A stretch of DNA of 64,000 bases. It comes from Desulfuromonas sp. AOP6. Its GTDB lineage: Bacteria; Desulfobacterota; Desulfuromonadia; Desulfuromonadales; SZUA-540. The translations under genes were made by a program, and so were the position numbers. Below are positions 1 through 64,000 of this stretch, piece after piece (the first letter of the stretch is position 1; each line of letters starts with the position of its first letter). A model generated the notes under the pieces. The model saw only the letters and a list, made by a program, of their open reading frames with translations, made no database searches and was not told where the DNA came from. Location of the stretch: contig NZ_AP022810.1 in assembly GCF_009731355.2 (NCBI RefSeq), positions 3,004,001 through 3,068,000 on the forward strand, read 5' to 3'.

Positions 1-1041
1 TCCGGGCAGAAGCCTCGCGTTACCGACGAGAGCAAACTGGTCTTTGGCAAACAGTTCTCTGACCGCATGTTCATCATGGAATTTGACCGGCCCAAGGGTT
101 GGCATTCGGCGCGCATCGCCCCCTATGCCCCATTCTCGCTGGATCCGGCCGCGCTGGTATTGCACTATGCCCAGGAAATTTTTGAAGGACTCAAGGCCTT
201 CCGCCGCCCGGACGGCAGCATCGCCCTGTTCAGACCCATGGACAATATTAAGCGATTTAACCGCAGCGCCCGACGTATGTGCATGCCCGAGGTGGACGAG
301 GCCTTCTTCTTCAAAGGCTTGAAAGAACTGATCCGACTGGAGGCCGACTGGGTTCCGCGCAGCGAAGGGACCAGCCTCTACATTCGCCCCACCATGATCG
401 CCACCGAACCGGTGCTTGGTGTCAAGCCGGCAGACCAATACCTGTGCTACATCATTTTGTCCCCGGTCGGCGCCTACTACAAAGGGGGATTGAATCCTGT
501 CAAAATCTGGATCTCCGATGAATACATCCGCGTTGCCCCGGGAGGTACCGGGGAAGCCAAAACCGGCGGCAACTACGCGGCCAGTCTCTATGCTTCAACG
601 GAAGCCGCCGCCCAGGGATTCGATCAGGTTCTCTGGCTCGATGCCGTCCATCGCAAGTACGTCGAGGAGGTCGGCAGCATGAACATCTGCTTCCTCTATG
701 ATGGCAAGATCGTCACTTCTCCCCTCAAGGGCACCATTCTTGATGGCATCACCCGTCGTTCCATCCTCACCCTGATACGGGAAATGGGCCTGGAGATTGA
801 GGAACGTGCCCTGTCCGTTGACGAAATCCTTGATGGGGCCGAAAACGGGCGCCTGCAGGAAGCCTTCGGCACGGGCACCGCCGCTGTCGTCTCCCCCGTC
901 GGCCAGTTCACCTACCGCAACCGGACCGTAAGCCTGAGCCATGGCCGTATCGGGGAACTCACCCAGAAACTCTACGACACCCTGACCGGTATCCAGTATG
1001 GCCGCATTCCAGACCCCCACGGCTGGATCGAAATGATCTGA
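1..1041 (+). CDS. ilvE: Branched-chain amino acid aminotransferase, 5' end outside the window
   Basis: PLP-dependent class IV aminotransferase that interconverts Val, Leu and Ile with their 2-oxo acids in the cytoplasm. The reading frame is open from base 1 and already reads family sequence (LVFGKQFSDRMFIMEF), so the true start lies upstream and only about 346 codons are visible. Family blocks include FEGLKAFRRPDGS, the PLP-lysine region PGGTGEAKTGGNYAAS, EVGSMNICF and the late block GTGTAAVVSPVG. Methionines near 67 are internal. A strong terminator hairpin follows, so the gene ends its transcription unit. The family is clear; assignment to IlvE rather than another class IV transaminase rests on length and these blocks. 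Confidence 0.93.
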   Translation, partial: SGQKPRVTDESKLVFGKQFSDRMFIMEFDRPKGWHSARIAPYAPFSLDPAALVLHYAQEIFEGLKAFRRPDGSIALFRPMDNIKRFNRSARRMCMPEVDEAFFFKGLKELIRLEADWVPRSEGTSLYIRPTMIATEPVLGVKPADQYLCYIILSPVGAYYKGGLNPVKIWISDEYIRVAPGGTGEAKTGGNYAASLYASTEAAAQGFDQVLWLDAVHRKYVEEVGSMNICFLYDGKIVTSPLKGTILDGITRRSILTLIREMGLEIEERALSVDEILDGAENGRLQEAFGTGTAAVVSPVGQFTYRNRTVSLSHGRIGELTQKLYDTLTGIQYGRIPDPHGWIEMI

Positions 1042-1069
1042 GCGAGTCTCAATCTCGTCTGCATCGATA

Positions 1070-1107
1070 AAACCTGTTCAGGCTCAGTGCCTGGACAGGT
1101 TTTTTTC
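1070..1107 (+). terminator. Rho-independent terminator after ilvE
   Basis: AACCTGTtCAGG pairs with CCTGgACAGGTT around a short loop, followed directly by a run of T. It lies about 30 bases past the ilvE stop codon. Confidence 0.85.
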
Positions 1108-1381
1108 GTTGTACTCACTCCCCCAGTTGAACATCCTGCCTAAAAATAAACCATCAGGTGAGTAACACAGAAACACACCTCGAAGCACTGCCCGTGTGAT
1201 GACCATTGAGTGGCCTCCAGAAAACAACCGACACACATTTCCAAGTTATTGTTTTAAAAGGCATATAAAAACCTTTTATCATTCCTGTCTTTTGGTTTAA
1301 TTGTTGGCCCACTGCTTGCATTTGTGTTATCGCGGCAATCTGAAAACGCGTCCGCCTTAACCCATGCCTGGAGGTATCGCC
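1108..1381 (+). promoter_or_regulatory. Upstream region of the glutamate synthase operon with a sigma-54 type promoter
   Basis: This gene-free stretch contains TTGGCCCACTGCTTGCA at 1304-1320. Its GG (1306-1307) and GC (1318-1319) are exactly 10 bases apart, as in the -24/-12 sigma-54 consensus (TGGCAC-N5-TTGC). The expected start of transcription is near 1331, leaving a leader of about 50 bases. The match of spacing and sequence is direct. Control by nitrogen status through an NtrC-type activator is inferred from the genes downstream. I could not pick out a convincing enhancer site. The ribosome binding site TGGAGGT at 1369-1375 fixes the start of the next gene. Confidence 0.7.
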
Positions 1382-2488
1382 ATGTGTCGTATCGGCGCCA
1401 TTAAAAGCCGGAATTATGTCCACCCGAGCCAGGCCTTACTGCTCATGCAGTCCCAACAGAAGGGCCACGACAATTCGGGATTCGCCATGGTCATGCATGA
1501 TCTTGGCGGCATCTTTGAGGGGTATAAACATCTGCCCACCCTCTCCCTTGCCTGTACCGACGAGGGCCTGAAAATCGCCGAAGACATCCTGCATGCCGCC
1601 GGTTTCCAGCGCGTTCTGCAGTGGGTACCCGAAACCAATGACCAGCCCGGCCTCGACATTATCACCATGCCCAACTACGTTTTTGAAACCTTTGACTACC
1701 CCAAGCACTACAAAAAGGCGGAAAAGCGGGAAAAGGAGGAACTCCTGCTCGACATGCGCCTTAAAATTCGCCTCGCCCTGGAAAAGGACGAGACAGGTTT
1801 CGTGTACTCCTTCTGGCCCGACGTGCTCACCCTGAAAGAAATCGGCGATCCGCGCGATATCGGCACCTATTTCAACCTGTGGGACGTGGACAAGCGCTTC
1901 ATGGCCAAAGTCATCACGGCCCAATGCCGCCAAAATACCAACTACGACATCGTGCGCTATGCTGCTCACCCCTTCTTTCTGCAGGGCTATACGGCTCTGG
2001 CCAATGGCGAGAACACCTTCTACCTGAAAAACGTCGAGTTTCAGCAGAAACTCCACCGGGGTTATATCGGCTTTGAATCGGACTCCCAGTGCTTTCTCTA
2101 CACCCTGCATTATGCTCACCGGGAACTTGGCTGGCCCCTTTCCTATTTCAAGCATGTCATCACCCCACTCCCTTTCGAGGATATCGAACAGCGTGACGAC
2201 AAGGACTCTCTCCTCTCCATTCGCCAGTCCCTGGCCCACCTGGAGATCAACGGACCCAATACCATTATCGGGGTACTGCCGGACAACACCCTTTTCACTT
2301 GCTGCGACGCCAAAAAACTCAGACCCATTGTGGTAGGCCGCTCTGACGACATGGTGGTCTTCTCTTCGGAAGTCTGCGGCATCAACGAGATTATGCCCGA
2401 CCGGGACTGGGAAACGGATATCTATCCCCACGAGCGGGAAATCGTGGCAATCGATGAGAACCTGGAGGTTCACCGATGGAGACAATGA
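1382..2488 (+). CDS. Glutamate synthase, class II glutaminase domain subunit
   Basis: Stand-alone glutamine amidotransferase (Ntn-hydrolase) part of a split glutamate synthase; it should release ammonia from glutamine for the FMN subunit encoded next. I place the start at 1382, not at the in-frame ATG at 1364, because the mature class II glutaminase needs Cys directly after the initiator Met (MCRIGAIKSR) and because TGGAGGT sits 7 bases upstream of 1382. The N-terminal block HDNSGFAMVMHD matches the family fold. At 368 residues it has the size of the separate glutaminase proteins of archaeal-type enzymes. It overlaps the next gene by 13 bases, which indicates coupled translation. The symbol is left open because naming of split subunits varies. 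Confidence 0.88.
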   Translation: MCRIGAIKSRNYVHPSQALLLMQSQQKGHDNSGFAMVMHDLGGIFEGYKHLPTLSLACTDEGLKIAEDILHAAGFQRVLQWVPETNDQPGLDIITMPNYVFETFDYPKHYKKAEKREKEELLLDMRLKIRLALEKDETGFVYSFWPDVLTLKEIGDPRDIGTYFNLWDVDKRFMAKVITAQCRQNTNYDIVRYAAHPFFLQGYTALANGENTFYLKNVEFQQKLHRGYIGFESDSQCFLYTLHYAHRELGWPLSYFKHVITPLPFEDIEQRDDKDSLLSIRQSLAHLEINGPNTIIGVLPDNTLFTCCDAKKLRPIVVGRSDDMVVFSSEVCGINEIMPDRDWETDIYPHEREIVAIDENLEVHRWRQ

Positions 2489-4119
2489 AAATTCAAGACA
2501 TCACCCCTAACGACCTGCCCTGGAAAATCCGCTACGATGCCAGTCGCTGCACCTTGTGCGGTTCCTGCGTAGCAGCTTGTTCCTTCCGGGCCATCGTCCC
2601 TAAGGTCGAGCGGCGCCGCCTGGTCTTTTCTGAAGGGGACCTGCCTGAACCAAAGGCTCGCTTCAGTGCCGTACCCGTCATCCGCCAGGCCCACTCCATC
2701 AAGAACTACTGCCGCGGCTGCGGTATCTGTGAGAAGGTCTGTCCCAACGATGCCATCGGCCCCTTGCGCAACGTGGACAACCGCCACCCTATCGTCACCC
2801 GCTGCCTGGGAGGTGATTCCATCAAGCGCGGCGGCCGCAAGAACCTGGAGGGGACCGTCCGCACTCTCGACCGTCTGCGCGTCGGTCGCATCTCCCAGAT
2901 GACCGATCCCAGCCTTGACGCCCAGCGCCACACCTTTGACCTGCTGGCTCCTTTCGGCCGCATCATGCCGGCGAACAAACTCCCTTTCGCTGTCAACGAG
3001 ACCGGCCAACTGGCCGCCTCAGGGCAGACACCGCCGGTGCGCTGGATCTACCCCGTCATCATCGGCGACATGTCCATCGGTGCTCTTTCCTGGCGCATGT
3101 GGGAAGCCGTAGCCATGGCCGTCGCCTATCTCAACGAAGAGTGCGGGCTGCCTGTACGCATGTCCTCGGGCGAAGGCGGTGTGCCGGAACGCCTGCTCAA
3201 AAGCCGCTATCTCAAATACATGATCCTGCAGATTGCCTCCGGCCACTTCGGCTGGAACCGTATCGCCAAGACGATGCCCCACATGATCGAGGATCCGGCC
3301 GGTATTCTCATCAAGATCGGCCAGGGCGCCAAACCCGGTGACGGTGGCCTGCTCATGGCACAAAAGGTAGCCGAACATATCCAGGCCATTCGCGGCGTCC
3401 CCAAGGCGGACCTGCTTTCGCCACCCAACCACCAGGGACTCTACTCCATCGAGGAGAGCGTGCAGAAGATGTTCCTTTCCTTCAATGCCGCTTTCAAGTT
3501 CCGCGTGCCGGTTGCCATCAAGGTCGCTGCCTCGTCCACCTCGGTATCGGTCTTCAACAACCTGGTGCGCGACCCCTACAATATCGTCGGCGGCTTCTTT
3601 CTCGATGGTATCGACGGCGGCACCGGCGCCGCTCACGAGGTCTCCCTGGACCACACCGGCCACCCCATCGTCAGCAAACTGCGGGACTGCTACCTGGCGG
3701 CGGTAGCTCAGGGTCGCCAGGGCCAGATTCCCCTGTGGGCGGCCGGCGGTCTCGGCAAGACCGGCGATCTGGCCGCCGACGCCTTCAAGATGATCTGCCT
3801 GGGCGCCAACGGCGTCTTTACCGGAAAACTCATCCTGCAGATGGCCGGCTGCGTCGGCAACGAAATGGGCCGCTGCAACGCCTGCAACACGGGTCTATGC
3901 CCCGTCGGCATCACCACGCAGGAACCGGCTCTGGCCCATCGCCTCGACGTGGAGAGAGCGGCCCAGAACATCGTCAACTACTTCCTGGCCATGGATCAGG
4001 AGCTGAAAAAGCTCATGGCCCCCATCGGCAACTCGTCGCTGCCCGTTGGCCGCGCCGACGCCCTCATTTCTACCGATCGGGCCGTGGCGGAACGGTTACA
4101 GATCCAATACGTATGTTAA
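2476..4119 (+). CDS. gltB: Glutamate synthase FMN/Fe-S catalytic subunit with N-terminal ferredoxin domain
   Basis: Central synthase domain that aminates 2-oxoglutarate to glutamate on FMN. Residues about 25-35 (CTLCGSCVAAC) and 79-89 (CRGCGICEKVC) form two [4Fe-4S] ferredoxin motifs. The FMN barrel follows from about residue 160, with conserved blocks RMSSGEGG, IKIGQGAKPGDGG and GIDGGTGAAHEVS. The cysteines of the Fe-S cluster beside FMN are near 458-475 (MGRCNACNTGLCPVG). At 547 residues it is the archaeal-type compact form rather than the ~1500-residue fused GltB. GGAGG 7 bases before 2476 supports this start; a second ATG at 2485 would give a 4-base overlap. Middle gene of the three-gene operon. 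Confidence 0.92.
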   Translation: METMKIQDITPNDLPWKIRYDASRCTLCGSCVAACSFRAIVPKVERRRLVFSEGDLPEPKARFSAVPVIRQAHSIKNYCRGCGICEKVCPNDAIGPLRNVDNRHPIVTRCLGGDSIKRGGRKNLEGTVRTLDRLRVGRISQMTDPSLDAQRHTFDLLAPFGRIMPANKLPFAVNETGQLAASGQTPPVRWIYPVIIGDMSIGALSWRMWEAVAMAVAYLNEECGLPVRMSSGEGGVPERLLKSRYLKYMILQIASGHFGWNRIAKTMPHMIEDPAGILIKIGQGAKPGDGGLLMAQKVAEHIQAIRGVPKADLLSPPNHQGLYSIEESVQKMFLSFNAAFKFRVPVAIKVAASSTSVSVFNNLVRDPYNIVGGFFLDGIDGGTGAAHEVSLDHTGHPIVSKLRDCYLAAVAQGRQGQIPLWAAGGLGKTGDLAADAFKMICLGANGVFTGKLILQMAGCVGNEMGRCNACNTGLCPVGITTQEPALAHRLDVERAAQNIVNYFLAMDQELKKLMAPIGNSSLPVGRADALISTDRAVAERLQIQYVC

Positions 4120-4169
4120 GTCTGTGAGGGGAGGGGGATTGAAGAGTGCGGCGAAAAAGCCTCTACTCA

Positions 4170-4190
4170 TCACGCCTCACGCCTCACGCC
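4170..4190 (+). repeat. Three tandem copies of TCACGCC
   Basis: Three exact 7-base copies lie in the 86-base gap between the second and third glutamate synthase genes, just before the AGGAG ribosome binding site of the third. The role is unknown; it may only be a replication-slippage product. Confidence 0.8.
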
Positions 4191-4205
4191 TGACAGGAGA
4201 TTTCA

Positions 4206-6518
4206 ATGGCGGCCCAAATTATCGGTTTCGACGAAAAAAAGCAGCGCATTTCCACCCAGAAACTGCTCCAGCAGATCTATGCCTCCCTGGAAAAGGGCGA
4301 GACGGAGTTCGAAATCCTCTCCTCCGGGCATCACAATATTGGTGGCCCCTTGTGGACTGCCGACGGCGCGCCCCTGCGGTTCAAGGTGAAAAACCCCGGT
4401 CAGCGCGTCGGCTCTTTCGGTCTCGACGGCACCGAGATCATCGTGGAAGGCTCTGCCCCCGCCGATGCCGGCTGGCTTAATGCCGGCGCCACCCTGGTTA
4501 TCAAGGGGGACGGCGGCGACACCACGGCCCACTGTGCGGCCAGCGGTAAAATCTATGTGGCCGGCCGCGTCGGTACGCGTTCCGGTTCGCTCATGAAGCA
4601 CGACCCGGCCTACGAGCCCCCTGAATTCTGGGTTCTGAAAAACACCGGCAGTTTTTCTTTCGAGTTCATGGGAGGCGGCCTCGGCATCGTCTGCGGCATC
4701 GACTGTGAAGAAATGGACTCGGTCCTGGGCGATCGGGCCTGCATGGGCATGGTCGGCGGTACCATCTATGTGCGCGGACCCGTCCGTGGCCTTTCCGATG
4801 ACGTCTGGTTGCTCGACCTCGACGAGGCAGACCAAGCCTTCCTGAAAGACGGCCTGCCCGTCTTCCTTGAAAAAGTCGACCGCCTCCATCGCCTCGAAAC
4901 CCTGACCGACTTTTCTTCCTGGCACAAGATTGTCGCCAAGACCTATGAAGAGCGACAGGTACACCACCGCATCACCATGCGGGAGTTCCGTCAGCAAAAA
5001 TGGGTGGAAGGCGGCATCTTCGGTGATGTCCTTAAAGACGACTACCAGCACGTCGCCGGCCTGGTCAACAGCGGCGAAGACCGTCTCAAAACCCCCCGGT
5101 GGCAGGACAAAAAATACGGCGCCCCCTGTCAGACGTCCTGCCCTTCATCCATCCCCACCCAGGAGCGCATTAAGCTGCTGCGGCAGGGCAAGGTAAAAGA
5201 AGCTCTTGAGCTGGTCCTGCATTATTCGCCTTTTCCGGCCAGCGTATGTGGAGAGGTCTGTCCCAATCTGTGCATGGATGCCTGCACACGCCAATTCCTT
5301 GATCGCCCCGTCGCCATGAAAGAGCTCGGTCGCCTGTCGCTGGAGGCCGAGTCTCCTCGCCCACAAGCGGAGAGTGGTAAATCCGTCGCCATTATCGGCG
5401 GTGGCCCGGGAGGGCTCTCCGCCGCCTGGCAGTTACGCCTGGCCGGTCACCAGGTCACGATTTACGAAGCCGACCAGGAGGTCGGCGGCAAGCTGCGACA
5501 GGCCATACCCTCGTCACGTCTACCGGAAAACTCTTTGAAAACAGAAATCGCGCGGGTCAAAGACCTGGGGATCACCATCCACACCAACATGCGGGTAGAC
5601 GCGAATAAATTTGAGGAGATCCGCAACAGCAGTGACGCCGTGGTCATCGCCAGCGGTGCCCACAATGCGGTCATTATCCCTTTCCCGGGCCACGACCGCC
5701 TCGTCAAGGGGCTGGACTTCCTCAAGAAGATCAACGCCGGCCATCGTCCGGACGTCGGCGACAAGGTCGTGGTTATCGGCGCCGGCAACGCCGGCATGGA
5801 CGTCTGCCTTGGTGCCTACGCCATGGGCGCCAAAAAAGTTACCGCCATCGACATCCAGCGCCCGTCCGCCTATAAACACGAAATCGATGGGGTCAAAGCC
5901 CTTGGCGGGGAAATCCGTTGGCCCGTTTTCACCGAGAAAGTGGACTCCAAAGGGTTGTGGACCAAACACGGCGAACTGATCGAGGCCGATACGGTCATCA
6001 TCGCCATCGGTGAGCGCCCTGACCTCTCCTATATCCCCCGCGATTGGCTTACCGATCGCGGCATGATGGATGTGGACGCCTGCGGACAAGCGGTCACAGC
6101 CCCAGGGGTTTTCGCCATCGGCGACACCATCAAGCCGGGCCTTTTGACTCACGCCATCGGCCAGGGGGCTGATATCGCCGGAATGATCAACGACTACTTG
6201 GCCGGAAAAGAACTGGTTCCCGTTAGGAAACCGGTGGTGATTCCCCAGAGCTGCCTGTCCAAGGAGCTCTTCCGGCCACAGAACCGCGGTCGCTTATGTG
6301 TCACCGACGCCAAGGCCGAAACCGGCCGTTGTCTCTCCTGCGGCACCTGCCGTGACTGCTCCATGTGTCTGGAAGCTTGCCCTGAGGGCGCCATAAGGCG
6401 GCTGGACAAGGATGACGGCACCTTCGAATATGTATCGGACGACCACTACTGCATCGGCTGTGGCATCTGCTCCGGCATCTGCCCCTGCGGCATCTGGGCC
6501 ATGGAACAGGTTGTCTAA
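4206..6518 (+). CDS. Glutamate synthase GXGXG domain fused to a GltD-like FAD/NAD(P) oxidoreductase with C-terminal ferredoxin
   Basis: A fusion of the structural C-terminal domain of GltB and the electron-input subunit. Residues about 1-250 carry the GXGXG beta-helix (blocks INAGATLVIKGDGG-like and SGKIYVAGRVG). The region near 348-362 (CGEVCPNLCMDAC) is the GltD Fe-S motif. FAD (AIIGGGPGGLSAAW, about 395) and NAD(P) (VVIGAGNAGMD, about 521) Rossmann motifs follow. The end (708-762) has two ferredoxin clusters (CGTCRDCSMCLEACP, CIGCGICSGICPCG). The enzyme probably draws electrons from NAD(P)H or ferredoxin; the extra clusters make ferredoxin coupling plausible. AGGAG precedes the ATG. A hairpin after the stop closes the operon. 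Confidence 0.9.
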   Translation: MAAQIIGFDEKKQRISTQKLLQQIYASLEKGETEFEILSSGHHNIGGPLWTADGAPLRFKVKNPGQRVGSFGLDGTEIIVEGSAPADAGWLNAGATLVIKGDGGDTTAHCAASGKIYVAGRVGTRSGSLMKHDPAYEPPEFWVLKNTGSFSFEFMGGGLGIVCGIDCEEMDSVLGDRACMGMVGGTIYVRGPVRGLSDDVWLLDLDEADQAFLKDGLPVFLEKVDRLHRLETLTDFSSWHKIVAKTYEERQVHHRITMREFRQQKWVEGGIFGDVLKDDYQHVAGLVNSGEDRLKTPRWQDKKYGAPCQTSCPSSIPTQERIKLLRQGKVKEALELVLHYSPFPASVCGEVCPNLCMDACTRQFLDRPVAMKELGRLSLEAESPRPQAESGKSVAIIGGGPGGLSAAWQLRLAGHQVTIYEADQEVGGKLRQAIPSSRLPENSLKTEIARVKDLGITIHTNMRVDANKFEEIRNSSDAVVIASGAHNAVIIPFPGHDRLVKGLDFLKKINAGHRPDVGDKVVVIGAGNAGMDVCLGAYAMGAKKVTAIDIQRPSAYKHEIDGVKALGGEIRWPVFTEKVDSKGLWTKHGELIEADTVIIAIGERPDLSYIPRDWLTDRGMMDVDACGQAVTAPGVFAIGDTIKPGLLTHAIGQGADIAGMINDYLAGKELVPVRKPVVIPQSCLSKELFRPQNRGRLCVTDAKAETGRCLSCGTCRDCSMCLEACPEGAIRRLDKDDGTFEYVSDDHYCIGCGICSGICPCGIWAMEQVV

Positions 6519-6529
6519 GGTTATCCGAT

Positions 6530-6656
6530 CCGGCTCCCGGGGCAAATCATTTACCCCGGGAGCCGGCACCATCCCTTCCCCCGTTGCCTTCCGGCATAAA
6601 TCTCCAGCTGTCTGCGAGCCCTTACAGCAAAAACCTTGACCCCGCGGGGTTTTTGC
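6530..6656 (+). terminator. Two hairpins ending the glutamate synthase operon
   Basis: The first hairpin (6530-6566) pairs CCGGCTCCCGGGG with CCCCGGGAGCCGG but lacks a T-run. The second (6627-6656) pairs GCAAAAACC with GGTTTTTGC, and its right arm contains the T-run typical of an intrinsic terminator. Confidence 0.75.
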
Positions 6657-6735
6657 CTTAATTATTGTACTGTGATCCTGCAGGAAAAGCCCTCCTTCCC
6701 TTCATAAACCAAGCGTCTAAAACCGACGGAGATCC

Positions 6736-8862
6736 ATGACCACCAACTCGCCATTACGAAAGCCCCTGATCCTTGTGGTCGATGATGCGGCGGTCATGCG
6801 GGAATTCTGTCGTCAGGTTTTGACGCAGGCCGGCTTTGATGTAGCCTTGGCGGAAGGGGGAGGGGAGGCTCTCGATCTCTTTGCTCTTCTCAAGCCCGAT
6901 CTCGTCCTTCTCGACGTCGTCATGCCGGGCATGGATGGCTTTGCCCTCTGCAGCGAGCTGCGACTGCGTCCTCACGGCGCCGACATCCCCATCATCATGG
7001 TAACAGGCCTGGATGATCCCGAGTCGATTCAAAAGGCATTTGAAATCGGCGCCACCGATTTCATCACCAAACCCATCAATGAAACCGTGCTGGCCAATCG
7101 CGCCCGCTACGTTCTGCGGGCCAACAAGGCCTTTTATGAACTCGCCGAGAACAAGACACGATTGGCTACCGCACAGCGCATCGCCCGCCTGGGATATTGG
7201 GAACTTTCTCCAGAGGAGAACCTCTTTCGGTTGTCAGCCGAGGCCAGCTGCCTGCTGGGACTTGGACTGTCTTCGATGCAGCTCAACTATGGCGACTTTT
7301 TCAGTCATATCCACCCAGAAGATCTGGCTCGGGTCAAGGATGTCTTCCGATCCTCGCTGACGGCTCGCACCCCGTTCAGCCTTCACTACAAGGCCATTCT
7401 GCCCCAGGGACACGAGCGTATCATTTTTAGTCAGGGCGAGTTTTCCCACGATGCGGAAAAAGACAGCCCGCCCCTGGTTGGCATTATTCAGGATGTCTCC
7501 GCCTTCAAACAGGCGGAAGAGCAGATTCGCATGCTGGCCTTTTACGACAGCCTGACCGGCCTCGCTAACCGTCTACTATTCAAGGACCGCTGCGAACAGG
7601 CGCTCTCCTATGCTGCGCGGCATGATCGCCTGGCGGCGCTGCTCTACCTGGACCTCGACCGATTCAAACGCATCAATGACACTTTCGGCCATTCCATCGG
7701 CGATCTCCTTCTACAGGAAGTGGCCAGACGCCTCAACCACTGTCTACGCCGCACAGACACTGCCTCATTTATTGGCACTGCCAGCCTGGACTCCTGTGTT
7801 TCGCGCCTGGGGGGCGATGAGTTTTCCATCCTGCTTGGCGATTTGGGCAGTTCCCGCGATGTGGCAAAGATCGCCCGACGCATCATCAGCGCTGTCTCCC
7901 AACCCCTTCATCTTGAGGGCTTCGAATTGTGCGTCACGACCAGTGTCGGCATCAGCCTCTTCCCTACCGACGGCGATACCGTCGACGCTCTGCTCAAAAA
8001 CGCCGACACAGCCATGTATTACGCCAAGGACCAAGGACGGGACAACTTTCAGTTTTATCAGGAATCGATGAACGCTTCGGCTCTTGAGCGTTTGGGTCTT
8101 GAGCGGGATATTCGCAAGGCCCTTGAAAGGGACGAGTTTCAACTCTATTTTCAACCCCAGTTGAGCAGCGATACCGGCGAAGTTGTCGGGGCCGAAGCGC
8201 TGATCCGCTGGAACCATCCAGAACGGGGTCTTATTTACCCCGATGAGTTCATTCATATTGCTGAAGACTCGGGCCTGATCATCGCCATCAACGAATGGGT
8301 GCTGCGGGCTGCCTGCAAGCAGAGCAAATCCTGGGCCGAGGCCGGCTATGGTCGCATTCGCATTGCCGTCAATCTCTCCGGCAAGAATACGACCATCCTG
8401 CAGATCGCCGAAACGGTGACCCGCGCTCTGCGGGAAAGCTGCCTTGACAGCCACCGCCTGGAGCTGGAAATCACCGAGAGTACGATCATGCAGAAGGAAG
8501 AGGAGACCACCGCCGCCCTGCACATGCTCAAAGACATGGGGATGCAGATTGCCATCGACGACTTCGGCACGGGCTATTCTTCCCTGAGCTATCTGAAAAA
8601 TTTCCCTATCGACACGCTAAAAATCGACCGCTCCTTCATCACCGACCTCTCTCCCGGCAACAAGAACGCCGCCATCATTAAATCGATTATCACCATGGCC
8701 CACAGTCTCGACCTCAACGTGGTCGCCGAGGGCGTGGAAAACAAGGACCAGCTCGCTTTTCTGCGCAAACTGGGGTGCAACGAAATCCAGGGCTTCCTTT
8801 TTAGCGGCGCCGTTCCCGCCGACATTTTCGTGGGTCTGCTCAAGCGGGATCACGCCTGGTAG
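6736..8862 (+). CDS. Response regulator with PAS, GGDEF and EAL domains (c-di-GMP turnover)
   Basis: A 708-residue cytoplasmic signalling protein. Receiver domain at 1-125 with phospho-acceptor Asp60 in LVLLDVVMPGMDG. A PAS-like region follows at about 145-255. The GGDEF diguanylate cyclase has an intact GGDEF at 359-363. The EAL phosphodiesterase has intact EAL at 487-489 and the DFGTGYSSL block. Both catalytic signatures are present, so it could make and break c-di-GMP; which dominates cannot be told from sequence. No histidine kinase is adjacent, so it is an orphan regulator here. GGAG precedes the ATG. It is the last intact backbone gene before the island. Confidence 0.93.
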   Translation: MTTNSPLRKPLILVVDDAAVMREFCRQVLTQAGFDVALAEGGGEALDLFALLKPDLVLLDVVMPGMDGFALCSELRLRPHGADIPIIMVTGLDDPESIQKAFEIGATDFITKPINETVLANRARYVLRANKAFYELAENKTRLATAQRIARLGYWELSPEENLFRLSAEASCLLGLGLSSMQLNYGDFFSHIHPEDLARVKDVFRSSLTARTPFSLHYKAILPQGHERIIFSQGEFSHDAEKDSPPLVGIIQDVSAFKQAEEQIRMLAFYDSLTGLANRLLFKDRCEQALSYAARHDRLAALLYLDLDRFKRINDTFGHSIGDLLLQEVARRLNHCLRRTDTASFIGTASLDSCVSRLGGDEFSILLGDLGSSRDVAKIARRIISAVSQPLHLEGFELCVTTSVGISLFPTDGDTVDALLKNADTAMYYAKDQGRDNFQFYQESMNASALERLGLERDIRKALERDEFQLYFQPQLSSDTGEVVGAEALIRWNHPERGLIYPDEFIHIAEDSGLIIAINEWVLRAACKQSKSWAEAGYGRIRIAVNLSGKNTTILQIAETVTRALRESCLDSHRLELEITESTIMQKEEETTAALHMLKDMGMQIAIDDFGTGYSSLSYLKNFPIDTLKIDRSFITDLSPGNKNAAIIKSIITMAHSLDLNVVAEGVENKDQLAFLRKLGCNEIQGFLFSGAVPADIFVGLLKRDHAW

Positions 8863-8958
8863 CCGACGCCCTTTTCCCTTGATCCCTTCCCCCCCGATCT
8901 GTTTTAATCCGTGGGCGGCATCCACCTCCGACGCCGACTCTGTTCCCTGGAGATCGCC

Positions 8959-9102
8959 TTGCCCGTTCTAGAAGATAAACTTTTTCAGCGCATCAAAAAA
9001 CTTGCCGGTAAAGCCATCGGCGAGTTCAACCTCATTGAAGAGGGGGACCGCATCCTCGTCGGCGTCTCCGGCGGCAAGTTGTGTCTGGTAGCTTATCTGT
9101 AA
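8959..9102 (+). pseudogene. ttcA: 5' fragment of backbone ttcA, cut in the PP-loop by the island
   Basis: TtcA is the ATP-dependent enzyme that thiolates cytidine 32 of tRNA. The likely start is TTG at 8959, with GGAG 6 bases upstream; GTG at 8911 is the alternative. The first 40 codons read normal family sequence up to GVSGGK. After AAG (9076-9078) the frame runs into island DNA and stops seven codons later (LCLVAYL). The missing part, starting at KDSYTLLH, is found at 37246. The fragment lacks the rest of the PP-loop and all Fe-S cysteines, so it cannot be active. Confidence 0.92.
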
Positions 9103-9141
9103 AGCAATATTTTCCTGTATATCCGCCACCGCAGCAATATT
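9103..9141 (+). repeat. Two copies of AGCAATATT at the island's left end
   Basis: AGCAATATT occurs at 9103-9111 and 9133-9141, 30 bases apart, within 65 bases of the left junction. Such paired short repeats near an end could be recombinase arm sites, but I see no counterpart at the right end. No gene lies between 9103 and 9310. Confidence 0.35.
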
Positions 9142-9310
9142 CCATTTCTTTTGACAGCAAAAAATAAGTTACACAACAATGTCTTGTGGATGACACGCCT
9201 CATGGCGAGAGACATTACCCCTTCCGGCACCCCATTTCTTCCTTTACAAAACAGTACTTCCTCCCTATTATGTCAAAACCATTTATAGCCGGCGGGGTTT
9301 TGTTAAGCAT

Positions 9311-10564
9311 ATGGATGCGGTATTGAAACGTTACAAGTGGAACAAGAAGACCTTTTTCGCGATCGTCGATAAGTTTTCTTGCCCAGTTGATCCCTACGCC
9401 TCGGTCTACCTGAATACCCTCACTCATTTCAGACTGAGCACACAGTCACGATACGGAGGGGAACTATTGTTTGCGCTCAAATACTTCAATTCAAAAGGCA
9501 TTGACCTAACAGAGCGAGCGGTCTCTGGGAAGTTGCTCACCATGAGCGAGTACACCTCCTATTACGAGCACAGTGCAAAAAATGCTGGACACAGCAGTAA
9601 TGAGAAGGTCGTTCCACTGTTTGCTAATTCCGAAGACAAATCACTCCGAAACATTCTAGCGTCGAACACATTTCTAATTTCAAAAGTCTCCAATGGCACC
9701 CATCGGGGCCGTATCCATCGCCTTCGAATGTACCTGAACTGGTTGTTTGAACAGTTCCACGACCCGATTTCCGTTCGCCAGAACATTGAAGATCAACTCA
9801 ACAAGCTAACAATGAAGATGATTGCCGATGAGCAGTCCCTAAGATCTAAGGAGGATCAACAAACACGCCACCCAGAGGATGACGCAATACCGCCGGAAAT
9901 TTTTTGCAAGATGCTTGAGGTTATTCGTCCGATTTCCCCGAACAACCCATTCACCGAGCGCAACCGCCTGCGGAATTATTTAATCGTAAGCATTTTTCTC
10001 GACACGGGGATTCGGCGAGGCGCTCTGGCAAAACTAAAGTGTTCTGATCTGCGCTCTGACCAGTCTGGTTCGTCTCTTTGGATTTACCCGCACCATGACG
10101 ACTCTTCGGATCCAAGACACGAAAGACCAAACCAGAAGACCAAGTCTCATCTCGCGAACCTAAAACCAGAGCTCATGGATACGTTGCTTTTCTATATCGA
10201 GCATGTCCGGAATGAGGTACCTGGAGCACTTAATCACGACTTCATATTTGTCAGTGAAAGCAATTCCAGGGGAACGCAGGGGCAGCCGCTTGCCGCGAAA
10301 TCAATCAATGACATGTTCCTCACGCTTTCGAAAGTGCTGAATCATCGATTACACCCGCACCTCCTTCGACACATGTGGAACGACATATTCGATGACAAAG
10401 CCGATTATCAGAATTCCACATCAGGCTGGATTGAAGATGCCAGAAAGTATGCGATGGGCTGGTCGGCAAATTCAACGATGACGGACACCTATAACGATCG
10501 AAGAACGCACAAAAAAGTGCGCCAGATCATGCAGAAACATCAAGATATGGTGGATGCAAACTAA
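9311..10564 (+). CDS. Tyrosine recombinase, first of the trio
   Basis: A 417-residue site-specific recombinase of the phage integrase family. The SAM-like core-binding part covers roughly residues 25-160. The catalytic part shows Arg235 in DTGIRRGAL, the His-x-x-Arg-His box HPHLLRH (about 348-354), Trp384 in AMGWS and the nucleophile Tyr394 in TDTYNDRR, so the active site looks complete. The ATG at 9311 has no strong ribosome binding site. The stop overlaps the next start (TAATG). It is expected to act with the two following recombinases in moving the island. Confidence 0.88.
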   Translation: MDAVLKRYKWNKKTFFAIVDKFSCPVDPYASVYLNTLTHFRLSTQSRYGGELLFALKYFNSKGIDLTERAVSGKLLTMSEYTSYYEHSAKNAGHSSNEKVVPLFANSEDKSLRNILASNTFLISKVSNGTHRGRIHRLRMYLNWLFEQFHDPISVRQNIEDQLNKLTMKMIADEQSLRSKEDQQTRHPEDDAIPPEIFCKMLEVIRPISPNNPFTERNRLRNYLIVSIFLDTGIRRGALAKLKCSDLRSDQSGSSLWIYPHHDDSSDPRHERPNQKTKSHLANLKPELMDTLLFYIEHVRNEVPGALNHDFIFVSESNSRGTQGQPLAAKSINDMFLTLSKVLNHRLHPHLLRHMWNDIFDDKADYQNSTSGWIEDARKYAMGWSANSTMTDTYNDRRTHKKVRQIMQKHQDMVDAN

Positions 10565-12201
10565 TGATTAGCGTTCTGGCCGCCCAAGCAAGGGTTTATG
10601 AGCCACAAACACTGACTGCTAAAAGCGGTTTAACTGTCGATATAACGGGCAACGAGTGGCAGTTATTGCCAACTCCCGCTAAAGGATGGAAGTTTGATAT
10701 GAGCTGGATCTGGAATACCTCTATTCCAGATCTGGACAGGTCTCACATGTTGGCCGTATACTCGCACTACGCCAGAACAAAGGCAGCCAACACGACTACA
10801 ACGGTTGTCACCAATACGAAATCTTTAATGTTATTTGGAATCCCAGAGCTAGTTGCTCTACGCGCCAAATGGAGCGGTCTTCCAACACACCAAAAGAAGG
10901 GCCTCAATCAATTTTTTGGCACCTTGAGCAAGCTCGGTTACCGGGAGTATAAAGATCACCACGCCTTTACCAAGGCCAACCTAGACCCAGAACGTCCACA
11001 GATCTTCGATCCCCAAAAGGGTGCTCTTAGCGAACTGGAATTTGACAGTTTCTGTGCTTCACTGAACTTACGACTGCAGCTTTTTGACTGGCAGGTTGAG
11101 CGCCCGCTAGAGTTTTTTCAATCAAAATATTTGTTTGGCCCAATCAGGGCCGCCGTAAGCAACAAGTTATTAGCAGCGACGGTGCGCAGGCCTATTCAGC
11201 TATCGATGCTCAAGTGGAGCGATGTGCTTCCCGCTGGCCGTCGGTTTGACGATCCACGCATCGATCCATCCCATGAAGTAGGAAACCTTGGAATCGACCA
11301 GCTTCAGATAAGGTTTTTCCATGCAAAAGGTAACGGAATATCTTGGAGGACGACACCAGAAAAGCATCCTATCCCTCTAAATGCTAAGAACTCTGAGATC
11401 CTTACCAATTACAAGCGACTCTACATGCATGGCGTAAGGAGTTTACTGAAAAAAAACGGATGCAGCATTTCGCATCAGGAGTTGAGCAGTACGGTTTCCG
11501 ACATGCCAGTTTTCATCTTCGTGGACTTCTTCTCGCTGGAGATTGCATCACAAAACGACCTTAGTGCACTTTTCAACGACAAATCTCGTGCCCTGCATTT
11601 CGGCGAATCCACAATAACCATGAGCACACGACACGTCAGCGTTGAATCAAGCAGAGTCGATTGTTGCACAGTGACATCAAACAGAATCCGTCATACGGTC
11701 CTGACGCGGGGCGCTCAAGCGGGCTTAAGCGCAATAACGCTGGCAAAGATAACAGGCGTTACAGTGCCTGCGGCGAGACACTACATTAACCTTGATTACA
11801 ATTCGCGCCTGATGATTGACGATCTGTACGTCGGCTCTGATTTTCTGGCGGCTGTTTTCAGCAAACCGCTGGAACAGGTTTCGAACGATGAGATCGAAGT
11901 TCTCGACCATGAATTCAATGCGGTCGGCGGCTTGCGTGACAAACAAGGCTGCACTCCATGCTCGGCCACTACGGGACGTCCTATTGGCTGCTATGGCTGC
12001 AACAACTTCCGACCGATCCTGGAAGCCAACCACGGCAAAGTGCTGGAATTCGCAGTGCTGAAGCTTGAAGCGAATAGCAAAAATCTGCTTTCGCCTGAAG
12101 AAAAGCTCAGTGTCGAAAAGCTTGGCAAGCAGGTCAAATGGATTAAGCTGACCATTAACGTCTGCAACCAGGTACTGGAGACTCGGCGTGGCATTGAATA
12201 A
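10564..12201 (+). CDS. Tyrosine recombinase-like protein, second of the trio
   Basis: A 545-residue protein. Integrase-like signatures are an arginine in TVRRPIQLSMLKW near residue 208, then NRIRHTVLTRGAQAGLS and ARHYINLDY about 30 residues later, which supply Arg-His and the presumed His-x-Tyr catalytic end. The C-terminal part has a cysteine cluster (GCTPCSATTGRPIGCYGC), probably a metal site. It starts with the ATG that overlaps the previous stop by one base and overlaps the next gene by 14 bases. Homology to integrases is more distant than in the first gene. Family assignment rests on motif order and context. Confidence 0.78.
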   Translation: MISVLAAQARVYEPQTLTAKSGLTVDITGNEWQLLPTPAKGWKFDMSWIWNTSIPDLDRSHMLAVYSHYARTKAANTTTTVVTNTKSLMLFGIPELVALRAKWSGLPTHQKKGLNQFFGTLSKLGYREYKDHHAFTKANLDPERPQIFDPQKGALSELEFDSFCASLNLRLQLFDWQVERPLEFFQSKYLFGPIRAAVSNKLLAATVRRPIQLSMLKWSDVLPAGRRFDDPRIDPSHEVGNLGIDQLQIRFFHAKGNGISWRTTPEKHPIPLNAKNSEILTNYKRLYMHGVRSLLKKNGCSISHQELSSTVSDMPVFIFVDFFSLEIASQNDLSALFNDKSRALHFGESTITMSTRHVSVESSRVDCCTVTSNRIRHTVLTRGAQAGLSAITLAKITGVTVPAARHYINLDYNSRLMIDDLYVGSDFLAAVFSKPLEQVSNDEIEVLDHEFNAVGGLRDKQGCTPCSATTGRPIGCYGCNNFRPILEANHGKVLEFAVLKLEANSKNLLSPEEKLSVEKLGKQVKWIKLTINVCNQVLETRRGIE

Positions 12202-14515
12202 GTACCTCGATCGTACCGAATCGCTGATTAAGCAATACAAGGAAGTCGCCACATTCGAACAGTTCCAGACCCCCACAGGGGACTACGCAACATTTGATGA
12301 TCTTATCTGGTTCTATGTCGACCCGAACACAGGCCATAAAACTCGTATACTGACAGGACGACACGGCACTAAAGGACGCGGTCCTGCCGGTTCAGGCGCT
12401 GATAATGTACTGCCAAAACCATACGGTGACCTTGTCAAGGTCTTCATTATCGAATGCTTTAATCTCTCGATCTCTAATAGAACAAAAACCACTTGGGTTG
12501 GCTATGCAAGAAAATTACTTTCTTCCATGCACGGCCACCTCTACCAGCAAACCCCCTCCTCCATCATTGACTGCATCCACGGCTGCCGCGTGTATTTTGT
12601 CATACCGTTCATCAATTTCTGTGAAAAGCATGGGTTAGTTCCAAAGAATTCTCAGCGGCTTCGGTCTTTTATCAAAGATGCCCGCGATCGAACTGGTCAA
12701 GAGGCGGACTCACAAAGAAATCAAAAAATGGCTAGTGAAGACACCATCAAAGCCATTGGGGCCGTCTATGCCAAAACACTAAACAATCTCATCAATGAAC
12801 GCCCAGAACCTGGCGACTTTCGTGATGCGCTTGCCTCCTTCGTGGCACTACTTTGCTTAGCGGCCCCGAACCGAGCAAGTGCTGAAGTGCCACTTCTTCC
12901 AAACCAGAAACTCATGTCCTACTCCGAAGGTGATCGGCCCAAAGTTTTTTACATGGACTGGCCTGGCAGCAAAGGCTTTCAAGACAACCGCAACCATATA
13001 CTTCGAGACCTCGCACCCCTGGTTGAAAAGGGTCTCGACTACTTCTCCGAAGCCTGTCAGCCTGGCCGTATCCTTGCTCGTTACTACATAAACCCAGACC
13101 AGAAGCTTTGCACGCTGCTTGGCGACTTCCCTATCGAATCTGAAAGAAAAGCACGTCTTGAACTCGACAAAAAACCGCATCTTTTTCAGTTGGGTTACGC
13201 GCTAGGCTTTTACGGAATTGATGACGAGGTTTACGTCTATTCAGAAGATAGTAGCTACAAGAAGAGACATTGCAGGCTCAAAACGAGCGATAACTTGTCC
13301 AAGCGCACCTCTTGTTGGCGACCAAAAAAAATCGCAGATCTTCAGACGGAAGATTTGATCTCCTCCAATGCCGTGAAGAATCCAGCTCGGCCTGGCTTGT
13401 ACAAGCTACTGAATTGTCATTTTCAGGGCAAATATGCAAAGAAGTTTGATCCAGATAACAACCGCCTGATTACCGTTGAGAAAATCGAGGGTTTATTGTT
13501 TGATCTCCACAGAAATTCCTTCCCAAGCTTTCCATTTGGCTTTTCGACCGGCGGTCAAACCCAAACAAAAATGGACGGCGCGCTTTTCTGTGTTTTAGGC
13601 TACCAATACTACGGCCAAGGAGCCATTAGAAAGGGGGGTGGAACACCAGGCGGATCGAACTTCTATACGCTTCTGACCCCCGCAAGCCTAGCTCAAAACG
13701 CTGCTAGGGATATCGGTCGTAGGGGTTTGCTTTTCACACGTCGTGGTTTTTCCTCACGTCTTTTTTTGAATTACCATCAACTTCGTCATTACACCAATAC
13801 CCTGGCTGACAGAAGCGGCATACCCAACGAAATCATTACGGCCTGGTCTGGACGAAAAAGTTGCGAACAGACGTACGAGTACATCCACACGAGTCACGCT
13901 GAGCGCACTTCCAGAGTTAAAGAAGTTCAGGCAACGGCAAACGAGACCACACAACCAATTCGCTGGGTTTCAAGAGACGACATCGAAAAAGAACTTAACC
14001 TGCCTGCAAGTGCGACATCTACCGGTGTTTGCGTCCAGAATCTTATCACGAGCCCTTGCGACTACCTCAACGACTTTATTTCAAGCTGTTTCCTATGCCC
14101 TAGCTCATGCCATGTGGCTGGAGATCAGAATGCAATTGATGTCCTTGACCGGGACCATCAGTTTCAATGCCGACGGCTGGAAACCATTGAGAAGGACAAG
14201 CGCTTGACCGTTTCGATGACAATGCAGGACTGGTTCATCACACACACGCGGAACACAGGCATATTGTCACAACTTATTCAATTGATGAAAGAGACACCCA
14301 AAGAAACAGTCATTACCTTCAACTTGAAGCTTGCGCAATTCAACCTTGTGAATGTTCGAACAAAGCAGATCGAACATGTCGCGGCGAAACTCTCTAATAC
14401 CGAACATGCCCTCAGTAAGGCTCTGGAGCGACACAAAAAGTCTAAGAATCAACCAGAACCCAACAGAGAACTGACAACATTATTGGCCACATACAACCTC
14501 ACGGAGATCGGTTAG
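12188..14515 (+). CDS. Large tyrosine recombinase-like protein, third of the trio
   Basis: A 775-residue protein starting at GTG with GGAG 7 bases upstream. The recombinase signature lies near residues 530-570: NYHQLRHYTNTLADRSG (His-x-x-Arg-His), then AWSGRKSCEQTYEYIHTSH with Trp and the likely nucleophile Tyr. A cysteine-rich segment near 615-645 (CDYLNDFISSCFLCPSSC) may bind zinc. The long N-terminal half is not recognised. Its stop codon abuts the ATG of the next gene, so all recombinases are probably made from one message. Three dissimilar recombinases in a row recall trio-type mobile elements such as Tn554-like TnpA/TnpB/TnpC systems. Confidence 0.78.
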   Translation: MALNKYLDRTESLIKQYKEVATFEQFQTPTGDYATFDDLIWFYVDPNTGHKTRILTGRHGTKGRGPAGSGADNVLPKPYGDLVKVFIIECFNLSISNRTKTTWVGYARKLLSSMHGHLYQQTPSSIIDCIHGCRVYFVIPFINFCEKHGLVPKNSQRLRSFIKDARDRTGQEADSQRNQKMASEDTIKAIGAVYAKTLNNLINERPEPGDFRDALASFVALLCLAAPNRASAEVPLLPNQKLMSYSEGDRPKVFYMDWPGSKGFQDNRNHILRDLAPLVEKGLDYFSEACQPGRILARYYINPDQKLCTLLGDFPIESERKARLELDKKPHLFQLGYALGFYGIDDEVYVYSEDSSYKKRHCRLKTSDNLSKRTSCWRPKKIADLQTEDLISSNAVKNPARPGLYKLLNCHFQGKYAKKFDPDNNRLITVEKIEGLLFDLHRNSFPSFPFGFSTGGQTQTKMDGALFCVLGYQYYGQGAIRKGGGTPGGSNFYTLLTPASLAQNAARDIGRRGLLFTRRGFSSRLFLNYHQLRHYTNTLADRSGIPNEIITAWSGRKSCEQTYEYIHTSHAERTSRVKEVQATANETTQPIRWVSRDDIEKELNLPASATSTGVCVQNLITSPCDYLNDFISSCFLCPSSCHVAGDQNAIDVLDRDHQFQCRRLETIEKDKRLTVSMTMQDWFITHTRNTGILSQLIQLMKETPKETVITFNLKLAQFNLVNVRTKQIEHVAAKLSNTEHALSKALERHKKSKNQPEPNRELTTLLATYNLTEIG

Positions 14516-14938
14516 ATGGCTTCACCCAGTATCACGACACAAGACCAACGTCGAATCGAACGCCTGATTGCCAATTGGAAAGGGAAGTTGAGTTGGAAGC
14601 TGCTTACGAAAGCAGTTGAACTACAGCTTGGAATCAAGACCACACGTCAAACACTGTGCACATACACAGGCATTTACAACAAGTACAAAAAACAAAAGGC
14701 CGACCTTCGTGGAGTTACACCAGAGGTCACTTCGCGCATCACACGCGCAGATGTCGCCGCTCAAGAGCGTATTGCTCGGCTTGAAAGAGACGTCAGAGAC
14801 CTCGAAGAAAAGAATGCTCAGCAGCTACGCATGATTGACAGGATGCTCGCCAACGCATCATCGATCCCGAATTTAGATCTTAGGGAGCTAGTAAAGGAAC
14901 GGCCGGAAGAATTAAAAAAAGGACCCAGGCATGAGTAA
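14516..14938 (+). CDS. Small coiled-coil accessory protein of the recombinase operon
   Basis: A 140-residue charged protein. The N-terminal ~60 residues look like a small helical DNA-binding domain (RRIERLIANWKGKLSWKLL). Residues about 85-125 form a heptad-like coiled coil (RIARLERDVRDLEEKN). Small proteins of this kind follow the recombinases in Tn554-like and other trio elements, where TnpC-type partners influence orientation or efficiency; that role here is an inference. GGAG precedes the ATG. It overlaps the following ttcA by 8 bases. Confidence 0.65.
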   Translation: MASPSITTQDQRRIERLIANWKGKLSWKLLTKAVELQLGIKTTRQTLCTYTGIYNKYKKQKADLRGVTPEVTSRITRADVAAQERIARLERDVRDLEEKNAQQLRMIDRMLANASSIPNLDLRELVKERPEELKKGPRHE

Positions 14939-15710
14939 AGCCAGTGAAAAGAGCTTAAACCTCATCTATCGGAATGTCGGCAGGGCAGTAGGCGACTATC
15001 AGATGATCGAGGATGGCGACAAAATTCTGGTTGGGATAAGCGGGGGGAAGGACTCCTGGACGCTGTTTCACACCCTGCTACGGTTGCAGCGACGTGCGCC
15101 GATCCGCTATGAACTGATCCCAGTTACAATCCATCCGGGCTTTGGATCGTTTGATTGTGACCCTATCGCCAAGGAAGTGGCACGCCACGGGCTGTCTCTT
15201 CACATTGAGACCACACAAGGGGCGGAAATTATCGAGCAGCACCTGCGTCCCGGAAGTTCCTACTGTGCCTTCTGCGCCCGTTTAAGGCGCGGCGCCCTCT
15301 ATGGGGTGGCTGACAGACTACAATGCAACAAAGTGGCGCTGGGGCACCATTTGGATGACGCGATCGAAACCCTGCTACTCAATCAGTTCTACTCTGGCAC
15401 CCTAGCCGCTATGAGTGCCAAAATGCTCGCCGACAATGGACGTCATACAGTCATCCGACCGCTAATCTATGTTGAAGAGAAATGGATTAAGGAATGGGCA
15501 TCAAGCGTGATGCGTCCCCTGGTTGGGTGCGGTTGTCCGCAAGAGGCCCTTGACGACCAAAAGCGGCAAAAGATAAAGGCACTGCTCAGCCAGCTGCAGG
15601 ACGACATTCCGCACATCAAACAAAGCCTGCTCAATGCCCTGCGCAACGTTCAGCCTCGCCACCTGCTGGATGGCAACCTCATCAGTGGTTCAGGAAAGAA
15701 AAAAACCTAG
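14931..15710 (+). CDS. ttcA: Complete TtcA homologue carried by the island (presumed rescue copy)
   Basis: A 259-residue tRNA-cytidine(32) 2-sulfurtransferase homologue. PP-loop SGGKDS at 37-42; Fe-S cysteines CAFC at 112-115 and a third in GCGCP (200/202); ALGHHLDDAIETLLLNQFY at about 136-154. It is collinear with, and clearly related to, the two halves of the backbone gene, but not identical, so it is a homologue and not a duplication made on insertion. It begins inside the end of the preceding gene (ATGA-type overlap), which makes it the fifth gene of the recombinase operon. Around the PP-loop its DNA differs from the target at several codon third positions, which could reduce self-insertion. 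A rescue role is inferred. Confidence 0.9.
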   Translation: MSKASEKSLNLIYRNVGRAVGDYQMIEDGDKILVGISGGKDSWTLFHTLLRLQRRAPIRYELIPVTIHPGFGSFDCDPIAKEVARHGLSLHIETTQGAEIIEQHLRPGSSYCAFCARLRRGALYGVADRLQCNKVALGHHLDDAIETLLLNQFYSGTLAAMSAKMLADNGRHTVIRPLIYVEEKWIKEWASSVMRPLVGCGCPQEALDDQKRQKIKALLSQLQDDIPHIKQSLLNALRNVQPRHLLDGNLISGSGKKKT

Positions 15711-16065
15711 GGAGCAACCAAGATCGCCCTTGGCCACCACATGGATGACATCGTTGAGACGATGTTTCTGAACATGTTCTTTCAGACCAAGTTGTCAGCC
15801 ATGCCGCCAAAGCTCCTCAGTGACGACAAGTGCAATGTTGCTATCCGGCCATTGACTTACTGCCGGGGGAAAGGACATCGCACAGGTTATACGCGACCGG
15901 GCGTAGCCCATCATCCTGAAAAACCTATGCGGCTCTCAAGAAGATCTGAAGCGACAAGCTGTAAAGGCAATGCTTAGTGAGTGGGACAAAGACCAATCGG
16001 ACCGTGTAGCTAACATCTTCAGAAGCCTGCAAAACCTGAAGCCATCGCAACTTGCCGATACGGCC
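15711..16065 (+). pseudogene. ttcA: Decayed 3' fragment of a gammaproteobacterial-type ttcA
   Basis: Immediately after the TAG of the intact island copy the sequence reads [18 protein letters not shown] and then [16 protein letters not shown], the style of the longer TtcA known from Gammaproteobacteria. After TYC the frame shifts near 15866, giving [11 protein letters not shown], a stop, then [18 protein letters not shown] and [15 protein letters not shown], ending near SQLADT. The fragment lacks the N-terminal half, including the PP-loop and CxxC. With one frameshift and one stop it cannot be functional. It differs from both other ttcA genes here and is best read as a fossil of an earlier host or an earlier carried copy. 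Confidence 0.85.
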
Positions 16066-16148
16066 TATTCGAATTCAGTTCGCTGCATATCAATCCACTT
16101 TTGGCAACCCAAGAAGAGAAAAGAAAAAGCCTCCCTCTCACGAACTCT

Positions 16149-16391
16149 TCAACGGCAAGCTATGACAGCCTTTTCCACTTCAGAAACAAGGGTTGAGGGT
16201 CGGATACGAAGAGCTTCACAAATAAGAAAAAGAGTCCTCAAGCTGGGCTGGCGTAACCCTCTCTCCAACAGAGAAATGTACGTCCTATCTAAACCGCACT
16301 GAAGGGCTAAAGCCTCTTGGGAGAGTTTTGCTTCCGCTCTCTTCCCTTTTAGCACAGTCCCAAAAGCTATTTCCAAGGATGCAACACTCAT
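16149..16391 (-). CDS. Small XRE-family helix-turn-helix regulator
   Basis: An 80-residue protein that is almost entirely one XRE/Cro-type [22 protein letters not shown], then [17 protein letters not shown] and [15 protein letters not shown]. It probably binds DNA as a dimer. Its start codon lies inside an inverted repeat at 16377-16404, which suggests autoregulation. It points away from the small gene at 16492. The regulated target is unknown; the neighbouring defence genes are candidates. Confidence 0.8.
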
Positions 16392-16404
16392 ATTGTGTGC
16401 ATCC
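16377..16404. promoter_or_regulatory. Operator-like inverted repeat over the XRE start codon
   Basis: GGATGCAACAC and GTGTGCATCC form a near-perfect inverted repeat (one extra A in the left arm) around TCATATT. It covers the ATG of the XRE gene (complement of 16389-16391), a common arrangement for self-repression. Confidence 0.5.
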
Positions 16405-16431
16405 TAGATTTCCCGTGACTGTCAGTCCACG

Positions 16432-16441
16432 GACTATAGTC
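16432..16441. promoter_or_regulatory. 10-base palindrome upstream of the small gene at 16492
   Basis: GACTATAGTC is a perfect palindrome. A possible -10 box TATACT lies at 16460-16465, without a good -35. This may be part of the promoter of the 78-residue gene. Confidence 0.35.
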
Positions 16442-16491
16442 TTCTTTTATGATTTCTGATATACTTTTTCAAAACAACAGGGGAGAGAGAG

Positions 16492-16728
16492 ATGACTGCT
16501 GAGGATAGACCCAAGGAACAGAATGAGCGTATTACTACTGGATTTAAAATTTCGAAAGTCTTGGCTAAGCGTATGGAAAATTATCTTGATTCGCCCAATT
16601 CGGGAGTGAAATCAAAAACCGAACTTTTCAGTCGAGCGTTGACTGAGTACCTGGACCTTGAAGAGAAAATCATAGATGAACTTGAAAAAGAGAGGGAAAA
16701 GATTAAGAGACGTCTGAGAGGGTTGTGA
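16492..16728 (+). CDS. Small ribbon-helix-helix-like protein
   Basis: A 78-residue charged protein. The middle (TGFKISKVLAKRMENYLDSP followed by KSKTELFSRALTEYLDLEEK) resembles a ribbon-helix-helix fold with a beta strand then two helices, and a basic coiled-coil tail follows. A GGGGAGAGAG stretch precedes the ATG. No toxin-sized partner gene is adjacent, so it may be a stand-alone regulator and not an antitoxin. The family call is tentative. Confidence 0.6.
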   Translation: MTAEDRPKEQNERITTGFKISKVLAKRMENYLDSPNSGVKSKTELFSRALTEYLDLEEKIIDELEKEREKIKRRLRGL

Positions 16729-16791
16729 CGATAGAGGGGGCCTGCTCTTGGCAAATCCTGTTCGCCACCTAATCAGAGGCGTAGAACGTGC

Positions 16792-18159
16792 TTAATTATT
16801 TTCAAAATGGATAGTGAAGGTTTCCTGCCGTTTCCCAAGAGTTCCGTCCTTGCGGAATCTTGTACCATAGAGCTGAAAGTTGATTTCCTTCTCTGTGGCA
16901 ATGACACTGGTGGCATTGATTCGAGCCCGGACCGTTTTCCCCCGCCACTTGAGAACTACGATATCCCCTTTTTCGATTCCGATGACGTCTCGGCAGAGTT
17001 CAGACTTTTCTTGCTCAAGAGAATTTTCCCAGTCCTCTAGATAGTGCTCTAATTCTCGCCATGCATGTCTAGCCTCAAAGAACGCACCCTTTCCGTCTTT
17101 ACCGAACCACAGCCGATCAAGAAGAGCCAACCGATCACTTGGAATAGATTTTTCCATGTCATAAAATGAGGAGACAAACATCCCAAGGATATCTTCAGCG
17201 TCTTTAAGATTGCGCAAGCGGTCTGCGTAAGGACGTAACTTCTCCCTGCCCAAAGCTGCTGGGAGATGAACATCCTGTTTCGACAACAGCTTTAGTGGAA
17301 GAAGGTGCTGAAGAGGGAGGCGAATTGTTTCTACTCTGATCGGTCCAGAATCCCATAATTGTCTCACTTCGCCCTGAAGCCAAACATCATGGGCTGACAC
17401 ACATAGCAAAGTCTTGGCATTGGCAAATTCACCTGGTGAGCTCGCGTACCGAATCGACCACGCCTGCTCAGAGTCCGAGAGCTCAGATGCAACATGGGAA
17501 AGCTTGTATTCTCTCACAAGATGAACTAGATGAGAAATCCTCTGTTGCAATAATGGGGAAAGGCGAACAATGATAGTCGGCACGCTGCCGTATAGACTTC
17601 CGTTTTTTTCTGGAGGGAATAACAGCACCTGGCTCTTTGCCAGAGGGAGGAGTTTTTCAACTAGCCCTTTGAGACTTTGAAGGGCACCAGCGAGGGTTGC
17701 ATTCAAATCACTATTATTAAGCCAGTCTTCATATTTATTCTGAATCAGAATCAAGATTTGCGCCGCAAGGTCTGACTCAAGGGATCCAATACCATCATGT
17801 CGTAGCTCGCACGCGATGGGATGGGCTCCGCCAGCCCTAATTTCCTTGAGAGCTTGTTTCATAAACCCTAGCTGCAATACCGAGAGCTTGATCGTCTCTC
17901 CGGCCTTTGTGGTTTTCTGGTGTCTTGTAGAAATCTCTCTTTGGGATTCTTCCTTGAAGGCCTTAAGCGGAGGCCGCTTCAGGATTCGACCTGCCTTCAA
18001 TTTTGCCCAGTATCCTCGTGGTGGCTTGGGAACCTGGAGTCTCTGGCAGAGTTTTCCAAGAGCAACATCCGAGATCCCGAGGTCTTTTGCCACTTCGCTC
18101 GCAGGGCGTTCCCAAATAAGAGCAAACAAAGCTTCACGATTTATCTTTTCTTTACCCAT
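16792..18159 (-). CDS. Uncharacterised 455-residue protein with N-terminal HTH-like region
   Basis: Not recognised beyond its first ~60 residues, where EALFALIWERPASEVAKDLG and ISDVALGKLCQRLQVPKPPRG look like a helix-turn-helix followed by the motif PPRGYWAKL. The middle is helical. The last ~90 residues (GDIVVLKWRGKTVRARINAT) look beta-rich. No catalytic motif stands out, and there is no signal peptide or membrane segment. It stands alone, convergent with the small gene at 16492. AAGG sits directly before the ATG. Presence in a defence island suggests, but does not show, a DNA-related role. Confidence 0.7.
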   Translation of the reverse strand: MGKEKINREALFALIWERPASEVAKDLGISDVALGKLCQRLQVPKPPRGYWAKLKAGRILKRPPLKAFKEESQREISTRHQKTTKAGETIKLSVLQLGFMKQALKEIRAGGAHPIACELRHDGIGSLESDLAAQILILIQNKYEDWLNNSDLNATLAGALQSLKGLVEKLLPLAKSQVLLFPPEKNGSLYGSVPTIIVRLSPLLQQRISHLVHLVREYKLSHVASELSDSEQAWSIRYASSPGEFANAKTLLCVSAHDVWLQGEVRQLWDSGPIRVETIRLPLQHLLPLKLLSKQDVHLPAALGREKLRPYADRLRNLKDAEDILGMFVSSFYDMEKSIPSDRLALLDRLWFGKDGKGAFFEARHAWRELEHYLEDWENSLEQEKSELCRDVIGIEKGDIVVLKWRGKTVRARINATSVIATEKEINFQLYGTRFRKDGTLGKRQETFTIHFENN

Positions 18160-18634
18160 CCTTAACCCAAATCGTTTGTCGCCAGTAAAATTGCACGGGA
18201 GATTTGAAAGTTAGATCCTTCAAGAACGAAAAGAACTGGTCGAAAAATTGTATCAAATTTTGAGTATCATTTGGGATGAGCTCTCACATAGGACGATATT
18301 AAGGAATGCTGAGAAGGAAAAATCGGCAGGAGGCTCAATCTGACGCAAAGAAGAAAAGTCCGGGAATCCCGGACTTTTCTGGGTAAATACCCGGCGGTTT
18401 GCACTGACCACGAGAATCAGGAGGGAGCCATTCCGGGCCTACATTGATCTTCTTATCCTACCATCTGACTATTTGTCAAGTTGAAGTGCCAAAACGTCCT
18501 CCACTCTTGATATTGCCATAGTTCCCACTCTATTTTGATTCACTTCTAAACTAAGGCTTTCGATGAATTGCCGCCAAGCATTGGTGAAAAGGTCACTTCC
18601 TCATCACAGAAATAAAGTCCTTTGAAAAGTGAGA
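18160..18634. other. Gene-free stretch between the 455-residue gene and sspA
   Basis: Apart from the hairpin at 18353-18379 and a short GGGTA/TACCC repeat just after it, I see no gene or recognisable element. The left part must hold the promoter of the leftward 455-residue gene. Confidence 0.6.
18353..18379. terminator. Perfect 12-bp hairpin, probable terminator for sspA
   Basis: GAAAAGTCCGGG pairs perfectly with CCCGGACTTTTC around a 3-base loop. A-rich and T-rich outer stem ends let it act in either direction. It lies about 255 bases downstream of the leftward sspA. Confidence 0.65.
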
Positions 18635-19825
18635 CTACATAGAAAAAGAGGAAGATTCGGACAGCTTCCTCAATGCCATATCAATGAGCTTGATGGCTTC
18701 ATCGATTTGTTGATCAGAGGTCTCAAAACCGAGGCTCAATCGAACTGCAGAATCTGCCTCCTCCTTATTCAATCCAATAGCTCTTAGCACGTGGGAAGGC
18801 TCTGGAATTCCCGACGTACATGCCGAGCCGCTAGAGGCTGCTAAATATGGCTGCAATACTCCCAGGATATCTTGCCCGTTAACTCCCTTGAAGCCGATAG
18901 ATATATTCCCAGGATGACGCTTTTGACAATCAGCTCCATAGAGTTTGGCTGACCATGGTAGGGCTAAGAGCATAGCGACAAATCTGTCCCTGCGACTACG
19001 TAAGTTATCGCGCTTTAAGGCTGCTTGAGGCGAGCCGAGATATTCAGCAGCAGCGCCCAAACCTACACATAATGGCGTAGGCAATGTGCCAGGTCGAAGC
19101 CCATTTTGTTGGTTGCCGCCGTAAATCAACGGTTCGATTTGATCTTGTAGATCTCGGCAGATATATAAAGCGCCAATCCCTTTGGGACCGTACATCTTGT
19201 GCCCAGACAGGCTAAGCATATCCACATGTTTTACAAAATTATTCATATTAATCCCCATCGGCGCTTGCGAAGCATCGCAGTGAAATACAGCTTTATGGGG
19301 TCTAATAATCTTAGATAGGGTATCGATATTCTGTATAGTGCCGATTTCATTGTTGACGGCCATAATTGAAACAAGAAGAACGTCCTCTTCGAGTAGCCTT
19401 TCCATTTCTGTAGCAACAATATATCCGTTTCTGTCAACAGGGATAGTTTCTACAGTAAAACCATATTGTTGTTCCAAAACAGGTCCAACTGATAGCACAG
19501 ATTTGTGCTCTATCTCGCTCATAAGAATTCGTTTTCGGGACGAGCCTTTGAGAGCGGAACCTTTCGCCAGGCCCAAAAGTGCAAGATTATTCGATTCTGT
19601 TGCCCCAGATGTAAAAATAATTTCGTCGCTATCTGCACCAATGAAATTGGCGATTTGCTGTGCTGCTTTTTCTATAGCGGCAGAAGATTTATAGCCAAGC
19701 ACATGATCTGCGGAATGTGGATTGGCAAAAGAATCGCTGAAATATGGCAGCATTTCATTTAAAATTTCATCAGCTACCGGTGTTGTAGCTTGATAATCAA
19801 AATATAAAATTTCGGAATTATTCAT
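18635..19825 (-). CDS. sspA: Cysteine desulfurase of the phosphorothioation system
   Basis: PLP-dependent NifS/IscS-type enzyme of 396 residues that takes sulfur from L-cysteine. The PLP lysine is Lys210 (LSLSGHKMYGPKG), the Asp block is FHCDASQAPMG (181-191), and the persulfide-forming Cys336 lies in SSGSACTSG. In Ssp and Dnd systems this protein hands sulfur to the PP-loop enzyme (here SspD). It is divergent from sspB and shares a 155-base control region with it, as expected for sspA next to sspBCD. Without its neighbours it could be a housekeeping IscS; context decides. Confidence 0.9.
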   Translation of the reverse strand: MNNSEILYFDYQATTPVADEILNEMLPYFSDSFANPHSADHVLGYKSSAAIEKAAQQIANFIGADSDEIIFTSGATESNNLALLGLAKGSALKGSSRKRILMSEIEHKSVLSVGPVLEQQYGFTVETIPVDRNGYIVATEMERLLEEDVLLVSIMAVNNEIGTIQNIDTLSKIIRPHKAVFHCDASQAPMGINMNNFVKHVDMLSLSGHKMYGPKGIGALYICRDLQDQIEPLIYGGNQQNGLRPGTLPTPLCVGLGAAAEYLGSPQAALKRDNLRSRRDRFVAMLLALPWSAKLYGADCQKRHPGNISIGFKGVNGQDILGVLQPYLAASSGSACTSGIPEPSHVLRAIGLNKEEADSAVRLSLGFETSDQQIDEAIKLIDMALRKLSESSSFSM

Positions 19826-19889
19826 AATAAAACAATCAGTTATATCCTATGCAACTAACTCTAAGGACCATATGGATTTTTTCTTCCTT

Positions 19890-19906
19890 CTGGATGATGC
19901 CTCCAG
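19890..19906. promoter_or_regulatory. Operator-like palindrome 1 (CTGGATGATGCCTCCAG)
   Basis: Read on the minus strand it is CTGGAGGCATCATCCAG, which matches the second site at 19950-19966 at 14 of 17 positions, including both half-sites CTGGA and TCCAG. Confidence 0.6.
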
Positions 19907-19949
19907 CAGATCGACATTGACTATACCATATACTCTATATTAGAGTCAC

Positions 19950-19966
19950 CTGGATAGATCATCCAG
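19950..19966. promoter_or_regulatory. Operator-like palindrome 2 (CTGGATAGATCATCCAG)
   Basis: Part of the inverted repeat CCTGGAT-N5-ATCCAGG (19949-19967), centred 60 bases from palindrome 1 and close before sspB. Two related sites flanking a promoter suggest a repressor that bridges or blocks it. The binding protein is unknown. Confidence 0.6.
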
Positions 19967-19980
19967 GAGATATAAATACC

Positions 19981-20928
19981 ATGGCACATGGACCACTTTA
20001 CCAACAAGACTACAAACCTCACTTTTCAGGTCATGAGACCTTTCCATTAAGGTATGGATGGCTAAAAAAATGCTATGACCGTGTATCTGAAACTGAGCAA
20101 GAATCGAATAACAAGCTCCTGTGTTGGGGGGATGACGCCATTGCTCGTTTTGGTGTGGGTAAAAACATGGTGTCATCTATGCGTCATTGGGCGGTGGTTG
20201 CGGGCATCATTGACGAGCCCTCAAACACTAACATGGTGAAGTCAACATCGCTCGGACAACTGCTATTCGGAGAGCATGGTGTTGATCCTTATTTAGAGAA
20301 TCAAAATTCGCTATGGCTAATCCATTGGAAGCTAGCAACGCAAAAGAAAAAAACCACATGGTATTGGGCTTTTAGCTACTACTCCGCAGTTACATTTGAT
20401 CGGGATAAGCTGATTAAGAGATTACAGCGTGATTGGCCTAATGTCGCACAGGCGACAATTAAAAACGACGTCGGGTGTTTTATTCGTACATACGCCGCAC
20501 AACCATCATCTTCAAAATCCGGACGAGATGATTCCCTTGAATCTCCACTTACAGAACTTGGATTAATTAAGCCGGTGTCGAAGCGTGATGAGTTCCGATT
20601 TGTTCGCGGCCAAAAAACAACGTTAGGAGAAGGGGCGTTTGTTTATGCCCTGCTTGAATTCTGGAGAGAATTTTCTCCAGCATCATCAACGCTTTCTTTT
20701 GAAGCGATCGCATATGAGCCAGGGTCACCGGGACGTGTTTTTTTGCTTGATGAAAACGATGTCGCCGACCGCCTATCTGACATTGCCAACGTCACCAACA
20801 ATGCGCTTCGATGGTCGGAAACTGCTGGATTAAAACAAGTTGTTCGTAGCTCGAACTTTGATTTCAGCAATGCGCTTGAGTTTGCATTAGAGGACTATAA
20901 ACGTTCAAGTGATAGGGAGTCATCATAG
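19981..20928 (+). CDS. sspB: SspB, DUF4007 nickase component of the phosphorothioation system
   Basis: A 315-residue protein opening with the DUF4007 signature FSGHETFPLRYGWLKK at residues 15-30. SspB is the DUF4007 protein reported to nick DNA so that sulfur can be placed in one strand. The ATG at 19981 follows AGGAGAT by 10 bases. The stop codon overlaps the GTG start of sspC by one base. The family call is strong; nicking activity is known for the family, not shown here. Confidence 0.88.
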   Translation: MAHGPLYQQDYKPHFSGHETFPLRYGWLKKCYDRVSETEQESNNKLLCWGDDAIARFGVGKNMVSSMRHWAVVAGIIDEPSNTNMVKSTSLGQLLFGEHGVDPYLENQNSLWLIHWKLATQKKKTTWYWAFSYYSAVTFDRDKLIKRLQRDWPNVAQATIKNDVGCFIRTYAAQPSSSKSGRDDSLESPLTELGLIKPVSKRDEFRFVRGQKTTLGEGAFVYALLEFWREFSPASSTLSFEAIAYEPGSPGRVFLLDENDVADRLSDIANVTNNALRWSETAGLKQVVRSSNFDFSNALEFALEDYKRSSDRESS

Positions 20929-23900
20929 TGGCGTTAGTTGATCAAGTACGAATTGCAAGGCGTTTCCAAAAATCCATAAGGATTGATACGGATTTGGGTG
21001 ACAGGAATGCCCTTGATGGCTTTATCTGCCCGCAATCTTATGCCGATATCCTCTTGTCGATGGCTCGGCATGTCTCCGAAAGCGGGCAAGGTGCATTTAC
21101 GTGGACCGGCCCCTATGGTAGCGGTAAATCGAGTTTGGCGATTGCGTTAAGTGCCTTGCTGAATCGTAATGAAAATCTACGAAAGGAAGCAGCTAAGGTC
21201 TTCAGCCAAGATCTTACAAATTCAATATGGAAGGCTCTTCCAACCGGTTCAAAAGGTTGGCGCGTACTTCCGGTTGTCGGGAGACGAGATAATCCCGTTG
21301 ATGTTCTAGGGGAAACGTTAAAAGAGTACGGGTACGTTTCACGCCGCCCCAGAGGCGGGTGGACCGAAGAGCAGGTTGTAAACTGCTTGATAGATGTCGC
21401 CATGAGCAAACCTAATACCCATGGCGGTCTGATGCTATTCGTTGACGAAATGGGCAAGTTCTTGGAATCTGCCGCACAGGATGGCTCGGACATATATATC
21501 TTTCAACAGCTTGCAGAGGCCGCATCACGTAGCAATGGCCGATTTTTATTTATAGGTGTTCTACACCAAGCATTTGGTGAATATGCTCACCGGCTATCAC
21601 ATGAGCTGCGTGATGAATGGGCTAAAATCCAAGGACGATTTGTTGATTTATCCGTCAACACCATTGGCGAAGAACAAATTGATCTAATTTCTCGTGCGAT
21701 TGAGTGTTGTCGTCAGGCATCTCCAAAATACAAAGACCTCTCTAGAACTGTTGCGAAAATTGTACGTAAAGACCGTTTACAGAACGACGACCGCTTAGCA
21801 AATATGCTGGCAGATTGTTGGCCTTTGCATCCTGTTGTCGCTTGCCTTCTTGGTCCGATTTCACGCCGCAGATTTGGGCAAAACCAGCGTAGCATCTTTG
21901 GCTTTCTGAATTCAGCAGAACCTCATGGTTTTCAGGATTATTTACACACGGCGGATGAAACGAACCTCTATACGCCAGCAAAACTTTGGGATTATTTACG
22001 AGCCAATCTGGAACCGTCCATTCTCGCTTCACCTGATGGCCATCGTTGGGCACTTGCGGCAGAGGCATTAGAACGGTGCGAAGCCCTAGGTGCTGACGGG
22101 TTTCAGGTTGATCTTTTAAAAACCATAGCAGTTGTCGATCTCTTTAAAGAGCGATCTGGTCTCGTTCCGAGTTTTGATTTAATCCAAACATGCTTTCTGG
22201 ATGTGAGTGCAAAAGACCTTAAAGAGGCACTAACAACTCTCGATAAATGGTCCCTGACAATCTTCAAGAAGTTTCAAGATGCGCACGCCATTTTTGCCGG
22301 TAGCGACTTCAACATAGACCAAGCAGTTAGTATGGCACTGGATGAGATTGATGAGCTCGATTTTGCAGCCTTAAAGTCCTTGGCCGGCTTGCAGCCCATT
22401 CTGGCAAAGCGCCACTACCATGAAACCGGCGCTATGCGTTGGTTTGATGTGAATATCACGCCTGCCAAAGATGTGATGGCTGTGGCGTCTCGCTTTAGAC
22501 CTAAAAACGGGGTAATTGGTGAATTCTTGCTTGTTGTTCCGACCGAGGGGGAAGAGGAAGAGCCCGTTAAAACGCTTTGCCGGGAAGCGGCCAAGTTAAG
22601 TGACCAATGGGATATCGTGGCAGGTTACTCACCACGAGCTTGGTCAGTAGTGATGCTGGCACGTGAACTTCTGGCACTTGATAAGGTTAACAATGATCAT
22701 CCTGAGCTGGCGGGTGATCCGGTTGCAAGACGCGAGGTTACGGCAAGGCTCGCAGATTTGCAGGCCCAGTTGGAGACCGAACTCACAAAATCGCTCGACA
22801 TGGCCGAATGGTGCCGTAAGCATCACTCTACAAAACGATATCGTCAATCTGATCTGAACAGTCTTGCCTCTGAGATTGCTGAAAGACGGTATGACCAATG
22901 TCCAAAGCTGCATAATGAGCTTTTAAACCGACAAAAGCCATCCAGCAGTGCTATCGCAGGCCAAAATGCTCTCTTGAGGCACATGATTACAAGAGATGGT
23001 GAGCCACGCTTGGGCATTGACGGCTATCCAGCTGAAGGCGGTCTTTACGCCTCTCTGCTGGAAGCCACAGGGCTTTATTCAGAAACGAAAGACGGCTGTC
23101 GCTTCGTAGCCCCTTCCGATAACGAAACTGACACATACAGGCTTTTCCCGGCATGGAATGCAGCGATCCAGCATATAAAGAAAAACAAAAAACGCTCGGT
23201 TGCCGTATCAGAGCTTTATAACCTTTGGGCGGAACAGCCATACGGCATCAAAGATGGATTGATGCCGGTTTTAGCGGTTGCTTTTATTCTCACTCAACGA
23301 GAAAATCTGGCTATCTACCGGGAAGGTATATTCCGTGCGCGGCTTGATGACGTCGATGTTGAGTATCTGGCGAAAGACGCCGAGACAATTCAACTTCGTT
23401 GGATGGACCTGAATAAAATTTCGCGGCGCATGCTTTCTGATATGGCAGATGTTGTGCGCGATCTCGATGAAAAAAACGAACTCATTCATCTTGAGCCCAT
23501 CGATGTTGCCCGTGGTCTCGTAGCGATCTATGAGAAACTTCCGAACTGGACCAAACGGACAATGCGCCTGTCTGCAAAGGCTATTCAAGTGCGCGACATT
23601 TTTAAACGCGCCCGTGATCCAAACAAGTTTTTGTTTGATGATATCCCTGCGTTGGTAAACTCAAAGAATCCCGACATCTCAGATAAAGACGATATCCAGA
23701 ATATTGTTTCGATAGTCAAAGAAGGTTTGCAGGAGCTGGTACAGGCATATCCTCTTATGGTTCATAGGCTAAGGGATATGCTTCTTGCGGAGCTACAAGT
23801 TCCTAATCTTTCACGCCAGTCTCTCTTGGAGCTTCGGGAACGGGCAGAGAATGTGAAAGAGCTTGCAGGAGATTTCCGCTTAGACGCCTTTGTCGGACGT

Positions 23901-24326
23901 CTGGCTCAATTTGAAAGCGATGATGAAAGCTTCGAGGGTATTGCAAGCCTTGCGGCAAACAAGCCGCCGAGAAATTGGGTTGATCCTGATATGGATCGAG
24001 CATCTATTGAGCTTGCTGACATGGCCCAGAAGTTTCTCAGAGCCGAAACCTTTACACGGATCAAGGGCCGCCCGGAGAAGCGCCAAGCAATGGCCGTACT
24101 AGTTGGGATGGAAGGTAGACCAGCACCGCTTTTGGAAGAGTTCGATGTGGTCGACTCTGATAGGGAAGCAATCAACGATATTATTGAACGGGTTTCAAAG
24201 GCGCTAGATACCACTGACATCAAAAACCGAAACATCATTCTTGCAGCATTGGCAGAGTTGAGCGCCCGGTATATGCAAGCTCCCGAGATGGAAAAACGAA
24301 AATCAGGGCACGGAAAGGTCGCATAG
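20928..24326 (+). CDS. sspC: SspC, large P-loop ATPase of the phosphorothioation system
   Basis: A 1132-residue ATPase with Walker A GPYGSGKS at 61-68 and Walker B LMLFVDEMGKF at 168-178, in an N-terminal AAA-like domain. The remaining ~800 residues are helical and unrecognised. In Ssp systems SspC is the ATPase needed with SspB and SspD for modification. It starts at GTG, overlapping the sspB stop, and ends three bases before sspD, so the three are one operon. There are no membrane segments. Confidence 0.88.
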   Translation: MALVDQVRIARRFQKSIRIDTDLGDRNALDGFICPQSYADILLSMARHVSESGQGAFTWTGPYGSGKSSLAIALSALLNRNENLRKEAAKVFSQDLTNSIWKALPTGSKGWRVLPVVGRRDNPVDVLGETLKEYGYVSRRPRGGWTEEQVVNCLIDVAMSKPNTHGGLMLFVDEMGKFLESAAQDGSDIYIFQQLAEAASRSNGRFLFIGVLHQAFGEYAHRLSHELRDEWAKIQGRFVDLSVNTIGEEQIDLISRAIECCRQASPKYKDLSRTVAKIVRKDRLQNDDRLANMLADCWPLHPVVACLLGPISRRRFGQNQRSIFGFLNSAEPHGFQDYLHTADETNLYTPAKLWDYLRANLEPSILASPDGHRWALAAEALERCEALGADGFQVDLLKTIAVVDLFKERSGLVPSFDLIQTCFLDVSAKDLKEALTTLDKWSLTIFKKFQDAHAIFAGSDFNIDQAVSMALDEIDELDFAALKSLAGLQPILAKRHYHETGAMRWFDVNITPAKDVMAVASRFRPKNGVIGEFLLVVPTEGEEEEPVKTLCREAAKLSDQWDIVAGYSPRAWSVVMLARELLALDKVNNDHPELAGDPVARREVTARLADLQAQLETELTKSLDMAEWCRKHHSTKRYRQSDLNSLASEIAERRYDQCPKLHNELLNRQKPSSSAIAGQNALLRHMITRDGEPRLGIDGYPAEGGLYASLLEATGLYSETKDGCRFVAPSDNETDTYRLFPAWNAAIQHIKKNKKRSVAVSELYNLWAEQPYGIKDGLMPVLAVAFILTQRENLAIYREGIFRARLDDVDVEYLAKDAETIQLRWMDLNKISRRMLSDMADVVRDLDEKNELIHLEPIDVARGLVAIYEKLPNWTKRTMRLSAKAIQVRDIFKRARDPNKFLFDDIPALVNSKNPDISDKDDIQNIVSIVKEGLQELVQAYPLMVHRLRDMLLAELQVPNLSRQSLLELRERAENVKELAGDFRLDAFVGRLAQFESDDESFEGIASLAANKPPRNWVDPDMDRASIELADMAQKFLRAETFTRIKGRPEKRQAMAVLVGMEGRPAPLLEEFDVVDSDREAINDIIERVSKALDTTDIKNRNIILAALAELSARYMQAPEMEKRKSGHGKVA

Positions 24327-24329
24327 GAT

Positions 24330-25166
24330 ATGGCTGGAAATGAAATACACGTTCTGGGACTTTCCGGCGGTCGAGATAGTGCTGCGCTTGCTGTATACAT
24401 GCGCCAGCATCATCCAGATCTTGATATTGAATATTTCTTCACCGATACGGGCAAAGAGCTTCCTGAGGTTTACGAATACCTAGGAAGGCTTGAAGGCTTC
24501 TTAGGTCAACGTATACTCAAGCTTAACCCCGACCGTGATTTTGATTTCTGGTTAAAGCAGTACAATGATTTTTTACCCTCTGCGCAGACGAGATGGTGTA
24601 CACGCCAGTTGAAGTTGAGACCTTTTGAGCAATGGGTGCGTCCCTTGCTCGCAGATGGTACGAGGATATATAGTTATGTTGCTATTCGTGGTGACGAGGA
24701 ATACCGTGAAGGCTATACTTCAAAAGATGATAACCTAATAGTAAAACTACCATTTAAAGAGGTCGGGATCGATAAAGCAGGCGTTTTGGATATTTTGGAA
24801 GGAGCCGGTCTGGGGCTTCCTAGTTACTATTCATGGCGCACCCGTAGCGGCTGCACCTTTTGTTTTTTTCAACAAAAGATTGAGTGGGTACGACTGATGG
24901 AGCGCCATCCTGATGCGTTTAAAGAAGCTAAAGCTTATGAAAAAAATGCCGTCGACCATGGATCTCCTTTTACCTGGAGCCAAGGCGAGTCTTTGGAAGA
25001 GTTGTCTAAGCCAGAACGAGTCAAGCAAATCAAAGAAGACCACGAGCAGCGTTTAGCCAGACAGAAAAACAAGTCACAACCTAATCCTTTACGTTCAGAC
25101 AGCGAGCCTTTGGATATTGATGATCTTTATGGCAAAGCAAAAGTGTGTCTTGCTTGTCATAAATGA
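24330..25166 (+). CDS. sspD: SspD, DndC-like PP-loop sulfurtransferase
   Basis: A 278-residue ATP pyrophosphatase of the PAPS-reductase/DndC type that activates the DNA backbone for sulfur insertion. PP-loop SGGRDS at 12-17; cysteines at 90 (RWCTRQL), 175 and 178 (GCTFCFF) and 273/276 (CLACHK) are placed to bind an iron-sulfur cluster. It begins three bases after the sspC stop. Its own stop codon overlaps the ATG of the next gene (ATGA), which ties that unusual gene to the modification operon. Confidence 0.88.
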   Translation: MAGNEIHVLGLSGGRDSAALAVYMRQHHPDLDIEYFFTDTGKELPEVYEYLGRLEGFLGQRILKLNPDRDFDFWLKQYNDFLPSAQTRWCTRQLKLRPFEQWVRPLLADGTRIYSYVAIRGDEEYREGYTSKDDNLIVKLPFKEVGIDKAGVLDILEGAGLGLPSYYSWRTRSGCTFCFFQQKIEWVRLMERHPDAFKEAKAYEKNAVDHGSPFTWSQGESLEELSKPERVKQIKEDHEQRLARQKNKSQPNPLRSDSEPLDIDDLYGKAKVCLACHK

Positions 25167-26290
25167 TTTTAAAAGCGCAAATTCAAAGCCAGTGGATGCA
25201 AATGAACCCTGAAAATATAATTACGGCAATAGAAAAGTTTTTCTTTGAGATCATTGGTCAACTGCTGCCAGGTTTTTTATTTCTGGTCGGGATTTACTTT
25301 GTCCTTCCTAAAGAGTTCGTCGAGAATTTCACGCCTTCAAATAGCCTAGGATATTGGAGCCTCGTAGGTGCATCATATGCTGTAGGTTCCGCCCTCACAG
25401 CTCTTGGATGTTACATTTTTATACCGATATATCTTAAGATATTAACGTGTCCTGTTATTTTGTGGACGCTTCCAAAAAGAATAAAGGATATACTTCTGTC
25501 AAATGAGGAGATAGATGAAAAACTTCAAAAAAGTGCGGCGTTCAAATTTATTAAAGCTCAGCTTCCTGAAGAGGCATCGCTACAATCGCTAAGGAATGTG
25601 GCGATGTCATCTATTAGTTCATCTGACAAGGAAACCACGATCAGATTTATGTTTCTCAGTCTTTTGAGCCAAGGCATAGCAACAAGCATTCTCCTCCTGG
25701 CGATTATTCAAGCTGTTGTTTGGTTGCCGAGTTATGTCGGTTTTGGGGAAGGTGTCGGTTGCACAGCAGAGCTTTTTCTGGTTTCGCTAGTTGTTGCATT
25801 TCCGTTCATATTAAGAGAGCGAGAGTTTTTTGATCGGGCGCGCCGTCTTCCGATAGACTGTTATTTCGCAACTCTAAAACCGGATATTTCTTCCAATAAA
25901 GTGGGCAAGCCAGTTAAAACTGTATATCTGTCAGGAGGCCACTATTCAGGTTGGCAAGTGAAAGTGATTCAGGCAGCCAAGAATTTCGAATATAAGGACC
26001 CAAGCAAAAACGGACTCTCTGACCCCAGACTTTATACAGAATGGGATTTAGAGGCCATCAAGAGCAGTGATATAATATTTGCATATTTTGAAGATACAAA
26101 CCCTGGGGGGTTTGGTCTCTCTTTGGAGATTGGTTACGCCGCAGCTCTAGGAAAACATATACTATTCGTTGATGAAAAGTCTCTCCATTCGCCTGAGGTC
26201 GGGCGGTACCTTAAAATTATACAAGAAACCTCAAATGTAGTCTTTGACTCGTTGGACGAAGGGATCGACTATTTAAATTCACTGTCCTAA
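25163..26290 (+). CDS. Membrane protein with C-terminal nucleoside-deoxyribosyltransferase-like domain
   Basis: A 375-residue protein. Likely membrane segments lie at about 29-49, 63-90, 162-188 and 199-217. Residues 252-375 resemble nucleoside 2-deoxyribosyltransferases: a first strand KTVYLSGGHYSGWQ, DLEAIKSSDIIFAYF (297-309 part), then GFGLSLEIGYAAALGK with Glu322 in the place of the family's catalytic glutamate. Such domains split or remake N-glycosidic bonds of nucleotides. The first ATG overlaps the sspD stop; Met12 (25196) and Met14 (25202) are alternative starts. It ends tail-to-tail on sspH with a 4-base overlap. It is not a standard Ssp component; I infer a membrane-bound effector or nucleotide-processing accessory. 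Confidence 0.72.
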   Translation: MILKAQIQSQWMQMNPENIITAIEKFFFEIIGQLLPGFLFLVGIYFVLPKEFVENFTPSNSLGYWSLVGASYAVGSALTALGCYIFIPIYLKILTCPVILWTLPKRIKDILLSNEEIDEKLQKSAAFKFIKAQLPEEASLQSLRNVAMSSISSSDKETTIRFMFLSLLSQGIATSILLLAIIQAVVWLPSYVGFGEGVGCTAELFLVSLVVAFPFILREREFFDRARRLPIDCYFATLKPDISSNKVGKPVKTVYLSGGHYSGWQVKVIQAAKNFEYKDPSKNGLSDPRLYTEWDLEAIKSSDIIFAYFEDTNPGGFGLSLEIGYAAALGKHILFVDEKSLHSPEVGRYLKIIQETSNVVFDSLDEGIDYLNSLS

Positions 26291-29200
26291 TTAGTTGAAG
26301 TTCTCTTTAACCATGCCCGCCTAATGATGTCCGCTAGCTTTTCTATCTCGTCTTCTGAAGTAAATGGCACTTGAGCCAAAATAACTCTCCCTTCGCCCGA
26401 TAGCTTTGCAGCAAGATGTCCGCGACCGAGTAGTCTCTCAGCACCGGGCTCATCGAGAACAAGTATAGAGTTCTTTTTATCTGCAACCTTAAGAACTAGC
26501 CGGTTTGTTAAGTTGGCACGAAGTTGCATCGGCAATGCGTCTTTATCCGGTCGCTGTGTAATAAGTACGAGGTTAATTCCTGCTGCCCGTGCCTTGACGC
26601 CCAAACGGCTTGCATTTAAATCAACAGCGTCTCTGTATTCATTGATCATCATCCAGTCCGCTAACTCATCGTGGAACAACCAAATTCGGGGAAGTTGCTC
26701 GGATGGGAGAACTTTGCGGTTGTAGTTGTCTAGCTTGGAAACACCTGCTTCTGCAAGCAGGCGGTTTCTTCTCTCCATTTCGGCCACTAGCTCTTCGAGG
26801 GCGTGGATAGCTTCGTCTTGCTCGGTAATGAGGTCACCGTCGAGATGAGGCATGTTGCGTAGCCAGGGAAAATCAATCCCGGCTTTGGGGTCAATCATGC
26901 GGATGCGCGCTTTTTCAGGAGAATTTGTTGCGCAAATATCCAGAAGCAGCGACTGTACCAGAACACCCTTGCCGCTCCCTGTTTCACCGGCAATCAAGGT
27001 GTGAGGTCCGTGTGGTTGGTTTCCTCCAAACTCGTTGCCGACATTCAGATACAGAATTTCCCCGTCTGCCTCTTTCGCACCAAGCAGCAAGCTGGTATTG
27101 GACTCCGGTGCTGTTGAGGGAAGTTGTCGTCTTCGCCACAAATCCTGCAACCGCAGAATTGCCCGATGTGGTCGTTTGACCATTATGATAATTTCCATCG
27201 GAGCAGCCAGTACGTTGATGACATCAACGGCGTGCGAGGTCAGAAGTTCTTGGCGCTTCTTCTCAACCTTGGGAACTGTGAGGTCATCTGAGCCCCTGAA
27301 GCGAACAAGGGCAGCGTTTGGCGTGAGCCTCGCACCAATGAGCTCAGCAGTCATTTCATACCCGCGCAATGCCCTTTGCAAAGCTTTGACGGTATTGTCA
27401 AGCCAGGCTTTGGTGTCTTCGTCGTCTTCCTCAGAAGCAGAACCGTTATTGACCCATTCGGCAATCTGTCGCGACGGCCACATTTCTAACAATTCATCTG
27501 GAATAGTGGACTTGGTTTCTTCTGCCGCGGAGTCCGGTTGAGGTGAAGGGAAATCTTCAGTCGGAGTAGGGACAACAGTATCCGGTTCTATTTTGACTTT
27601 TGATTCATCTGCAAGATCACTCTCTACTGGCTCGGGAGCAGGGGGATGAGATTGAGTGGTGGCTACAGAGTCAGTCGTTGCTTCAAGGGGCTCTGAAATT
27701 GGTCCCGTGGAAACAAGAGCGTCACTCCATGTGCCGCTTTCGGCTTCCGGTTGCTCTTCTGGCACTTTGCCTTTCTTGGCAAATTTACGGAATGCCCTGG
27801 CAACACTGGCTTTGTCAAACACTTGTTGGGTACAGTGTGGCATACCTTTCAGAGGCGTGGCATCACCTCCATCAACGTACTCATCATTGTCGTGAATAAA
27901 GACATGTGAAAACCCTGCTAGCTGTATCGATATCTTGTCCTGCCTGACTTCATCTGACCATTTGTGTAAGTCCCAGCCGTTCATCGGCGCAGGATCAAAC
28001 GGCTCCATACCTTCAATCATGAAATCACCTATACGATTAAGCCAGATTTCACGATCAATTCGTTTGTGATGGGGATCAATTGCTCGCCCCACACGAGCAA
28101 CGGTTTCTTCGAGTTGTTTGGCTGACTTCTTAGCCTGTGTTCTGTATCCGCGAGAACTTACAAATTTTGCTTCCGATATCGCCAGTTTGAGAACAGGCTT
28201 GCCATCAACAATACGAGGGGCGATGGCCATGATATCGGCAATTTGCTCTTCCTGTTGTCCGAACCAGGACGCAAAATCATCCAGAAAATACCAGCCTATG
28301 GGCAAGCTTGAATCGCCAAGTCCACTACGAATCTTCTCCATGGATAGCACGATGCCGAGCAACTCATTTGCGTAATGACCATATCGGGCAGCACGCATGA
28401 CCACTTGACCGGACAGCGTATTGGCTTGGTCAATCAGTTGGTCGATGACAGATTCATCTTCTGAGGTGATTGCCGGATCGAGCCTGTCCAAGCGTTCCTT
28501 GAGAAGCACACGCAAGAGTTTGGGTTTAGATGTTGTTGAGACAACAATATTGCGATTTACTTGCCGGTCTCGTATATGGCGAATAACGCGAACGCCATTG
28601 TTGCTCAGGAGGCGGCGGTCAACCAGTTCATCGAAGTTCACAACCCATTCACCAATCTTGTGTGTTTGGGTAAATACGCTGCCTATATCGCCATCTCGGA
28701 AATTAACCTCTCGGGCAGGGATAACATTTCCCGGCGGTGCGTTATCTCCCTTAAGGAATCCATGAATGAGGTTGAGATAACTCTGGCCGGATTGTGGTTG
28801 CACTGGACAAGCTAAATACACTGATGTTGCAGTATCCGCCAAACCAATCGGACGACGACGAGACCAACGTGCCGGAACATGAGTTAGTAGCTCAGGATGC
28901 CTGTCGCCAGGAGTTCTTTTCCAAACAAGCTGAGCGTTCCGCGCTACAACATCCTGAAGTGCCACCAGATCGACAGCACGGTCATTGTCGTCATCAGGGA
29001 TTTGGGCCGTGTCAAGAAAACCTACGCGGAGCCTGGAAAGGAAATTCCTGGCGGCTTCACTGGCCATGACCGAACCGGAATCTTCGTTAACAGTGACATT
29101 CTGTTGCTCATAAATCCGTCTAATCCGCTTGGGTTCTGAATGTGTGAGTAAGAGGTCGCATTGCAGTTGATTCTCTTGTTCAACCTTGCTGGAAAGCTCT

Positions 29201-31647
29201 GCGGCCAAAGCACCCGGTAATGCTTTGGATTCCGCGTTATATAGAACGACCGAAAAATTACTGCGCTCGTGAGGCAGAAGTTTCAAATACTGCTCTCCGA
29301 CATTGCCAAAGGCTTTGGCAGCAACTCCGGGCTCAATGTCAAGTGCGTCGTCTCCGTCCTGCCGGTTTCTCCTTAGAGGCGGCTCAGCGAGTGTATAGTC
29401 ATACGAGGTGTCAGCCGCAGAGAGTAGTATCGGTTGATCACGATCAAACCCGATACAAATTTCCGGGTAATAGTTTGCAAGTAGTTCAGACTGAACCTGA
29501 GAAAACAGAAGGTCGGCGCGGAAAATATCATCCTCTTCCGCATTTATTACATCATCAATAAGTTTTCCGGCCTGGCCTGCTTTAATGTGAATTTCGGCAA
29601 GACGCAGCGGATGCCACGGCGTGACGATGGCAGCTGGACTCCCGGCACCGACGTTCGCCACACCCAATCGCAGAATTTCCTGCCAGAGTTTTTCTCGGGC
29701 GAGATCATTGCTTGCATGCTCTTCCAAGGCAACAAGTAAGTCATCATAAGCTGCCGCTTGCCGGGAAAACGCGTCTGAGCTAATTCCCGGTCCTTTAGTT
29801 GAAACCCAGTCACGAATGGCCTGTGAATAGGCGACCTGAAAGGCTTTAAATCGCAGGTTTATGACCGTTGTGGCATCTTCCCCCAATACACCAGAGAGAT
29901 CGTTGAGGTTGTTCAGAAAAGCGTCGCTTCGATCACCGCTATCCTTATTTGGAGCAACAAGTTTTCCATCATTTGTATTTGTCACGTCGCGGATTGTGTT
30001 TACATCATTTAATGCGATTCGCTGGATACTTCCTTTCGCATTGACAGATTGCCTGGCGATATCCGCTGTAGGTAATAAAGCATGAGGTCTTTTTTGATTG
30101 GCCACACTCAATAAGTCATCAGGCATTGCGGTTGCAATTGCATCAACGGGCATTTCCCAGTGAAATATTAGCTTGGCCTTAGTCCCTTCGGGATCGAGAA
30201 TGACCTCGAACTTGATAGATCGGGCCTCTTTAGAGCCGGATGTTGTTTTGGCAAGATCGTCATCGACTTGTGGAAAGTAAAACTCCATAAACTTTCCGAA
30301 ATCTAATTCGACCTTGTCTCCCAAGACATTTTGTAGCCCTCGGTATCGAAACGCGAAGTATCTTGCAACTTTCGGATTTTTTCCGCGCCAGAAACTTTTC
30401 TCTCGGGCATTGGGAATGCGAATTGTCAGCTTCTTTTCTCTTAGCTCATCATCACTGACTCTGCGGCGTAAGCTGTCCAGTGTATCCAGCAGCCCAACCA
30501 GAAAATCCTGGTAAGTTTGGGGGTTGCGATAAATATAACGTTCCCATTTTCCAGACAGCTTTTTGTCTCGCGCAAAATGCTCTCGGTGCGTTTCAAAGAA
30601 GTCCTGTAAATCGCTCGATGGGTCTTTGGGGAAATTGCTTGAAAGCAGTTCCCGCTCTTCCTCTTCAAGTAGATCGTCGAACTCGTCATCAAAGAACTTG
30701 ATGGTTTCTTCACCGAGAGGTGCCGATGAGGTCTTTGTAATGCCCTCGAAAAGATCAGAAACGGATCGCCAGTCTAGGTCTACCAATCCTTTTTGTGCGT
30801 CGGACCAATCATCAATACGCAAATCAGCATTCAAGAAGGTTTGAATTGCCTGACGTTCAACTTCGTCTAGACGGTCGGAAATGTCCGCGAAGTTGGCGCG
30901 AAGCTGCTCACGCGGAATCGGCTCCCCTTTTTCAGTTTCCAAAACGAGAAGAGGGCGAACTTTGCTCTGTAATCCTTTAAATATTTTGTCCCATTCCTTG
31001 GTGGATTTGCGTTTATTTTCAGGTATGCGATCAAAGTAACCTGAATACCGTGGAAGCTTCAGGCTTGGAAGGGCATTATCAATCGCTTTTTGAAGAGGTA
31101 GCCCCTTGGAAATAATTCCTTCCGCAATAGAAAGAATAAAATCTGCAAATGTCTCAATAGTTCTCGCAGAATGGGTATTGTTTGCGGACATAAGGGCTGT
31201 CAGTAAATGTTCGCGCTTGGCCCCCTCAAGATATACTGAGGTCAAACCAACCTGATCAATCCAAGCGTCATAGCAGGTTCTCAGTGTGTCAGTTTCAATT
31301 TTTGTGATTTTTTCAACGCTTTTATCATTCCGTTGGAGTTCTTCTTGCGATGCGGCAAAGAGCACTGCGCGTATGTTTTCCGGCAATCTGCAATGACGCC
31401 AATGGGTGATGGATTGGTCGCTTCTCGCGTCAGCAGGAAGTGTGTTTTCAGGATCGAATAAACTGGAAATTCTCACCGAAACATCTGATGCCGTGTCTGA
31501 ATCAGACAATACGGTTTCTGCAATAGAACGCACGAGTGATGCTTCCAGCCCGAGCATGCAAAAGCGTATTGAGCCTTCCGGCTCCTGATCCAAGTGAATC
31601 TTTATGAATTCGAGTGCGACCGCCGCGATGAGTTCGTTTCTTGTCAT
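26287..31647 (-). CDS. sspH: SspH/DptH-like giant protein with C-terminal HerA/FtsK-type ATPase
   Basis: A 1786-residue restriction component. A long N-terminal part (~1-1290) has no domain I can name. A Pro/Glu/Ser-rich acidic linker lies at about 1295-1375. The C-terminal ATPase has Walker A GETGSGKG near 1550 and Walker B RIWLFHDELADW near 1655, followed by LVLITQRPDKD, typical of DNA-translocating FtsK/HerA ATPases. Size, order and domain placement match DptH (DndH) and the third gene of SspFGH. It starts inside the end of sspG (ATGA overlap). SspFGH is reported to damage DNA lacking phosphorothioate; that role is assumed here. Confidence 0.85.
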   Translation of the reverse strand: MTRNELIAAVALEFIKIHLDQEPEGSIRFCMLGLEASLVRSIAETVLSDSDTASDVSVRISSLFDPENTLPADARSDQSITHWRHCRLPENIRAVLFAASQEELQRNDKSVEKITKIETDTLRTCYDAWIDQVGLTSVYLEGAKREHLLTALMSANNTHSARTIETFADFILSIAEGIISKGLPLQKAIDNALPSLKLPRYSGYFDRIPENKRKSTKEWDKIFKGLQSKVRPLLVLETEKGEPIPREQLRANFADISDRLDEVERQAIQTFLNADLRIDDWSDAQKGLVDLDWRSVSDLFEGITKTSSAPLGEETIKFFDDEFDDLLEEEERELLSSNFPKDPSSDLQDFFETHREHFARDKKLSGKWERYIYRNPQTYQDFLVGLLDTLDSLRRRVSDDELREKKLTIRIPNAREKSFWRGKNPKVARYFAFRYRGLQNVLGDKVELDFGKFMEFYFPQVDDDLAKTTSGSKEARSIKFEVILDPEGTKAKLIFHWEMPVDAIATAMPDDLLSVANQKRPHALLPTADIARQSVNAKGSIQRIALNDVNTIRDVTNTNDGKLVAPNKDSGDRSDAFLNNLNDLSGVLGEDATTVINLRFKAFQVAYSQAIRDWVSTKGPGISSDAFSRQAAAYDDLLVALEEHASNDLAREKLWQEILRLGVANVGAGSPAAIVTPWHPLRLAEIHIKAGQAGKLIDDVINAEEDDIFRADLLFSQVQSELLANYYPEICIGFDRDQPILLSAADTSYDYTLAEPPLRRNRQDGDDALDIEPGVAAKAFGNVGEQYLKLLPHERSNFSVVLYNAESKALPGALAAELSSKVEQENQLQCDLLLTHSEPKRIRRIYEQQNVTVNEDSGSVMASEAARNFLSRLRVGFLDTAQIPDDDNDRAVDLVALQDVVARNAQLVWKRTPGDRHPELLTHVPARWSRRRPIGLADTATSVYLACPVQPQSGQSYLNLIHGFLKGDNAPPGNVIPAREVNFRDGDIGSVFTQTHKIGEWVVNFDELVDRRLLSNNGVRVIRHIRDRQVNRNIVVSTTSKPKLLRVLLKERLDRLDPAITSEDESVIDQLIDQANTLSGQVVMRAARYGHYANELLGIVLSMEKIRSGLGDSSLPIGWYFLDDFASWFGQQEEQIADIMAIAPRIVDGKPVLKLAISEAKFVSSRGYRTQAKKSAKQLEETVARVGRAIDPHHKRIDREIWLNRIGDFMIEGMEPFDPAPMNGWDLHKWSDEVRQDKISIQLAGFSHVFIHDNDEYVDGGDATPLKGMPHCTQQVFDKASVARAFRKFAKKGKVPEEQPEAESGTWSDALVSTGPISEPLEATTDSVATTQSHPPAPEPVESDLADESKVKIEPDTVVPTPTEDFPSPQPDSAAEETKSTIPDELLEMWPSRQIAEWVNNGSASEEDDEDTKAWLDNTVKALQRALRGYEMTAELIGARLTPNAALVRFRGSDDLTVPKVEKKRQELLTSHAVDVINVLAAPMEIIIMVKRPHRAILRLQDLWRRRQLPSTAPESNTSLLLGAKEADGEILYLNVGNEFGGNQPHGPHTLIAGETGSGKGVLVQSLLLDICATNSPEKARIRMIDPKAGIDFPWLRNMPHLDGDLITEQDEAIHALEELVAEMERRNRLLAEAGVSKLDNYNRKVLPSEQLPRIWLFHDELADWMMINEYRDAVDLNASRLGVKARAAGINLVLITQRPDKDALPMQLRANLTNRLVLKVADKKNSILVLDEPGAERLLGRGHLAAKLSGEGRVILAQVPFTSEDEIEKLADIIRRAWLKRTSTN

Positions 31648-33176
31648 GTATTACTCCTAAACGGGTTCTCAACGTAGGCACAATCATCAGAAAGGCGGCG
31701 TAGTAGCCCTAATGTCCTTAACCGTTGCTCTAAGCGCTGTGAATTTTGCATAAAGGCGTTTTGATCAGTCGGGAGAGTTCCAAACGCTTTCTCTGCTTCG
31801 TTCGCCCCTATAACCAAGCGGAATCGGTCATAGAGCTTGGCCAGAAAGCGGTGATATTCCTCCCGGCCTTCATCCACAATGCACATGACTAGGGCTTTGA
31901 GCAAAGAATCATCAGGTGAGTACCATGTTCCTGCACCTCGCCGCGAAACCGCCAATCCAATTTGCCTTGCCCATTCCATATGCACTTTAGCTACGTGCTG
32001 CTGGTGGCGCTTTTCAGCGTAGGTCCTAAGAGCTTCAAAGATCGTCTCCGGATCACCGGACGGCGGACCATCATCCGGCTGCCATTCATAGCGTTCAGCA
32101 AGATACTCTCGTACTGCTTCTGCGGGCGCTCTGGCTTGTAATGCTTCGCGCCAGCGCTCGTCGTCTTTAGCAGACTCGATGTATGCACGAACTGCGCGTG
32201 TCGATAGCATCCGGTTCGCCCCAAAATTTTCTTTTGAGAGTTCGAACAGGGTTGTTCGGCGAGGCGAAGCAATTTCCAATACGAATTTTGGTTCGCTGGT
32301 GTCGCCCACTTCTTCATAAGCCCGTTTGAGCATGTATAGAAGCATGTGCAATGAGGATAAACGCATCAACGGATCAAGCAGTGTTTCGCCGGATAAGTCC
32401 AAATTGAGTAGGAGGGTCCACGTCTCGGCAAGGTCGCCGTATTCTGGTCGCTCGGCAAAAGGTAGATATCCAATTGTGCTAGATACCAGGTTCGAGTCAA
32501 TCCTATACCCTTCAGGTAACAGGGCACGAACGACGCGATTCCAGGTTTCATCTTGGCGAAGCAATTTTTCAGAAATCATTTCTGCTAGGTCCTTACCCTT
32601 GCCGCTGCGGTTCAGCATTAGGTAAAGAAGTTCTCCGCTTCTTGCAAAGAATCGTCTGTCTGGGCTTCCATTTACATTTGCGGGTAAATCCGCGTAAAGA
32701 CAGTTCGGGCCGTATGGAAATAGAAAGCGAGATGTCCATCGACGTTGACGGTGTGGTTCAATCGCTGTGGTTTGAAAAAATTCTACTACTCGTGAAAGAC
32801 GGGCAAATGAGCCGAACCTGTTTTGTAGATATCCGAAGTCATCGTCGGAAGAAAACGTTTTCAACCACGCCCGCCATCTCTCTGGATCGGACTGGTGATT
32901 GTCTTCAACATACCTGATGTGAGGGTTGTTAAAGACCAATTGCCGCAGAGGAATAAGGCGTGGAATATAATACGTGAACATCTCATGTGCGCCATCACTT
33001 CGGCTCTCTTTCAGAGCTTTTCCTTCCGCATTCCTTGACTGAAAAATTGCAAGGAACTCCAGAAACACAAGCCATGGCGTTTGGTCATTGTAAAGGCGGT
33101 GTCCCCAGATGGCCTCGTCAACCCAAACATTAACATCGCTTCTGTATTTTGCAGGAGCTTCGAGACGTGTACTCAT
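31644..33176 (-). CDS. sspG: SspG/DptG-like component of the PT-dependent restriction complex
   Basis: A 510-residue protein with no motif I can assign; the sequence is largely helical and rich in Arg, Trp and Leu. It is identified by position and size: it lies between the P-loop protein (F) and the giant HerA-like protein (H), with 4-base overlaps on both sides, as in dptFGH. The start ATG overlaps the sspF stop. It presumably acts in the same complex. Confidence comes from context rather than from sequence. Confidence 0.72.
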   Translation of the reverse strand: MSTRLEAPAKYRSDVNVWVDEAIWGHRLYNDQTPWLVFLEFLAIFQSRNAEGKALKESRSDGAHEMFTYYIPRLIPLRQLVFNNPHIRYVEDNHQSDPERWRAWLKTFSSDDDFGYLQNRFGSFARLSRVVEFFQTTAIEPHRQRRWTSRFLFPYGPNCLYADLPANVNGSPDRRFFARSGELLYLMLNRSGKGKDLAEMISEKLLRQDETWNRVVRALLPEGYRIDSNLVSSTIGYLPFAERPEYGDLAETWTLLLNLDLSGETLLDPLMRLSSLHMLLYMLKRAYEEVGDTSEPKFVLEIASPRRTTLFELSKENFGANRMLSTRAVRAYIESAKDDERWREALQARAPAEAVREYLAERYEWQPDDGPPSGDPETIFEALRTYAEKRHQQHVAKVHMEWARQIGLAVSRRGAGTWYSPDDSLLKALVMCIVDEGREEYHRFLAKLYDRFRLVIGANEAEKAFGTLPTDQNAFMQNSQRLEQRLRTLGLLRRLSDDCAYVENPFRSNT

Positions 33177-35005
33177 GAATCCACCCTGATCCTTACATTG
33201 TCGGGATGGGCTCGACCATGCTCATCCACCGTAAGTGCTTGTAAGCTGATTTCATCGCTGAATGGCTCTTCACCAATCAGATCGTCGAGCCTTTTGATCA
33301 GCCTTAATTTGAAGTCTAGGAAATCCTCATTACATTGACGGGAGAAGCTTGCGGGTAAACTACCATTTGCTACACGGACAAGATATTCAAAGTGAGTAAG
33401 CTGAAGAGTGAGGCTGTCAACGATACTATTAACATCTGCGGCTGGATCAACAATTTGCATACATGGCGTTGCGTCATCGCCTCCTAATTTAAAATTGAGG
33501 TAAGGATCTCTTTTATGCCGGGTTGTCGGTAAATCATAATTAAGAAGAGAGGCTATCCGACCACGACCATCACCACCGGAAGAAGCGAGATAAAGCTCCG
33601 TTCCGTCGTCAATCATCATGCCGCAAAACGTTCTGTTAAGTCCTCGGACAAGTAGTTCTACTGTCCGCGATGTGTCGCCACTGTTTTTTAAACCTTCAAT
33701 AAATTCCAGGAACTGGCCTGCCGCCTGGTATACTGTTAGACGCCAAGGATCAAAGGTGCTTTCGGCAGGAAGGGAAAAAAAGAGCCTTTGTCTTTGTCTC
33801 GACAGTACCTGCATAAATTCTTCAATGTTTTCTCGGGCTCCTTCAAGATAGTCGCGCAAATATTGTTCATACGCAGGTGCACCATAATAAGCGTCTTTGG
33901 AAACCAAATCAGTGTAGAGTTTTGAATCGCTGTACGAGCCGTAGATGAGCAAGTTATCAAGTTTATTGTCAGTTTCGCGGCCAATGCCAAAGGCTTCGAG
34001 GATATTGAATACTTGATATTGTTGCCTTTGGCGATCAGATAGATTCATTCCGAACACGTTGGCATAAGGGTTCGTTAAGCGATAATCTTCTTTCTCAGCG
34101 CGATTCTTTGCTGTGCGGCAGGTCAATAAAATCTGTCCGCCCTGCCGATCTCCCAACAGTATATTGACACCGAGAAGAAGTAAGTCTCGGATGGGAATGT
34201 GCATACGGTTGGCACGCGCAAGCTTCATCAGCTCTCCTAACCGCTTGCGAAATACCGATCCTTTACTTCCATTACGAAGTCGTTCGCGGTTTATGCGGAT
34301 GGGGCAGGTCGTTGAGCCGTCGCTCTTCAATAGGTCACAGCCGTTACACTGAGACCACTGCGGATGCTCAACCACTTGTTCAATCAGTTCCTGAAAATGA
34401 TCAGAAGCGTCAAGGCAGCTGAGATTGTAGAGATTTAGGTGAAGAACATCGTCTCTTGTACGGTCCTCAACAAGCATGTCCTCTACGATTTTGAAAATTT
34501 TGTGTTCGTCCTCTCCCTGGCTTTCCGACCAATCACGCCAACTTGCCAGGAGTTGACCGTCATTGGCCGCGACAAGATATACATTCTCAGAATTTTTGCC
34601 GGAGACAGACGCGGCCAGGTTGGCAAGCATTTTGTTTTTTTCTTCCTGTGTCAGCTCGCTCAGGTCTTTAACAATGGTCAACTTTTTTTCGGAAGCCGAA
34701 AGAGTTAAAGAGACAATTTTTTCGCCCGCATTCCAATGTTCAGGATCGCCACCGAAAACGGTCCAGATTTGGCGGCAGTGGAAGGTCTTACCGTCGCCAG
34801 CAGTACCCGTCAATATGACGTTGCAAGGTTCTGCCGATCCGAAGTTCTCTTGAACCTCTTTCAGCCTTGCCGGAGTAAGGTGAATGACAGGGTCAATCCC
34901 ATGACGCTCGATCTCAGTCTGGATCAATTCGTCATACATATTATCCCCGGCAGGTATAGGTCCGTAGTGACGCAGAAATGATATTAAGCCGTTTGATTGG
35001 CTCAT
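33173..35005 (-). CDS. sspF: SspF/DptF-like P-loop ATPase of the PT-dependent restriction complex
   Basis: A 610-residue protein, first gene of the leftward operon. Walker A GTAGDGKT at 67-74 follows a hydrophobic strand (CNVILT). A cysteine cluster in the first half (CNGCDLLKSDGSTTC) may bind zinc. The size and its place before G and H match DptF/DndF. AGAGAGG lies about 10 bases before the ATG. Its promoter must lie in 35006-35100, where an inverted repeat is found. Known relatives couple ATP hydrolysis to attack on unmodified DNA; here that is inference. Confidence 0.82.
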   Translation of the reverse strand: MSQSNGLISFLRHYGPIPAGDNMYDELIQTEIERHGIDPVIHLTPARLKEVQENFGSAEPCNVILTGTAGDGKTFHCRQIWTVFGGDPEHWNAGEKIVSLTLSASEKKLTIVKDLSELTQEEKNKMLANLAASVSGKNSENVYLVAANDGQLLASWRDWSESQGEDEHKIFKIVEDMLVEDRTRDDVLHLNLYNLSCLDASDHFQELIEQVVEHPQWSQCNGCDLLKSDGSTTCPIRINRERLRNGSKGSVFRKRLGELMKLARANRMHIPIRDLLLLGVNILLGDRQGGQILLTCRTAKNRAEKEDYRLTNPYANVFGMNLSDRQRQQYQVFNILEAFGIGRETDNKLDNLLIYGSYSDSKLYTDLVSKDAYYGAPAYEQYLRDYLEGARENIEEFMQVLSRQRQRLFFSLPAESTFDPWRLTVYQAAGQFLEFIEGLKNSGDTSRTVELLVRGLNRTFCGMMIDDGTELYLASSGGDGRGRIASLLNYDLPTTRHKRDPYLNFKLGGDDATPCMQIVDPAADVNSIVDSLTLQLTHFEYLVRVANGSLPASFSRQCNEDFLDFKLRLIKRLDDLIGEEPFSDEISLQALTVDEHGRAHPDNVRIRVDS

Positions 35006-35051
35006 AGATATTGCCTCTCTATTCTGTAGGACTAAAAAAGAGGATACGTAT

Positions 35052-35075
35052 ACAGGTCAAGGTTTAACCCTGTAA
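35052..35075. promoter_or_regulatory. Inverted repeat in the sspF promoter region
   Basis: TACAGG (35052-35057) and CCTGTA (35070-35075) are separated by 12 bases and cover the presumed -35 region of sspF. This is a plausible operator. It is unrelated to the CTGGA-type sites of sspA/sspB, so the two operons may have different regulators. Confidence 0.4.
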
Positions 35076-35290
35076 AAGATTAAAGGAATTGGGATTTCCC
35101 GTCTTTTATACTCCGTGAGGAAGACATGCAATTGAACGAAAAGGCGAATTCTCGAATCTTATATTTATACTATTACGGTCAAAAAATTTCCACCAAACAG
35201 CCAGAGTAACATCTACAAGAATAACCTGACATAATATCTCTTCAATTAAATAGGCCAATGGTTAAATTTATTTTATTTTGAAATACTTAC

Positions 35291-35392
35291 AAAGGCATCC
35301 TAAAGCAATAAAAGCTGCATTTTTCCATCAGAGCTAAAGATGCCTTTAAATAACAAATGCCACCGAGTAGCTTGAAGTGCTAGCTCGGTGGC
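35291..35392. other. Two consecutive inverted repeats, possible structured RNA or IS end
   Basis: AAAGGCATC (35291-35299) pairs with GATGCCTTT (35339-35347). Twelve bases later GCCACCGAGTAGC (35359-35371) pairs with GCTAGCTCGGTGGC (35379-35392), with one bulged base and a short loop. No T-run follows the second. Nothing here codes for protein. Confidence 0.45.
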
Positions 35393-35569
35393 GATGAAAT
35401 ATTACAATGAATTTTTCGCCACGACGTCCCTCCAAAAAATCAAAAATCATTCAACCGATATTTTTCTGTTTTGTCAAGGTGTTAGAAATCTGTGTGTCAC
35501 GAGCAAATAAAATGTCCGGACTTGTAGCACAAGGTTTGCCCGGTTCATGGTTATACCAGGAGGATGACT

Positions 35570-36032
35570 ATGAAACGGCCTCAACTGCTACAGGAGACCC
35601 GGAAAGTGCAATTCTAAGAAATCTTGAATCTATGGACGTAAAATCGGCTGACCCAGGAGGAGGCCAGTCGCATGCTGGGAGTAACTGACCGTACCTCTCG
35701 GCGCTATATCGATCATTATCACGAACGGCCTGGACGGTCTACTGGACAAGCGTTTGACGCAGGCATCAAATCGTAAAGCTCCGGGAGATGAGGTCATGGC
35801 TCTGATCGAGCACTACGAATCCCGTCAACGCTGATGGGGTATTAGACATTTTCACGCAGGGTACTGCCGCGAAGGAGGCACTTGAAGCTACACATGGGTT
35901 AAAAATCAATTCCAGAAAGCCAAAGTGGCTCCAGAGGACAAAAAACGGGGTGTCCATCGCAAAAAATGAGAGTGTTCTCCTATGACGGGAAAGATGATCC
36001 ACCAGGACGGTAGCACCCATAAATGGGTTCCC
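35570..36032 (+). pseudogene. Remnant of an ISNCY-family transposase
   Basis: Starts with ATG after CCAGGAGG and reads MKRPQLLQETRKVQF, then, across stops and frame changes, RLTQEEASRMLGVTDRTSRRY, GRSTGQAF, TYTWVKN-like sequence, KKRGVHRKK and MIHQDGSTHKWVP. This order (winged HTH, then the start of the DDE domain) is that of ISNCY/IS1202-type transposases. Several stops and frameshifts and the loss of the 3' two thirds make it inactive. No matching IS ends were found. Confidence 0.75.
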
Positions 36033-36238
36033 ATTTTAAAATGGGTGTTGATCTACTGTCAATTTTGACCCATCATCAGCACGTGGTCCAACATCGTAAA
36101 AAATTACAAGTCAATGAAATTAGACTCAAACCAGTTTCACAGTGGGTTGAGGTTGAACCCCGTTTATGACACAGATTTCGTTGCCGATTTACAAGGGAGG
36201 ACGAATTTGATCTTACAATGCATTGCATGGGGGACAAA

Positions 36239-36585
36239 ATGACCAAATATGGATTCATTCTCTTGTGGAGCGATGAAGACAGCGGATTTATCGTGACCTG
36301 TCCAGATTTTCCAGGGCTTTCGGCGTTTGGAGAGACAGCCGAAAAAGCCCTTAAAGAAGCAAATATTGCACTTAATCTTCTTATTGAGTCTCTTCGGACC
36401 ACAGGAACGGCTCTTCCTGAACCCACAAAGGCTGCCGATTATAGCGGCCAGATACGACTTAGAATGCCCAGAAGCCTCCATCGCTCCTCGGCTCAACGAG
36501 CTGAGATAGAAGGCGTGCCCTAAATACATGGTTGATTGCTCTTCTCTCCGAACGTAATGCGGCTAGATATAAATGGAAGTCCTAA
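36239..36585 (+). pseudogene. hicB: Frameshifted hicB-like antitoxin gene
   Basis: The intact part reads KYGFILLWSDEDSGFIVTCP, PDFPGLSAFGETAEKALKEA and YSGQIRLRMPRSLHRSSAQR, the HicB partial RNase-H-like fold and the start of its DNA-binding tail. After EGVP the frame stops, but in another frame the expected tail continues (LNTWLIALLSERNAARYKW) to a stop at 36583-36585. One base loss near 36517 explains this. No hicA toxin is seen next to it. ATG at 36239 is preferred over 36218 because family similarity starts there. Confidence 0.75.
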
Positions 36586-37245
36586 AAAAATGATGGGAGA
36601 TTAGTCGATGTAGGGTTTGATGATTCTTCACTGTCTGCCGTGAGACGTCAACCCAGCTTAACAATCGCTGAAGATGGGTAGATTCGACTCGTAAGTGAAG
36701 CATACCCTTGGAACAAATGCTCAATTAATTCTTTTCGCTGTGCTATGTTCCTACACGAGAGGGATAAAGAGCTAGTCTTTAGGTATGAGCAGAGAGCACC
36801 TTATTGTTTTTGGTTAAGTAAAACATTGAAGCTTTTATATGTCTTTGAAGAATCGCGATAGAAGCTGGAGAACCAAGAAAAGCCTCATTTCACGCCATAA
36901 ACTATCTGGCAATAGGTGGTGTCCACTTTTGCCAGCGGCAGCCATGCTCAGTAACAAAAAAAGAACCTAGGGTGTCGCGAATCACACAGGACGCGGCGCG
37001 GGGAAGAGATAACACGCCGAAATCTACCCCTGATTTTTTGTAAAGGTTATTGTATTTAAAACGACCCTACCGTGACTGAAAAATAGCACTTGATGACATT
37101 CCTTTACACTATTGAAACTTTCCGTAAAACATTTACTTCGCGTTGGCCTGTTTACGGAACACTGAAAACCCTATTTCCTTGGGCTTTTGTCAATCAAGCC
37201 ACGCACTTTAGTCTCGCATTTTCTGAAACCTACTGGATAGAAGGG
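36586..37245. other. Right-end stretch of the island without a recognisable gene
   Basis: I find no convincing coding sequence. From 37090 an open frame of about 50 codons runs into the ttcA 3' half, but these codons have no family similarity and appear accidental. The stretch includes the island's right end and presumably the recombinase binding sites. Confidence 0.55.
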
Positions 37246-37905
37246 AAGGATTCCTACACCCTTTTGCATATTCTTGACCAGCTGCGCCGTCGGGCCCCCA
37301 TCCGTTATGAGCTCGTTCCCGTTACCGTAGACTCCGGCTATCCCGGATTCCGCACGGACATCATCGCCGAACACCTGCACGCACATGGCTTTACCTGCCG
37401 CGTCGAAGATACGGAGTGTTACCGCATCATTACAGAAAAACGGCGGCCGGGCTCTTCTTTCTGCGCCTTCTGCGCCCGCCTGCGCCGGGGCGTGCTGTAC
37501 AGCGTGGCGGACGAACTCGGCTGCAACAAGCTGGCGCTGGGACATCACCTCGACGACACCATCGAGACCCTGCTGCTGAACCAGTTCTATATCGGCACCC
37601 TGGGAGCCATGAGCCCCAAGCTGCTGGCCGATAATGGCCGGCACACGGTGATCCGCCCCCTCGTCTACGTCCCTGAAGCGGACATTACCGAATTCGCCCG
37701 TCAAAACGCTTTCCCGCTCGTGTGCTGCTCGTGCCCGGCCCATGCCCGCCAGGATCAGAAACGCCAGCGCATGAAAAAGCTGATCAGCGATCTATCCATC
37801 GAAATCCCCCATATCCGCCAGAGTATGATTCGCGCCCTCGGCAATGTGCAGCCTCGCCATCTGCTCGATCCCCATCTGAAAGATTTCGGCCCCGTGGAAA
37901 AATAG
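37246..37905 (+). pseudogene. ttcA: 3' part of backbone ttcA, separated from its start by the island
   Basis: From the codon AAG at 37246 the frame resumes TtcA sequence exactly where the fragment at 8959-9078 stopped: KDSYTLLHILDQLRRRAPIR. It holds the Fe-S cysteines (SSFCAFCARLRRG and the third in CCSCP) and ALGHHLDDTIETLLLNQFY, and ends with NVQPRHLLDPHL as in the island copy. Lacking the first 39 residues with SGG of the PP-loop it should be inactive, even if an island ATG at 37090 were used. Joining 8959-9078 to 37249-37905 restores an intact frame. Confidence 0.92.
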
Positions 37906-37996
37906 GCAAAGGGCGCTAAAATGGAACAAAAGGGTCGAGGGCGGCGTTTACCTCTATCCAAGCCAAGAAGACATCCTTTTTTGGAACGACACCACC

Positions 37997-38656
37997 ATGC
38001 TGACTGACCCTTACTCCCTTTCCCCGGCGATCAAAAACGCCTTTCTCGACCTTCCTCAAGAACCTCTGCAGGAAGTGCTGCACAGCCTGCTGCGACAATG
38101 GCACTTTATCTTGGCCGACTCCCCCCCGGCAGCAGGACTGCATGTCACCGCCACCGCCTCCCAGGGGCTGGCCCTCCAAACGCCGGCCGGCCTCTCGACT
38201 ACTCTTGCCTTCCCGTTGCGGGTAGAAGAGCTGTGGATCGCCGTCGAGGCGCCTTTTTATCCCTTTCCGCGCGCCCATATCCGTCTGGAAATGGACTGGC
38301 CTATTCATCTGCGTGTACGCGGCGGCATCGAGAAGACAAGGCTCTCCAGTCTTTCTGACCGCGGCATGCGTTTTTATTTTTCCCGGGAGTTGGTACCAGA
38401 GGAAGACCTGGAAGTCGAGGTGGAACTGGACGATGTGGTCCTACGGCTGCAGGGAGTGGTCATCTACGCGCAAAGTCGCGCCGGTCGCTGGGAGGCGGGG
38501 GCTATTTTTGAGCATGTCACTCCCGCTGAGCGATATCGGATACGAAATTTTATCGTTCGCACCCTGATGGGGAGAGTGCGAACGGAGGTTGGTGAAGACT
38601 GTTTCAGGAAGGCTGGCGACTTCTTTTTCTTTCCGCCCCCTTTAACTGGCGCCTAA
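37997..38656 (+). CDS. PilZ-domain protein (c-di-GMP receptor)
   Basis: A 219-residue protein with an unrecognised N-terminal ~90 residues (YcgR-like layout) and a C-terminal PilZ domain from about residue 95. An arginine-rich block RVRGGIEKTR and then LSDRGMRFYF stand in the places of the RxxxR and (D/N)xSxxG c-di-GMP motifs; the second is degenerate (Asp-Arg-Gly instead of Ser-x-x-Gly), so binding may be weak. It may respond to c-di-GMP made by enzymes such as the GGDEF-EAL protein at 6736. It ends tail-to-tail with glnE. Confidence 0.78.
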   Translation: MLTDPYSLSPAIKNAFLDLPQEPLQEVLHSLLRQWHFILADSPPAAGLHVTATASQGLALQTPAGLSTTLAFPLRVEELWIAVEAPFYPFPRAHIRLEMDWPIHLRVRGGIEKTRLSSLSDRGMRFYFSRELVPEEDLEVEVELDDVVLRLQGVVIYAQSRAGRWEAGAIFEHVTPAERYRIRNFIVRTLMGRVRTEVGEDCFRKAGDFFFFPPPLTGA

Positions 38657-41600
38657 GACTCACACAGAAGTCGGGAAAAAACCTCGCGAATGTTTTCCGT
38701 GGTGCCATGGTACTCTTCGAGAAAGACGTCATCAGGTCGGCGTGGCCGATCTGGATAGCCCAGGCGCCGCGCCAGTTTGAGCAGGTAGGTGCGATCACTG
38801 GAAAGCTCACTGATCGACTGGTCGTGCACCAACCGCAATTTGTTTTCCAGGCGACGCAGAAACTTGTACCCACTGTCCAGCGCATCGAAGTCGTCATCGG
38901 ATAGCAGCTCCTTGCGGTGAAGCACCTCCAGAGCCTTCAGTGTATTGGTCACCCGCAGTGCCTTGCTACGCCCGCCATGCAGCAACTGCAGGTACTGGGC
39001 GATAAACTCCACGTCTACCAGCCCCCCCCGGCCGGTCTTGATGTTCAACCGACTGGCGCCTTCACGGGCAATCTCACTCTCCATCCGATTACGCAGCCGG
39101 CAGATCTCCTCCCGCAATGTCTCAGGCAGCGGCCTCTCATAGACGATATGCTCGGTGAGCTCGGCAATGCGGTGTGCCAGCGTCTCCGGGCCAACCACCA
39201 CCCGGGCCTTGGTCAGGGCCTGGCGCTCCCAGATCTGGGCTGAAGACTGATGGTAGTGTTCGTAAGCCGACAGACTCGTCACCAGGGGACCCTGGTTCCC
39301 AGAGGGCCGCAGGCGCGTATCGATCTGGTAGACATACCCCTCGCGAGTCATGAGGGTCAATACGGAAATGATCCGCTGGGCCAGGCGGGCGAAATACTCC
39401 TGGTTGCTCTGCTGACGAAAACGATCCGGCTCCGTCCCCTCCACAGGTCGCGTCTGCCCCTCTCCCTCATAGATGAAAATGATGTCCAGATCCGAGTGGT
39501 AGTTCAGCTCCATTCCCCCCAGCTTGCCCAGGCCGACAATGGCGAAAGCCGCTTCATGCTCGGCCCCCTGCGCGTCGGCACAAAAAGGCAGACCAAAGCG
39601 GGGAATGAGTTCATTCCTGCTGATGCGATAGGCCTTTTTCAGGCAGATATCCGCCAACTGGGACAGCTGCAAGGTCCCTTCACCCTGGGGTGTTTTGCCG
39701 TGGATGTCGTTCAGGGCGATGCGCAGCATCTCCTCATTGCGAAAGCGCCGCAGCACATCGAGCTTGTCCTCGTAATGGGGCGCCGTCTGCATCAGCAAGG
39801 ACAGATCCTTCTCCATATCCTGAGGAGGCTTGAAGGAGACGGCATAGGAGCGGGAAACGAGGGAATCGAGGATTTCCGGATGCTGTATAAAAATGCGGGA
39901 GAGGAACTGGCTGGTGCCGAAAAGGGAGATAAGGACGCGGATGATCTCCCGGTTTTCGGCCAGCAGGGCGAAAAAGGTGCCGCGGGCGCGCAAAGCGCTG
40001 AGGAAACGCTCAAGGTTGAGCAGGGCCATGTCAGGCTCGGGTGAATCGAGCACCTCCTGCATGAGCAGGGGAGCGATGCGCTCCAGCTGCCGGCGGGCCT
40101 TCTGGGTCAGGTGGGCGTGGGGGGGACCGTCGCGCAACACCAAAAGAACTTCGTAGCCGGCATCCGGATTTTTACACCCCTTCGCTTCGAGCATATCCTT
40201 GACGTAATCGATGTCGGCGGCCGGATCGAAGAGAAAGGTAATCTCCGGCCGCACCTCTTCCCGGATTTCCTCTTCCGAGGTGTAGAAGAGATCGAGATAG
40301 ATGGCTTCCACTGCTCGTCGATGTTCTTCCAGGCAGCGGGAGAAGGCCTCTTCGTCGGGAAAACCGCAGCGGCGGGCCAGGCTTTTAAATTCGCGTTTGT
40401 CGACCGGCAGCGAATGGGTCTGCCGCTCCTGCACTACCTGAATGCGATGTTCAACTGTGCGCAGAAAGATGTAGGCGCCGGTCAGTACCCGGCAGTCTGC
40501 CTCCTCGATCAGTCCTTCTTTATGCAGCAAGGCAAGGGCCCTCAGGGAATTTTTCTCCCGCAGGTCCATATTTTTGCCGGCGTAGATCAATTGCAAAGCC
40601 TGGATGAAAAACTCGATTTCGCGGATGCCGCCGCGCCCCAGCTTCAGATTGAGCTCCCCCTCCTGCTCGCGGGAAAGACTCTGGTTGATCTTCTGCTTCA
40701 TGGTCTTGATGTCCTCGACCATGGCGTAATCGAGATAGCGGCGATAGATGAAGGGTTCAAGGTTCTGCAGCAGGCGCTGCCCCAGGGGGAGAGAACCGGC
40801 CACCGGTCTGGCCTTGAGCATGGCGGCCCGTTCCCAGCTCTGCCCCCAGCTTTCGTAATAGACCTCGGCACTGCGCAGGGAATTGGCCATCTCGCCGCTG
40901 TTCCCTTCCGGACGCAGACGTAGGTCAACGCGAAAGACAAAACCATCGGCCGTCACCTGGCCGATGGCGCGGGTGATCATCTCGGACAGCTTGACGAAAT
41001 ATTGGTGAAGGTGAAGGCTGTTTTTGCGGCCGCCGCGCCCGTCATCGATCCCGGTGGTGCGGCCCCGCTCGGAGGAATAGAAGTAGATGATATCGATGTC
41101 GGAGGAGAAGTTGAGTTCGCACCCGCCGAACTTGCCCATGCCCAGGATGGTAAATTCCGGCTCCATGGGACAGGTGCCCTCGGGCACATCGAGGAGAGGG
41201 GTGCCGGTTTCAAGCCTCAGTAGATGGTCGCAGACCTCATAGGCACGCTGCAGCGTTGCCGCCGCCAGAGCAGAGAGTTCGGCGGTAACCTCCTGCAGAC
41301 CGGCCAGACCGCAGAGATCACGGCTGCCGATGCGCAAAACCTCGCGGGCCTTGTACTGGCGCAGTCCGCGCTGCAAGTCATCAAAAGAGGCCTCATCGGC
41401 AATGTGCTGGCGCAGTTCATCCAGCATGGCCGCCTCGTCCTTATGGCGGTCAAACTCACCTCCGACAAAAAGATCGTGAAAATAGATGCTTTTGCGGCAA
41501 AGAATCGCCGTGAGAAACGACGAAGCCCCCACCAGGGTTAAAAAGCGGGGGCGCTGAACAGGGTCGCGCATGACTGCCAGAAAGGCGTCGCGCGGCAGGG

Positions 41601-41838
41601 TGTCGGCCAGGCGTTCACTGCCATTGAGGCACTGATCGGGATCGGCGCTGTCGAGGGCTTCGGCCACCACAGCCGCCACTAGCGTCGCATCTGCCAGCAG
41701 CTGCCCCAGTAGGTGCAGGTTGGTAGCACTCTTTTTGGGCTCGGTAAAACCGAGCTCCGCCATCAGGGCCCGCAGCCCGTCAGGGCCCTCTTCCAGGCCG
41801 ATTTTCTCAAGGCGGCGCTTCAACCCGGCACGATCCAT
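38653..41838 (-). CDS. glnE: Bifunctional glutamine synthetase adenylyltransferase/deadenylase
   Basis: A 1061-residue enzyme that switches glutamine synthetase off by adenylylation and on by phosphorolysis of AMP-Tyr. Two nucleotidyltransferase halves each show the metal-binding pattern: NFSSDIDIIYFY near residue 244 and NYHSDLDIIFIYEG near 781. A GGRGGL/GRGGIREIEFF block follows each. It is the last gene of the gatC-gatA-gatB-mtnA-glnE unit; its ATG abuts the mtnA stop. It complements the nitrogen theme of the glutamate synthase operon at 1382. Confidence 0.95.
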   Translation of the reverse strand: MDRAGLKRRLEKIGLEEGPDGLRALMAELGFTEPKKSATNLHLLGQLLADATLVAAVVAEALDSADPDQCLNGSERLADTLPRDAFLAVMRDPVQRPRFLTLVGASSFLTAILCRKSIYFHDLFVGGEFDRHKDEAAMLDELRQHIADEASFDDLQRGLRQYKAREVLRIGSRDLCGLAGLQEVTAELSALAAATLQRAYEVCDHLLRLETGTPLLDVPEGTCPMEPEFTILGMGKFGGCELNFSSDIDIIYFYSSERGRTTGIDDGRGGRKNSLHLHQYFVKLSEMITRAIGQVTADGFVFRVDLRLRPEGNSGEMANSLRSAEVYYESWGQSWERAAMLKARPVAGSLPLGQRLLQNLEPFIYRRYLDYAMVEDIKTMKQKINQSLSREQEGELNLKLGRGGIREIEFFIQALQLIYAGKNMDLREKNSLRALALLHKEGLIEEADCRVLTGAYIFLRTVEHRIQVVQERQTHSLPVDKREFKSLARRCGFPDEEAFSRCLEEHRRAVEAIYLDLFYTSEEEIREEVRPEITFLFDPAADIDYVKDMLEAKGCKNPDAGYEVLLVLRDGPPHAHLTQKARRQLERIAPLLMQEVLDSPEPDMALLNLERFLSALRARGTFFALLAENREIIRVLISLFGTSQFLSRIFIQHPEILDSLVSRSYAVSFKPPQDMEKDLSLLMQTAPHYEDKLDVLRRFRNEEMLRIALNDIHGKTPQGEGTLQLSQLADICLKKAYRISRNELIPRFGLPFCADAQGAEHEAAFAIVGLGKLGGMELNYHSDLDIIFIYEGEGQTRPVEGTEPDRFRQQSNQEYFARLAQRIISVLTLMTREGYVYQIDTRLRPSGNQGPLVTSLSAYEHYHQSSAQIWERQALTKARVVVGPETLAHRIAELTEHIVYERPLPETLREEICRLRNRMESEIAREGASRLNIKTGRGGLVDVEFIAQYLQLLHGGRSKALRVTNTLKALEVLHRKELLSDDDFDALDSGYKFLRRLENKLRLVHDQSISELSSDRTYLLKLARRLGYPDRPRRPDDVFLEEYHGTTENIREVFSRLLCES

Positions 41839-42882
41839 TTAGTCCCCCTGGGCCAGCGCCTGCAGACCGGTCAGGTAATCGCCTTTGACCACGCCGCGTT
41901 CGGTGATAATCGCCGTGATCAATCGGGCCGGGGTCACATCGAAGGCCGGGTTGCGCACGTCAATACCGTCCGGAGCCAACTGTTTGTCGCCGACGTGAGT
42001 CACCTCGCGGCGGTCCCTCTCTTCGATGGGGATCAGGCTGCCGTCGGCTAGGCTCAGGTCGAGGGTTGAAATGGGCGCGGCGACGTAGAAGGGCAGCCCA
42101 TGCTCGCGGGCCAGCACCGCCACCGTGTAGGTGCCGATCTTGTTGGCCGTGTCGCCGTTGGCAGCGATACGGTCAGCGCCGACAATGACACAGTCGATCT
42201 CTCCGCGACTCATGAGGTAGCCCGCCATGTTATCACAGATGAGAGTCACCGGGATGCCGTCCTTGTGCAGCTCCCAGGCGGTCAGGCGGGAGCCCTGCAG
42301 GAAGGGGCGGGTCTCATCGGCATAGACGCGGTTTACCTTGCCGGCGGCGGCCGCCGCCCGGATGACTCCCAGGGCCGTGCCGTAGCCCCCCGTTGCCAGG
42401 GCGCCGGCGTTGCAGTGGGTGAGAATCCGCGCTGCACCCGGGATGAGGGGTTCGCCATGGGCACCCATGGTACGGTTGATCTCTTCATCCTCGCGGCCAA
42501 TCTCCTGCGCCTCCGCCAGCAGCAGGCGCTTCACCTCGGCAATGGTCTGCTCCCGATGACGGGCGGCGCAGGCCTTCATACGATCCAGGGCCCAGAAGAG
42601 GTTGACGGCGGTCGGCCGGGTGGCGGCCAGCTCGGCGCAAACCTGTTCAAACTCCCGAAAAAAAGCCTCGAATCCCACCGTCTCGATGTCCCGGGCCCCG
42701 AAGGCCGCCCCGAAGGCCGCCGCCACGCCAATAGCCGGCGCTCCGCGTACCACCATGGTTTTGATCGCCTCGGCGACCCCCTGGTAATCGGTGTATTCTA
42801 GCCAGACTTCCTCGGTGGGCAGCAGGCGCTGATCGATCATGCGCAGGCGGCCATCCTTGAATTCAATCGGTTTGATGGACAT
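41839..42882 (-). CDS. mtnA: Methylthioribose-1-phosphate isomerase
   Basis: A 347-residue enzyme of methionine salvage that converts 5-methylthioribose-1-phosphate to the ribulose form. Family blocks: [15 protein letters not shown] near 45-60, catalytic Cys in [14 protein letters not shown] near 160, and catalytic Asp in [18 protein letters not shown] near 240. GAGGAG precedes the ATG. It lies 9 bases after gatB and directly before glnE. Related eIF2B-like isomerases exist, but the blocks fit MtnA. Confidence 0.93.
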
Positions 42883-42891
42883 GAGCTCTCC

Positions 42892-44340
<1,449 letters not shown>

Positions 44341-44360
44341 GGTTGAACCTTTCTTGCCGT

Positions 44361-45818
44361 TTAGATGTCCGCTCTGCGGGTGTGCCAGTCCGTGGCCTGC
44401 TCAAAGGCATAGCCTGTTCGCAGCAGGGTCTCTTCCTCGAAGGGGCGGCCGATGAGCTGCAGACCGATGGGCAGGCCCTCCCCCGAGAAGCCGCAGGGCA
44501 GGCTCAAGGCACAGGTGCCGGCCAGGTTGACGGGGATGGTGAAGATATCGGACAGGTACATCTGCAGCGGATCGGAAACTTTTTCCCCCAGACGGAAAGC
44601 CGGGGTGGGAGCCACCGGCGTCAGCAGAACATCGACTTGCTCGAAAGCGTCGAGGAAATCCTGGCGGATGAGGGTTCTCACCTTCTGGGCCTTGAGGTAA
44701 TAGGCGTCATAGTAGCCGGAGGAGAGGGCGTAGGTGCCCAGCATGATGCGGCGCTTGACCTCGGCCCCGAAACCGGCGGCGCGGGTCTGCTCGTACATGC
44801 CGATGAGCCCGCAGCCGGCGTCGACCCGGCTGCCGAAGCGGACCCCGTCGTAGCGGGCCAGGTTGCTCGACGCTTCGGCTGTGGCGATCAGATAGTAGCA
44901 GGCGACCGCATAGTCCGTATGGGGCAGGCTGACCTCGACAAACTCGGCCCCCAGTTCCCGATAGGTGGCAATCGCCGCGTCCATGGCCGTCTTGACCTCG
45001 GGATCGAGCCCCTCGATGAAATACTCGCGGGGCAGACCGATCTTCAGCCCCTTCACCCCCTCTTGGAGGTGGGCACGGTAAGCGGGTACGGGACGATCCA
45101 CCGAAGTGGAGTCGGCCGGATCATAGCCGGCGACGGCTTCAAGCAGAATGGCGCAGTCCTCCACGTCGCGGGTGACGGGCCCGACCTGGTCGAGGGAGGA
45201 GGCATAGGCGATCACCCCGTAACGGGAGACGCGGCCGTAGGTGGGCTTGAGACCGACCACCCCGCAGTGCGCGGCGGGCTGGCGGATGGAGCCGCCCGTA
45301 TCCGTCCCCAGCGTGGCCACCGCCTGCCGGGCGGCCACCGCCGCCGCCGAACCGCCGGAGGAGCCGCCGGGGACCGTAGCCGTGTTCCAGGGATTCTTCA
45401 CCGCCCCGAAGGCGGAATTCTCGTTGGAGCTGCCCATGGCGAATTCATCCATGTTCAGCTTGCCGACAATCACGGCCCCGCGTTCTTTCAGGCGGGCCAC
45501 TGCCGTGCCATCGTAGGGGGCGATGAAGTTGTCGAGAATCTTCGAGGCACAGGTGGTGCGTACCCCTTCTGTCAGAAAGATATCCTTGAGCGCTACGGGA
45601 ATGCCGGTGAGCACGTCTGCCTCGCCGGCGGCCAGACGGCGGTCCGCTTCGGCCGCAGCGGCCAAGGCTTCCTCCCGGCACACGGTAATGAAAGCGTTGA
45701 TTTGATCATCGGTGGCGGTAATGCGGTCGAGAAAGGCCAGGGTGAGCTCGACCGAGGTCGTCTCTCCCTGGCGCAGCAGAGCCTGCAGTTCGTGTATGGT
45801 TTTATCGATCAGTTCCAT
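44361..45818 (-). CDS. gatA: Asp-tRNA(Asn)/Glu-tRNA(Gln) amidotransferase subunit A
   Basis: A 485-residue amidase that frees ammonia from glutamine for GatB. The Ser-cisSer-Lys triad is visible: Lys in [12 protein letters not shown] near residue 77, and the serines in [15 protein letters not shown] and [13 protein letters not shown] (about 150-180). AGGAGA lies before the ATG. It is flanked by gatC upstream and gatB downstream in one unit. A long open frame on the opposite strand is a shadow caused by codon bias. Confidence 0.96.
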
Positions 45819-45842
45819 CAGTTCTCCTGTTCAGACGGACGC

Positions 45843-46130
45843 TCATTCAATGACGCGGGGTACGCGGAAACAGCCGTTGTCGGCTTCGGGCGCGTTGACC
45901 AGGGCCTTGTCCACACCGATGGAATCACGGACGACATCCTCGCGAAAGGCGTTTTCCATGGGCACGGCATGGGCTGTGGGCAGGATGCCGTCGGTGTCAA
46001 GCTCCTTGAGTTTTTCCACGTAACCCAGAATCGCATCCATTTGACCGGTCAGGGCATCCAGTTCTTCATCCTGCAGGGCAAGACGCGCCAGTCTGGCGAC
46101 GTGCTCGACCTCCGCGCGGGTGATCTTCAT
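45843..46130 (-). CDS. gatC: Asp-tRNA(Asn)/Glu-tRNA(Gln) amidotransferase subunit C
   Basis: A 95-residue belt subunit that holds GatA to GatB. It begins MKITRAEVEHVARLARLAL and later has MENAFREDVV, the standard GatC pattern. GGAGAA precedes the ATG. It is the first gene of the leftward gatCAB-mtnA-glnE operon, so the operon promoter lies in 46131-46345, shared divergently with the lipoprotein gene. Confidence 0.94.
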   Translation of the reverse strand: MKITRAEVEHVARLARLALQDEELDALTGQMDAILGYVEKLKELDTDGILPTAHAVPMENAFREDVVRDSIGVDKALVNAPEADNGCFRVPRVIE

Positions 46131-46345
46131 AACTTGTTCTCCTCCATGGGATTTTTACTCTCTGCAAGACCTGAAAAAGTAGCACGGGCACACCTAATTT
46201 TCAAGCATCAAGGTCCCTGCCGGCCAGGAAGATTGGTCGGTTCGTATTGATTTTTTGCCCAGTCGTGCTAATAATGAAAGCGCTTGCTTTGAGGCGCCGC
46301 CGGCGGCGACGGCGCAAAACTATCCACCTGAAGGAGAAATGGAAA

Positions 46346-46996
46346 ATGCGTAAAAATATCTGTTATCTGCTTGTTGCCGGTCTCATTCTGGCCGGCTGTG
46401 CCCAACCCCAGACCCGGACGACCCAGGGAGCCATGATCGGCACCGGTGTCGGCGCCGCCGTAGGCGCCGGACTCGGTCAGGTTATCGGCGGCGACACCGA
46501 GGCCACCCTCATCGGTGCCGGCATTGGCGCGGCCCTCGGCGGCGCCACCGGTGCCTCAATCGGCCGCTACATGGACAATCAGGAAGCTCTCATGCGCCAG
46601 CAGCTGGCCGGGGTCGAAGCCGCCAATATTCAACGCAACGCCAATCTGTTGGCCGTCACCTTTAAATCCGACTTCATGTTCGATGTAAATTCTTCCAATC
46701 TCAAACCCGGCTCCTATGATGAGATTGCCAGGGTGGCCCAGGTGCTTAACCAGTATCCGCAGACCACTATCCAGATTGCCGGCCATACCGATTCTACCGG
46801 CAGCGAAGCTTACAATCAGGACCTCTCGATCAAACGCGCCAGTGCCGTCAAGAATGCCCTCACCGGCCAGGGTGTCAATCCTGCCCGCATGAACGTCATC
46901 GGCTTCGGCGAGTCCCAGCCCATTGCCGACAACAGCACCGAGTACGGCCGTCAGCTCAATCGCCGGGTCGTCATTACCATCGCCCCACAGGGTTGA
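46346..46996 (+). CDS. OmpA-family outer-membrane lipoprotein with glycine zipper
   Basis: A 216-residue lipoprotein. The signal peptide ends in the lipobox LAGC with Cys18. Residues 30-85 form a glycine-zipper segment (GVGAAVGAGLGQVIGG, GAGIGAALGGATGASIG). The C-terminal OmpA-like peptidoglycan-binding domain spans about 105-216 (QIAGHTDSTGSEAYNQDLS, LNRRVVITI). It resembles YiaD/Pal-type anchors between outer membrane and cell wall. The start at 46346 is chosen because AAGGAG is 9 bases upstream and the signal peptide begins there. A terminator follows. Confidence 0.92.
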   Translation: MRKNICYLLVAGLILAGCAQPQTRTTQGAMIGTGVGAAVGAGLGQVIGGDTEATLIGAGIGAALGGATGASIGRYMDNQEALMRQQLAGVEAANIQRNANLLAVTFKSDFMFDVNSSNLKPGSYDEIARVAQVLNQYPQTTIQIAGHTDSTGSEAYNQDLSIKRASAVKNALTGQGVNPARMNVIGFGESQPIADNSTEYGRQLNRRVVITIAPQG

Positions 46997-47020
46997 TGAT
47001 TTTCCAAATGCGCCAACGAC

Positions 47021-47058
47021 AACGGCTCCCGGGACAAACCGGGAGCCGTTTCTTTTTT
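47021..47058 (+). terminator. Terminator after the OmpA lipoprotein gene
   Basis: AACGGCTCCCGG pairs with CCGGGAGCCGTT around a 6-base loop, followed by TCTTTTTT. It may also serve the convergent gene at 47083. Confidence 0.85.
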
Positions 47059-47082
47059 CAGAACACGCTCTCTGTGCAAAAT

Positions 47083-48684
47083 TCAAAGCCCGCTGACCTG
47101 TTCATCGGCCGGATAGGTGACGTGAAAACGGGTGACAAACTCCTGCTTCTCCCCGGCAGCGAGTTCACGCTTCCAGGTGACGGTACCGTCCTTGGCGACC
47201 TCCGCCTCGGTGCCCGCCGGGGACGCGATGGACACGGCAATCTTTTCATGGGTGGAGACGGGCACCTGGTCGCGAATCAACAGACGCACAGGCCTCGTCT
47301 TGCCATTAATAATAGCGGCCTTATAGGCGAAATGCTTACGTGTCTGCTTGCTGAAAGCGCCGATCTCCTCGGTAAACTGCTCCTGCAGACTGTGGGTGAC
47401 CAGGATGGTTTCATCCATTCCCAGAGCGAGGCGCATCTCTTCACCGGCGGGGATGGATGCCGCTACCCGGTTTGTCCCCACATAGCGGCCATCCAGGAAT
47501 ATTTTTAACTCACCTTCCAGCAGAGGATATACGAAAGGGTTCTTAAGGACTGCCGTCAGTGAAGCAAAGCGGGACAGTCTCGGGACCGCGAGATATTCAA
47601 AAGTCGATTCGGCCTCGGAGGTCGATATCAGAATCTTGTGGGGCTGGTTGTCGGACGGCAGCGCAATCTTCCGGTTGACCCGGTAAGACATGGAAGTCGC
47701 CTCGCTGCTCACTTCAGGTTCATAGGCAGCGGTCGCCATACTTTCCATGGGGGCCGATTCCGCCATTTTCAGCAGACGATCCGCCGCCACTGACCGGTAG
47801 GCCATGGGCGGCGGCTCATAGAGATCGATCCGCCAGGGAGAGAGGGGTGGAATCTCACCGGAAACAGATGGACGCGCCGTGGAAAGTTCGATACCGGCGC
47901 CACCGAGATCTTCGCCCGTCGCCTGCTGGACCACGGCGAAAAAATGCAGGGAAACTCGCTGCTGCTCGGTGTCAGCCCGCACCTCGTAAAGCGGTCGCCA
48001 GCGCGCGTCCGCGAGAAAGTAGGAATAGTTTAACTCGAAGAGGGCATCGCTCTCGGCAAAGACCGTCACCCGCAGACTTTTGGATTCCTCGCGCGGGGGA
48101 CCGAGAGCTTGCAATTCCTTTTCCAGTTCAGCTTTTTTCTTCTCCAGGACAACAATTACCTGGTCAAGGCGTGCGATGTTTTCCAGGCGCGCCGCCAAAG
48201 CCTGCTCCAAAGAGCCCAGATAGTTCTGCACAACCTGGAAGGTCGTGTTCTGCTCCTGGGGAAAGGGCAGCACTTTCTGCAGAAAAGCGATGGCCTGGCT
48301 GTTGACTTCGCGTTCATTCTTGTGGCCGACGATCTCTTTTTCGATTTCGTCAAGCCTGTTCTGCAGTGTACGCAGGCGTTCCTGCACCGGCTTGACCAGG
48401 GCTGTACGACGCACCTGGATATCGAGAACGCTCACCTTGTCGGCGGCGGAGATTCCAGCCTGCACCGAATCGTCGATGAGGCTCGGCACGAGACCCGTGA
48501 TGTCGAAAGAAGTCTCTCCCCGCCCCACGGAGACACGCAGGCTCTTTTTTACCATGGCCCGATCTGGATAGAGAATCACTTCGCGGGTGGTGGCCAAGGA
48601 AGCGGCATACTCCGCCTGCCCCCAGGCGAGACAGGGCAGCAACAACGGCATCAGAACCAGACCCAAAACAGCTTTTCTCAGCAT
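47083..48684 (-). CDS. DUF4139 (mucoidy-inhibitor MuiA-like) exported protein
   Basis: About 533 residues with an N-terminal signal peptide (MLRKAVLGLVLMPLLLPCLAWGQ). The DUF4140-like N-terminal part (REVILYPDRAMVKKSL) is followed by a long coiled coil at about 90-190 and a beta-rich DUF4139 domain. I place the start at 48684 because GGAGG is 8 bases upstream and the signal peptide begins there; more upstream starts are possible. The biochemical role is unknown. Confidence 0.85.
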   Translation of the reverse strand: MLRKAVLGLVLMPLLLPCLAWGQAEYAASLATTREVILYPDRAMVKKSLRVSVGRGETSFDITGLVPSLIDDSVQAGISAADKVSVLDIQVRRTALVKPVQERLRTLQNRLDEIEKEIVGHKNEREVNSQAIAFLQKVLPFPQEQNTTFQVVQNYLGSLEQALAARLENIARLDQVIVVLEKKKAELEKELQALGPPREESKSLRVTVFAESDALFELNYSYFLADARWRPLYEVRADTEQQRVSLHFFAVVQQATGEDLGGAGIELSTARPSVSGEIPPLSPWRIDLYEPPPMAYRSVAADRLLKMAESAPMESMATAAYEPEVSSEATSMSYRVNRKIALPSDNQPHKILISTSEAESTFEYLAVPRLSRFASLTAVLKNPFVYPLLEGELKIFLDGRYVGTNRVAASIPAGEEMRLALGMDETILVTHSLQEQFTEEIGAFSKQTRKHFAYKAAIINGKTRPVRLLIRDQVPVSTHEKIAVSIASPAGTEAEVAKDGTVTWKRELAAGEKQEFVTRFHVTYPADEQVSGL

Positions 48685-48756
48685 AGCCATAACCTCCATC
48701 CAGCAGGGGTTTGTCAAATCAGGGGCGACAGCCATCGAGCCATCCCACCTTGACCG

Positions 48757-49299
48757 TCAACGCGCCGTCATCAACGAAGAAATGTACCGAACCACCTCGG
48801 GAGCATTCCAATCCAGCGCCCCGGTGACCGAATCCACCATATTCCCTTCACGGTCGATGATAAAGGTGTGGGGCAAGCCTCGGACCTTGTAGAGATTAGC
48901 TACCGCCTGGGTACTGTCAAGAAGGATGGGGAAATTCACCGGAACCTCTTTTAGAAACTGCGCTACAGCCTCTTTGCCGTTTTCCTCTACATTGACCGCC
49001 AGCATGACAAAGTCGCCTTCTTTCAGCCCTTGATACAGAGACTCCATGGACGGCATCTCTTCCTTGCAGGGCGGACACCAGCTCGCCCAAAAATTGAGAA
49101 ATACCACTTTGCCCCGATACTCGGAAAGAGAAACCGACTCTCCCTGCATATCCGTCAGGCTAAAATCTGGGGCCATGGCAATAGCAGCCGGCTCTTTCGC
49201 AGTCGACAACTCAGACTCACGAACGCCCGAACCTGCCACAAAAAAATAAACGACAGCCAAGCCAATCACCACAGCGGCGATAATCATCTTACGTTGCAT
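48757..49299 (-). CDS. TlpA/ResA-like membrane-anchored thioredoxin
   Basis: A 180-residue periplasmic thiol-disulfide protein. It has an N-terminal membrane anchor (MIIAAVVIGLAVVYFFVA), a thioredoxin fold from about residue 42 (APDFSLTDMQGESVSLSEYRG), and active-site Cys75-Pro-Pro-Cys78 in FWASWCPPCKEEM. It is likely to reduce disulfides, for example in cytochrome c maturation, which is common in this bacterial group; that is inference. AAGGAG lies 9 bases before the ATG. Confidence 0.9.
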   Translation of the reverse strand: MQRKMIIAAVVIGLAVVYFFVAGSGVRESELSTAKEPAAIAMAPDFSLTDMQGESVSLSEYRGKVVFLNFWASWCPPCKEEMPSMESLYQGLKEGDFVMLAVNVEENGKEAVAQFLKEVPVNFPILLDSTQAVANLYKVRGLPHTFIIDREGNMVDSVTGALDWNAPEVVRYISSLMTAR

Positions 49300-49533
49300 G
49301 AAATAAATCTCCTTATGACCTTTTTCGCAAAAAATGGCGCGTTACCAGCTGCGGCAAGAGAAGTGATGTCGAGTTGCAACAAAAAAACAAGGGTAGAACA
49401 AGGCGGGCTTAAAAAGCAAGGTTGACCGGTAGTACCAAAAACCCACCTTGTAGCCCGCGGCCTTTTGACAGTTTCCATTTTTCGGCCATAATTTCATAAA
49501 AGACATTCAAATCACCCATCACAGGAGGGATCT

Positions 49534-50031
49534 ATGCCGCAAGAGTATAAAATGAAAGAAGCTCTGAAAATGGCCATCGAGGCCAAAAAACATCTCATGG
49601 ACTTTTACAATGAGGCCGCCGCGGTCACGGAAAACCCCAAAGGAAAAGCGGTGTTTACCCGGCTCGCCCAGGAGGTCCGTGAGAATGCCGGTAAATTCTT
49701 CACGCACTACAAGTGGGACGACCTGGGCACTTTCGATGAGTTTATGGCCAAACCTGCCAGGGATGACTCGGCCATGCTGCACGAACTGAGGAAAGCCATC
49801 GACAAGAATGTGCATGAGCGCAAGGCCCGCGAGATTGCCCTGCAGGAAGAGGCGGACATGGAGAAGAACTTTACCCTGGCCGCTTCACACATCGTTGACC
49901 CGTCGGTGAAGGCCATCTTTATGGAAGTGGCCAAGGACACCCGCATCCATTATGCAATCATCGAATCGGAATATGCCCACACCATGGCCATGGTTCACGA
50001 AACGGATATTGACATCTACGTGCGCGAATAG
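49534..50031 (+). CDS. Ferritin-like/rubrerythrin-type di-iron protein
   Basis: A 165-residue four-helix protein. Metal-type residues recur in helices: MAIEAKKHLMDFYNEAA, LAQEVRENAGKFF, EEADMEKNFTLAAS and VAKDTRIHYAIIESEYAH, giving the E...ExxH-like pattern of rubrerythrins. There is no C-terminal rubredoxin cysteine domain. It may detoxify peroxide or handle iron. AGGAGG precedes the ATG. It is followed by a small gene on the same strand. Confidence 0.78.
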   Translation: MPQEYKMKEALKMAIEAKKHLMDFYNEAAAVTENPKGKAVFTRLAQEVRENAGKFFTHYKWDDLGTFDEFMAKPARDDSAMLHELRKAIDKNVHERKAREIALQEEADMEKNFTLAASHIVDPSVKAIFMEVAKDTRIHYAIIESEYAHTMAMVHETDIDIYVRE

Positions 50032-50095
50032 AACATCATTCTCCGACGCTTAATAAACTTCAGACAAACGAGAGCACCTGACAAGGAGGAACTTG

Positions 50096-50308
50096 ATGGC
50101 TGAAAAAGACGTGGTAAGCCACATTTTGAAATTTTGCCGAGATCACGAGTTTGCTAAAAAAGTCTTTCAGCAGATTATCGTCGAGAAAAACAAGCACGTT
50201 CAATTGCCCGACGGTGAAGTTCAGTTGACGGACGAAGAGATGACCGAATTCGTCGAACGCTTCAGCGCCGAAATCGAACCGACCCTTTATACATCCAAAC
50301 GCATGTGA
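50096..50308 (+). CDS. Small conserved-looking protein of unknown function
   Basis: A 70-residue acidic protein (MAEKDVVSHILKFCRDHEFA). AAGGAGG lies 8 bases before the ATG, and a terminator follows about 60 bases after the stop, so it is very likely expressed. It has no recognisable domain and one cysteine. It may be cotranscribed with the ferritin-like gene 64 bases upstream. Confidence 0.65.
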   Translation: MAEKDVVSHILKFCRDHEFAKKVFQQIIVEKNKHVQLPDGEVQLTDEEMTEFVERFSAEIEPTLYTSKRM

Positions 50309-50370
50309 CCAGGACAGGGCGCCGCTATCCACCAACCCGCCCAGGCGGCGCCTGTTCAGGATCCCCAGCT

Positions 50371-50404
50371 GAAATCCCCCGTCACTGCGGGGGATTTCTC
50401 TTTT
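50371..50404 (+). terminator. Terminator after the small gene
   Basis: GAAATCCCCC pairs with GGGGGATTTC, followed by TCTTTT. It overlaps the 3' end of the convergent cardiolipin synthase gene. Confidence 0.8.
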
Positions 50405-51551
50405 CACGCCAGAACCAGGCCACTATCGTCACCACCTTGCCAAGGAAACGCTCCCACAGACGGTGGTACCAGGGTCGAATACGCCATTCCGTGTACTCAA
50501 ATTCAATACACTGAAGAAAGTCCTCCTCGAAAAAGGCTTCAACCGCTTCGATAACAGCCGAATCCTCCACCTCCTGGTTTGCTTCCAGATTCCAGTGCTC
50601 GTTCCAGCGGTCGCCATTGGCCGAACCGATGGAGACCCAGTGATCACACATGATAACCTTGGCGTGGAGAAAGCGGGGCTGATACTCAAAGATGCGGACC
50701 CCATTTCGCAGCATCCGCTCATAATGATAGCGACCTAACCAGCGAATTTCTGGATGATCCGTATAAGGCCCCGGCAGCATCAGCCGCACATCGACCCCGT
50801 TGCCCGCCGCGCGGATGAGGGCCCGGCGCAACTTGGCGGAAGGAACGAAGTAGGCCGTGGATAGCCAGACGCGTTGACGAGCCTGACGGATATGGCTCAC
50901 AAAAGACTGCTTGATCTCCGAGCGTTTTAAATAGCGGGAATGTGCGGCCACCCGGCCCCTCTGGACTCCTGCCCTGGTGGGTACCGCAGGAGGCTCTGGC
51001 AGCTGCAGGGGAATTCTGGACCATCGGTTCCAGGTTTCCATGAACAGAGCCTGCCAGGTCTCCACGCTCGGCCCTTCGATCTTGAGCACGACATCGTGCC
51101 AGTACTTTTCCGGCTCCAGACTCGGGTCGAATAGATCCTTGAGGCCAAATCCACCGGTATAGGCCAGGACACCATCCACCAGCAGCAGTTTGCGGTGGTT
51201 GCGAAAGAGATTGCGCTGCCAGTGACTAAAACGCAAGGGGTTGTAAAAGAGCAGGTGCGCCCCTTCGCTCATCAATAAATCGCGATCGCCCCGGGACAAC
51301 CGCAAACTACCGTAACCGTCGAAGAGGAGATAGACCTGCACCCCGCGAGAGGCCGCATCACACAGGGCAGCGATAAATCGTGTTGCCAGCTCTCCCGACT
51401 CGACCAGGTACATTTCAAGCAGGACATATCGCTGGGCCTGCCGGATGCTCTCCAGCATGGTCGGGAAGAAGCGGCTGCCATCCACCAGCAGGCGAAACCT
51501 GTGGCCGCTCTTCCACAGGGTGCGTTCATCTCCGTTTGCTGGATTTTCCAT
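50382..51551 (-). CDS. Cardiolipin synthase (phospholipase D family, ClsB-like)
   Basis: A 389-residue membrane-associated enzyme that forms cardiolipin from phosphatidyl lipids. It has two HKD motifs: His119-x-Lys121-x4-Asp126 in NHRKLLLVDGVLAYTGG and HAKVIMCDHWVSIGSANGD near residue 290. It lacks the N-terminal membrane helices of ClsA, as in ClsB. GGAG precedes the ATG, and it lies 25 bases after the DUF815 gene on the same strand. Confidence 0.9.
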   Translation of the reverse strand: MENPANGDERTLWKSGHRFRLLVDGSRFFPTMLESIRQAQRYVLLEMYLVESGELATRFIAALCDAASRGVQVYLLFDGYGSLRLSRGDRDLLMSEGAHLLFYNPLRFSHWQRNLFRNHRKLLLVDGVLAYTGGFGLKDLFDPSLEPEKYWHDVVLKIEGPSVETWQALFMETWNRWSRIPLQLPEPPAVPTRAGVQRGRVAAHSRYLKRSEIKQSFVSHIRQARQRVWLSTAYFVPSAKLRRALIRAAGNGVDVRLMLPGPYTDHPEIRWLGRYHYERMLRNGVRIFEYQPRFLHAKVIMCDHWVSIGSANGDRWNEHWNLEANQEVEDSAVIEAVEAFFEEDFLQCIEFEYTEWRIRPWYHRLWERFLGKVVTIVAWFWREKRNPPQ

Positions 51552-51576
51552 AAAATGGCTCCAAAACCAGCCCCGC

Positions 51577-52467
51577 TCAGGGCTTCCCCTTCTTCAGCAG
51601 CTGCCTTCCCACCCAATGACTCGAAAATTGCAGGGCGGTACGGCCACAGCGTTTGCTTTTATCGTGCGACCACTGAATGGCCGCCTCCCGTAGTTCCAGC
51701 GACCAACTCATCTCCAGGCCGCTCTGCGCGGCCAGCTTTTCCACGCACTGCCGCACCACGCGCAGATAGTGGTCCTGGGAAAAAGCGTGAAAGGCCACCC
51801 ACAAACCGAAGCGGTCCGAAAGGGAAATTTTTTCTTCCACCCCCTCGCCGTGGTGAATCTCGTTGTTGACCATCTTGGCGCCCAGGTTGTCCGTTTCGTA
51901 TTCAGGCAGCAGATGACGGCGGTTGGAGGTCGTATAGATGCGCACATTGTCGGGAGCTGAATAGACGGAGCCGTCGAGGGCGCTCTTGAGCATTTTGTAG
52001 CTGGGCTCCCCCGGCTCGAAGCTGAGATCGTCACACAGCAGGATAAATTTGAAGGGTTTATCCCCAATGGCGGCGAAGATATCCGGCAAGTAGGTCAGGT
52101 CGTCTTTATCGACCTGGACTACCCGCAGTCCCTGAGGTGCGTAGGCGTGCAGAAGCGCCCTTACCAGAGAAGACTTGCCGGTGCCCCGAGTTCCCCAGAG
52201 CAGCACGTTATTAGCAGGATAACCGGCGAGAAATTGGCGGGTGTTGTCCTCCACCGTCTCTTTTTGTTCTTCGATTCCCAGCAACTCGTCGAGACCTACC
52301 TTTTCCACTTTCTTCACCGGCTCCAAGGTGCCGGAAAAAGAATGGCGGCGCCAATTGGCAGCCAGACAGGTATTCCAGTCGATTGTTTCCACGGGACGGG
52401 GCAGCAGCTGTTCCAGAGAAGTCAGCACCCTCTCGAGCTGCGCTACCACTTCGGGCTTGAGGTCCAT
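51577..52467 (-). CDS. DUF815-family AAA-type ATPase
   Basis: About 296 residues. Walker A GTRGTGKSS lies near residue 93, Walker B-like FILLCDDLSFE near 145, followed by DGSVYSAPDNVRIYTTSNRRHL and LSDRFGLW, the standard DUF815 layout. The start at 52467 is chosen because AGGAGAG sits 7 bases upstream and upstream codons are unlike the family. The cellular role of this family is unknown. It probably shares a message with the cardiolipin synthase gene. Confidence 0.87.
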   Translation of the reverse strand: MDLKPEVVAQLERVLTSLEQLLPRPVETIDWNTCLAANWRRHSFSGTLEPVKKVEKVGLDELLGIEEQKETVEDNTRQFLAGYPANNVLLWGTRGTGKSSLVRALLHAYAPQGLRVVQVDKDDLTYLPDIFAAIGDKPFKFILLCDDLSFEPGEPSYKMLKSALDGSVYSAPDNVRIYTTSNRRHLLPEYETDNLGAKMVNNEIHHGEGVEEKISLSDRFGLWVAFHAFSQDHYLRVVRQCVEKLAAQSGLEMSWSLELREAAIQWSHDKSKRCGRTALQFSSHWVGRQLLKKGKP

Positions 52468-52664
52468 GAGGCACTCTCCTGTCGTCGATGGATGAGGAAA
52501 AGATGCGCTGGTCCACAGGAGTTCGGAGGGTTTTGAGCATGGCGACCCGGTCTTCGGACCAGGGTCAGACGGGCCTGCGGAGAAGCAGATCCTATCATAG
52601 CCCAAATAGGAGGGAGGGGATAAATTTTTCTCGGGCAGGGGGAGGAGAGCGGCGGGAGCTGAAT

Positions 52665-55600
52665 TTAGTAGCCTATAAAAGTTCCCGCATCGTCAGCATC
52701 CACTGTACCCACGTTGTTAGCACCGTCGGGAGAGACCAGGTAGGATTCCACCTCAGCAGGAGTGGTTCCTTCTGTCATCCCTTTGATAGCGATCAGACCA
52801 TCACTGCCACCACCCGTGGTGGTGAGGCTGAAAGTATTGGCCGTATTGCTGTTCAGGTCAAGCCGCAGCGTCGAGCCATTAATGGACGTGGCAGAGAAAC
52901 CTCCGAGCCCAAGGGTGTTTCCGGCCACCGTCGCCGTCATAGTGCTGCTGGTGTCCTGCAGCAGAGTAACGCCGCTACCCACCAGGTTGAAGGCGATGTT
53001 CTTGGCGGAAAGTTCGCCGATATTGCGGGCATAAATCCCGGTGGTGCCGCCGGTGATGCTGCCACCATTGACCGTGAAGGAGCCGGCGCTGTTCTCCAGG
53101 TGGAGACCGTGTCCCAGCGACCCTCCAATATCAGCCTTGGCCACGGTGACATCGGCCAGGGAATTGGTATAGGTGATGGCGTTGCCGCCGACGCTGTTGG
53201 GGTTGGTCACGGTGATGTCGCCAAAATTGATCAGGCCGTCGGCATCCCGGATAACGATACCTGAGCCAATGCGATCGAGAACATCGACCTTATCGAAGGT
53301 AATGACCGAGCCCGCACCGATGCCGTCCATGTTGATGCTGGTGGTCGCGCCATCGATGGACGTATCGCCCAGAACCTGGAAGCGGGAGCCGGAACTCAGG
53401 TTACTGAGATTGATTCCCACGTTGCCGGCATCGGCCGCGTTGACCGAGGCCAGGGTGATGTTGGTCGTGATCGAGTCGAGGTCTATGGCTGGCGCATTGG
53501 TGGTGTCGATAAGGCCGTCAATCACCGTGAGGGTCGCCTCGGCACTGTTGCGAGCCAGAATGCCGGTGCCGCTGTTGGTGAAGATTTCGACATTCTTAAA
53601 GGTGTAGCGACCGCTGTTGTTGTCCAGATAGAGGGGGTCGTTGATCAGTCGGGTGGTGTCGCTGCCCAGGATGAGGTTGTCGAAGCTGACATTCCCCGCC
53701 GAGTTGGTGATGCGCACCCCCTGGTTGTTCGCCGTCAGGGCCTGAATGACGCTCGCGGGCGTGGCCGCGATGAAGTTGACGGAGCCGCCACTGCGCAGGT
53801 CGTTGATGTGGGCGATATATCCGGAGGCACTGTCGATGCGGCCGCCGTAGCTTACGTTGGCAGCGCTGCCGTCAAGGGCAAAAGCAGTGTCCGACTGGCT
53901 GACTATGGTGGTGTCACTGCCGAAGGTGAAGCGGCCGCTTGAACCGTTGCGTATGTCGATACCCACCGGGGATCCCAGTTCTTCCAGCAGGGTGGACCCC
54001 TGGAACAGATAGGTGCCGTCGGCGTTGCTGAAGAGCAGGCCGCCGCCGGCGGTGGCCTCCAGGCTGCCGGTGTTGAAGGTCAGCGTGCCGCCGGAGTGGT
54101 CACCGATGCGCACCAGAGCGGCATCGCGCACCTGGGTCAGATCCCCTTGGTAGGTCACGTTGGCGGTACTGCCATTGACGTGGAACGCGTCGCCGGTGGG
54201 GCTGACAATGGACGTATCGGCGCCGAAGGTAAAGCGGCCACCTGATCCCGCCAGAATATCGACCCCGGCGTCACCACCGTCCAGGGTGGTGCGCCCGAGG
54301 AATTCATAGGTGCCATCGGCGTTGGCGAACTGCAGTCCGTCACCGTTGCTGGCCGTCACCGCCCCGTTGCGGAAAGTCAGCGTGCCGCCGGCATGGTTGG
54401 TCACCTCCACCACACTCGCAAGGTTGCCCTGGCTGAGTTGGCCTTCGTAGCCGACGGTGGCGCTGCTGTCCCGCACGACAAAAGCCGAACCTGTGGGATT
54501 GATGACTTTAGTACTGCTGCCGAAGGTGAAGTTGCCGGCTGAATCCGCCAGGATGTCGATACCAGCATTGCCGCCATCCAGGGTGGTGATACCCAGAATT
54601 TCATAGGTGCCGTCGGCGTTGACAAACTGCAGACCGTCGCCATTGCTGGCCGTCAGATTGCCGGTCCGCAGGGTGAGAGTGCCACCCGAATGATTAGCCA
54701 CATCAAGCAGGCTCGCCGCATTGTTCTGACTCATGGAGCCGCTATATACCAGATCGGCGCTGCTGTCCCGCACCGTTAAGGCTGCGCCGGTGGGGTTGAG
54801 AATGCTGGTGCCGTTGCCAAACTCGAAACTGCCATCCGAACCAGAAAGGATGTCGATGGCGGCATTGCCCCCCTGCAAGCGAGTGGTTCCCAGAAAGGCG
54901 TAGAGCCCGTCCGCATCGGAGAATTGCAGGCCGTTGCCGTCGGTGGCCTCGATGGTGCCGGTGCGGAAGGTGACGGCGCCCCCCGTGTGTCTGGCGACCT
55001 CCACGGCGTTGCCCGTGCCGTTCTGGGTGATCGTGCCGCTGTAATCGACGGTGGCGCTGCTGTCTCGCAGAGTAAAGGCGCTACCACTGGGGGTAAAAAT
55101 CCCTGTGTTGCCGCCAAAGGCGAAACTGCCAGCGGAATCGGCCAGAATATCGATGCCGGCGTCACCACCAACAAGGGTCGTCGTGCCCCGGAAACTGTAG
55201 GTGCCGTCCGCATTGCGGAACTGCAGCCCGTCACCATTGCCGGCGACCAGGGTGCCGCTGTCGAAGATCACCTCGCCGCCGCTATGGTTACGGATGGCGA
55301 TGGCCGAAGTCGCGCTGTCATGAGTCAAATCGCCCTGGTATATCAGATCGGCACTACCGCCATCGATAGAAATGCCGACACCGCCGGAATTGGCGATGGC
55401 GCTGCCGCGCCCGAAAGCCAGACTGCCCTCTGTTTCCACAATGTCGACGCCAGTGCCGGCGGCGCTGTCAACCAGCAGCCGGCTCACTTCCAGATCAAGT
55501 TGACTATTGCTGACTTTCAGGCCAGAACCAGAAGACCCTGTGGCGGCCAGAAGCCCACGCACTGTCATCTGCCCACTTACACCTGAAAAATCGAGGGCGC

Positions 55601-58298
55601 TGCCGCCTCCCGTCGCCGAAATATCGGTCAGGGTCAGGTCAACAGCGGTTTCGCCCAGAACCAGGGCGTCCCCCCCGACAGAGCGAACCTCTCCAGCCGC
55701 AACACGCAGAGAGCCGCTGTTGCTGGCGACCAGCCCCTGCGCCCCTTCGGTGCGGATGCGCAAATCGTCTATGGCGATCGCGCTCTGATCGTTGTTGAGG
55801 AGAGAAAGGGCAGCGCCGCTGCTGGTTCCGGCAACGCTCACCCGGCCGAAATGCAGGTCTGCGTCGCTGCTGTTCTGGATGCGCAAACCCAGCCCGTCCT
55901 GATTCTCCACGCCGGTACCGCGAAAATCGAGGGTCCCTTGATGACCATCCATGTCGATCACCCGTCCCCCCGTCTGCGACAGGGTGCTGGCCGTGAAGGC
56001 GCCGCTCAGTTCACTCCGGTAAAGCTGCAGAGCGGTGCCGCCGCCGGTGGCGGCGATCAGGCTGTTGGCAACGCTGAGGGTGCCGGTGCCATTGTCTATC
56101 GCCAGACCCGCAGTCGTATAATCGCGAACATTCAGATCGGCCAGGGCCAGGGAGTCGATCCCGCTCCCTGCAATACCCCTGGAGCCGCCGTTGATATTGA
56201 GGCCGGACAGCCGGTTGCCACTGGCCAGGGCAATCACGTCCCCTGCACCTGCCTGACTGAGAGTCGGACGGCCGCTGGCGGAAGTAATTGACAGTTTGTA
56301 CTCGGGCGCTTCCGGCAGACCTTCGAAGGAAATAAGTCGGGCTCCGGTATCGCCAATCCCCATCAGCTGCTGGCGTTGCTGAAGGGTGAGCGCCGGACTT
56401 TCCGCCCCTCCTGAGGCGATCTGGCCGGCGTCGTTTATCAGAAAAAGGATATCGCTGAGCGAGGAAGCTTGCTGGGCCTCCGTCAGTGTCATCGGAGCGG
56501 TCCGGGTACCGTCAGCCACAGACAAGCCATTGAGTAGAGTACCATCGGCATCGACGAAAAAGAGATCGATAGGGGCCCCCGTCTCGGGGTCAACCACGGC
56601 GTACTCGTCGGCGATGATGACGGATGGCCCCTCTTCCGTACCCGGTGTTTTGGCCATATCCTGGGCAAAGGTGACGATATCGACGTCTCGGATGACCGGT
56701 CTCATCATACGACGCTCAATCTCTTCGCGGGCAAAGGAGGAGGGTGCATCCTTGATAACCTTGCCCAGCGGCACCCTGACATTGGCAAAACCGAAGCCTT
56801 GGGCACCACGGATCTGATCATCCTGGTACTCGACCCCCAGGCTCAGGCTGCTACCCAGAATACTGAAGGGGTCTTTGCGCTCGTAAGCCAGACGAAGACG
56901 CGGTCCGGCCACTTCGGGGGTCAGCGCGTTATCGAACCAGAAGTAGCCGGCGTGACCCCACAGCGTGCTCCTTTCTCCCAGTTCAAGACCATAGCCCGCC
57001 TCGATATCAAAACCATGCAGGGGTCTTTCACGCGTCTCGTAGAGGGTGGTACGCACCACCACGGCGGTGCGATCAAGTTCGACACCGGTGGTTGCAAAAC
57101 TGTCGATTACGTGGGAAGCATTCTCGGGCAGATAAGCGTTGGCGCGTAGTTCCCAGTTTCTGCCCAGCAACTCGGCACCGAGGGTGAACTGCTGAAAGGA
57201 GAAACCGTAGGTACTGCTGCGGTTGTCGTAGAAGGCGTAAGCTCCCCAGATGGCCTCGCCCAAAAGGGGCAGACCGTTATCGAGAATCTTGCGGTAACCG
57301 AGGCCGTAGTTGCCCTCCAGGCTCGAATCGTCTGGTAGCACCACACGCAGGTCGGCAAAGAAGATGGCATTGTCCGTCTGCCAGAAAGGCCACATGACGC
57401 TGAAGCGCCCCAGGCTGCGATCCGTTCCTTCCTTGTACGTCAGATCCAGCTGCGGTCCCCACTTGCCTGGAGGTGTGAAATAGGGCGCTACCACCCGCCC
57501 TGCCGTCAGGGACTTTTCCTGTTCATAGAAGGGAACATAGTCGTCCTTGTAGCTGGCGGGCAGGGGTTTTTGGGCAGCGGCCAAGGCCGGGGCATCACCG
57601 GGATAGACGGCCCGATTACTGAAGGCCTCGCCGGGTGGTGGCGAATAGGGCACCGGTGTTGGCGCTGCCGGTGCGGGTACACGGTACTCTTGCCTGGGCG
57701 CTGGCGGAGCGCTGGCGACCGGTCTCGGCGATGGTGGGGGCGAGGTTGGACGCTGGCTCAGTAGGGTCTCTTCCCTGACAGGCCGGGGAGCCCTTTCGGT
57801 CTGAATCCAGATTTCCACCCGGCGATTCTGGGCGCGCCCTTCCTCGCTGCTGTTGTCGGTGACGGGCAGGGTGTCGCCGAGACCCTCCACCAGGACAGTC
57901 GCTTCTTCGGGAACATCCAGAATGCTCAACAGGTAATCGGCCACACTTTGGGCGCGGGCCTCGGAGAGTTCGAAATTGTCCTTGAAGAGCTGCCTCGATC
58001 CTCCCTGCAGGCGCTGGTCATCCGTATGTCCGGCCACATAGATATGCACAATACGCAGACCGTCGAGGGCCATGGACAGCCCCCGCAGCAGCGCCTGGTC
58101 TTCAGCCCCCAACTCGTTGCTGGCCGAGGCGAAACGGGGCCAGACAACGTACTCTTTTTCTTCCAGGGTCATCCCTTCCCGGGCCAGCACGCTGGCGGGA
58201 GACAGCACCAGCAGTCCGGCCAGCAGAATGCACAGCAGGCGAAAGGTTCCTCGCCGGCGGACAGCCGCCCAGCCACGTATTTCAAGGGGAAAAACCAT
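52665..58298 (-). CDS. Giant surface protein: OmpA-like domain, inverse-autotransporter-type barrel and repetitive beta-helix
   Basis: A 1877-residue exported protein. The signal peptide covers about 1-39 (LLCILLAGLLVLSPASVLA). An OmpA-like domain spans about 60-165 (YVAGHTDDQRL, GRAQNRRVEIWI). A Pro-rich linker (170-250) precedes a beta-barrel at about 275-540 that resembles intimin/invasin inverse autotransporters (GNYGLGYRKI, WGAYAFYDNRSSTYGFSFQQ). The C-terminal ~1270 residues form a repetitive beta-helix passenger, including a block with a 99-residue period. No C-terminal barrel is present, which supports N-terminal anchoring. It is probably an adhesin or biofilm protein. Confidence 0.82.
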   Translation of the reverse strand: MVFPLEIRGWAAVRRRGTFRLLCILLAGLLVLSPASVLAREGMTLEEKEYVVWPRFASASNELGAEDQALLRGLSMALDGLRIVHIYVAGHTDDQRLQGGSRQLFKDNFELSEARAQSVADYLLSILDVPEEATVLVEGLGDTLPVTDNSSEEGRAQNRRVEIWIQTERAPRPVREETLLSQRPTSPPPSPRPVASAPPAPRQEYRVPAPAAPTPVPYSPPPGEAFSNRAVYPGDAPALAAAQKPLPASYKDDYVPFYEQEKSLTAGRVVAPYFTPPGKWGPQLDLTYKEGTDRSLGRFSVMWPFWQTDNAIFFADLRVVLPDDSSLEGNYGLGYRKILDNGLPLLGEAIWGAYAFYDNRSSTYGFSFQQFTLGAELLGRNWELRANAYLPENASHVIDSFATTGVELDRTAVVVRTTLYETRERPLHGFDIEAGYGLELGERSTLWGHAGYFWFDNALTPEVAGPRLRLAYERKDPFSILGSSLSLGVEYQDDQIRGAQGFGFANVRVPLGKVIKDAPSSFAREEIERRMMRPVIRDVDIVTFAQDMAKTPGTEEGPSVIIADEYAVVDPETGAPIDLFFVDADGTLLNGLSVADGTRTAPMTLTEAQQASSLSDILFLINDAGQIASGGAESPALTLQQRQQLMGIGDTGARLISFEGLPEAPEYKLSITSASGRPTLSQAGAGDVIALASGNRLSGLNINGGSRGIAGSGIDSLALADLNVRDYTTAGLAIDNGTGTLSVANSLIAATGGGTALQLYRSELSGAFTASTLSQTGGRVIDMDGHQGTLDFRGTGVENQDGLGLRIQNSSDADLHFGRVSVAGTSSGAALSLLNNDQSAIAIDDLRIRTEGAQGLVASNSGSLRVAAGEVRSVGGDALVLGETAVDLTLTDISATGGGSALDFSGVSGQMTVRGLLAATGSSGSGLKVSNSQLDLEVSRLLVDSAAGTGVDIVETEGSLAFGRGSAIANSGGVGISIDGGSADLIYQGDLTHDSATSAIAIRNHSGGEVIFDSGTLVAGNGDGLQFRNADGTYSFRGTTTLVGGDAGIDILADSAGSFAFGGNTGIFTPSGSAFTLRDSSATVDYSGTITQNGTGNAVEVARHTGGAVTFRTGTIEATDGNGLQFSDADGLYAFLGTTRLQGGNAAIDILSGSDGSFEFGNGTSILNPTGAALTVRDSSADLVYSGSMSQNNAASLLDVANHSGGTLTLRTGNLTASNGDGLQFVNADGTYEILGITTLDGGNAGIDILADSAGNFTFGSSTKVINPTGSAFVVRDSSATVGYEGQLSQGNLASVVEVTNHAGGTLTFRNGAVTASNGDGLQFANADGTYEFLGRTTLDGGDAGVDILAGSGGRFTFGADTSIVSPTGDAFHVNGSTANVTYQGDLTQVRDAALVRIGDHSGGTLTFNTGSLEATAGGGLLFSNADGTYLFQGSTLLEELGSPVGIDIRNGSSGRFTFGSDTTIVSQSDTAFALDGSAANVSYGGRIDSASGYIAHINDLRSGGSVNFIAATPASVIQALTANNQGVRITNSAGNVSFDNLILGSDTTRLINDPLYLDNNSGRYTFKNVEIFTNSGTGILARNSAEATLTVIDGLIDTTNAPAIDLDSITTNITLASVNAADAGNVGINLSNLSSGSRFQVLGDTSIDGATTSINMDGIGAGSVITFDKVDVLDRIGSGIVIRDADGLINFGDITVTNPNSVGGNAITYTNSLADVTVAKADIGGSLGHGLHLENSAGSFTVNGGSITGGTTGIYARNIGELSAKNIAFNLVGSGVTLLQDTSSTMTATVAGNTLGLGGFSATSINGSTLRLDLNSNTANTFSLTTTGGGSDGLIAIKGMTEGTTPAEVESYLVSPDGANNVGTVDADDAGTFIGY
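53850..55420 (-). repeat. About five tandem copies of a 297-base unit in the passenger region
   Basis: Corresponding landmarks (the complement of the codons for NADGTY) recur near 54010, 54307, 54604, 54902 and 55198, each about 297 bases (99 codons) apart. Every unit codes for DGLQF, NADGTY, GIDIL and DSSA-like motifs. The copies are diverged, so they are old. Confidence 0.85.
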
Positions 58299-58440
58299 GC
58301 ACAGACATCCAGAAAAACCTGGCAGCTCTCAAAAGGCATCCAGGTGAATATGGGACGGAGGTGTCCCATGCTTCATATCGGTCTGTGGCCGTGCAAAGTT
58401 TAGGAGGAAATGCAGGGAAATATGCCTGAAGAAAAAGGAA

Positions 58441-58474
58441 CGAACCGGGAGAAAGGGTTCTTTCTCCCGGTTCG
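58441..58474 (-). terminator. Terminator after glgP
   Basis: A perfect 15-bp stem (CGAACCGGGAGAAAG with its complement) with a 4-base loop lies 4 bases past the glgP stop, followed on the minus strand by a T-rich stretch. Confidence 0.87.
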
Positions 58475-58478
58475 TGGA

Positions 58479-60986
58479 TCAACGCTCGCTGACGTCTTCG
58501 ACCGGTGTCAGCCGCCATATTTCCTTGTTGTATTGGGCGATGGTACGGTCGGTGGAAAATTTTCCGCTGGCGGCTGTATTGAGGATACTCATACGGGTCC
58601 AGCGGACCTGGTCCTGATAAGCCTCCGCCACCCGCTGCTGGGCATCAACGTAACTGCGAAAATCGGCGGCGACCAGCCAGGGATCCTGAGGATTGAGAAT
58701 GGCCTGAATGATGGGCTCAAAAATGCCAGGCTCAAACTGGCTGAAGTGGCCGCTCTGCAGCAGTTGCAGCACCCGCTGCAGATCCGGATCGGCAGTGACG
58801 ACCCCGCGCGGATCATAGTGACGGCGAACCTCGTCGACCTGCCCGGCATCAAGCCCGAAGAGGAAAAAGTTGTCGGCGCCGGCTTCCTCGCGAATCTCGA
58901 TATTGGCCCCGTCCAGAGTGCCTATGGTGAGGGCGCCGTTCATCATGAACTTCATATTACCGGTGCCCGAGGCCTCCTTGCCGGCGGTAGAAGTCTGCTC
59001 CGACAGATCCGTCCCCGGACAGATGACCTCCATGGACGAGACGCCATAGTCAGGAAAGAAAACCACCTTGAGGCGACCGGCCACCTCTTCGTCTTCATTG
59101 ATGCGGGCCGCGACATTGTTGATCAGCTTAATAATGAGTTTGGCGGTGGCGTAGCCGGGCGCCGCCTTGCCGCCTATTAGGACGCAGCGGGGCGTCCAGT
59201 CTGCCGCATCGCCACGTTTGAGGCGGTTGTAGAGGTGGATGACATGCAGGATATTGAGCAACTGGCGCTTGTACTCATGGATGCGCTTGACCTGAACATC
59301 GAAGAGAGCGTTCAGAGGGAAGTCGACCCCGCAGCGGCTTCGCACAACCTCGGCAAGTCGGGCCTTATTCTCTTGCTTTACCTGCCGCCAACGTTCCTGA
59401 TAGGCGGGATCGTCCGCCAACGGCTCGAGCTGTCGCAGTTGATCCAGGTCCGTCACCCAGCCTTCCCCCAGGGTCTCGTCGAGCAGAGCGCTCAGGCCTG
59501 GATTGGCCCAGAGCATCCAGCGTCTGGGGGTAACGCCGTTGGTCTTGTTGTTGAACTTTTCAGGCCAGAGTTCATAAAAATCACGGAAAAGTCCCTCGGT
59601 GAGCAGACGGGAATGCAGGGCGGCGACGCCGTTGACGGAGTAGCTGCCGACGATGGCCAGATAGGCCATGCGTACCATGGGTTCCGGCCCTTCCTCAATG
59701 ATGGACATGCGGCGCTGACGCTCGCTATCGCCAGGCCAGCGGCGGGCCACCTCAGCGAGGAAGCGGGCATTGATCTCGTAGATGATGTCGAGCAGCCGAG
59801 GCAGGATGTGCCGGAAAAGACGCACGGGCCACTTTTCCAGCGCTTCGGGCAGGAGCGTGTGGTTGGTATAGGCCATCGTCCTTTGGGTGATAGCCCAGGC
59901 CTCATCCCAAGCCAGACCCTTGCCGTCCATGAGCAGGCGCATCAGTTCGGGGACGCTGCAGCTGGGGTGGGTGTCGTTGAGCTGAAAACAGTTTTTGGCG
60001 GCGAAGACGGTCATGTCGCCGCCACAGACACCGCACCAGCGCTGCAGCACATCCTGCAGACTGGCGGAGGCGAGAAAATACTGCTGGCGCAGACGCAGCT
60101 CCTTGCCATTCTCGCTGGCATCGTTGGGGTAGAGCACCATGGTGATGTTCTCGGCCGCATTTTTGGCCGCCACGGACTCGGGATAACTACCCGCATTGAA
60201 CTCCCCCAGGTCGAATTCATCGGTGGCCGCCGATTTCCACAGCCGCAGGGTGTTGACGATACCGTTGCCATAACCGGGGACGGGAAGGTCATAAGGAACC
60301 GCCAGCACGTCGTGGCTGTCGACCCAGCGGAAACGCTGTCGACCCTCGGCATCCCGATAGGCTTCACTGCGGCCTTCAAACTGAATGCGCTGCGTATATT
60401 CGGGGCGCTTGATTTCCCACGGATTGCCGGCACGCAGCCAGTGATCCGGCTCTTCCACCTGAAAACCGTTGACGATTTTCTGACGAAACATGCCGTACTC
60501 ATAGCGGATGCCATAGCCCTGCACCGGCAGCCGCAGGGTGGCGCAACTGTCCAGGAAGCAGGCAGCCAGCCTGCCCAGACCGCCGTTGCCCAGGCCGGCA
60601 TCCTGTTCCGTGTCCACCAGCTCCTCCAGGTCAAGGCCGAGCTGATGCAGGGCTTTGGTGGTCGGCTCCGACAGGCCCAGGGCCTGCATGGCGTTTCCCA
60701 AAGCCCGCCCCATGAGAAACTCCATGGACAGGTAATAAGCGCGCCGGCAGTTTTGTTCGTCACAGGCGTAGCGCGTCGTCTTCCAGCGTTCCATCAGACG
60801 GTCGCGCAGGGTCAGGGCCAGGGCCTCGTAAATGTAATGGCGAGAGCGGCAGTACTTGTCACGACCCAGGTTCAATGTGTAGTAACTGCGAAAGTCCTCG
60901 CTCAGACTCGCCTTGTCCATACCCAATGGGGGGAGTTCGGTAAGACTTGCGCAGGGGCTGCTCTTGTCCAGTGGCTTGGTATACAT
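58479..60986 (-). CDS. glgP: Glycogen/alpha-glucan phosphorylase
   Basis: An 835-residue PLP enzyme that releases glucose-1-phosphate from glycogen. The PLP-binding region EASGTGNMKFMMNGAL with its lysine is near residue 680, and KRIHEYKRQLLN near 570 is the substrate and PLP phosphate site. The usual family length is 800-850. I take ATG at 60986, with AAGGAT 6 bases upstream, rather than TTG at 61004. A perfect terminator follows. The long open frame on the other strand is a shadow. Confidence 0.95.
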   Translation of the reverse strand: MYTKPLDKSSPCASLTELPPLGMDKASLSEDFRSYYTLNLGRDKYCRSRHYIYEALALTLRDRLMERWKTTRYACDEQNCRRAYYLSMEFLMGRALGNAMQALGLSEPTTKALHQLGLDLEELVDTEQDAGLGNGGLGRLAACFLDSCATLRLPVQGYGIRYEYGMFRQKIVNGFQVEEPDHWLRAGNPWEIKRPEYTQRIQFEGRSEAYRDAEGRQRFRWVDSHDVLAVPYDLPVPGYGNGIVNTLRLWKSAATDEFDLGEFNAGSYPESVAAKNAAENITMVLYPNDASENGKELRLRQQYFLASASLQDVLQRWCGVCGGDMTVFAAKNCFQLNDTHPSCSVPELMRLLMDGKGLAWDEAWAITQRTMAYTNHTLLPEALEKWPVRLFRHILPRLLDIIYEINARFLAEVARRWPGDSERQRRMSIIEEGPEPMVRMAYLAIVGSYSVNGVAALHSRLLTEGLFRDFYELWPEKFNNKTNGVTPRRWMLWANPGLSALLDETLGEGWVTDLDQLRQLEPLADDPAYQERWRQVKQENKARLAEVVRSRCGVDFPLNALFDVQVKRIHEYKRQLLNILHVIHLYNRLKRGDAADWTPRCVLIGGKAAPGYATAKLIIKLINNVAARINEDEEVAGRLKVVFFPDYGVSSMEVICPGTDLSEQTSTAGKEASGTGNMKFMMNGALTIGTLDGANIEIREEAGADNFFLFGLDAGQVDEVRRHYDPRGVVTADPDLQRVLQLLQSGHFSQFEPGIFEPIIQAILNPQDPWLVAADFRSYVDAQQRVAEAYQDQVRWTRMSILNTAASGKFSTDRTIAQYNKEIWRLTPVEDVSER

Positions 60987-61103
60987 GGATAGATCCTTGG
61001 CCAAAAAAGGGAAGGGGTCAAAGGGTCGACACTTAATGCTTTACCACATTTCGACGCGATTGGAATGTCGGCGGGATTTTTATTTGGCGGCCGGCAGCGA
61101 GGA

Positions 61104-62702
61104 TCAGACCAGGCGAAGCAGGACCAAGTTGACCAGGCCGATGAGAAAACCGAGCAGAGCCCCGAAGAGATTGATGTACTTGAACTGCTCTTTCATGATG
61201 CCCATGAGCAGCCCTTCCACCTTGAGAATATCCAGGGAATTGACTTTCTCCTCCACCATGCGGTTGACATTGAGGGTCTCCACCAGAGGTGGCACTTCCT
61301 TCTTCAGGAGCTCGGCCAACTGGCCGTAGAGACCGTCAACCAGCTCTTCTCGCACATCCGCCGGAATGCGGGCCGACAGTTTGCCCAGGGGACGGCTGAA
61401 AAGCCAGTTCTGCAGCCAGCCCGACAGCAGAGCATCGAGGGCATCGCGCGCCTCGGTGGAACGCAGCAGGGCCAGCAGACGATCGGCGGCATAGTCGCGC
61501 CCCTTTTGCAAGCCCCCTTGCGGCAGGGTCTTTTCCAGCAGCGAGGCAAAGGAGCGGTCCTTGACCTGTTCGAGACCCCGTTCGCTCAGCTGCAGCAGGG
61601 TATCGACGGCCTTGCGACTCTGCACCATCGTCACCACGCGTTCGCGGGCAAAGCGGCGCATCCCCGCCACCTTTTCGTAGGAGACCTTTTCGAGGTAGCT
61701 GGAGAGGGGACGGTCGAGCAAAGCGTCAATGCGCTCTCGCAGCAGCGCCGCCACTTCGGCCTGCGTCTTCTCTTCCCGCAGCCAGCGGGCTATTTCGTCC
61801 CCGGCCTTGTCCAGAAACTCGGGGATGCGGGCGTAGATCTTGTCGAGGTTGATAAAGCCGGCCAGCAATCCGGACAGACCCCCGAGTGAATCGAGAAAGC
61901 CCTCAATCCCCTCGCGTCCTTTCTCCACCAGCCGCTGACGGAAGTCAGGATCGTAGAGCATGCCACCGAAATTCTCCAGCAGGGGTGGGATCTCCTTCTC
62001 CATCTGCACCAGGATCACTTCGACCAAATCGGCGGGCAGAAGTTCACGCAAAGGCCGGGGCGAGCTGAGCAGTCGCTCGCTGCGGCTGTCAACGAAATGC
62101 CCGACGGCGCGACCGACAGCAGGGGAAGTCAGCAGCGCGGTGAAACGATCGTCAAGGTGGCCACGCAGATCACTGTACCGCTCCGGCGTCAAAAAGCTCT
62201 CGAGATCGCGGGCCAGCAGCTCGTCCCCCTTGCGCTGCAGGTAACCACGCAAAGCCTCCTCGAAGGCCTCGGAGTCGGCATAGGCGAAAACCGACTTGAC
62301 CACCTTGTAGCGCAGCAGGTCGACCAGGTCGCGAAAGCGCCCCCGGAAATTGGCGGGCACCAGCGACTCGAAGGTGCCGAGATCGCGGTCGAGGAAGCTG
62401 CCGAGCTTGTCGGCAACCGCCCCCTTGAGCTCACGGCGGAAGCCTTCCTTTTCCAGCGCCCGGCCGACATCTTCGGAGGTCAGCAGGTGACTGCCCACCA
62501 TCTCTCCCATCTTCTCCGCCAGCTCGCCGCGTTTGGCCGGGATGATCCCCGGCGTCAACGGCAGGCGAACCCCGAGGATACGCCAGGGGTGCAGGGGACG
62601 GAAGAGCATGCGGATGGCGATGTAGTTGGTCACATAGCCGATCAAAGCCCCGAGCAGGGGCGGCAGCAGATAAGGCAGGAACTGTTCGTAGGATGTCATC
62701 AT
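61104..62702 (-). CDS. DUF445-family membrane-associated protein
   Basis: About 532 residues. It begins with a membrane helix, LPPLLGALIGYVTNYIAIRM, followed by LFRPLHP and the block TPGIIPAKRGELAEKMGEMV, which is diagnostic of DUF445 (YheB-like). A second hydrophobic helix lies at the C-terminus (INLFGALLGFLIGLVNLVLL). The long middle is helical and charged. The function is unknown. It follows the nucleotidyltransferase gene by about 35 bases on the same strand. The ATG at 62702 is preferred over a TTG at 62708. Confidence 0.88.
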   Translation of the reverse strand: MMTSYEQFLPYLLPPLLGALIGYVTNYIAIRMLFRPLHPWRILGVRLPLTPGIIPAKRGELAEKMGEMVGSHLLTSEDVGRALEKEGFRRELKGAVADKLGSFLDRDLGTFESLVPANFRGRFRDLVDLLRYKVVKSVFAYADSEAFEEALRGYLQRKGDELLARDLESFLTPERYSDLRGHLDDRFTALLTSPAVGRAVGHFVDSRSERLLSSPRPLRELLPADLVEVILVQMEKEIPPLLENFGGMLYDPDFRQRLVEKGREGIEGFLDSLGGLSGLLAGFINLDKIYARIPEFLDKAGDEIARWLREEKTQAEVAALLRERIDALLDRPLSSYLEKVSYEKVAGMRRFARERVVTMVQSRKAVDTLLQLSERGLEQVKDRSFASLLEKTLPQGGLQKGRDYAADRLLALLRSTEARDALDALLSGWLQNWLFSRPLGKLSARIPADVREELVDGLYGQLAELLKKEVPPLVETLNVNRMVEEKVNSLDILKVEGLLMGIMKEQFKYINLFGALLGFLIGLVNLVLLRLV

Positions 62703-62737
62703 GGTCAACCGGTCAGAGCAGGCTCAAACACAAGCGC

Positions 62738-63733
62738 TCAGCCCTCCATCTCGATAAGGGAGTGGTCGCCGATATTCATGCGGCGGGGATTTCCCAGGAG
62801 GGCGACGGCGTCGCCGAGAATCGAATCACGCAGCACCATGCCGCGCACCTGGGAGTCGGTGTTGATAATGGAGTCGCGGATAACGCTCCCCTCGATATGA
62901 CAGCCGGCCGCCACCGACACGTTGGGGCCGATGACGCTGTTGCGCACCACCGCCCCCTTGCCGATATGCACCGGCTCGATGAGCACGGCGTTGTCCGCCT
63001 CGCCGTGGCAGTGATGGCGGCCCTTGAGCAGATAGCGGTTGGTCTCCAGCAGAGTTTCGGGCTTGCCGCAGTCGAGCCAGGCATCGATTTCCGGAGCCCG
63101 GAACTTCAGGCCGTCACGGATCATATTCATGAAAACGGCGGGCAGATAGTATTCCCCCTTGACCGTCTCGCCGGCCGCGATGGTCCGATTCAGGTAATCC
63201 ATGAAGCGGCTGCCGTCCTTGAGGTAATAGAGACCGACCTGGGCCAGTCGCGAGATGGGAGTTTCGGGCTTCTCCACCATGTCAACAATGTAATCACCAC
63301 GCAGCACGTTGACGCCGAAGCGCTGGTAGTCTTCGACCTCCTTGGAATAGATGAGGCCGTCGCAGTCGCCGCACAGTTCCTGCAACCGGTTCAGATCGGT
63401 CACGAAAATGGTGTCGTTGAACACCACCAGCACATCGTCTCCAGGGCGTAGGCGCGGCGCTGCCAGGGCGACGGCATGGGCGGGGCCGAGGCGCTCTTTC
63501 TGCACGATGTAGCTGCAGGACAGGGCCGGGAAGGTCTTGGCCATGAAGCGCTCGATCTGGCCGCCGTTTTCGTCGGTGATGAAGATGTACTCCTCGGCCT
63601 GCAGGGGCGCCAGACGACTGACGATGTGTTCGAGCACCGTCTTGCCGGCGACATGGACGAGGGACTTGGCTTTGGTATGGGTATGGGGCCGCAGGCGCGT
63701 GCCTTTGCCGGCCACCGGCAGAACAATCTTCAT
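62738..63733 (-). CDS. Sugar-phosphate nucleotidyltransferase with hexapeptide-repeat tail
   Basis: A 331-residue enzyme. The N-terminal nucleotidyltransferase has LPVAGKGTRLRPHTHTKAKS (signature GxGTRLxP-x4-K) and then DDVLVVFNDTIF. The C-terminal ~80 residues are a left-handed beta-helix of hexapeptide repeats (VVRNSVIGPNVSVAAG). This resembles GlmU-like and glucose-1-phosphate thymidylyl- or uridylyltransferases; the exact sugar cannot be told. GGAGG lies 5 bases before the ATG. Confidence 0.87.
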   Translation of the reverse strand: MKIVLPVAGKGTRLRPHTHTKAKSLVHVAGKTVLEHIVSRLAPLQAEEYIFITDENGGQIERFMAKTFPALSCSYIVQKERLGPAHAVALAAPRLRPGDDVLVVFNDTIFVTDLNRLQELCGDCDGLIYSKEVEDYQRFGVNVLRGDYIVDMVEKPETPISRLAQVGLYYLKDGSRFMDYLNRTIAAGETVKGEYYLPAVFMNMIRDGLKFRAPEIDAWLDCGKPETLLETNRYLLKGRHHCHGEADNAVLIEPVHIGKGAVVRNSVIGPNVSVAAGCHIEGSVIRDSIINTDSQVRGMVLRDSILGDAVALLGNPRRMNIGDHSLIEMEG

Positions 63734-63842
63734 AATACCTCCAGGGAAGGGATTGTCATCTTCGCCGAGCTTGCGTAAGATGCATTCTTTTCAGTGATAT
63801 TCCAGCCGCGCCGTGGGGGCGCCGCCGTGAAAAGGATAAAAG

Positions 63843-64000
63843 ATGAAAGACCATCTGGTACGTATCGTCAGTCGCGACGGCTCATTGCGCGCCGTCGCCG
63901 CCACCACCACCATACTGGCCGAGGCCATCTGCTCGCGCCAGGGGACCGACGCTACCGCCGCTGTCGCCCTCGGCCGTCTGGTCACAGGGACGGCGCTGCT
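63843..64000 (+). CDS. hslO: Hsp33 redox chaperone, 3' end outside the window
   Basis: The first 52 codons (MKDHLVRIVSRDGSLRAVAA, then AVALGRLVTGTAL) match the N-terminus of Hsp33, the chaperone activated by disulfide formation and zinc release. The cysteine region lies beyond the window. AGGATAA precedes the ATG. It is divergent from the nucleotidyltransferase gene. Confidence 0.85.
   Translation, partial: MKDHLVRIVSRDGSLRAVAATTTILAEAICSRQGTDATAAVALGRLVTGTAL

Follow-up and report, generated by a model that had tools for sequence, protein, structure and literature searches.

A putative GInt-type island of about 28 kb (about 9079-37242) interrupts the host ttcA inside its SGGKDS codons in the window, the 64,000-nucleotide stretch of Desulfuromonas sp. 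AOP6 analysed here. Judging from the sequence, it is highly probable that insertion at these codons breaks the host gene, that a complete ttcA carried by the element takes over, and that excision could restore the original one. In this mechanism, the attachment site of the island (ginABCD, cargo and cores) would be the DNA encoding the PP-loop SGGKDS; integration would destroy the host ttcA by splitting it behind its Gly-Lys codons; the island ttcA, which overlaps the end of ginD, would replace the TtcA function; and excision could rejoin the two host parts. The features are the following.

8959-9078, + strand: host ttcA 5' fragment, TTG start, ending in ...VGVSGGK; N-terminus resembling that of the uninterrupted ttcA in L088, a genome of the same genus
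9073-9078, + strand: left attachment core, GGCAAG, encoding the Gly-Lys of SGGKDS and found at the same place in the related loci L006 and L007
9079-9310, no strand: putative GInt left end, from sequence, with weak promoter-like matches at 9151 and 9243
9311-10564, + strand: ginA, tyrosine recombinase, 417 aa (Pfam PF00589 Phage_integrase, E 3.8e-10)
10564-12201, + strand: ginB, large recombinase, 545 aa (NF041502, E 1.4e-20, below the cut-off; homologues exist)
12188-14515, + strand: ginC, recombinase-like, 775 aa, GTG start (relatives found, family match absent)
14516-14938, + strand: ginD, small helper, 140 aa (from its position and its homologues in L006 and L007)
14931-15710, + strand: putative replacement ttcA, complete, 259 aa; residues 1-42 of island type, 43-259 like the TtcA of family f114 (G435)
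15711-15978, + strand: decayed remnant, 3' part of an older island-type ttcA, resembling the island TtcA of L006 and L007
18635-19825, - strand: SspA/DndA-type cysteine desulfurase (PADLOC SspA, E 4e-125)
19981-25166, + strand: SspB, SspC and SspD (PADLOC)
26287-35005, - strand: SspH, SspG and SspF (PADLOC)
36935-37242, no strand: putative GInt right end, GC 0.44 (host flanks 0.57-0.59), resembling the right ends found in L006 and L007
37243-37248, + strand: right attachment core GGGAAG, from sequence
37243-37905, + strand: host ttcA 3' part (GKDS...), still open, sharing 93% identity with the uninterrupted ttcA from the same genus

The five genes at 9311-15710 all lie on the + strand, and the coordinates of the open reading frames give overlaps of 1, 14, 0 (genes abutting) and 8 bases, as originally noted. 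The corresponding values are 4, 14, 0 and 4 bases in both L007 and L006, and since this tight spacing is kept in both relatives, chance is an unlikely explanation; the genes are probably co-transcribed. Of the three tyrosine recombinases proposed earlier, only GinA matches Pfam Phage_integrase, whereas the 545-aa GinB scores 73.5 bits against the NCBIfam cut-off of 350 for NF041502, and none of the Pfam and NCBIfam profiles matched the 775-aa GinC. GinD gave no family above the cut-off in these two collections, and an Rfam scan of 8900-16500 gave no match. For GinC, the published description is that of a recombinase-like protein in which part of the catalytic motif is absent (PMC5385486).

The first four genes would correspond to the ginABCD operon of the published class GInts, an assignment based on architecture, protein size and the ssb site common to the homologues, the published Gin sequences being known here by description only. 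The four-gene module itself is already known (PMC5385486). At one end of the island, a small gene follows three recombinase(-like) genes in the operon, a layout repeated in L006, L007 and L017. At the opposite end, the last 300 nucleotides have a GC content of 0.437, compared with 0.47 for the whole island and 0.57-0.59 for the host flanks, in line with the AT-rich end of GInts. The Gin proteins would presumably perform the recombination here. The defence cargo consists of the SspABCD and SspFGH genes.

An intact ttcA is present in the same-genus genome G496. The 6-nt cores, left and right, are GGCAAG and GGGAAG in the window, GGCAAG and GGCAAG in L007, GGCAAA and GGTGCC in L006, and GGCAAG and GGCAAG in a distant GInt on a Pseudomonas plasmid. 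The imperfect direct repeats of 10-17 nt with a 6-nt crossover described as GInt flanks (PMC5385486) were not found at the compared elements, where only the 6-nt cores are seen. In the L006 metagenome-assembled genome, host contigs end and begin exactly at the two junctions, each sharing 55 nt with the island contig, a hint that the site may also occur empty in the same population.

Host cells could in principle retain TtcA activity from the split gene, either through its two separate parts or by initiation elsewhere, in the right end, the island copy being then redundant; a 271-aa open frame from a TTG at 37090 does enter the 3' part, but its PP-loop reads IEGKDS instead of SGGKDS and its N-terminal part is unlike TtcA in alignment, which leaves this very improbable.

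The fifth gene encodes a complete TtcA, as originally proposed: it scores 280.8 bits with NF007972 against a cut-off of 272 (408.9 for the island TtcA of L006 and 416.9 for that of L007), and SGGKDS is at residues 37-42, CAFC at 112-115, and there is a further Cys pair. These cysteines are presumably the Fe-S cluster ligands, and the protein would thiolate tRNA in this host. In the two relatives L006 and L007 (GinC 78-80% identical), insertion is at the same ttcA codons and TtcA is likewise fifth. Comparing these two loci, dS is 0.22 for the island ttcA, 0.11-0.43 for the gin genes and 1.25 for the host ttcA 3' part. This divergence, similar to that of the gin genes and far below that of the host ttcA, indicates that the five genes were transferred together, as one block, between diverged hosts.

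Another GInt of the same genome interrupts recJ at its DHH codons, and its fifth gene encodes a RecJ that is intact and diverged, with 39% (3') and 32% (5') identity to the host pieces; recJ is one open frame in G496, and the right-end GC of this element is 0.367. A narrower rule does hold, in that the GInts in ttcA and in recJ each bring along the gene that they interrupt. In the Pseudomonas plasmid GInt, TtcA is encoded last, 166 nt short of the right end. As a counterpoint to a rule of matched spares, this element carries TtcA yet broke a PAPS-reductase-family SGGK gene. Its TtcA falls in one clade with the island TtcA of L006 and L007 (support 96/84). Forty-nine plasmid records have a TtcA-like gene, and three were inspected (the GInt plasmid, a 97% plasmid and Shewanella baltica); 120 records have RecJ. 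In a second plasmid with a TtcA of the L006/L007 clade, GinC was not detected, and the Shewanella baltica copy lies among chromosome-type genes, the gin operon being absent from the 28.8 kb around it.

A survey of gin loci indicates how far this pattern extends. The gene after ginD matches the broken gene in 4 of the 29 loci (E 1e-4 to 4e-19), and support for the spare-gene pattern comes from four elements in three genomes and the far Pseudomonas relative only. No matched gene was found behind ginD in the other 25, 9 of which are immediately behind ssb, where insertion probably breaks nothing, and 14 of which are without an assigned target; some of these negatives are weak, the gin positions being estimated in L037, L039, L061, L068, L069 and L070 and L020 being cut by a transposon. 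Only 289 bases of upstream sequence are available for L006, and L038, L052, L059 and L065 were excluded before the count because the left end was absent or the contig short and doubtful. Three further loci with matches below E 1e-3 were not counted: the L040 match (5e-23) is a repeated stretch lying some 1 kb upstream of ginA and more than 4 kb downstream of ginD, and not the junction gene, and those of L039 (2e-4, 20 residues) and L061 (4e-4, 45 residues, 36%) were judged by eye to be no gene pairs. Overlapping sets of genomes from the phylum (395), the order (136) and the family (76) yielded no further close GinC, only weak matches in G408, G518 and G578 (E 1e-5 to 4e-5), and scans of viral contigs and a phage collection gave no GinC relative. 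For NF041502, nine of the 395 phylum genomes besides this one gave weak matches only (best E 6.8e-9).

The original prediction that a compensating ttcA is built into the mobility operon thus survives in part. The gene is fifth in all three elements in ttcA (window, L006 and L007) and shows gin-like divergence, and its being an element gene agrees with the TtcA of the same clade on the far Pseudomonas GInt plasmid and the second plasmid. However, ttcA is not a fixed part of the operon, since related trios elsewhere have other genes in the fifth place, the outcome that the original prediction had named as refuting it, nor is that place itself fixed, given the Pseudomonas arrangement. Linked expression of recombinases and ttcA, and "nearly cost-free" integration, may follow from the arrangement. 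In E. coli the cell can do without either gene, ttcA or recJ, which leaves the need for a spare unproven.

The ttcA behind ginD could also be ordinary cargo acquired once from a host, its match to the broken gene being coincidence or hitch-hiking. The loci without a match and the position of ttcA at the opposite end of the Pseudomonas element would agree with this, as would the diverse GInt cargo in print (PMC5385486). Nonetheless, two genes of one genome, ttcA and recJ, each match the gene that was broken, the island TtcA of L006 and L007 group with those of the two Pseudomonas plasmids in one clade, apart from the 31 host TtcA rows of the tree, and purifying selection is seen between L006 and L007 (dN/dS 0.22 for the island ttcA), which makes ordinary cargo unlikely. 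Another possibility is that the spare acts as a lock-in and not as a repair, excision damaging the host site and leaving the cell dependent on the island copy. Altered attB sites are possible after GInt excision according to the published account (PMC5385486), and the right core of L006, GGTGCC against GGCAAA on the left, makes faulty rejoining conceivable. On the other hand, the host ttcA 3' halves remain open and conserved, and ttcA is non-essential in E. coli; we regard lock-in as quite improbable.

The proposed replacement by a carried ttcA can be set against known systems. Like the GInts of Bardaji et al. (2017, PMC5385486), the window shows three recombinase(-like) proteins and a small helper at one end in one operon, together with cargo, an AT-richer other end, a putative staggered 6-nt crossover and high site specificity. 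The ssb position of 9 of the 29 loci is a published GInt site, and excision is described there as a circle that requires all four genes (PMC5385486). The sites in that report are gene ends, a gene start and intergenic regions, the target being, according to its authors, probably not fully inactivated (PMC5385486). In the window island, by contrast, catalytic codons are cut and the element brings a matched spare gene. A term search of the text of that report returned neither ttcA nor recJ.

An apparently intact homologue of the split gene lies inside the island for both ttcA and recJ. The RME island of Vibrio cholerae is similar in this respect, since it splits recA, bears a divergent recA reported to be functional and excises as a circle (PMC4405046). 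It differs in having recA at the end opposite the integrase, a phage integrase with an XerS-like gene, 9-bp inverted repeats and one target, and ginABCD is not mentioned in the portion of the report available to us (PMC4405046). In Pseudomonas putida KT2440, a 65-kb island splits the essential tmk and encodes a replacing activity, shown experimentally, but as a phage-type dNMP kinase and not a tmk copy, unlike the window island (PMC10653934). Compared with these single-case recA and tmk islands, two target genes in one genome, each with a spare, offer a testable rule. The Rac prophage of E. coli likewise uses ttcA as attachment gene, although there four TtcA N-terminal residues are changed and, in the part of the source available, a full spare copy is not mentioned (PMC4632033). 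Tn554 (TnpA, TnpB and TnpC) shares recombinases with a small helper, a 6-bp footprint and site specificity, but its recombinases number two, and the third (Tfp/GinC) is said to have no counterpart there (PMC10214605, PMC5385486). Membership in Tn554 was rejected, the window having three recombinase(-like) genes against two plus TnpC. The Gamma-mobile-trio (GMT) consists of GmtY, GmtZ and GmtX. It was also rejected, as no Gmt model appears for the window proteins among NCBIfam matches up to E 0.1; a Photobacterium GinA homologue gave one sub-threshold GmtY match (24.6 against 340 bits).

The window TtcA itself is, from its sequence, a chimera, with an island-type start and, from the PP-loop onward, resemblance to a TtcA from a different bacterial family. 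The two parts meet within the PP-loop core, where the internal core has the same sequence as the right one, GGGAAG. Site-specific recombination may be the origin, but in its simple form, with the right end, it would delete the cargo, and the old 3' part still lies directly behind the new stop; an equally likely route is recombination aided on the 5' side by the short stretch of PP-loop sequence in common, the 3' joint being illegitimate. An AlphaFold model of the chimera was discarded (four sequences only, mean pLDDT 36.4), and the solved structures are of distant relatives only (TtuA-type thiolases and TilS, best E 4e-10).

These data suggest that a mobile element could exploit active-site codons, the most conserved and widely shared DNA, without harm to the host by bringing a spare, and this would be a route for horizontal replacement or chimerism of housekeeping enzymes. 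We tentatively consider, at somewhat short of an even chance, a GInt subclass that targets catalytic-motif DNA and pays with a built-in matched spare, which recombination at the attachment cores re-tailors into chimeras like this TtcA. The motifs concerned would be SGGKDS (PP-loop enzymes), DHH (RecJ) and SIDE (UmuC), and the target DNA would be near-invariant through selection on the protein.

Finally, 4-5 of the 6 PP-loop codons of the islands differ from those of the host with unchanged amino acids. Recoding as immunity to self-insertion was rejected; elsewhere in the 3' part, identical residues share their codon in just 28-33% of cases, so that the PP-loop is not recoded in excess. For recJ, the core region shows no recoding of GACCACCAC. 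The first Ser codon of the PP-loop is AGC in all three islands and TCN in 28 order hosts (1 of 29 loci gave no gene), but these islands belong to a single lineage.

The five genes lie where the original prediction placed them, with overlaps of 1, 14, 0 and 8 bases, and the fifth is a TtcA above NCBIfam's own cut-off. These overlaps, together with a scan of the plus strand at the ginD-ttcA joint that found no terminator-like site (its output being close to its shuffled background), suggest that ginABCD and ttcA would be co-transcribed. When the genome of the window was searched using the island TtcA, a host-type ttcA also came up, present as two pieces around the operon:

ends at 9078, plus strand: 5' piece of host ttcA, just left of ginA, last codons Ser-Gly-Gly-Lys
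9311-10564, plus strand: ginA
10564-12201, plus strand: ginB
12188-14515, plus strand: ginC
14516-14938, plus strand: ginD
14931-15710, plus strand: island ttcA
37243-37905: 3' piece of host ttcA, restarting at Gly-Lys-Asp-Ser

The cores GGCAAG (left) and GGGAAG (right) bracket an island of about 28.2 kb, whose GC content is 0.47 versus 0.57-0.59 in the flanks. In a genome of the same genus ttcA is unbroken and matches the split gene at 93% identity over the 3' part. The cargo includes SspA-D and SspF-H at 18635-35005, by PADLOC models a phosphorothioate-type defence system. A gene at 25163-26290 among the Ssp genes and a minus-strand gene of 455 aa at 16792-18159, between a ttcA remnant and the Ssp genes, have no PADLOC match, and a small ORF at 36240-36525, close to the island's right end, reads as HicB-like.

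This arrangement resembles the GInts, islands described as having three recombinase or recombinase-like genes plus a small fourth one at one end, an opposite end richer in AT, cargo that varies and a crossover of 6 nt (PMC5385486). The assignment is based on layout and sites; flanking repeats of the published length, 10-17 nt, were not found. The gene ssb, at which GInts are published to insert, is directly followed by gin homologues in eight plasmid loci and one chromosome, a group II intron gene intervening between ssb and the gin genes in one of the eight.

Two relatives identified by GinC in a genome-contig scan (L006 and L007; GinC 78-80% identical to that of the window) are inserted at identical codons of ttcA, with the host 3' pieces located, and both carry a TtcA in fifth place at spacings of 4, 14, 0 and 4, similar to those of the window. 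Between the two, synonymous divergence is 0.105 for ginA, 0.426 for ginB, 0.335 for ginC, 0.135 for ginD and 0.218 for the island ttcA (dN/dS 0.22), whereas for the 3' part of the host ttcA it reaches 1.25. Because the island ttcA has diverged like the gin genes and the host ttcA far more, the five genes moved together, between hosts much more diverged than the elements. Also, in the MAG that contains L006, the host contigs (L104 and L056) end exactly at the two attachment cores, each overlapping the island contig by 55 nt. Coexisting empty and filled sites would leave such an assembly, as if both were present in the sampled population.

The window TtcA itself is a chimera. Over residues 1-42 it shares 79% identity with the island TtcA of L006 and L007 and 44% with that of its own host; over residues 43-259 the figures are 80% for the TtcA of G435 (same order, another family), 61% for the TtcA of its own host and 34-36% for the island copies of L006 and L007. 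The G435 protein is the best match among 136 genomes of the order, and in a tree the second part falls within a group of 12 hosts of the G435 family (support 100/100). The changeover sits inside the PP-loop, and the decayed 3' part of an older island-type ttcA (15711-15978) follows directly behind the chimeric stop codon. The likeliest history is that the element formerly resided in a relative of G435 and acquired two-thirds of the ttcA of that host, from the 3' side, with the reading frame intact.

A more distant relative is found on a Pseudomonas aeruginosa plasmid (GinC 40-42% identical), inserted at the SGGK codons of a gene other than ttcA, with GGCAAG at both ends. The 3' part of this cut gene matches 113 plasmid records at the DNA level; among 12 of them listed, 11 are annotated as PAPS reductase family and one as hypothetical. 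A complete TtcA (440 bits, cut-off 272) lies about 166 nt inside the right end of this GInt and is 72-73% identical to the island TtcA of L006 and L007. A second Pseudomonas plasmid (L109, 20007-21070) has the same right junction and a TtcA 97% identical; GinC was not found in its record by a search run without positive control, and it is perhaps a remnant of the element with other cargo. In the tree, the copies from the L006 and L007 islands and from both plasmids group in one clade (support 96/84), with a Shewanella copy as the next row; the 31 host rows, 28 from the window's order plus the three split host genes, stand apart. The spare TtcA, the island's own copy, has thus long accompanied this lineage of elements, but without a fixed position in them.

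Apart from the window's own, the genome yielded one strong homologue of GinB and GinC, at 1.5 Mb:

L017 6094-13323 (about 1.506-1.529 Mb in the window's genome): second GInt, with the DHH codons of recJ as its insertion site

Left of its ginA, RecJ ends inside the DHH motif and continues 22.9 kb further on. An intact RecJ of 563 aa, 110 nt behind ginD, occupies the fifth place; it scores 439 bits with TIGR00644 (cut-off 397) and 580 bits of 900 with the stricter NF008290, and is 39% and 32% identical to the 3' and 5' host pieces. G496, a genome of the same genus, has recJ as a single open frame; in the other genome of the genus, 78% complete, recJ was not found. The genes following the island RecJ look, by reading, like metal efflux genes.

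The DNA itself shows that the targets are split and the spares intact, and it shows the cores, the joint transfer and the chimera. For the proposed mechanism, the four Gin proteins, following the GInt literature, would excise and integrate the element; both processes have been shown to require all four gin genes (PMC5385486). The spare would work in place of the split gene, and excision would rejoin the host gene. GInts are already known, and so are single islands that bring a substitute for the gene they interrupt, in recA (PMC4405046) and tmk (PMC10653934). No description of a GInt in ttcA or recJ, or of a matched spare in any GInt, was found in the literature searched, which included a term search of two GInt papers and had subscription papers and some bioRxiv preprints outside its scope.

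Finally, for 29 gin loci the sequence left of ginA was compared with the 4.5 kb that begin right of ginD. The broken gene matches the one behind ginD in four of them, three in ttcA and one in recJ, and the expectation that a ttcA always follows the recombinases is contradicted by related trios inserted elsewhere with unrelated genes in fifth position. Targets were assigned in 11 of the 25 non-matching loci, left junction sequences having been extracted for 18 loci: nine follow ssb directly, a place where an insertion probably breaks nothing, another is the PP-loop insertion on the Pseudomonas plasmid and the last is in umuC. The comparison does not contradict the narrower proposal that a GInt which breaks a gene mid-way tends to carry that gene, for which the four matching loci are the clear cases. 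The umuC case is a GInt on a Providencia plasmid (L020, 5865-6233), shortened further on by a Tn3 transposon, which cuts umuC within codons reading ...VYSID, the catalytic motif being SIDE.
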